A stretch of DNA of 34,416 bases from Capsaspora owczarzaki ATCC 30864 (Eukaryota > Opisthokonta > Filasterea): positions 322,252-356,667 of the forward strand of contig NW_011887293.1 in assembly GCF_000151315.2 (NCBI RefSeq), read 5' to 3'. The notes under the pieces were generated by a model that was not told where the DNA came from, searched no databases, and was given only the letters and a program-made list of their open reading frames with translations. The position numbers and the translations under genes are program-made. This document shows, piece after piece, positions 1 through 34,416 of the stretch (position 1 is the first letter of the stretch; each line of letters starts with the position of its first letter).

Positions 1-329
1 CTTCCTTGAAAAAATCTTTTCTATGTGACTCTTCCCGGAGCAGATCAAACAGTGTGCCAGCTGTTCTATCGACTGCTTGACGTAGCCTATCTTGATGGCC
101 TGCCTGTTCTCGATCATAGGATATTTCCGATGAGCTTCTACTTTATGATCACTGGTCTTTGTTGGTGTGTTGTTGTCAGCAATCGTGGAGTGGGTGCTGC
201 TTGCGGTGATGTGTTGACGCGGGCAGAGAAAACCAATGGGAACCCTTGATTTCCCATTTGAGCCCACAAAAAAGAAAAACCAGGAAAAAAAAAACGAAAC
301 GAAAACCTGAAAAAAAAAAAAAAAAAAAA

Positions 330-349
330 GAGAGAGAGAGAGAGAGAGA
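330..349. repeat. (GA)n microsatellite
   Basis: About ten GA units directly follow a 19-nt A run, inside a longer purine-only stretch that reaches about 480. No gene is associated with it. Confidence 0.9.
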
Positions 350-486
350 AGGAAGCGGGGAGAGCGAGGGCGAGCGAATGAAGAGGAGAGATAGGAGAGA
401 AAGAGAGAATGAGCCGAAGGAGGAATGCGAAAAAGTGGAGGAGGAGGAGGGGGGGGGGGGGAGGGTCGAAAAGGAAGAGAAAGGCT

Positions 487-487
<1 letters not shown>

Positions 488-520
<33 letters not shown>
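488..520. repeat. Poly(A) tract, 33 nt
   Basis: Uninterrupted A run on the + strand. No retroelement body or flanking target-site duplication was seen, so it is listed as a simple homopolymer. Confidence 0.9.
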
Positions 521-522
<2 letters not shown>

Positions 523-927
523 TGACGACGGTTCGTGCGACTAAAACAGACACAGACTCGAACAAGGAGGGATAACTGAGGGGGGTAGGTTGATGGGAAT
601 AGTGGTGGGAAAGGACTCTGCCCCCACGCACAAAACTGGGAGTGGTCGTGACAGGAGGGTGCATGGGTTGGGCTTGGCAAACAAAAACAAGTCAAACGAA
701 AGAAATAGCGATTCGCATGCGCGTCGCGGTTTTGAATTTGCTGCGACCCCACTCTCCCTCCAGAGCACAGAATCCCATCATATGGCGATATCTGGATGGC
801 TACATCCAAAGGCTATAAAGGGAGTCAACGATACAGAGAAACCCCCCCCAACCAGAAACGGAGAAAAAAAAAAAGAAAGAAGAAAAAAAGAAGCATCCGA
901 AAAAGCGAAAAAGTCGTCAAGGTTGCT

Positions 928-945
928 GTCGCCAGATCTGGCGAC
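928..945. repeat. 18-bp perfect palindrome
   Basis: GTCGCCAGATCTGGCGAC equals its own reverse complement. It lies in the A-rich intergenic region with no gene beside it. It could bind a dimeric regulator or be chance. Confidence 0.5.
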
Positions 946-2540
946 TCGGCAAAAGCGACACCACAAAGCATGCGCGCAAAAACGAGCCGATGAGACAGAA
1001 CCTCGTCACACGAGAGAAAAAGAAACTCCGATGAGAAGAGCGTCATCCTGAATCGCTCAAACAAACAACAACAACAACAAAAACAGCATAAACACGCGTC
1101 ACTCGCCAGTGGTGCAACCGTAAACCAATACAAGGAGCACCCACACAGCCACAGACACAGCCACATGCATGCACACAAGCACGGAGCACCACCGCAGTCC
1201 AAACGCAGAGCGAGAACAATGGATGCTTTTGTTTAGTTTTAGTTATTTTTTGTTTTGTTTTTCCCAAATGTTTGTGTCGTTTGTGTCAGCCACACACCCA
1301 TGCGAAAACGAGAAAACAAAAAAACCGCAGCAGCCATGCATGCACGCTGGCACTCCTCTGAGTCCTTTCTCGACCAAAATAGAAGATGGCACGAGAGGTG
1401 TCGAGAGGCCGCGACAGCAAAAGGGCGGATCCAGCACAGGAATTAAAATTAAAATAAAAAAGCAGGAAAAAAAAAAGGGAAGGACGTGACACGATCAGCA
1501 CAATGCAGATGCCGTTGTTTTTGTTTCTGCCCTTGTTTCGAAGGCGGCGTCCATCGCCACAAAGGAAGAGACAACAAGATAGTGCCAGATGGATGATTGA
1601 TCGACGTAGTAGAAACGATGGCAGAGGCATTGGATGACAGCAAAGCGAGCATGGCAGCTGACAGATCGGTGTTGATCGATGGTCTCAACAAAAGAAAAAT
1701 CACAAGACAAAAACATTCGCGACCAACTGCGATTGCGCACCGAGAAGATCAAGGAAGATCAAAGCAGAACAAGAAGGCGAGAAAGCAAAACAAAACACAC
1801 CCACCCCCAGGGCAATGGCAGCGATGACAGACGAGAAAGAGATGAGGGCAACGAAAAAAAAAAAAAAAAGAAACGAAAAAGAAAAAAGCTCCACTCGATT
1901 GAGTCTGGTCAGATTCGAGGCGCACAGAACATCCCGCTGCCACCTCCGGCCGGTTCCAGGAGCACAAACAAGAGTGCGGGAACAACGGGTGCGCAAGAGG
2001 GAGAGAACGGGGGGGGGGGCTCCACCTGGCTTGGATCGACGGAACAAAAAAGCAAAAAAAAAAAAAAACAATGGCCTCACTTCAACGCCTCCTCTCTCTC
2101 TTTCTCATGCCAGTCGGCCGCTTTCATCCAACCGAGAGCCACCACCCTTTCAAATCATAATATAGTGTGCTTTGTTGTACCAGAGTTGCGCGAACGTCGC
2201 AAGGGCAGCGCCGAAGCGGCAGCTGTCGCCATGAAAAGGACTGACCAAAACCGAAAACAAAAAACAAAACAAAAACAAAAACAAAGAAGAAAAAAAAAAA
2301 AACAATCCCCTCCTTCAATTTCAGCTGGGCTTTTGATTGGATGACCGTGGTCGGCGAGAGCGGCACAGGCAACCCGCAACGAAGCATCAACAACGCTCAT
2401 CAATGACATGCAAAGATAGGGCGGACAGGGCGCGAGTGGTTGAGCGATGCCGAGCCAAGTGTACATCTCAGAGGCGAAAAAATGGCAAACGCTACTTTCT
2501 TGTTGTAAAGCGCATCAAGCATCGCGCGAGCTCGAGCTCG

Positions 2541-2606
2541 AGTGTGTGCGCATGCGTGCGTATGTGTGCATGTGTTTCAATGTGCATGTGCACATGCATG
2601 TGTAAT
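2541..2606. repeat. TG-rich alternating purine/pyrimidine tract
   Basis: A long, nearly strict alternation of T/C with G/A (TGTGTGCGCATGCGTGCG type), preceded by a short CTCGAG-type palindromic stretch at 2527-2542. Such DNA is prone to Z-form. About 190 bases downstream is a CA tract, so the two are mutually inverted. Confidence 0.75.
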
Positions 2607-2790
2607 CGTGCGTGTGTTCGTGTACGGGTTGCTGTTTGACTATGCGTCAGGGCGGGGTGAATGACCAAGTTCGAATCACAATCGATTTTTTTTTCTTTCC
2701 TTCCGCTCGTTGCGCTCTCGAGCGCTCATAGCCGTGTCCCTCACCAGCAGTGCTGTTGCTCACTGTGCGGCGCACACCCAGGCACACCCA

Positions 2791-2826
2791 GACACACGCA
2801 CACACACACACACATACACATACACA
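2791..2826. repeat. (CA)n microsatellite
   Basis: A CA-dinucleotide run with a few TA interruptions, in inverted orientation to the TG tract at 2541-2606. Confidence 0.9.
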
Positions 2827-3839
2827 GTCCACAAGCGAGACACAGTGCGAGAAACGGAAACAACCAAAAAAAAAAAAAAGCAAAACAAAAAACAAGTCGA
2901 AAACACTACCCCTGCACCCGACAACGGGGTCGAGAAGCAGCAGCCTGCAGTGGATGGAGTGTGAAGCAAAGCCCAGTCACGATGCACACAGGGTGGGGGC
3001 ACATCCGGCAGTGCTAGCACCGCACCGACAGCGGGGAAGGCAGAAACAAACAAAAAATAAAAAAATAAAAAAATATAAAAAAAATCGAGTCCGCCGACAC
3101 GACAGATCAATTGGCTTGAAAACCCCACCGTTGCGGCCATTGAGTGACAACTGTGCGTCGGGGCGACACGGGCTACCCTCTGCGCACATGCCATGTGCAT
3201 CCAATAGAAGGCTCTCTGGTTCCGCGGTCGCCCTGCATCTCCCGCCACAAAAACAAAAAAAAAAAAACAAAAAAACCGCCAGCCAAAAAGCCAATGCAGG
3301 TTTTTTTTTAAAAAAAAAGAAAAAGGGGCGAGGTTGGTAGTGCGCATGTCGAGCGGCCTGGGCAGCTGGAAAGCACGAGGGCCCGATAGCACTGTGTGGT
3401 GTTTTCGGGTTGTTGCGTTTGAGCGCGGCTCAGAGTGGCAGCGGATCGATTGGCGAGCGACGAAGGTTCGTTCCGCGCCCTTCCGCCGCTCTGGTTTCGC
3501 TCCACTGCCCCTCGAAGCTTAAGGCGCAGTTGCGGAGGGTTGGGGGTGGAAGCGAACATGGAGCTCGCTTCGAGAGTGCCGAGAAGAGCGACAGGGAGCG
3601 AGGGGCGGGGACGGAGGAGAAGCGACCGAAGCGCATTGGCAAAGACGCGACATGTGTGTGTGTGGGTCGCGATGAGCTGGGGCCTTGTTGAGTGGGGGTT
3701 TTGAATCGACGCTGAGGGCTTTCCGTGTTGGAGGGAGCACGGATGGGTGCTGATCACGATAGGTGGTTTGCGACACTGGTGTTGTTTGTGGGATGGAGGG
3801 AGAAGGGAAGAGGGAAGAGGGAAAAGAAACGAACGAACG

Positions 3840-3878
3840 AAAAAAAAAAAAAAAAAAAAAAAAGCCTTACCTTGCTGC

Positions 3879-3946
<68 letters not shown>
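3840..3946. repeat. Double poly(A) tract (24 nt and 65 nt)
   Basis: Two A runs, at 3840-3863 and 3882-3946, are separated by 18 bases of mixed sequence. The second, at 65 nt, is the longest homopolymer in the window. Tract lengths this long are often mis-sized by sequencing. Confidence 0.85.
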
Positions 3947-3949
<3 letters not shown>

Positions 3950-4240
3950 TGGCAATTGAGTTGAAACGCGTTGTTTCGGACAAGAACTTCAAGAGCTGGA
4001 GGAAGGATGAGGGAGAGTTGGGGGAGGGATGAGGGGGGTGAGCAACACCTTCATCAGAGAAAAATAATATACAGAGTCAAGCGTTAACGAGCAAAGGAGA
4101 CTAGCAGAGGGCGAAAAGAGAAAAAGAGTGCGTCAAAGATCAGAAACCTTGCTCAATGCTCTTTCCCTGCAATCAAGAAGACGACCGCAAGTACTAGCTC
4201 GACGCCTGGGAGTGACTGCCAAGAACGGGCGAAATAAAAT

Positions 4241-4273
4241 TCCACTGCTCGGTATACAAAAACCTGCAGTGGA
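4241..4273. promoter_or_regulatory. Small inverted repeat upstream of the E1-like gene
   Basis: TCCACTGC at 4241-4248 is repeated inverted as GCAGTGGA at 4266-4273, with a 17-nt spacer, 171 bases before the ATG at 4444. It may be a protein site or a leader hairpin. Eight-base arms are short enough to arise by chance. Confidence 0.3.
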
Positions 4274-4443
4274 GAAGCAGGAATGACGGGGTACATTTGT
4301 AGATCATTCAGCTCGGTTTGCTTGATGTTGACACGTACCTCTACCTCCAGTCAGTCGCTCTTCCTTCCAAACCCAAAAAGATTTTTACCACTCCAGAATT
4401 TTTTGTCTTTTTGTTTGCTTCTTCGTTTGATCACTCACCGATC

Positions 4444-7400
4444 ATGGCGCTGCGTGCGGCTCGCTGGCTCGTGGTTGGCGCTGCTTTCGGCCTGCTCGCC
4501 GCTTTCGCCCTCCCCGCGGACGCCGCGCGATCAGCCGCTGCGAATGCAGTCGCACTGCACCAGCTAATTGGCGCATTTCGAGACACGGGCCATCTGGCGG
4601 CGTCGACAGACCCGCTGCAGTACGCAAAGGCGGTTGGCACTCGGCCGGCGTCGCTCCCGCAGCTCGACTACCACACGTACGGCTTCACCGACGCCGACCT
4701 GGACGTCGCATTTGACCTTGGCGAGGAGCTCTTTGGGACGTCGTCCGACACAATGACGCTGCGGCAGCTCGTCAGCAACCTCAACCAGACGTACTGCGGC
4801 CACATTGGCTTTGAGTACGGCCATGTTGTGGATGCGGATCGCCGACAGTGGTTGGTCGAGCAGATCGAGACGCTCGCTGCCCGCGTCCCAAGCACCGTGT
4901 CGTGGTCGGACATGCTCGGATTCCTGGTCGAAGCGGACACCTTTGCGAACTTTGTCAACGAGACGTGGCCGGACGATTGGACGTTCCCAATGAGCGGGTT
5001 GAACAACCAGCTCACTGCAATCAAGTCGCTCATCCGCGCAGCCTCCGCCAATGGCATTCAGGCCATTCACTTTGGCATGCACCATCGTGGTCGAGACGAG
5101 TTTATGCACAATGTCATGCAAATCCCGCTTCCTGCCGTGTTCCATTGTGAGTTGGCAACAGTTTGTTTTCCGAATTGGTTCCTGCTGCTTGTGTGCTGCG
5201 GGGGAGGGGAGGGGGGCTCGAGGTCAGCAGCGCATGTTGTTGATGATGAAAGGGGCTTGTTGATTGCAATCCTATGGCTCTTGCATTGAGTTGGAGTCTC
5301 GCTCTGATCTGCCTTTTGTGTTTTGTGCACGGTTGCTCACCTCCGACCCCGCATTGCTGAAATCCCTACTCCTAATTCTTCTGAAAGACATGGATGACGA
5401 CGATGCATCGCCAGGTCACCCCATCTGCAGCGCCGAAGGCGTCTGCTACTCTGGCGATTCCATCTACGGAATGGGCACCTCAGCGTGGCTCGAAATGCCA
5501 AACAACAAGTCCATTTGGGTGTCGGTGGCGTCCAACTCTGCCCATCTCGATTCCAACAATCCCATCGTTGCAGGTGAGTGGCAAGAGTTTTTTCGGCTCG
5601 CTGCAATCGACTTTTCTTGTCACAACCGGGAAAAAAAAAAAAAAAACAGCCTTTCTCTGTTGTTTTCCCCCTTGAACTTGCCTTTGTAAGACCTCTCCCT
5701 CACCGTCACAATCTCAATTCCCGGAGTTAGGAAGCGCGGGCGCTGTGATGGACATGATGAATGACACTGTCGGCGAGTTTGTACTGCCCGTCCTGATTTC
5801 CGGCGACGGTGCCGTCTCTGCACAGGGCATTGTTGAGGAGACCAAGCTGCTGACCAACCACATTCACGGCTACCAAACGGGCGGATTCCTGCACCTCGTC
5901 AACAACAACCAGATCGCCCACACAGTCGACCCGGCTGTCACTCGTGTGGTGCCCTATCCCACCGACTTTGCCAAGGTGATTGACGGCCCCGTCTTCCATG
6001 TCAACGGCGACGATCCAGAGTCGGTTGCCTGGGTGGTTGAACTCGCCATGCGCTTTCGCCAGCAGTTTCACGTCGATGTTGTTATCGATGTGATTGGGTA
6101 TCGCCGCCAGGGCCACTATGGCAATCCGCAGGCCGACCACCCTCTGTGGAGCAACCCGCAGCTGTACGACTTTATTGCGCACCATCCAACAGAACTGGCA
6201 GTCTACAGCAACACGCTCATTCAACGCGGTGTCATCACCCAAGACGCCATCGACGGTCTGGTCGACGATGAGCACACGCGCCTCTACAATGGATGGGTCA
6301 ACCGCACGCAGTACCCGGTCGAAGACATTGGCCAAGAGTACATCTGGCCCTTCCTGGAGGCGCCGTGGCCAAAGCTGCTGGCTCCGTCCTTTGCCGCCAA
6401 TCTCTCAGCGTCCGTTGTCTCGACGATTGGGCGCACCATCCTCTTCGACGCCATCCCGGCCAACATCCAGCTGACTCCGGATCTTGCGCAGCTGCTCACG
6501 CTGCGCCAGCAGCAGTTTGACAGTGGCCAGGTTGGCTGGGCTGTGGCCGAAGCTCTCGCAATTGGTTCGCTGCTCAACGAAGGGTTTGACGTGCGCATGA
6601 CCGGCCAGGATACCATCCTGGGCATTGCGCTCGTTCGCGCCATGGAGCTGTTTGATCGCAACACATTCACAAGCTACCGCCCGCTGGATCAGATTCGCAC
6701 CATGATCAATCCTGCTGCCGGCCGGTTTCGCCTGTTTGACAGCTCGCTGTCCGAGCTGGCCGTGCTCGGCTACGAGCTCGGCTACAGCATTCAGCGCGGA
6801 GACGACACGCTCGTTTTGTGGGACATGCACAACGCCGACTTTATCAACAACGCGCAGATGATGGTCGACCAGTACATTGCAGAGGGCGAGGTCAAGTGGT
6901 TCCGGCAAACCCCTCTGACCCTCATTCTGCCCATGGGCTACGAAGCATGCAATGGCCCAGAGCACTCCAATGTGCGCATGGCCCGTCTGCTGTTGACCAC
7001 AGACGGGAGCGCCGTGTATTGGAACAGGACGCGCACCATGTACGGCGACATGATGGCCGTCAACATTATCGTCATCTACCCGACGACCCCTGCCAACTAC
7101 TTTCATGCCATTCGCCGACAGATGCACTTTAACAATCTGGCTGGCTACGCTCTGCGGAAGCCTCTGTTCCTTCCGCTGGGCCTGCGTCTGCTCAAAAACG
7201 ACCACCTCACTTCGGACATGTCCGAATTTGCAACCGACACCTTCATGCCAGTCATCGGGGAGACTGACGGACGTATCGTCCACGCCTCGCAAGTCCAACG
7301 CATCATGTTTTGTTCTGGCCAGATTATTTCCGCGCTGAACATTTCTCGCGTCCATCGGAACAGGTGGGATGTTGCGATTGTTCGGCTGGAGCAGCTTTCG

Positions 7401-7814
7401 CCCTTCCCGTTCCAGCTGGTTCACGACCAAGTCGAAATGTACCCGAATGCGGACGTCATGTGGGTGCAAGAAGACCCCAGAAACATGGGCGCCTGGTTCC
7501 ACTTCCAACCCCGATTTGCCGTGCTGTACCCTGGCAGGCCGCTGCTCTATGCTGGGCGCAACACAAGTGCTGCGGCTGCTACTGGCTTCTGTCGCCTCAG
7601 CCAAGCGGAAGAGCAGCTGTTGTTGAATGACGCGTTCGACCTGCCCAAAGCAATCTGGCTGCAGCCAAGCGATGCGCCCCTTTCGACAGCAAGCTGGGTC
7701 GGAATAGTTGTCGGAACCGGTGTTGTGATGCTTGTTGTCGGAGCTGTGGCCGCACTCTACATTATTGCACGCATCAACCGTCGCAACCGTTCCGAGCGAT
7801 TGCTCGTCAATTAG
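4444..7814 (+). CDS. Membrane-anchored 2-oxoglutarate dehydrogenase E1-like protein
   Basis: Exons 4444-5146, 5388-5573 and 5731-7814 splice in phase (1,1) to 990 residues. ATG 4444 is the only in-frame ATG before the hydrophobic start. Residues 1-28 look like a signal peptide (WLVVGAAFGLLAAFALPADA). The body follows the OGDH/DHTKD1 E1 fold from end to end: LIGAF..TGHLAA..DPL (about 41), HRGR (214-217), a thiamine-diphosphate-type GDGAVSAQG (Asp322), a VNNNQ loop (about 354), the LSELAVLGYELGY block, GPEHS (about 700) and NMGAWFHFQPRF. A membrane span at about 952-975 is followed by a short Arg-rich tail, and NxS/T sequons are frequent, so a type I surface or secretory protein is inferred. 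In E1 enzymes the family motifs are YHMG, RGTF.HRH and LPHG; here they read YGMG, LGIALVRA and LPMG, so normal dehydrogenase activity is doubtful. The mitochondrial-type N-terminal lipoyl-partner segment is absent. The function is unknown. Confidence 0.85.
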
Positions 7815-8164
7815 TTGCCTTCTGTTCTTGTAGTTCTCTGTCATGTCTCTTCTTTGTCACAGCTAAAAAAAAAGCTGATCAGATTCTTGTCAAACTCCAC
7901 CGACCGTGTTGCACCGAAGTACAATGAGAGCGAGAGAGGGAGAGCGAAAGCAACAAGACAAAAAACAAAATAAAAAAAAAAACTCCGAAAAAAAAAAAGC
8001 AGAGTCTTACATTATCGACCCCAATCGTCAAAACAAAAGTCAAACACAAACAGCTAGAACACCAATGAACAGAAACAGGACGAAAATGAACAACACAACG
8101 GTAACAAGAAGCAGCATCCTGGAATCAAGACACCTGCCGCGAAGCTAGCACAGAGTAGCCGGCA
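7815..8164. other. Convergent 3' intergenic region
   Basis: Three hundred and fifty bases lie between the stop of the E1-like gene (+) and the stop of integrin beta (-). The region is A-rich. AATAAA inside an A run near 7968 is a candidate polyadenylation signal for the + strand gene. Nothing else is recognisable. Confidence 0.6.
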
Positions 8165-11100
8165 TTATTTACCGCTGTCATTATACAGAGGATTGCTGTA
8201 CTCTGTTCAAGCAAACATAGACAAGAGAAGGGGAGGGGGTGGGGGTCAGATGGTGGAAGCAAGCACCGCCGCAAATTCATGTTCAAATCCTGCTGCTCTG
8301 ACAACACGAAACAAACAACAAATTTTTTTACCAGTTGTGGATGCCTTGAAGAGAGGATTATCGTCACCCTTCCACCGCGACTTTTCACGCTCAGCTTCGA
8401 ACTTGCCCCATTCTCGGCGATCACGCATGCCGTTGATCAACTTGAGAGCGACCAGCGCTGCGATGGCGGCGACAATAATGCCACCAAACACACCAACAAA
8501 GACACCAATCGTGGTGCCGACAGGGAGATCGCCAAGGAAGGGGCAGTCGCCGTTGGAGCGGATGACCGTTCCAGTGCAAACGTTTTTGACATTGCCATTG
8601 GTGTTGTTGTAGCATTTGCCGAGATCCTCGCACCACATGCAGCCGCGGTCATTGTGATCCGTGCAAGAGCCGCAAGACGTGTAGTTGGTGCAGCTGTCGT
8701 GCGGGCACGTGTTGTTCACAGCGGTGACATCGCACCAGGTGCACTGGCCAGGAGGTCCCCAGAATGGCGCACACACGCAAGTGCCGCAAACGCACGTGCC
8801 ATGCTCGCCGCAGTCGTGACTGCAAGGGCCGCACTCGCACGAAGGTCCTGTAAAGTTGTTCTTGCAGTGGCATGTGCCGCAAATACATTCGCCGTTGCCC
8901 GCGGCCTGGTTGCACTTGAAGCCGTTGATGGTTTCGCCGCCGCACTCGACCAAGGAGCAGTTGCAGCTGGCCCCACTGTAGAGCGGGCTGCCTTGCGCGT
9001 CCGCGTCGCACTTGCACTGGTGGCACTGGGTCGCATCGCTCACGCACGTTCCATGACCAGAGCACTCGGACGTGCCGTCCCATCCGGCGCAGTGTTCAGT
9101 CCGGTCGCACAAGCACTCGGTCTCGGGAGTGTAGTTGCCAGTGCAAACGCACTGACTGCAGTTGCAAGATCCATGGCCGAGCGCAGAGTTGCAGTTGCTC
9201 GCCGAGTTGCATCCGACGTTCCAGCACGAGCAGTCGGCGCCAGTGTACAGGCCGGAGCAGGTGCACACACCGCACGTGCAAGTGCCGTGGCCGCTGCAGC
9301 CGTTGGGGCATGGTGCGTCCGAGCATGAGCAGTCGGGCTTGGACTGGTAGCCAACATCGCAGGTGCAGGTGCCGTCGCAGTTGTTGCACTGGCCGTGGCC
9401 CGAGCAAGTCAATCCGCCGCGCGAAGGGCAGTTGTTGTTGCATGCGCAGTTCAAGCCAGAGTAGCCCGCCTGGCAGCGACAAACTCCACATTGACAGGTG
9501 CCATGGCCGCTGCAATTGTCCGGACAGACGGTCGAGCAGGAGCAGGACGAGCCAGTCCATCCAGGCTCGCAGACGCACGAGCCAGCCGTGCAGTTGCCAT
9601 GTCCACTGCAGCTATTGGGGCAGGGAAGAACGGGTGTATCGCAATAGGTTCCAGTGTAGCCGGGACGGCACGTGCATTGGTTGCACTTGCAGCTGCCGTG
9701 GTTCTCGCAATCGACACCGGAGCCCGAGGGCTTCATGCAGCCAGGCGCAACGGTCGGGCACGAGCAGTCGATGGCAGAGGTGCTGTTCCACGCTGCGTCG
9801 CACGTGCACACACCACAGTTGCAGGTACCGTGGCCAGAGCAAACGTCGCCAGTCGAGGTCGGGCAACCCGTGGTCGGGCATTCGCACGCGGGGCCAGCAA
9901 AGCCTTCATTGCAAACGCAGGTACCGCACTGGCACGTGCCACGAAGAATGCCGTTGCACACGGCGCCATTGTAAGACGGGCAGGCCATGGGATCAGAGTT
10001 GCACGTGCACGTCTCGCCAGTCCAGCCATCGTCGCAAGTGCAGCGGCCACACAAGCAAGTACCGTGACCGTTGCACTTGTTGACCGGGCAGAGCCCCGCG
10101 CAGTTGCAGTCGTTGACGAGGTTGACGACGATGGAGACTGCGCTAAAGCCGACGAACGTCACGATAATCGTGTTGCCATCCGTGCGGGCTCGGGTGCCGT
10201 CGTACAGCAGGGTAAAGTTGAACTTGTACGTAGTGCCGACAACGACATTGGTGTAGCCAACGGCAGCGGCGGGCGAGATGGCGCTGATAAACCCTTCGTT
10301 TCCGTTGGACTGGACGGCGGCAACAATGGTGGAAGCAATCGAGTTGTATGCGTCGCTCAAGAGCTGAACCAGGTTATCCGAGTTGGTGGCCAAGGTGCCA
10401 GATTGGCCAAACCCGAGTGCGGTCACAAGATCCTGGAAGGTGCGCTGGTTGATGCCCGTGGCGGTCGAGCCGAAAATGGGGACAATGTTGTTCTCAATCA
10501 GAGCGTTTTTGAGCTGGGAAAAGCTTGGATAGTCGTACTTGGTCGACGCATCGTCGATAAACCGGTTGACTGCATTTGTATTCGTCGAAGGAAGGGTGAA
10601 GGCAGAGTCGGGCACATAGCACTTGTACGGGAAGGGCTCGACAATGCCAGCCATGTAGCCCTCCTTGCGGAAGTGGGTCGTGTCATCAGTCAGCATGAGC
10701 ATGAGCCGGCGGGGCTGATACGTCGTGTTGAAGCTGGGCCAATCGATCAGCTTTTGGCACAGAATGGCCTGGAGCATGCCGTCAATCATGTTTTCAGGCG
10801 TGTCAATGTTGCCTTGAATGCCAGAGATGCCCTGAACGAGCGTCACAAACTGGCCGAGGTTGTAGGAGAGCGGCAGGCGAGCTCGGAAGGCGTGGTTGGT
10901 GGGCAAGCTGGTGCCGCCAGTGTACGTCGAGTCCTTAATCCAGCCAGAAGTCGTCCAGCGGCCCATCGGGTAGGCAGGCTTTTCGAGGAAGCTGCCAAAG
11001 CCCAGACGAGCGCAGTTCGTGTTGGAGCAGGTGGGGTTGCTCGTGTCCGTGCACAGCTGGGTCACCTTGGTTGCCAGCGGTTGCGCCAAGCTGCGCACCT

Positions 11101-11486
11101 TGGTCAAATCGTCGTCCATCGAGCCGGAAAAGTCCATCAGCAGGTACAAGTCGACGGGTTTGCACGGCTGCGGCGTCACAGATACGGTGACAAGCAGCGG
11201 TTGGCCCGCACGCAAAAAGACGTTCGTCGTGGTCGGGCTGACCTCGGGCGTTGAGCCGCTCGTGCCCAGAACGCGAGACGCCGGGCTCTGCCAGTTTGAG
11301 CATGTGCCAGCCGCCGACTGGCACTGGCCGTGGTCGCCGCACCAGCCGCACATTGTCAGCGCGGCATTGTTGATGCAGTCCTCGCAGATGGTGAATGCGC
11401 TGCACGGATCGGATGTCTGTGCGCGAGCTGCAGAAACAAAAAAGAATAAAAAGTTAGTGTGTTTTTTCGGGCTCGTGCGATGATGG

Positions 11487-11534
<48 letters not shown>

Positions 11535-12203
11535 TGTTCAACCACCGTCGTCGTCGAGCAAAGTGGCTCAATACATGCGGCGTGCACACGCTGAGCTCCC
11601 CCCAGTCCCACCGCAAGCAACAGACAACAAAAAGTAGAGTTTTAACACCCGTCGCAAGCTGCATAAAATGGAGACAGACATTGGCGTTCAGGACAAGGGG
11701 TGTTGCCGAATGTTAGAGTTGGAAAAAAAAAAAAAAAAGACGAATAAAACAAAAAAAAGGCTCGATCGAGCAACCGATAGCCAGAGGGGGCACCGGAGCA
11801 CAAGCAGAGCTCGAGACAAATAGGTGTAACGACTGTTTGTTTGACACGACAATAGCTCCGTTCTGCGTTTTGCAGCCGACGTGCCAATCGTCGTCAAACA
11901 TCCAGTACAATAAATTACAATAAAATATACAATAAAAAAATACAATAAAACAAATAAAATATTAAAAAACCTTGTTTTTTCTTTTTGTTTTTTCTTCGCT
12001 TCGGCAGAGCACAGTTCGGTCGTTCCGAAACGCCACCACAGCAACGTCGCAGGGAGACGCGCACATGCAGCAACCACCACCACCATAGCACACTGCATCC
12101 TCTGTGCAACGCCACAGCACAACGAGAGAGTCGCAAACCGACCTTGGCCAAGGCAAAGCAGCAGCGCAAGAGCAAGCAGCGCCAAAACTCGCTTCGCTGC
12201 CAT
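8165..12203 (-). CDS. Integrin beta subunit
   Basis: Exons 12203-12143, 11427-8332 and 8202-8165 splice (both phase 1) to 1064 residues. In order: signal peptide (MAAKRVLALLALALLLCLGQ), PSI module (about 27-65), and a betaI/VWA domain (about 113-360) split into a hybrid domain. The MIDAS is intact (Asp119, Ser121, Ser123, Glu232, and Asp in the LTDD segment), followed by the ADMIDAS Asp pair and the NIDTPE LIMBS/MIDAS loop. The disulphide-bonded specificity loop of animal subunits is not seen. About twelve cysteine-rich I-EGF-like modules (CSGHGTCxCGxCxC) run from about 461 to 955, against four in animals. Then come a membrane-proximal PSI-like module, one TM helix, and a tail with DRREWGKFE, NPLF and NPLY. 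It should pair with an alpha subunit at the plasma membrane and bind talin-type adaptors. It is divergent from integrin alpha at 13572. The last exon, only 38 nt, supplies the NPLY motif. Confidence 0.93.
8203..8331 (-). other. Integrin beta intron 2
   Basis: A 129-nt intron (GTAAAA...GAACAG) with a C/T-rich 3' part. The frame stays open through the donor for a further 30 codons or so, which could mislead a gene model. Splicing to 8202 instead gives a tail ending EYSNPLYNDSGK. That places NPLY eight residues after NPLF, the same spacing as between the two NPxY motifs in animal integrin beta tails. Confidence 0.85.
11428..12142 (-). other. Integrin beta intron 1 with 45-nt homopolymer
   Basis: A 715-nt intron separates the signal-peptide exon from the PSI domain. 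The donor is AAG/GTCGGT and the acceptor TTTCTGCAG. It contains a 45-nt homopolymer at 11489-11533 (T on the + strand) and AT-rich DNA at 11900-11970. The donor is somewhat weak, but the joined phase and the resulting signal peptide support it. Confidence 0.75.
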
Positions 12204-13571
12204 TTTGTGAAAAAGCCAAAAAAAAAAAAAAAAAAAAAAAAAAAGTTGAAAAAGAAAAACGAAAAAGAAAAAGAAAAAAAGTTGAATGTCCTGCGTTTGG
12301 ATGTTCGCCAAAAAAGAATCAAAATCGAATTGAACACGGTTGCACAGCTTGCGCAAACATGCCAGTCACAGAGGTTGTGTTTTGGTCAATAAGAGGTCCT
12401 GGGGGAAAATGTCGAATTGGAGAAAAAAAATGCGACTTGTCGCGGTTGTGGTAAAACAAGATCAAAAAAATCAAAAATAAAATAAAAATAAAAAACCACC
12501 GATCGCTGTGACGGAGATCAAAGACCTTAAACGGAAGCCAATCACGCCATGAACAATGCGCGCCCCGCTGGCTGCTCGGCCACAGGGACGAAGAGCCGAT
12601 TTTCTGAATTTTTTCTTATTTTTTTTTCGTTGTGTCCGTGTTTCCTCAGACGGCCGTGACTTGGCGATCAAGGTGTCTGCGATAACGTGTTACTCGTAGA
12701 TCGATTTTTTTTCGACTTGTTTCGCGTTTCGGCGCGACAGTTCGCTTTTGGCTCCGGCAGGCTCCAGTCCACTCTTGATCCCTCGCGTCCCTGCACAGCT
12801 CGGCTGGGTGCACGTACGTCACGTTTCGGCCATGTTTGAGAGCTCGAGGAGGAGCAGGAGTCGAGCGACACGTTGAAGTGTGAAAACCAAAGTGCAATCA
12901 ACACACGCGTTTTGCCTTTTTTTTTTTTTTGTTATAAAACACAGATTTTTTTATTTTTAAAATTGTGCAGAATTAAAAATTGATTGTTTTGGACACTTGA
13001 ATTCTTCGCCGCAGTTGCAGACTTTCCCTTTGCTTGCTCTGCTTTGGCAGGGGAGCGCATCGGCTAGAGTGAGAAAAAGCAAAAGGGGAGTCGAGACAGC
13101 GAGCGCATCCACGTCGCACGGCATCGCAGCGTTGCGCAAAAAGCCATCGCCGCTCGTCGCCACAACCCTTTTGAATTCTTGTGGTTGCCATGCCAAGAAC
13201 GTGATCAGAATTTTACACTAGTCTTCCACAGAGATCGGGACAGCCCGGGGACAAATCAGATGGTCGGCTTGTAATGTGCGTCTCTCCTCGCTTTATGCTA
13301 CAGAAAACGAGGGACTGAGAGCGAGCGGGGTTGGGGGGCGGGCGGAAGGCGCGCTGAAATCAAGTGATGACGAAAACCGCATCATCCTGGCGCCCCCAGC
13401 ATTTTCGTCCGCTGTAATTTTGTACTAGTACACGCCTCTGCATTTGCATTGCTTTCTCGGATAGGATCGTTCAGTTTAAAAGCGAGATCATTCTTGTTCT
13501 TTTTTTTTTTTTTATTCATTTTTTTTATTCTTTTTTTTTTTCACCTGTTTTTTTTTTTTTTTCTTGCAGCC
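12204..13571. promoter_or_regulatory. Shared upstream region of the integrin beta/alpha pair
   Basis: The two start codons face away from each other across 1368 bases, with no credible gene between. The 5' leaders on both coding strands are poly-T-rich (12217-12244 read on the minus strand; 13499-13563 on the plus). A GC-rich block lies near 13325-13355 (GGGGTTGGGGGGCGGGCGG). A CRE-like TGATGACG occurs at about 13365. A bidirectional promoter is inferred from arrangement, not from a recognised core element. Confidence 0.55.
13499..13571 (+). other. Poly-T leader ending in CAG before the integrin alpha ATG
   Basis: Poly-T runs are broken by a few other bases and end in TTCTTGCAG, two bases before the ATG at 13572. 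This has the form of a 3' splice acceptor, so a 5'-UTR intron is possible. A matching donor was not identified. Confidence 0.4.
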
Positions 13572-16500
13572 ATGCAAAGACGAATGCTGCACCTGGGCCT
13601 GGCGGTTTTCTGCCTTGCCATGGTGACACGCTTAACGTACGCTCAGTACATCTCACCTGCGCCCGTCTGGACGGCTCGCGGCGAACAAGCAGGCGCACGC
13701 TTTGGTAACACTCGCTTCGAACGCCCTTTATTTTCGACAGTTGTTCGGCTTCTTTTTTTTTTTTTTTTTTTTTTTTTTTCTGTGTAAGACTTTGTTTAAG
13801 TGTGGGACGAGTTTTTTTTTTTTTTCTTGTTCTTTTTTCCCAGTGCACTTGTGGTACAGCGCAGCGTCCAATACGCGGTCGCTCAGATACCGAATTTACG
13901 CTTGTGCTCGATAGTTTGTGCGTGTGTGTGTGGAGGAAACGCTTTAGCAGCTGCTGTCGCTTGCCTGTCGATGAGCGAAGCTGCTTTTTTCTTCTTTTTC
14001 CCTGTTTTTTTTTTTTTCCAGTTTTTATTTTATTTTTGGTTTTTGTTTCCGCCTTTTATTATTGTTCTCTTCGCTCCGTCTCAACCACATAGAAAGCAAG
14101 AAGAAGAAGAAGAAGAAAAAAAAAATCAACCAACAATGCAAACTCACCTCTATTTTTGTTTTGTTTTTTTTTGGCTGGCTTTTAAAAACACAGGTTCCAC
14201 TCTCCTGATCGACGACTTTGACAGCGATGCTCAAGTCGACTTTGTTATTGGATCGCCGTACTTTTCGCCATGGTACGACCATGCCACCAAGGCAAACGAC
14301 CGCACCAACGAGGGTGACGTGACTGTGTTTTATGGCGCGTTGCAGGCGCGTCAGCTCATCCGCGACAAGTGGAGCAACATTCCGGCGTCCTTCATTACCA
14401 ACGGTATCCAGGGAGCGTACATTGTCGACGCGTCCATCCCTTCCGCCGCTCTGATTTCAAACACAAATGTCCTGGTGATCAACCTGGCCACCAATGCTGT
14501 CATCACTGCCAGCCGCGCCATTACTGCGCACTTTGCTTCGTTGCCGGCGGCCTTCCAGAGCGGCATTGACACGATTCTGGACCATCCCGACGGAAAGCTG
14601 TATCTGATCAAGGACACCAATGTTTGCACGTACACCAAATCGTCGCTCGCGTTTTTCGGGACAGACACAGTGACTGCGGCCTTCCCCGGTTTGAGCACGT
14701 ACGGCTTCACGACGGGCCTGACCGCAGCCTTCTCGAACAACGTCAACCAGATTTACTTTTTCAAGGGCACCCGGTATCTCATGTGGGATTTCGAGCGCTC
14801 CAACGTCAACACTGCTTTGCCCTGGCCGATCAACATTAACGCAACCTGCTCCCCATTTGCGACGGCCTTCCCAACCGGGTTTCGCACCGCGTTTACGAGT
14901 GTGCAGGTGACGGCGAAATGGTCCACATCCACCATCCCCGTTCAGAACATCCCGTTCGTGTATGCCTTCACCGCAGACGGCTACTTTTCCATGGCCCCTT
15001 CGCGATTCTTGACCAACTGCCGCTTTGGCGGATGGGCTGGCAATGCCTTGGCTTCCGGCAAGGCCACGTCCACGTCTTACTCGAGCTTGTTCCTTGGCGC
15101 ATATGGTTGCGCGAACGCGTGTATTGACAACGAAGGTTGCCTCCAGTTTGGTCGCGTTTGGCAGTTCACCGGCTCGGCGCGTGGCCTTCAGTTTGTCGCT
15201 GCGAACAACGACCAAACCACCGACTCGCGTGGCACCCGCACCTCGGGCACGCATGTGGGCACCTCCTTGGATGTCGGCATGGGCCGCCGAACGGGCGCCT
15301 ACCAGCCAGTCCTCACTGGAGGCAACTTGTGCTCGGGTGACTTTGCGGGCTCGGCGTACAAGTACGGGTCCTCGTTCAACCTGGCCGATGCCTCGCAGCA
15401 GACCAAGAACGTCGTGTTGAACACCAAGATGGGCTTGACGGTGCTTGCGCGAGGCGAGTACACTGGCGACACCTACGAGGATTTGGTTGTGAGCTCGATT
15501 CGTGGCGACGCCTCGTCGACCGTCAACCCATTCTTTGCGGGCACTGTTTTCATCTACAGTGGCGCGGTGACAATCACCAACGCCAACCCTGTTAGGCGTC
15601 TCGAGGGCACTGTTTTCGGCGCTGGTTTCGGCCACTGTCTCGAGCGTGCGGATCTCAACGGCGATGGCCGCGACGACCTCGTGATTAGCGCTCCATTCAA
15701 TGATGCTGGCCGCGTTTACGTGTACCTGCAGGCAGCCAGCACCGGAATTCCCACGACCGCCACCATGTTTGTTTCCGGGCAGGTCACATACGAGGAATTT
15801 GGCTTTAGCGTAGTCCGCATTGGCGACTTGAACAACGATGGGCGCGACGATGTTGCCATCGGCGCACCCATGTACAACTCGCACGAGGGCCGCATCTTTT
15901 TGCACTTTGGTGCCGCCACGGGTCTCAACCCGACTGCGGCTCAAATCATCCTGGGCAGCTCCGTGTTTGGCTCGGCCTACCTCAGCTCGCCGATGCAGTT
16001 TGGCTACTCGATTGTTGGGCGCGACTTGGACTCGGACTCGTATCCCGACTTGCTTGTGGGTGCTCCCAAGCTGGACGGCGTTGGCGGTGCCGTCTTGCTC
16101 TACTCGAACAACCAGGCCGATTCGAGCATCACGCTGGCGACGACTCCCAGCAGCACCATCACGTCACCCGGCTCCTTTTCCGCTGCCTTCACCGTGACCA
16201 ATGCCGGACCCAATCCTGCTGTTGCAGTCACCTTCACGGTCGACTTGTCAAGCGCCAGCGTCATCAATGCCAACCCCGCCGTCACGGGAACGCTCGTCAG
16301 CTCCAGCATCTCGGGCTCGCAGCTGCTGGTTGAGCTTGGTGACTTGCCCAATGGTGCCAGCCGTGTGATTACGCTCAATTTCGGCGCACTCGACGTCACG
16401 TACCTGTACCCGAGCAGCATCAGTCTTTCCGCTCACCTTTCGCAAAACAACTCGTCGTACGACTACGTGTCTTCCAACAATGACGTTTCTGCAACGCTCT

Positions 16501-19233
16501 CCATTGCGACAATCGCCGACCTCATGCTCCAGAATGCCCCAGTGCTGGTCAAGAACACTGCGCCATTCACGGCAACGTCCATCCAGCAAGGCCAGGACAT
16601 TGTCATCCCGCTTGTGCGCGCCATCAACCTGGGCCCTGCGACTGCCTTTGGCACGAGCATCAAGTTTACCCTGCCCTACGGCGTGACTGTGAAGAGTTTC
16701 AACACCACGCTGGGTATCTGCATCGGCGTGACCTCGCTGGATTGCAACTTTGGCAATCTGCTCGTCAACCAGAACGTCACCATTTTCAACTTGGTGCTCG
16801 CCACGGCCTCGTTCACCTCCACAGCTGGTGTCACCATTACGATGCAGTCCTCCAGCACCGAACCGACGCCCGATACCCATTCCAACACGTTCGTTACAAA
16901 CACCGTTTCCGTTGATTCGACGTCGTCCGACCTTGCTACTGCCGCCCTCAGTGTGTACCCGACAGCCGTGGAGGCTGGTGGAAACCTGCTCATGTTCGCC
17001 ACCTTCTATTGCGCCGGTGTGCGTGATGCCGACCTTGCCATTGCCACCCTGACGTTGGGCGCCGGCACCAACGTCACCGATGTCTCCCTGGCGGGCTTTG
17101 CGGGCAATTGCTCGACAGCCACGTCGGGAGCGTTCGGTGCGGCTGTCGTCACCTGCTGGATTCGTTTCTTCCGTGCAGGCGCGTCGGCCACTGTCACTGT
17201 GGCCGCCGACGTTAGCGGCCTGCTTTTGGCTGGCTCGAGCATCGCCTCGTCCGCCAACATCACTTCTGCGCTGCATGACCCTGTTATGACCGACAACTTT
17301 ATGGCTGGCCCGACCATTTCAGTCTCCCGCCTCACCAAGTTCTCCGTCACGCACGTGCTCGATATTTTTGATGTCTACTCGCCGCCGTTCTACCTGAACA
17401 ACCTGGTGAATGTGACCACCACCGTTCTGAACGAAGGACCCTCCCCGATGCTTGCGCCAGTTGTTGTTTACATCATTCTCGACCCTCGCCTGACGTTTGG
17501 AGACTTGCTGTTGGATCACGGATGCACCGCCACCTTGCATGCTGGTGCCAACATTACTGTCGCCTGCTCAGTTCCTGCCTTCCCCGTCGGCAACGCTATT
17601 GACCTCAACACGGGCTTTAAGATTTCGTCGGCGACCTCGACCCAGATGACAGTCCGCTCGTTTGTTGACGTGGCCTCCCAACCGGCCCCCTTGCTGCTGG
17701 ATGTTGACTTTACCGTGGATCTCGTCACGTCGCTTCGCCTGCCTGACGACGTTGTTGGATTTTTTGAGGTTCCGCAAGGATCGAGCTTTACCATCACGTT
17801 CGGCTTCAATAACGTCGGTCACAACGACGCCACCAACGTCGTGGCCACGCTGTCCCTCCCAAGCCACGTTACGTTTGTCCAGGGTACAGGCACGCCCTAC
17901 ACTGCCCCGTGTGTCCTTGTCGGCTCGGACGTTCAGTGCCCGATGGGCACGCACGTTCGTGACAGCGGTTCCATCTCGTCTGGCCAGATCACCCTGACAT
18001 CGTCCACCGTTGGCGTGTATGACTTTGTCCTCAACAGCGCTTCGGATCAAACTGACAACACGGACAATCGGGCCTACTTTTCAGTGAGTGTGCGCGAGTT
18101 CTCCGATATTGCATTGTCGCTCAGCGCACCGACGCTTGCGACCAAGGGTGGCCAGCTCACCTACGGCGTCCAAGTCGACAATCTCGGTCCTGGTGATGCG
18201 CACGACATTGAATTTACCCTGGCATATGACGCTGCTCACCTCACCATTGTTTCCTTCAACCAAAATGCGACCTACGGCTGCACCGAGTCCACCCCAGGAT
18301 CCCTGCTGTGCCCCTTTGGCTCGCTCCCACCGTCTGGCTCCATTACCGCCCTGGCCTTTGTGTTTGCCATTGCCGAGGGCAGTCCAAGCTCAGTCACTGC
18401 GACCGGCACGCTGACCCAATCCGTCGACGAAGGCACTGGCGACCCGCTCCTGAACAACGTTGCGACCCGGACGACTGGGCTTGCCGACCCCTATGTCGAC
18501 TTTAAGCTGTCCATGACCTTCACGCCGGCCGTGTTTATCGTAGAGCCGGGCCGCCGGTTTGTCGAAACGCTCATCATCTCGAACGATGGTGTGCGCGCTG
18601 ACCAACCCATCTTGTCGATCGAGTCCTGGCCGTCTGGCATGATCATCAACTCGATCGACCTGGCCTCGGCGGCAGGCAACACGTCTCTCCTGACTGGCTG
18701 CCCCATCCTCAACAGCACAAACCCCGCTCCTTGGAACTGCACCTTGCCCTCGCAGCCTGCTCGAACCAACGCGTTCATCGTGACTGCCACGGGCTCGTTC
18801 CTGTCGAGTCGCGACGCCATCAATGGCTTGGCCTTGTTGAAAGCCCGCGTATCGCCCCTCAGTATCAACGACATTGACCCTGACAACAACGCTGCTGACG
18901 GCATTTTGGAAATCACGGTCACCGTTGCTCGTGCCACAAGCGATGATGATAGCTCTGTCGCGTGGTGGATTATTCTCCTGGCATGTCTCGGCGGTGTACT
19001 TGTTGTTTCAGGTGAGCGGTGTGATTTTTTTTTTTGGGTTTTTGTATTTGTACAGGGGAGTGGCGTCAAAAGTTTGCTCAAAGCTTCAAAGCTTGGATGC
19101 CACGCGCAAAGCTCACCCTGCCATTTTCTGTCTGTATTTGTGATTGATAGGCGCAATCTTTATGCTGAAAAAGCGAGGATTCTTTGCTCGCAAGTTGCCT
19201 CCGCCCATGCTTGAGAATTCTCTTGAGGATTAG
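13572..19233 (+). CDS. Integrin alpha subunit with hemopexin-like insert
   Basis: Exons 13572-13704, 14194-19011 and 19151-19233 splice (both phase 1) to 1677 residues, against about 1000-1200 in animals. Signal peptide 1-25. FG-GAP propeller blades are visible at about 38-98 and 453-680, with calcium-type loops DLNGDGRDDL, DLNNDGRDDV and DLDSDSYPDL. Between them, about 100-260 carries hemopexin-like repeats (HPDGKLYLIKDT; YFFKGTRYLMWDF) followed by a Cys-containing stretch (about 318-440). From about 690 to 1620, repeated DUF11-like Ig-type modules (TVTNAGP, TVLNEGP, FNNVGHNDA, VDNLGPGDA) replace the thigh/calf leg. A TM helix (about 1634-1655) leads into LKKRGFFARK, matching the animal GFFKR clasp. 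No alphaI domain is present. The partner should be the divergent integrin beta. Confidence 0.92.
13705..14193 (+). other. Integrin alpha intron 1
   Basis: A 489-nt GTAACA...CACAG intron that is very T-rich, with poly-T runs at 13752-13779, 13812-13824 and 14007-14018 and an AAG repeat near 14097-14117. Part of the frame is open through it by chance. Splicing joins GARFG to STLLIDDFD within the first FG-GAP blade. Confidence 0.85.
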
Positions 19234-19549
19234 CGTGTTGTGTTTGTTTGTTGTGTGCCGGCTGCGTCGTGGCTGCGTGTCTGGTGTTGTTTGTTTGTTG
19301 TTGGTTGTTGTTTGTCCTAGCAATTGTTGCTACCGGCCTAATAGAAGTATTTTGTTCCTGGATGGTCTACGGTTGTTGTGCATGTTAACTCACAGTAGAG
19401 CTTGTTTTAGGAAGGCTACAGTTCTATGATTCCAGTTTGTGTCATACAACATAAGCGAGTTTGTTCACAGCATAGAGATTCAATCCTTTTTTTTTCTCTC
19501 TTTTTTTTTTTTTTTTTTTTTTTTTTTCTATCTCTTTTGGTTTTCCAAG
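19234..19549. other. Intergenic region before the DOT1-like gene
   Basis: Between the integrin alpha stop and the next start, 316 bases in tandem orientation. It is TTG-rich at first and ends with a poly-T tract (19499-19527) and TTTTCCAAG immediately before the ATG. The tract may be a pyrimidine-rich leader or the acceptor of a 5'-UTR intron. Confidence 0.5.
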
Positions 19550-19952
19550 ATGGAAGGCGAGTCTGGCGCTGCTGCATCAGGAGGGCACGTCGCTGCACCG
19601 CCCCTCGCAGCAAATGCATCAGAAGCAACACACGACGCATACGTCCAATCTCATCCTCAACACGCGAAAGCGACAGAATCAGCCAATGCAGTTGTAGATC
19701 AGAATGAGCGTAGTGAAGCCGCTTCACACTTGCTGCCGAATCGCGACCAACAACTACCCAGCATGTCAGTGTCAGTCGAGCCAGCAAGCGCACCCCCCGC
19801 TGCAGCACTACCATCAGCATCGCCATCTGTATCATCATCATCATCATCATCAGCATCAGCAGCAGCATCATCAGCATCAGCAGCAGGAGGAGGCAGGCGA
19901 CGAGGCGGCCAATCTCAATCCCAATCCCAATCTCATTCGCATTCTCAAACAA

Positions 19953-19987
<35 letters not shown>

Positions 19988-21801
19988 GGAGCGTCGACAA
20001 CGACACCGCGCGCCGCTTTGTCATCATCATCATCGTCATCGTCCCCAAGCGCAGGCGTCGAGCAGCGAACGTCGACGCGAGTGCAGCGCCGCAAGCGAGA
20101 TGCGCAGATTGACTATCTGCAGCTATTCGACTTTGTGTTTGCCGTTGCGCCCGAGGCTGCTGCAGACGCCGCTGCGGCCCGCGAGAAGCAGCGCAAGGCA
20201 GCCATGATGCTGACGGACGAACCCAGCGGCGCAACTGCAGCAAGCGGTGGCGGCAGCGGCGGCGGCTGGGATGGGTCGACTGCGCAGCGTCGAAGGCTTC
20301 CTACATCAGCGACGACGACGACGACTCGTCCTACCAGTGTCAATGGCATTAGCAGTAGTGGTAGTAGTGGTAGTGGTAGTAGTAGTGGTAGTAGTGGTGG
20401 TGCTGCAGCGGATGGCCACCCTCAGCCTCAGCGAACTGGTGCTGGCCATGAAAAGCATTTCCCAACAAGCGAGCGACTGACTTCCAAGCGACCCGCCGAG
20501 CCCTCCTCATCCTCATCAGCATCAGCATCCTCATCGTCATTGTTGACGACGTCTGGTGGCGATGGGAGCCTCAAGACGAAGCCGGGAAGCGACGACGCCA
20601 AGCAAAGAGCAGCCAAACTGCCTCGATTGGAATCCGCATCGTCCTCTTCTTCTGCTGCTGCTGCTGCTGCTGCTGCGAATCCTGCGCCGGGTGGTCTCAG
20701 TGCGATCGACATGTCAAGTGCACACAAGAGCATCCTGTCGAGTGCTGCTGGTGCTGCCGCTGGGACGACCCATGCAGCGAAACAGCGAACGCAGCAGGCT
20801 GGGTCGGGATCTGCGTTGCCCTCGCCAACTCCCAGGAATGCATCGCGAGTCAATGCCACGTCCCAAGCTCAAGTTGCGAGTGCAGGTGGTGTGCAAGCTC
20901 AAGTTGCGAGTATCAGTGGTGCGCAAGCTCAAGTTGCGAGCACGAGTGCAAATGGTCCTCAAGTTCAAGCTCAAGCGCAGGATTTCGTCGCGCCAACAGT
21001 CTCAGTCAGCTCAGAAGGACCGTGGTCGGCCTCGTTTGCAGTGGGAAGCGTCCCTCCGATGATGCATCACCATCCAACTGCGGTGATTGCAATGGACGTG
21101 ACGATGCAGCCAAAGACATCGTCCTCCTCGTCTTCGTCGCTGTCGTCGTTGTCGTCACCTTCACTGAATGCGCTAAATGCGACTTTCATCAACGGCAAGG
21201 AACTGTCGGATCCGAATGCTTTGACTGTGGGAAATCCCAACCATCGCCACCCCCATCAGCATCAGCAGCTCCATCCACAACATCCTCATCAACAACATCA
21301 ACATCCGCATCAACAACATCAACATTACATTCAGCAGCCTCAGTACTCTCACCAGCCAGCAAGTACATCAGTGCAACACATTCAACACAATCAGCACCAT
21401 CATCACCACCATCAACTCCATCATCCAGCCCACTTGCAGCAGCCACCGACGCGGCACCATCTAGAGTCGAGCGACCAGCGCTCTTCGTCCTTCTCTCTGC
21501 CACCGAGCCAGCTGTCTCTCGGAGGCTCGGAGTTGTCGGATGTTTCGCGAAAACTGTCAATGGCCGCAGCGGATACATCTCCGGTGATGGACGGCTTTTC
21601 ACCTCACAACAGCTTGCTTCGACACTCTCATTCGCACACTGGCATCACTGGCATCACCGTGGTTCCCGAGCAGCAACAGGCATTTGCACTTTCCGCCGAT
21701 TTGAGTCTACCGACACTCCACAGCCACTCGCCTTCGTCTTTAGCTTCGGATTTGCAAATGCTGCAGCATCAACTACAACAGCAGCAGCAGCAACAGCAGT
21801 C

Positions 21802-21876
<75 letters not shown>

Positions 21877-24361
21877 GCAGCAGTCGCAGCTTCACGAGTT
21901 ACTTCAGCACCAACATTTCCTCCAACTGTCCAACCACGCCAGCCTGAACACACCACCCCAACCGCTCCCGTTACCACAGGTAGCCGACGTTGATGCCTAC
22001 TCAGTCAAGGACATTACTGTCGCCCTTGCGACACTTGACGCTGATGACCAGGACTGGCTGGCTCGGCTTGCGACCACTGGGCTCACCCAACAACTCCCCG
22101 TGTTGATCAAGGTCCTCCATCGAATGAAGGATCTGCAGCAACAAAACACGACGCTGCAGCGACAGCTCCAGGCGTCACTCCGCGCTCAGGCTTCTGGCCA
22201 GCTCCTTTCGCCTGGAATGCACAGTGTAGCGTCCTGGTCGTCGTCTGCTGGAAACCACACGCACCCTCAATTGTCTGGGCGGCCACACACAAGCACCTCC
22301 AACCATTCCCTCCTTTCGCCACATCTCGTCGCGTCGCCGCGGCCAGCCCAGTCTCCCCGGCTGGCATTCGGGTTTAATTCGAACAGCTCTCCAATGCTTG
22401 ACGCCATGTACCATGCCGACGAGGCAACGCCACACTCTGCGGGCAGCTCTGTCACCATTCCTTCAGCAGGTTCTTCCACATTGGTGCCTACTTTTGCTCC
22501 CGAGTCTGGTGTGTCTGCCTCATCTGTCGCAGCCGGTTCTCTGCTCGCCAATAATGCTCCTGTCATGTCAGGAGCAGCAGTGCCTGGCATGCCTTCCACA
22601 ATGGAACTGGGCAATGCAAAGTTGGCTCTGCTCCCAGGACCTCATCAAATCTCCGAACCTGCTGCGATCAAGATGGAGGACGCGCCCTCGTCGTCAATGT
22701 CCACCCCAAATGCGCTTGACAAAAAGTTGGTTAGTTCAAAGACACAACCCATGTCGTCAGCTTCCCCGACCGCAACTGACGCCAAACCGGCGGCGGCGTC
22801 GGGTAAAAAGCCATCCCAGAAATCAACGGCTACTCCTCCTCCTCCTCCTCCTCCTCCTCCTCGTCCCTCTACTCCTCCCCCGCCTCCGTCGGCTGAGACG
22901 TCCGCCGATGCATCAAAGCGCGGGCGTGGACGACCCAAAAAGTCCGACGCGGCTGCTGTCTCGACGCTCGACTTGGTCGCGAACGACCCCACCGTTCCGC
23001 CGCCGCAGTTGATCCGCTCCCTCTTGCCCGCGCTTCCAAAGTGGCGTGGAACGGCCTCAATAGCACCTGGAGTCGACGCCATCTACCGCTTGATTGACCG
23101 AAAGTCGGATCTCCATTGGGGCATGTCGAGCAACTGGGATGTGAGCAATCAACGCTCCCGCCGCCGGACAGAGCGCGTCGTCGTGGACTTTGACGACGCT
23201 TCAACGCTCATGGCGAGTGCTGCGGAGAGGAAGGTTCACTCGGCGTCAGAGCCACTCAGCGAGACGTACGGCGAGTGCACCATTGGGTCTGTGGCCCGCA
23301 TTTTGGACATGCTGGGCAATCTTTCTGCCTTTGTGCAGGAGAACTACCAAGGCCGGCTTGCCGTCCCGTACGATGCCAAGTTTGATCTCGGTCGCGACTC
23401 CAAGTTCCTCGACGTCGGGTCTGGGTTTGGCAAGGTCGTCTTTCATGCCAAGCTTGCGCGTCATGTTACCGAATCGGTGGGAATCGAATGCGTCTCGATG
23501 CGCCACAACATTGCCGACCACATTCGCCAAATGGCTGCCGCATGGGAGATTCCAGAGCTTTTGGTGGACGAAAACGCGCCCACCCCTCCTCCCCGCCGCA
23601 CCTTCACCAATCCCTCAACCCCGATCGGCTCGAAAGCCTCCAGCGCGGCGGCGTCTCCTGCGGCCGTTGCCACTGACATCCATACCCTGGATTCCAGTCA
23701 TCTGGAAGAAGGCCACCCGCCTCCCAATCTTTCCTTGCTAGAAAGCGACTCGGCCAGTGCGGTCGAGTCGACGCTTGATGGTACCCAAGGCGGTGGCGAG
23801 CCTCGTTCCAATGCGGGGGTTGCCGACACGCTGACAGCACAACCCATGGATGTCGACGCGTCAGCCTCCTCCGACAATGGGCACTCTCAAGCGGCGGGAA
23901 TGCAGCATCCTTCGGAGGACTCGGTCCCTTCGGCAGTCGCAACTCCCATGGAGATCGAGCCGAGTGCTGCTGCTGCAGCTGCTGCAGGCAGGGGCGGCAA
24001 GGCCAGGACGGTGAAAAGCTCAAAGCTGCCCCAGCCTGGTGTGAGGTCGCTGCTCGACACGAACGGCTTGCTCTTCTGGTTTGGAGACGCCACTCGCTAC
24101 GCCTCACTCGACTATACACACATTTACTGCTTTGACAAGGTGTTTTCACCCATGCTCTTGCAAGAGATGGCCAAAACGCTCAACCGCTCTGATTTCTACA
24201 TTTTGGTGAGCTATCATGCTCCGGAAGTGTGGTTTTCCCTTGGCCTGTTCAAGATCTTCCCTCTGGGTGTCTGCCCCATGAAATCTACTGGCAAGGAACA
24301 TTTCACGGCGTACATTTACCTGAATGTGGTAGCAGCCAAAGCAGCTCTTCTTCGTGGCTGA
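19550..24361 (+). CDS. DOT1-like histone methyltransferase with long low-complexity N-terminus
   Basis: Single open exon, 1603 residues. ATG 19550 is the first in-frame ATG. Residues 1-830 are low complexity: Ser tracts, Gly/Ser, His/Gln-rich (about 565-640), and poly-Gln (about 741-780). A short coiled-coil-like segment (DLQQQNTTLQRQLQASLRAQ, about 861-880), a Pro tract and an AT-hook (RGRGRPKK, about 1125) follow. The catalytic part starts near 1240: TYGECTIGSVARIL, then SAM motif I FLDVGSGFGK (about 1286), VGIECVSMRHNIA, and after a gap THIYCFDKVFSP and ILVSYHAPEVW. The order matches DOT1-type enzymes (YGE, D-GSG-G-V, G-E, F---FS), which methylate histone H3 Lys79. About 170 low-complexity residues split the Rossmann fold. 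In DOT1 the acceptor-strand motif is usually NN, here FD, so the exact substrate is uncertain. Another class I methyltransferase is possible. Confidence 0.72.
21771..21889 (+). repeat. CAG/CAA polyglutamine repeat
   Basis: About 40 Gln codons with rare Ser interruptions in the DOT1-like gene. The 5' part is mainly CAG and the 3' part (about 21834-21875) is a pure CAA run. The synonymous codon switch shows separate expansions. Length polymorphism between strains is likely. Confidence 0.9.
22834..22866 (+). repeat. (CCT)n polyproline-coding repeat
   Basis: About ten consecutive CCT codons encode a Pro run in the DOT1-like protein, just before its AT-hook. Confidence 0.85.
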
Positions 24362-24528
24362 TTGGATTTTTTATTTGTTTTTTTTTTTTTTGCTTTGAGC
24401 TGCTGTTGGCAAATGAGTGCCCCCTTCATTGAAGTTATCTTCGTCTTCCTTTGTCTTTCTTTTTTCTTGCACATTGCTATGTTATCTCGATAAAATTCGT
24501 GTTTGAACAAGATGGATTGATACATTTT
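24362..24528. other. Convergent 3' intergenic region
   Basis: Only 167 bases separate the stop of the DOT1-like gene (+) from the stop of the SET gene (-). TTTATTT at about 24370 reads AAATAAA on the minus strand and ATAAAA at about 24491 reads on the plus. Both could serve as polyadenylation signals, so the 3' UTRs may overlap. Confidence 0.5.
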
Positions 24529-26930
24529 TCATAACTCGTGTTGTGGCAGGTATACCACTTGCTGTACTTGCACTGCGGCGTCTTCGTCATAGAATGGTGC
24601 ATGGTCAGCGGGAGCGATTGTATCCGGCTCCATCCAGTCTCGGTGGGGGTTACCGTCCTCGGCCACAGATGCCTGGGGCTGCTCGAGCTCATCGAGTCGC
24701 TTGGTCAGCGCGTCGCGCACCGTGATGATGGTTGATTTTGCAGCAACTGCGTACGCAAACGATGAGAGGCATCGGTAGCACTCATGGTGTTGGAGGCCAT
24801 AGGTTCGAAGAGCGTCCTGTGAGAACAAAAGAAAGGTTTTGCGAACAAAGAGGAACAAACTACTTGTAAGTTCTGCAGATATTCTTTGCTCGTCAGGCAG
24901 GCACAAGCCACACGTACCATTTCAGCGTGTTGCACAGGACATGCTTCGTGAATTTGCTGCAGCAGGCGACGCAACATGCGACGCTCATGCGCAATTGAAA
25001 TTTCGCTGTTGGCATCTGGCGAGGCCGCTTTCTCGCGCTGCTCGAGAATGGCGAGCTCGTGTTCGTTGGCGACCATGACGCGCATCGCAAATTGCAAATC
25101 ATCGTCGATCGGTTCGTCGATAGACGGCCAGAGACGGAACTCGTACCAAGGACTGCGTCAAGAAGGCGCGGCAAGTGAAATGACATTGTCAGTAACATTG
25201 GGCAAGACGCCACGCCCACACTTGCCTGGAGAGGCCGCGACCCTCGAGAAGACGCAGCCGCCGCGGGTAATCAATGTCCTTTGATTCCCAACTCAAGCGA
25301 ATGGGATAGAAATCGAGATTCTCGGACATTTCAACAAACCCGTACAGGAGCAACAATACATGCGAAGACATTTCGTAGTCGATTGTAATCTGTTTTGACG
25401 GTCAAAGCCTGTTTTGTGAGCTCTCATTCGTTTTCGTTGTCCTCTCGCAACCCCCCCCCCTCAAAGAGATGGCATTCATAGGCAAACCTCCTCTCCAGCT
25501 TTCAAGCTCGTTTTCGTCCGGACGAGAATGTTTGGTCCACTGGCCACCACGACCGCATTCTGAGAGAACAAACCCATCCAGACAGTCAGTGAAAGGGATA
25601 CACAGGTCCACTGTCCAAGCATGTCGCAAGGATCGTCCGCTCCAAAGCAACGTACCGGTTCTCGGTGGTGATTGATCATGTCGACGATTGGCAACAGGGA
25701 CAGGCCATTCTTCTCGGACTCGTGCAGCCCGCGCGTTTGTGCAATAACGGCAGCCCATACAAAAGCCTCGATGGTAAAGTCCACGCCGACGAGATCACTT
25801 TCGTAGGTCTGATTGCGAGAACGTGAGTATGGAAGCGCGGCAGCGCGAAACACAATGCGATTTTGCTCGACGCATCTTACGTCGATAAAGGGAGTGATGA
25901 CGCTCTCGTACACAGCCTCGAGGTTGCGAATACGCTCCTCGCGCAATTCTAGCAATTCGGCAGCACGCAAAATGTGAATGAATCGCAAAACATGAACTGA
26001 CGCACACTCTCCGTACCTTTGACGTAAAGTTGCTCCACTGGCCACAGCTCGACATCATTCCACTCAAGCATGGATTCAATCGGATCAGGAAGCATTCGAA
26101 GCCAGGCACGCCAAGGCGAATCGGCACGGCTCCGCTCGTACATCAAGCCCAATGCCAACGCCGTCATTGGATCGATTGCGTTGTCGTGTTGTTCGTTGAA
26201 TTCATCAATCAACGATCGGAGAGCCGAGTCTATCATGGAGACAAGGTTCACAGCAGTCTCAGTCGATGCTCAGATGCTCAGAGAGTCCTCCGCTGCTGCT
26301 CACCGAAAGCTGGCACTCGGAATCTTGCACGCGGTGGCAAAGTCACGATCGCCTCGCCACGTCTAGCGGGAGCATTGAGCACGAGTCCCAGCCCCTTGTT
26401 ACCATATGTACGCAATTCAATCGCCGGATCCCCATCAGTCAATCCAATCCAATCAAGCCATCAAGCAATCAATCAAGAGCAATACACCTTCACACAATGC
26501 CAAACCAAAATTCCCCACAAATCACTCCGAATTCTACTCTCTTACCCTTGATTCGAACAGGAACTTGGCGGATGCGGACGTGTCTGTGGACGGTCGAATG
26601 TCGACGCGCGCCATTTCAATCTCAGCCCTGCGCGCCCAGCTCACGAGATCAATGATCCGCTGCACCTGTGCGGCTGTCCCCGACGCCGAAACGCAGCGAC
26701 GAGAAGGAGAAGGTTCCGGAAGTGAGTTTCATTGCGCGTTTGTTTGTCAAGGACGAGGCGAGCGACAAAGCGGATCATTGCGTGCGATTGGCATCAAACT
26801 CACTCCCGCCAACAAGCCGCCCTTCCTGTGCTTGGACGAACGAGACGCTTGGAAGCAAGAGCCAGTGGAGGACGAGTATGGCCGCGGCCAGTGCCGGAAC
26901 CGAGCGTCCTGGCTGTGGAGGGAATGCCAT
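24529..26930 (-). CDS. SETD3/LSMT-type SET-domain protein with signal peptide
   Basis: Ten exons: 26930-26804, 26673-26546, 26394-26304, 26229-26017, 25948-25881, 25808-25656, 25559-25488, 25389-25226, 25152-24918, 24816-24529. All phases close to 512 residues. Residues 1-36 are a strong signal-peptide candidate (AAAILVLHWLLLPSVSFVQA). The split SET domain follows: SRGLGLVLNAP....GEAIVTLPP (about 84), VDFTIEAFVWAAVIAQTR, then LLPIVDMINHH (the NH SAM-binding motif) and LKAGEEITIDYEMSS..LLLLYGFVE (catalytic Tyr, about 290-310). A helical C-terminal region (about 365-512) corresponds to the Rubisco-LSMT substrate-binding domain. Family members methylate non-histone Lys or His residues in cytosol, nucleus or plastid, so secretory entry is unexpected. 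The substrate is unknown. The exon 1 to 2 junction is the least certain; exon 8 uses a GC donor. Confidence 0.83.
25153..25225 (-). other. GC-AG intron in the SET gene
   Basis: A 73-nt intron beginning AG/GCAAGT, the known consensus for GC donors, and ending GACGCAG. Only this donor gives the phase (2) needed to continue into SPWYEFRLW. The nearby GTGTGG donor would shift the frame. Confidence 0.75.
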
Positions 26931-27151
26931 CCGAGCGACAGCCACGAATGAACGAAGAGTGAACAACGCAGCCCCCAAGCAAGAGCTCCGATCAAAAGGG
27001 GGGGGGCAGAGAGAAGAAGGTTGTGTTTGTGTGAAATGATAGAAAACTATATGGTGTTGACCAGAATAACATAATGACAACTGGCAAAAAGCAAAAAAAC
27101 CAACAACGAGCGCGAAACAATCCAATTTGACACCACCCCACCCTCAAGAAG
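26931..27151. other. Intergenic region between the SET gene and RAD7-like gene
   Basis: Two hundred and twenty-one bases lie between the SET gene start and the RAD7-like stop, both genes on the minus strand. The region must hold the SET gene promoter. It has a G run at 27000-27006 and no other recognisable motif. Confidence 0.5.
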
Positions 27152-30100
27152 TTATGCCTCGGAGACACCGCCGAGCTCGGCAATCTCGAACGGCGCGCCA
27201 ACAATGCGAAGCTGAGACGCGGGCTTGAGGCTCCGGATGCACTCGGTCAGGCGATTGCACCCGAATATTTCAATCCGCGACAACTGCTCGCACGATCGCA
27301 CAATCGCAGCAAAGCTCGGGTCGTCCATGGACCGACACCACGAAACATCCAGCACCTGCAGGTCTGTCAAGGCCTGCGCGCTGAAGGCGGTGGGCTCGGG
27401 GAGCGGATCCACAATGACGACGCCGGTGGTCGGGTTGCGCCGCACAGGCAGCTGCGCGTGGTGGAGACGTGTCGCTTCGATTGCTTGGTCGAACAACTCG
27501 CGGTCGTGTGCAATGCATGCAAATAGCGCCGGAGTAAGATTGTTGAGCGAGTTTAACGAGAGGACGCGCAATCGAGGGCAGTGCAGCACGAGCTGGCCGA
27601 CGCCCAGATCAGACAAGGTGCCACAGCGAGTGAGATTGATTTGCTTCAACTCGGGCGCGTGAGTGGCGATATTGGCAACGGTTTCGTTCGTCATGGCTGC
27701 CGCGCAATTGGCCGCAGATAGGCACCGAAGCGCGTGGCAGCGCGAGCCAATCATCATACCCGTCTCACGCCCAATGGCAAGCTCGTCAATGTACAGCTCT
27801 TCGAGGTGGGCGCCGATGGCCCCGAGCAACGGAATGACACCGCGATCGGTGACTGTGCACTGCGCCAACGACAGAGTTTTCAAATTTGCGAGACCGTGGA
27901 GGACAGAAAGCATGTCGTCGGTGATGGAGATGCAGCACTGCAGCGACAAATGCCGCAGCGAGGCAGACAGAGCGGCCATGTTGTCGCTCATCGTTTTGAT
28001 GAAGCGAGCACCCAAGTTGGCGGAAACCGAAATCTCGAGCCGCTCCAGCCGTGGATGGCTTTGGACAAGTCGAGCAAACGCGGCGTCTTTGACGAGGAAG
28101 CAGCCGTTCAATCGAATCGCATTCAGCAGGACGCACCTCTCGGACAAAAAGTCAAGAGCGGCGTCGGTGAGCCGGCCACAACAATCCAAGAGCAAGCTCA
28201 GCAAGCAGGGGCAATGCTCGGCGATGAGTCCAAACCCATCTGCATCCAGGCCTGGTGCGCAATCGAAAGGAAAGGCCGTACACAAAACACAAAACGACGA
28301 CAAGCAGACGACAAAAAAAGAGTCAGCAACCTTAAAAAAAAAACACGAAAAAGGAAGAAGCACTTTCGTATTGTTGTTGTTGTTGCTGTTTGTTGTCCAA
28401 CATACCAGAGCAATCGCCCAGCTTCAATTCCTCCAGCTCGGGTGTAAGGAACAAGGTCAACGTCGAATTGTTGAGCTTTCGGTGTCGGCAGATCACGGAG
28501 CGAATGTTGGCGAGGTGCGCGGGCGCAATCGGACCGAACGATTCAACTGAGTCGATATACTTGCAAATAACCTGCACAACAGTCACGAAAGAGGGGGGGG
28601 GCAAAACGGAAATGAGCCAACAAATCAGCCATAACAAGACACAAAAAGTCTCTCCTCCTCCTCCTCCTCTCCCTCCCTCCCTCTTTTCCTCGGCTTACAT
28701 TGACACAAAGTTGCTGCAGAGGAGGCACGGCGGTTTCCGTCCCGAGCACATTGATTTTGGTGGCGACACGACGACCGCGCTTCAAAGCCGACTCTGGCTG
28801 CTTTTCTGCAGGCTTGGGCGACGACGATGCAGATGCTCGCGTGCGTTCTGGAGGCACTGCATGCACCAGCTGGGTCTGCTAATGCTCATATTTTCTGGCG
28901 TCAAGCGACAGTGGCAAATGATGCAAATGGTGTGTCCGTCACGCGCCATATCGGCAACGAAATTGGAATCTCCGCGGAATTGCCAATCATTATCATCATC
29001 ATCGGAACTGGACGAGCTGCTGCTGCTGCCGTTTCTTTTTCGAGACTTGCGCTTTGGTGTGCCAGTGGAGCTTGCAGCCTGTTCCTTCCCTTTGCCTTTG
29101 CCTTTGTCTTTGTCTTTGCCACTCGGTTCACCGTTGGCGGCACCATTGCCATTCGCCGTGTCCATCGACTGAAGCGCGCTGGTAGCCGAGCGACCCAACA
29201 TTGGAGCAAGAAGCAGGCTGCCGTCTGGAGCAGTCGCCGTCTGCGCATTGAAAGAGGGTGCAGAGGAAGAGCTAGCAGCACTTTCGACCTGGGCATCAGC
29301 AGCGGCAGCATCAGTCGCCATTGCTGCCGTTGCTGTTGCCTGGGCTGCGGCAGTAGCGGCGGCAGCGGCTGCAGCGGCGGCCTCGTTTCCATTCCGTCGG
29401 CGATACCAGTCGGTCGGAACACGCGACCGAATACCTTGCTCTTCCAAGAAGGAAGTGAGCGCGCTGCGGGGACCACGAACATTCCGCCGCGCTGTCGCTG
29501 TCGGAGTGGGTGCCGCTCTGGAGGATGGCGGTGGAGCAAGCATGACAGTGTTGCTTCGCGGTGAGCCAGACTGTTGTGCCTGTGGTTCCGAAGGCGCAAA
29601 GTAACGCTGCACGACAGTACTGGCTGTAAGCGTTGCTGGGTTTGCTGATTGTTCTTCTGTCGCCGAGGATGATGAGCTACCATCTCCATCATCGGGTTGA
29701 GGAAGAGCGGGCGCTGCCTGCGACTGTGTTGGCTGCGTGTCTTGGAGACCAGTGGTCTCGGTTGGCCTTGATTCAGGTGCAGGAGCAGAAACTGCAGAAA
29801 CAGATGCAGGAGCGGGTGCGGAGGAGGACGAGGACGACTCTTGCGGCGGAGGCGGCATGGAGGACGACGATGCTGAGACAGCCGAATTGGGAGAACCTGC
29901 AAAGGATGCGGTTGTCCATGCCGCTCCCTGCTGTAGGCGAGACACGGAGCAGGCATGGCAGTACCATGCCGAGTCGTCGTCTGCCAGCTCGTTCTCGTCA
30001 ATGTCGAGGCAAACCGGGTGGAACGCACGAGGGCAGCCATCGCAGCACAAGAGCCGCCCTGTGCCACGGCACTCGGTGCAAAACTCGTCGTTCTGATCTC

Positions 30101-30257
30101 GAGCTCCATCGGCCGCCATCATGACCTCGGCGGGAGGTGGTGGTGCTTGGGCAGAGTTGCGCCGCGGGCTTGCTGCTGGTCGCTGTCGTCGGCCGCGACT
30201 TGAATCGCCGTCCGCGGGCACGCTCGCACTCTCGTCGCCATCCGCTTGAACATCCAT
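27152..30257 (-). CDS. RAD7-like LRR repair protein with N-terminal PHD finger
   Basis: Exons in order: 30257 to about 28790, a frame-changed part ending at 28699, then 28571-28406 and 28251-27152. Rad7 is the leucine-rich-repeat partner of the Rad16 ATPase in global-genome nucleotide excision repair and a cullin adaptor in yeast. From the start: a basic/acidic region; a PHD finger with C4HC3 spacing (Cys60, 63, 72, 75, His80, Cys83, 100, 103); about 300 low-complexity residues; a zinc-ribbon-like CIIC...CMQC; a Lys/Arg segment; the Rad7 signature QLCVNVICKYIDSVESFGPI....LNNSTLTLFL....LKLGDCS; then LRRs to the end (LTDAAL, ITDDML, LSDLGV, LQVLDVSWC). At about 940 residues it exceeds yeast Rad7 (565). 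The PHD addition is not a feature of yeast Rad7. An upstream ATG at 30436 (MPANKRTRRAAQTD) may add residues, because the frame before 30257 reads QAKRPR. The frame changes between 28875 and 28785. Confidence 0.85.
28403..28405 (-). other. Splice donor of the RAD7-like LRR intron
   Basis: GATTGCTCTG/GTATGT at 28405 starts a 154-nt intron (28405-28252) that ends CACCAG. It joins LGDCS to GLDADGFGLIAEHCP inside the first leucine-rich repeat, in phase 1. The T-rich 3' part stays open in frame and could be mistaken for exon. Confidence 0.8.
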
Positions 30258-30923
30258 GCGCGGCCGTTTGGCTTGGTGTGTCTGTCTGCGAGGTCGACCC
30301 GTCGCAGCAGCAGCAGGAGGAGCAGCACAAGAGCATCGGCGGCAGTCTCAATCTCGCCGCCATCTTCCTCTGCTGATGACGACGACGACGACGAGTCCGT
30401 CTGCGCCGCTCTCCTCGTCCGCTTGTTTGCTGGCATGATCGTCTTCAACTTGACTTGCTTGTTTCTTCGAGGAGTTCTTGTTCTAGTTATCAACACGCGA
30501 CAAAAAGACTGAACAAACCATAATTTTAGTGTGCGTTCATCTTTTTGCGTGTGTTCTCAGCAAAAGCCCGCGCAAAAAGGGAGAGTCGCGAGTGTCCGAG
30601 GCGACTCTCCCTTTTCGCGATCAATCCATCATTGCCATTCCCCCTCTCTTCTTCAACCCTCGACGTGCGCACAACTGTCGATCTGACCGAGTCGCGGAGA
30701 TTACCATGTTGTTTTTGCAAGCGTGTTGCGTGCTCGGTCGTGCAATTGTCTTGGCGGCTGCTCCACCTGTCCGCTCCTGCTCTGGTTTGATTGAGCGTAT
30801 GTTTCTCTCAGGATGCTGATCTTGTCTGTTTGGGGGAAGGTGAGGGGCGGGTTTGATCGACGATTGCTGAAAACACTCCAAACGAATAAAGCTCAGTCGT
30901 TCTTCTTCTTGTTCGCTTACCAC
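30258..30923. promoter_or_regulatory. Shared upstream region of the RAD7/RAD16 pair
   Basis: There are 666 bases between the two divergent start codons, or 487 if the RAD7-like gene begins at 30436. No other gene is visible. The centre holds a perfect 15-bp inverted repeat (30575-30615). A shared bidirectional promoter is inferred. Confidence 0.55.
30575..30615. promoter_or_regulatory. Perfect inverted repeat, 15-bp arms, 11-nt spacer
   Basis: AAAAGGGAGAGTCGC (30575-30589) is repeated inverted as GCGACTCTCCCTTTT (30601-30615). CGCG flanks both sides, so pairing can extend past a two-base bulge. The dyad lies between the divergent RAD7-like and RAD16-like genes, where a symmetric site could serve both directions. 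It could instead form an RNA hairpin in a leader. Confidence 0.65.
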
Positions 30924-33900
30924 ATGCCTGGCGTCAAGAGAACCGCTGCTGGTCGCCCACGCCGCAGCACTCGCAATACTACTGCTGCTGCTGCTGCTTC
31001 TAATGCTTCTTTTGATGCTGCTGCTGCTGCGAGTGATGATGCAGAAGGCGAGGTGATCTCCGTCTCGAGCTCGTCCGCGGCGGGATCGTCGGAGGTTGTC
31101 TCGGCTGCTGACGAGGACGAGGACGACCACGCAACCCGCCCGAAGCGCGCGCGTCGTGTCGCTGCTGCTCGTGGCAGTACAAGTACGATTGGCGACAGTC
31201 CGGTTGCCACCCGTCAACCAGCTCTCGCACCTGCAGCTGCAGCGGCGGCGGCTGCAGCAATCGCCACAAGGCGAGTCCCAGCACCGCGCACAGCGAAACC
31301 AATCCCTGCGTCACTCCTCGTTGACGACGAGTCGAACAGCGACGAAGATGACTTTATGCCTTCGTCAGCCTCAGGCTCGCAAGCTTCCCAGCCAACCCCG
31401 ATGCGCGGTATGGCATCCTCATCGCCGGGTGTGACTCCCGCTCGCCGTTTCGCACACAAGTCTACCGATGTCCTGAATGCGGATGTCAACAATCAAGCCA
31501 TGCATGTGGATGATGATGATGATGATGATGACGATGATTGGAGCGCTCTCGCATCTCCGATTCAAGGCGCTAAATTGGCACGTCCGACTCGCGCACGTCG
31601 CGCGACACGCAACTCCAACTCCAACTCCACCCCCGCTCGGAAAAGGTTTGGCCGTGCTGTTTCGAGCGACAGTGATGATGGGTCCTTCCACCAACAGTGA
31701 TGCTGTGGAGTCCATCAGCTCAGACACGGCCAGCTCCATGAGTGATGGCAGTGAATCGGACGTTGAGGAGGAAACAGAGGACTTGCTCGAGGATGATTCG
31801 ACAACCACCGCCTCCACCACCGCACCAACCCCGCCGACACCTGCGACGCCGAGTCCGACAGCTGCGACTCTGAATCGACGTCGGCAGCCTCGTGGCCGAG
31901 GTGGCCGTGCGGCCGGTGTCTCGAGCACCGATCTGCATCCTGTCGACCCGAACACCAACGAAGTTGTCGACACACATCTATCCGTCCTCGAAAAGCGGTA
32001 CCGTAGATTCCTTGATAATGTAAGGTCAAAGTGGAGATGTTGTTTTGGAGTGAGGAGGAGGGAGGGGGCGTTGCTCTTTTTTTTTTTTTTTTTTGTTTGT
32101 TTGGTTTTTTTTTTTCTCGGGCGCTCATCCCTTCTTACTTGCCTTTTGGTTCGGTCGCTAGCGCCATGAGAGAATCTACCTCGTCCATCCCGAACTGCGA
32201 ACGGTTTGGACGGATTTGGACGCGCGAATTGCCAAGCGCGCTGCGTTGGTTCCGGAAGCGGCAGTGGTCGCGCCAGCCGACAAGGACGGGCCCGCTGGAC
32301 CTCCGCGCATGGCTGCTCCGCCCACCCTCTTGTTGCGCCTCCTGCCCTTCCAGGAGGAGAGTCTTGCCTGGCTTCTGGCTCAAGAGGCGTCGGATTTGAA
32401 AGGCGGCATTCTTGCAGACGAAATGGGTATGGGCAAGACCATCCAAATCATCTCCATGCTGCTCGCCAGCGACAAGCACCCCGGCCACCCCACGCTTATT
32501 ATTACGCCGACTGTGGCCATGTTGCAATGGCTGTCTGAGCTCACCAAGCACACTGCACCCGGCACTCTGGCGGTGCACGTGCACCACAAAAAGACGGGCC
32601 GGGTCACTGATGCTGCCGACCTTGCGCGGTTTGATGTGGTGCTGACGACGTACGCGCTCCTGGAAGGGGATTTCCGTCGCTCCACCTACGGCTCTGTTCG
32701 GAAGGCTGGCAAGGTGATTGAGCCGTCCGTCCTGCAAAATGTCGAGTGGCATCGCGTGGTGCTGGACGAAGCGCATTGCATCAAAGACCGCTCCTGTAGC
32801 ACCTCGCGTGCCGCGTTTGCCTTAAAGTCCACCGTTCGCTGGTCGCTGACGGGCACTCCCCTTCAAAACCGGGTTGGCGAGCTGTACTCGCTCATTCGCT
32901 TCATGCGTCTCGATCCCTTCTCCTACTACTTTTGCACACAATGCTCCTGCAAGTCCCTCAACTGGAGCTTTGCAGGCCAGAGGTCTTGCACAGATTGCGG
33001 CCACCGTCCCATGGAGTGAGTAGAAGAACTGTGGTTTGTAACTTTGGAGAAATTATCCGTGTGTGTGTGCTGTGCTTGGAAGTGCCTGATTCTCACCTCT
33101 TTCTGGTTGCCTTTTTTCCCTCCACTTTTGGGGTTGCACTCTGTCTGACAGTCATTTCTGCTGGTGGAACTCGGAAGTCCTCAAGCCAATTCAGCGTTAT
33201 GGCGGGTTTGGTCCTGGCCGGGTTGCCTTTGAGCAGCTCGGGCGACTCATGAACCTGTGCATGCTGCGCCGCACCAAGCTTGAACGAGCTGCAGATCTCG
33301 GCTTGCCGCCTCGAATTGTCGTGACACGCCGAGACATGTTTAACGAGGAGGAGGAAGACTTTTACCAAAGCCTGTACAAGGAATCCAAGACGCGCTTCCA
33401 GACTTATGTCGATGCTGGCACAGTGTATGAATACGCGAAAAGCTTGTGTGAAGCAAGCGTTGGTGGTGGGGAGGAAGGGGGGTCGGCTCAATGATTTTTT
33501 TATTTCATTCTGCGTTTCTTCTCCCGCAGGCTTTCAAACTATGCGCATGTGTTTGAGCTACTGACCAAAATGAGGTGGGTTTCATTGTTATGCATTGTGA
33601 TGGGTTGTCGAGCCCGAAATCTCACTCCACTAACATTGTCGTTGTTTTGGTTATTTGTTTGTTATTTCACAAATATGCCAGACAAGCGGCCAACCACCCC
33701 TACCTCGTCAAGCTCAACATGGCACCATCCGCAACCACTGCAGCAGATTCCATGCAAGTGTTGGTTTGCGGAATTTGTCACGAAGAAGCGGAAGATGCCA
33801 TTGTTGCCGCATCCTGTCGGCACGTCTTTTGCCGGGAAGATATGCACCTGTATCTGTCCTCCAGCGGTGTCGACAAGCCTCAGTGTCCCGTTTGCTTCCG

Positions 33901-34416
33901 CCCCTTGACGGTGGACATGAACCAGCCGACATTTGAACCCCCAAACCCGACTGGTGGCACTGCAGCAAGGAAGAAACCCTCCATCATCAACCGCATGGTG
34001 TTGGACCGTTGGCGCAGCAGCACCAAGATCGAGGCTCTCTTGGAGGAGCTGTATCGGCTTCGCGCCGATGACAAGAGCATCAAGGTAGTTCAAGTTGGAC
34101 TTGTGCTTTTTTTTTTTTGTTTGCTTGTTTGTTTTCTCTCTCACTCACGTCGTGCGCGCACACGCACACGCACACTCCGTTGCAGAGTATCGTATTTTCA
34201 CAGTATGTGAACTTTCTCGACCTTGTGGAATGGAGATTGCTCAAGGGTGGCATTCGTTGCGTGAAACTGGATGGCCGCATGTCGCCGGAGCAACGAGATA
34301 ACGTCATCAAGGCCTTCTCGACAAACCCGCAAATCACTGTTTTCCTCGTTTCACTCAAGGTAAACCCCGCCGAGTGATTGTTGTGGTGTTTTTCTCTCGG
34401 CTTTTTGTAGTCTGTT
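30924..34416 (+). CDS. RAD16-like SNF2 ATPase with RING finger (3' end beyond window)
   Basis: Exons 30924-31645, 31698-32019, 32162-33015, 33152-33424, 33530-33574, 33682-34084 and 34186-34359 give 931 codons in one frame. A donor at 34360 leads out of the window. The first 350 residues are low complexity, acidic and basic (KRARR, Asp run). [16 protein letters not shown] opens the Rad16-type region, followed by SNF2 motifs [22 protein letters not shown] (Walker A), DEAH and [10 protein letters not shown]. The Rad16-specific [18 protein letters not shown] zinc motif comes next, then [19 protein letters not shown] and [24 protein letters not shown]3HC4 RING (CGICHE...CPVC) sits between the two ATPase lobes. 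[18 protein letters not shown] and VFLVSLK begin the helicase C lobe. Rad16 with Rad7 remodels chromatin and ubiquitylates during global-genome repair. The 52-nt intron 31646-31697 is tentative. Confidence 0.92.

What the first reader, a model, noticed from the sequence alone, without database searches (positions are those of the whole stretch)
4444..7814. A cell-surface 2-oxoglutarate dehydrogenase E1-like protein
OGDH/DHTKD1 E1 proteins work in mitochondria inside the dehydrogenase complex. This one aligns over nearly the whole E1 length, yet it starts with a signal peptide, carries many NxS/T sequons and ends in a TM helix plus a short basic tail. That layout predicts an extracellular or luminal E1 fold held in a membrane, which I do not know as a described system. 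It could be a receptor, a thiamine-phosphate binder or a moonlighting enzyme.
Basis: partly seen in the sequence, partly recalled or inferred. Interest (0 to 1): 0.85.

Follow-up and report, generated by a model that had tools for sequence, protein, structure and literature searches.

The report
Membrane-anchored luminal E1 dehydrogenase relative
A unicellular relative of animals carries a protein built like a mitochondrial energy enzyme but apparently equipped to be threaded through the cell's export route and held in a membrane facing outward or into a compartment, with most of its cofactor site intact; what it does there is unknown.

The parts
4444..5146 (+). exon 1 (residues 1-234 and first base of codon 235)
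   Evidence: protein identical to P0001
4444..4527 (+). signal-peptide-like N-terminus, residues 1-28
   Evidence: 12-residue hydropathy 2.42, above all of 115 ordinary eukaryotic OGDH starts; P0002 has a different but equally hydrophobic start
5147..5387 (+). intron 1 (GT-AG)
5388..5573 (+). exon 2
5574..5730 (+). intron 2 (GT-AG)
5731..7814 (+). exon 3 to stop
5083..5085 (+). His214 of the HRGR motif (E. coli residue 260 by position)
   Evidence: invariant in the 75 rows of A1; E. coli number read off
5426..5446 (+). Cys248...Cys254 in the enlarged active-site loop, specific to the pair
   Evidence: both in P0002, 0 of 73 other rows
5465..5470 (+). Tyr261-Gly262 (KYH of ordinary E1s is IYG here)
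5802..5810 (+). Gly321-Asp322-Gly323, start of the ThDP/Mg motif
   Evidence: Gly321 and Asp322 invariant; residue 323 is Ala in ordinary E1s
5904..5909 (+). Asn355-Asn356 of the ThDP motif
   Evidence: invariant
5919..5921 (+). His360, replaces the Phe of OGDH (Tyr370 in DHTKD1)
6114..6158 (+). loop 2 (residues 425-439): His425 kept, three residues inserted, NE..DEP lost
6753..6755 (+). Glu638, predicted catalytic glutamate
   Evidence: invariant; role assigned by motif (recalled)
6963..6965 (+). His708 of GPEHS
   Evidence: invariant
7689..7760 (+). transmembrane helix, residues ~950-973
   Evidence: the model has a helix at 959-989, at low confidence
7761..7811 (+). basic tail, predicted cytosolic, ending RxERLLVN as in P0002
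   Evidence: no other exact copy of the ERLLVN-stop pattern in the genome

Best explanation
An OGDH-type E1 that was rebuilt into a type I membrane protein. Shown from sequence: complete E1 core, signal-peptide-like start and C-terminal membrane helix in two diverged relatives, absence of the E2/E3-docking N-terminus, main ThDP and catalytic residues kept, shared new pocket residues. Inferred: the E1 domain is luminal or extracellular and dimeric, binds ThDP-Mg, and works without E2 and E3 on a changed 2-oxo acid, releasing an aldehyde or joining the bound intermediate to an acceptor (non-oxidative decarboxylase or carboligase). My estimates: luminal/extracellular topology 0.9, ThDP binding 0.7, some catalysis 0.5, plasma-membrane location 0.45.
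Against: No experiment. ThDP supply in the secretory pathway is unexplained. Residues that ordinary E1s hold nearly invariant are replaced, some inside the ThDP motif itself (Ala323 to Gly, Gly327 to Ala, Gly359 to Ala, Phe360 to His) and many in the pocket (KYH to IYG, WEAQFGDF to WDMHNADF, RGTFSxRH lost), so activity may be lost. A conserved pocket fits a binding-only protein as well. An ordinary OGDH pair of similar distance conserves the same stretches too (73-85%, and 80% against 79% at 373-440), so the pattern is not special. PF16078 is also not called in some ordinary E1s (e.g. P0058, P0083, P0093; P0283, P0313, P0355), so its absence alone is weak. Sequon asparagines are not better conserved than other asparagines (6 of 9 against 29 of 37).
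Confidence: 0.5

Rival explanations
1. A receptor or binding protein: the E1 pocket binds ThDP, a thiamine phosphate or a 2-oxo acid at the surface or in an endosome without turnover, for scavenging or sensing.
For: Pocket strongly conserved between the two relatives while other parts differ; pocket and E2-contact residues replaced in the same way in both (of the 66 near-invariant columns not kept in both, 53 carry the same new residue, derived); short conserved tail RxERLLVN could sort or signal.
Against: The predicted catalytic glutamate and the active-site histidines 214, 425 and 708 are kept, which a binder would not need. No room for a signalling domain in the 17-residue tail.
Confidence: 0.3
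2. A structural or adhesive ectodomain that only reuses the E1 fold.
For: Neighbouring genes are an integrin beta and an FG-GAP (integrin alpha-like) gene; more sequons than ordinary E1s.
Against: A purely structural part would not be expected to keep ThDP and catalytic residues in both relatives. Gene neighbourhood alone shows nothing.
Confidence: 0.12
3. A mitochondrial E1 anchored in the inner membrane; the N-terminus is a presequence rather than a signal peptide.
For: Arginines near the start (MALRAAR) and E1 ancestry; ordinary E1s are mitochondrial.
Against: N-terminal core more hydrophobic than all 115 ordinary OGDH starts tested. P0002 starts with a classical-looking signal sequence with no arginine before residue 38, followed by a Thr/Pro-rich stretch. 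No PF16078. More sequons than ordinary E1s.
Confidence: 0.05
4. Annotation artefact: wrongly joined exons give the SP and TM.
For: No transcript data were examined here; an upstream exon with another start cannot be excluded from DNA alone.
Against: SP and E1 start lie in one exon, E1 end and TM in one exon; P0002 from another source has the same layout.
Confidence: 0.02

Closest known systems
2-oxoglutarate dehydrogenase E1 (OGDH, OGDHL, bacterial SucA)
   Same: Same E1 fold over the whole core; GD and NN of the ThDP motif, HRGR histidine, LSE glutamate, GPEHS histidine.
   Different: No PF16078 segment and no presequence-like start; signal-like start, membrane helix and tail; KYH, NQIGFT, WEAQFGDF and RGTFSxRH motifs replaced; loop 2 rebuilt.
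DHTKD1 (2-oxoadipate dehydrogenase E1)
   Different: Lower sequence score (361 against 479 bits for human OGDH); Tyr261 as in OGDH where DHTKD1 has Ser263, and His360 where DHTKD1 has Tyr370.
Mycobacterial KGD (2-oxoglutarate decarboxylase/ligase)
   Different: KGD-type proteins carry a fused E2-like domain (PF00198, e.g. P0060 and P0099), absent here; KGD is cytosolic (recalled).
HACL2/ILVBL, a ThDP lyase of the endoplasmic reticulum
   Same: A ThDP enzyme tied to secretory membranes (recalled; only a search listing seen).
   Different: Different ThDP family and, as far as recalled, a different anchor; not compared here.

Membership tests
OGDH-type E1 fold | E1_dh, Transket_pyr and OxoGdeHyase_C domains in order over ~900 residues | tested here: met
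   structure comparison
OGDH-type E1 fold | ThDP/Mg motif and catalytic Glu/His residues | tested here: met
   His214, Asp322, Asn355/356, His425, Glu638, His708 invariant across the 75 rows of A1, at sequence level only; neighbouring motif residues 323, 327, 359 and 360 are changed
OGDH E1 of the mitochondrial complex | N-terminal E2/E3-docking segment (PF16078) | tested here: not met
   absent in P0001 and P0002; present in Capsaspora's other E1, P0238; some ordinary E1s also lack the call
OGDH E1 of the mitochondrial complex | mitochondrial presequence | tested here: not met
   hydropathy against 115 OGDH starts; no targeting predictor available
OGDH E1 of the mitochondrial complex | ordinary substrate-pocket residues (KYH, NQIGFT, WEAQFGDF) | tested here: not met
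OGDH E1 of the mitochondrial complex | branches within eukaryotic OGDH | tested here: inconclusive
   pair + 14 eukaryotes 100/95; outside all 14 (79/53); stem 2.58; joining Capsaspora OGDH rejected, p-AU 0.004; long stem and odd letter make-up of both rows weaken this
OGDH E1 of the mitochondrial complex | 2-oxoglutarate dehydrogenase activity with E2 and E3 | not testable with these tools
   needs protein
DHTKD1 | Ser263 and Tyr370 in the pocket | tested here: not met
   Tyr261 and His360 here
KGD | fused E2-like domain (PF00198) | tested here: not met
   not among the domains of P0001
Type I membrane glycoprotein | cleavable signal peptide | tested here: inconclusive
   strong hydropathy signal in both relatives; cleavage not tested
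Type I membrane glycoprotein | single C-terminal TM helix with basic tail | tested here: met
   apart from the start, the only 19-residue windows above 1.6 lie at the C-terminus in both relatives; tail sequence
Type I membrane glycoprotein | N-glycosylation | not testable with these tools
   9 sequons in the E1 region, 6 shared with P0002 within one column

The most novel reading that the evidence does not exclude
A catalytically active, ThDP-dependent E1 ecto-enzyme at the surface of a close unicellular relative of animals, which decarboxylates or condenses 2-oxo acids outside the cell without E2 and E3: a 2-oxo acid E1 taken out of the mitochondrial complex and turned into a cell-surface enzyme.
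Probability: 0.25. Interest if true: 0.82.

Novelty: new variant of a known kind. Interest (0 to 1): 0.62.

Why it matters
2-oxo acid E1 enzymes are thought of as parts of large matrix complexes. A conserved E1 moved into the secretory pathway, freed from E2 and fixed in a membrane would show a new use of this fold and raise the question of how thiamine diphosphate chemistry is done outside the cytosol and mitochondria. It would also add an unexpected member to the membrane proteome of a lineage studied for the origin of animal cell adhesion.

Tried and rejected
Wider distribution: a full-length search (7,996 candidates scored, 1,219 under the E-value limit, 120 listed) and a search limited to residues 180-460 of P0002 (4,787 candidates, 2,693 under the limit, 120 listed) gave only P0001 and P0002 of this kind at the top; the next hits fall to 37% and 43% identity. 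Proteins under 0.55 times the query length are not candidates, so fragments could be missed; hits beyond the 120 listed were not seen.

Recent copy of Capsaspora's own OGDH: rejected by the tree (p-AU 0.004) and not helped by introns (the ordinary gene's main exon runs without a break across both intron positions). A tree with human DHTKD1 (279 residues only) left the pair, DHTKD1 and the eukaryotic OGDHs unresolved, and the program warned of long branches meeting, so the tree without it is quoted.

Secreted partner E2: three E2-type loci found; their reading frames look like BCKD-, PDH- and OGDH-type E2 (typed by eye, starts not modelled); nothing suggested a secreted one.

Tail as a shared sorting signal: the exact pattern occurs once in the genome. 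Sequon conservation as evidence of glycosylation: not better than other asparagines (6 of 9 against 29 of 37). Disulphides (248-254, 703-917) could not be tested, as model coordinates are not given. Pfam scans of 10 further open frames of the window hit a family in 2.

Literature: searches for CAOG_01282 (0 papers), Capsaspora with 2-oxoglutarate dehydrogenase (0), DHTKD1 structure (10 of 18 listed), surface or transmembrane E1 with thiamine (10 of 11), Capsaspora with integrin and signal peptide (12 of 18), E. coli His260/His298 (0), HACL2 (8 of 303), E1 with signal peptide and ectodomain (8 of 1,363, none of them naming the E1) and Capsaspora with thiamine (4) listed no description of this protein; the library holds open-licence papers only, and supplements could not be read. 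Opened: passages of PMC7340257 and PMC8146983; all other papers seen as search listings only.

Full report
What is there. The frame from ATG 4444 runs through two GT-AG introns (5147-5387, 5574-5730) to the stop at 7812-7814 and gives 990 residues. The same protein, letter for letter, is held as CAOG_01282, 'hypothetical protein' of Capsaspora owczarzaki ATCC 30864. So the window is Capsaspora (own genome 27.5 Mb in 29 contigs). The open frame upstream of 4444 has no earlier in-frame ATG.

The secretory layout. The start MALRAARWLVVGAAFGLLAAFALPADA has a best 12-residue hydropathy of 2.42; P0002's start has 2.58. Ordinary eukaryotic OGDH starts average 0.67, maximum 1.94, and 0 of 115 reach the pair. 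The C-terminal helix scores 2.47 and 2.71; 0 of 115 eukaryotic and 0 of 204 other E1s pass 1.6 (the controls are those of the listed hits that passed length and start filters). SP and E1 start share exon 1, and E1 end and TM share exon 3, so these joins do not depend on splicing; an unseen upstream exon cannot be excluded without transcripts.

The relative. P0002 (1004 residues, two member sequences, longest contig 3,143 bases, organism not given) is 69% identical over 97% of the query, with its own signal-like start, a Thr/Pro-rich linker, a membrane helix and a tail ending REERLLVN against RSERLLVN here. Core identity is 71% of 898 columns, but the start and the membrane helix agree at only 15% (4 of 27) and 29% (7 of 24): hydrophobic character is kept while letters drift, as expected for real targeting and anchoring segments. 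No third member was listed.

Sequons and cysteines. The E1 region has 9 N-x-S/T sites here and 12 in P0002; the 73 other rows of alignment A1 (chosen from 235 other hits; two of them known to be eukaryotic) average 2.33 (max 6), and 118 eukaryotic OGDHs, counted from residue 100 to the end, average 4.14, with 1 of 118 at 9. Six of 9 are shared with P0002 within one column, against 0.34 for random placement, but sequon asparagines are no better kept than others (6 of 9 against 29 of 37), and the count is only marginally above composition shuffles. Cys248, 254, 703 and 917 are shared by the pair and absent from 73 of 73 other rows. I take these together as fitting a luminal or extracellular domain, not as proof.

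What was lost. PF16078, the N-terminal segment, is not found in P0001 and P0002 but is present in Capsaspora's ordinary OGDH P0238. In human E1o this region (residues 18-40) is reported to bind both E2o and E3 (PMC8146983, passages). Some ordinary E1s also lack a PF16078 call (for example P0058, P0083, P0093, P0283, P0313, P0355), so by itself this is weak. Loop 2, reported to contribute residues such as His435 of DHTKD1 that engage E2 (PMC7340257, passages), keeps its histidine (His425) but changes from GHNExDxPxFTQP to GHYGNPQADHPLWSNP, with three residues inserted, likewise in P0002.

What was kept and changed in the active site. Of 219 columns near-invariant (95% or more) in the 73 other rows, 153 are kept in both proteins; the pair agree with each other at 206, so 53 of the 66 remaining columns carry the same new residue in both. 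Kept are the HRGR histidine, the GD and NN of the ThDP motif, the LSE glutamate and the GPEHS histidine. Changed in both are KYH to IYG, GDAAFAGQG to GDGAVSAQG, NQIGFT to NQIAHT, WEAQFGDF to WDMHNADF, LPHG to LPMG, and the RGTFSxRH stretch. Reading residue numbers off with an offset of 21 puts a Ser, a Tyr and a His at 263, 370 and 435, as named in PMC7340257; Ser263 and Tyr370 then correspond to Tyr261 (as in OGDH) and His360 (as in neither). That the E. coli histidine of KYH (His298) binds the substrate, and that Glu640 of DHTKD1 is the LSE glutamate, is recalled or inferred, not tested. Stretches round the active site are highly conserved between P0001 and P0002 (181-235 87%, 628-672 87%, 673-720 94%). 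An ordinary pair of similar distance, Capsaspora OGDH and P0239, gives 73%, 82% and 85%; at 373-440 the two pairs are equal (79% and 80%), and a large excess of the ecto pair lies in the C-terminal domain (76% against 59%). The pair thus evolves much like a working E1.

Origin. In a 36-row tree the pair joins 14 eukaryotic OGDHs (100/95), outside all of them (79/53), on a stem of 2.58 changes per column, while its own two tips are 0.29 and 0.27; grouping with Capsaspora OGDH is rejected (p-AU 0.004). The rows were my choice from 357 proteins, and the program flags both rows of the pair for odd letter make-up. This fits an old eukaryotic E1 copy with a burst of change followed by constraint, but long-branch effects cannot be excluded. 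PF16870 is found at two genes in this genome, this one and OGDH, so no DHTKD1 was detected.

How it may work. The best-supported picture is a type I membrane protein whose E1 domain faces the lumen or the outside. With the main ThDP residues kept and both E2 contacts altered, the likeliest chemistry is non-oxidative: attack on a 2-oxo acid, loss of CO2, then release of an aldehyde or ligation to an acceptor. The changed pocket argues against 2-oxoglutarate as the substrate. Each step beyond the sequence is inference. A binding-only receptor is the main rival.

Genome setting. The gene lies tail to tail with an integrin beta open frame (8246-11620, minus), next to an FG-GAP frame of integrin-alpha type (13800-19214, plus). 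I draw no functional link from this.

Verdict. I rate it a new variant of a known kind with fairly high interest.

Noticed in passing
window 8246-11620 (-) and 13800-19214 (+): Integrin beta open frame (VWA, EGF repeats, Integrin_b_cyt tail) head to head with an FG-GAP/DUF11 frame of integrin-alpha type, so the stretch between them may be a common promoter region (gene ends not modelled).
   Followed up: partly
own genome (all 29 contigs searched); hits on C2: OxoGdeHyase_C (PF16870) occurs at only two genes, this one and ordinary OGDH, so a DHTKD1 gene was not detected in Capsaspora.
   Followed up: partly
window 7761-7811: Tail ends RxERLLVN in both relatives; the exact ERLLVN-stop pattern has no other copy in the genome. 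It could be a sorting signal of unknown kind.
   Followed up: partly
window 32216-33019 (+) and 33575-34210 (+): SNF2-type helicase piece followed by a RING finger piece, possibly exons of one gene (the joint reading is a guess).
   Followed up: no
window 27152-30257 (-): Open frames with a PHD finger (28782-30257) and weak leucine-rich repeat matches (27152-28363).
   Followed up: no
window 19439-24361 (+): A 1640-residue open frame with a short, weak DOT1 match (26 bits, residues 1314-1364).
   Followed up: no
window 6405-7844 (-): A 479-residue open frame antisense to exon 3; most likely a by-product of codon bias, not tested.
   Followed up: no
window 3839-3946: Long poly-A runs in the stretch upstream of the gene.
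   Followed up: no
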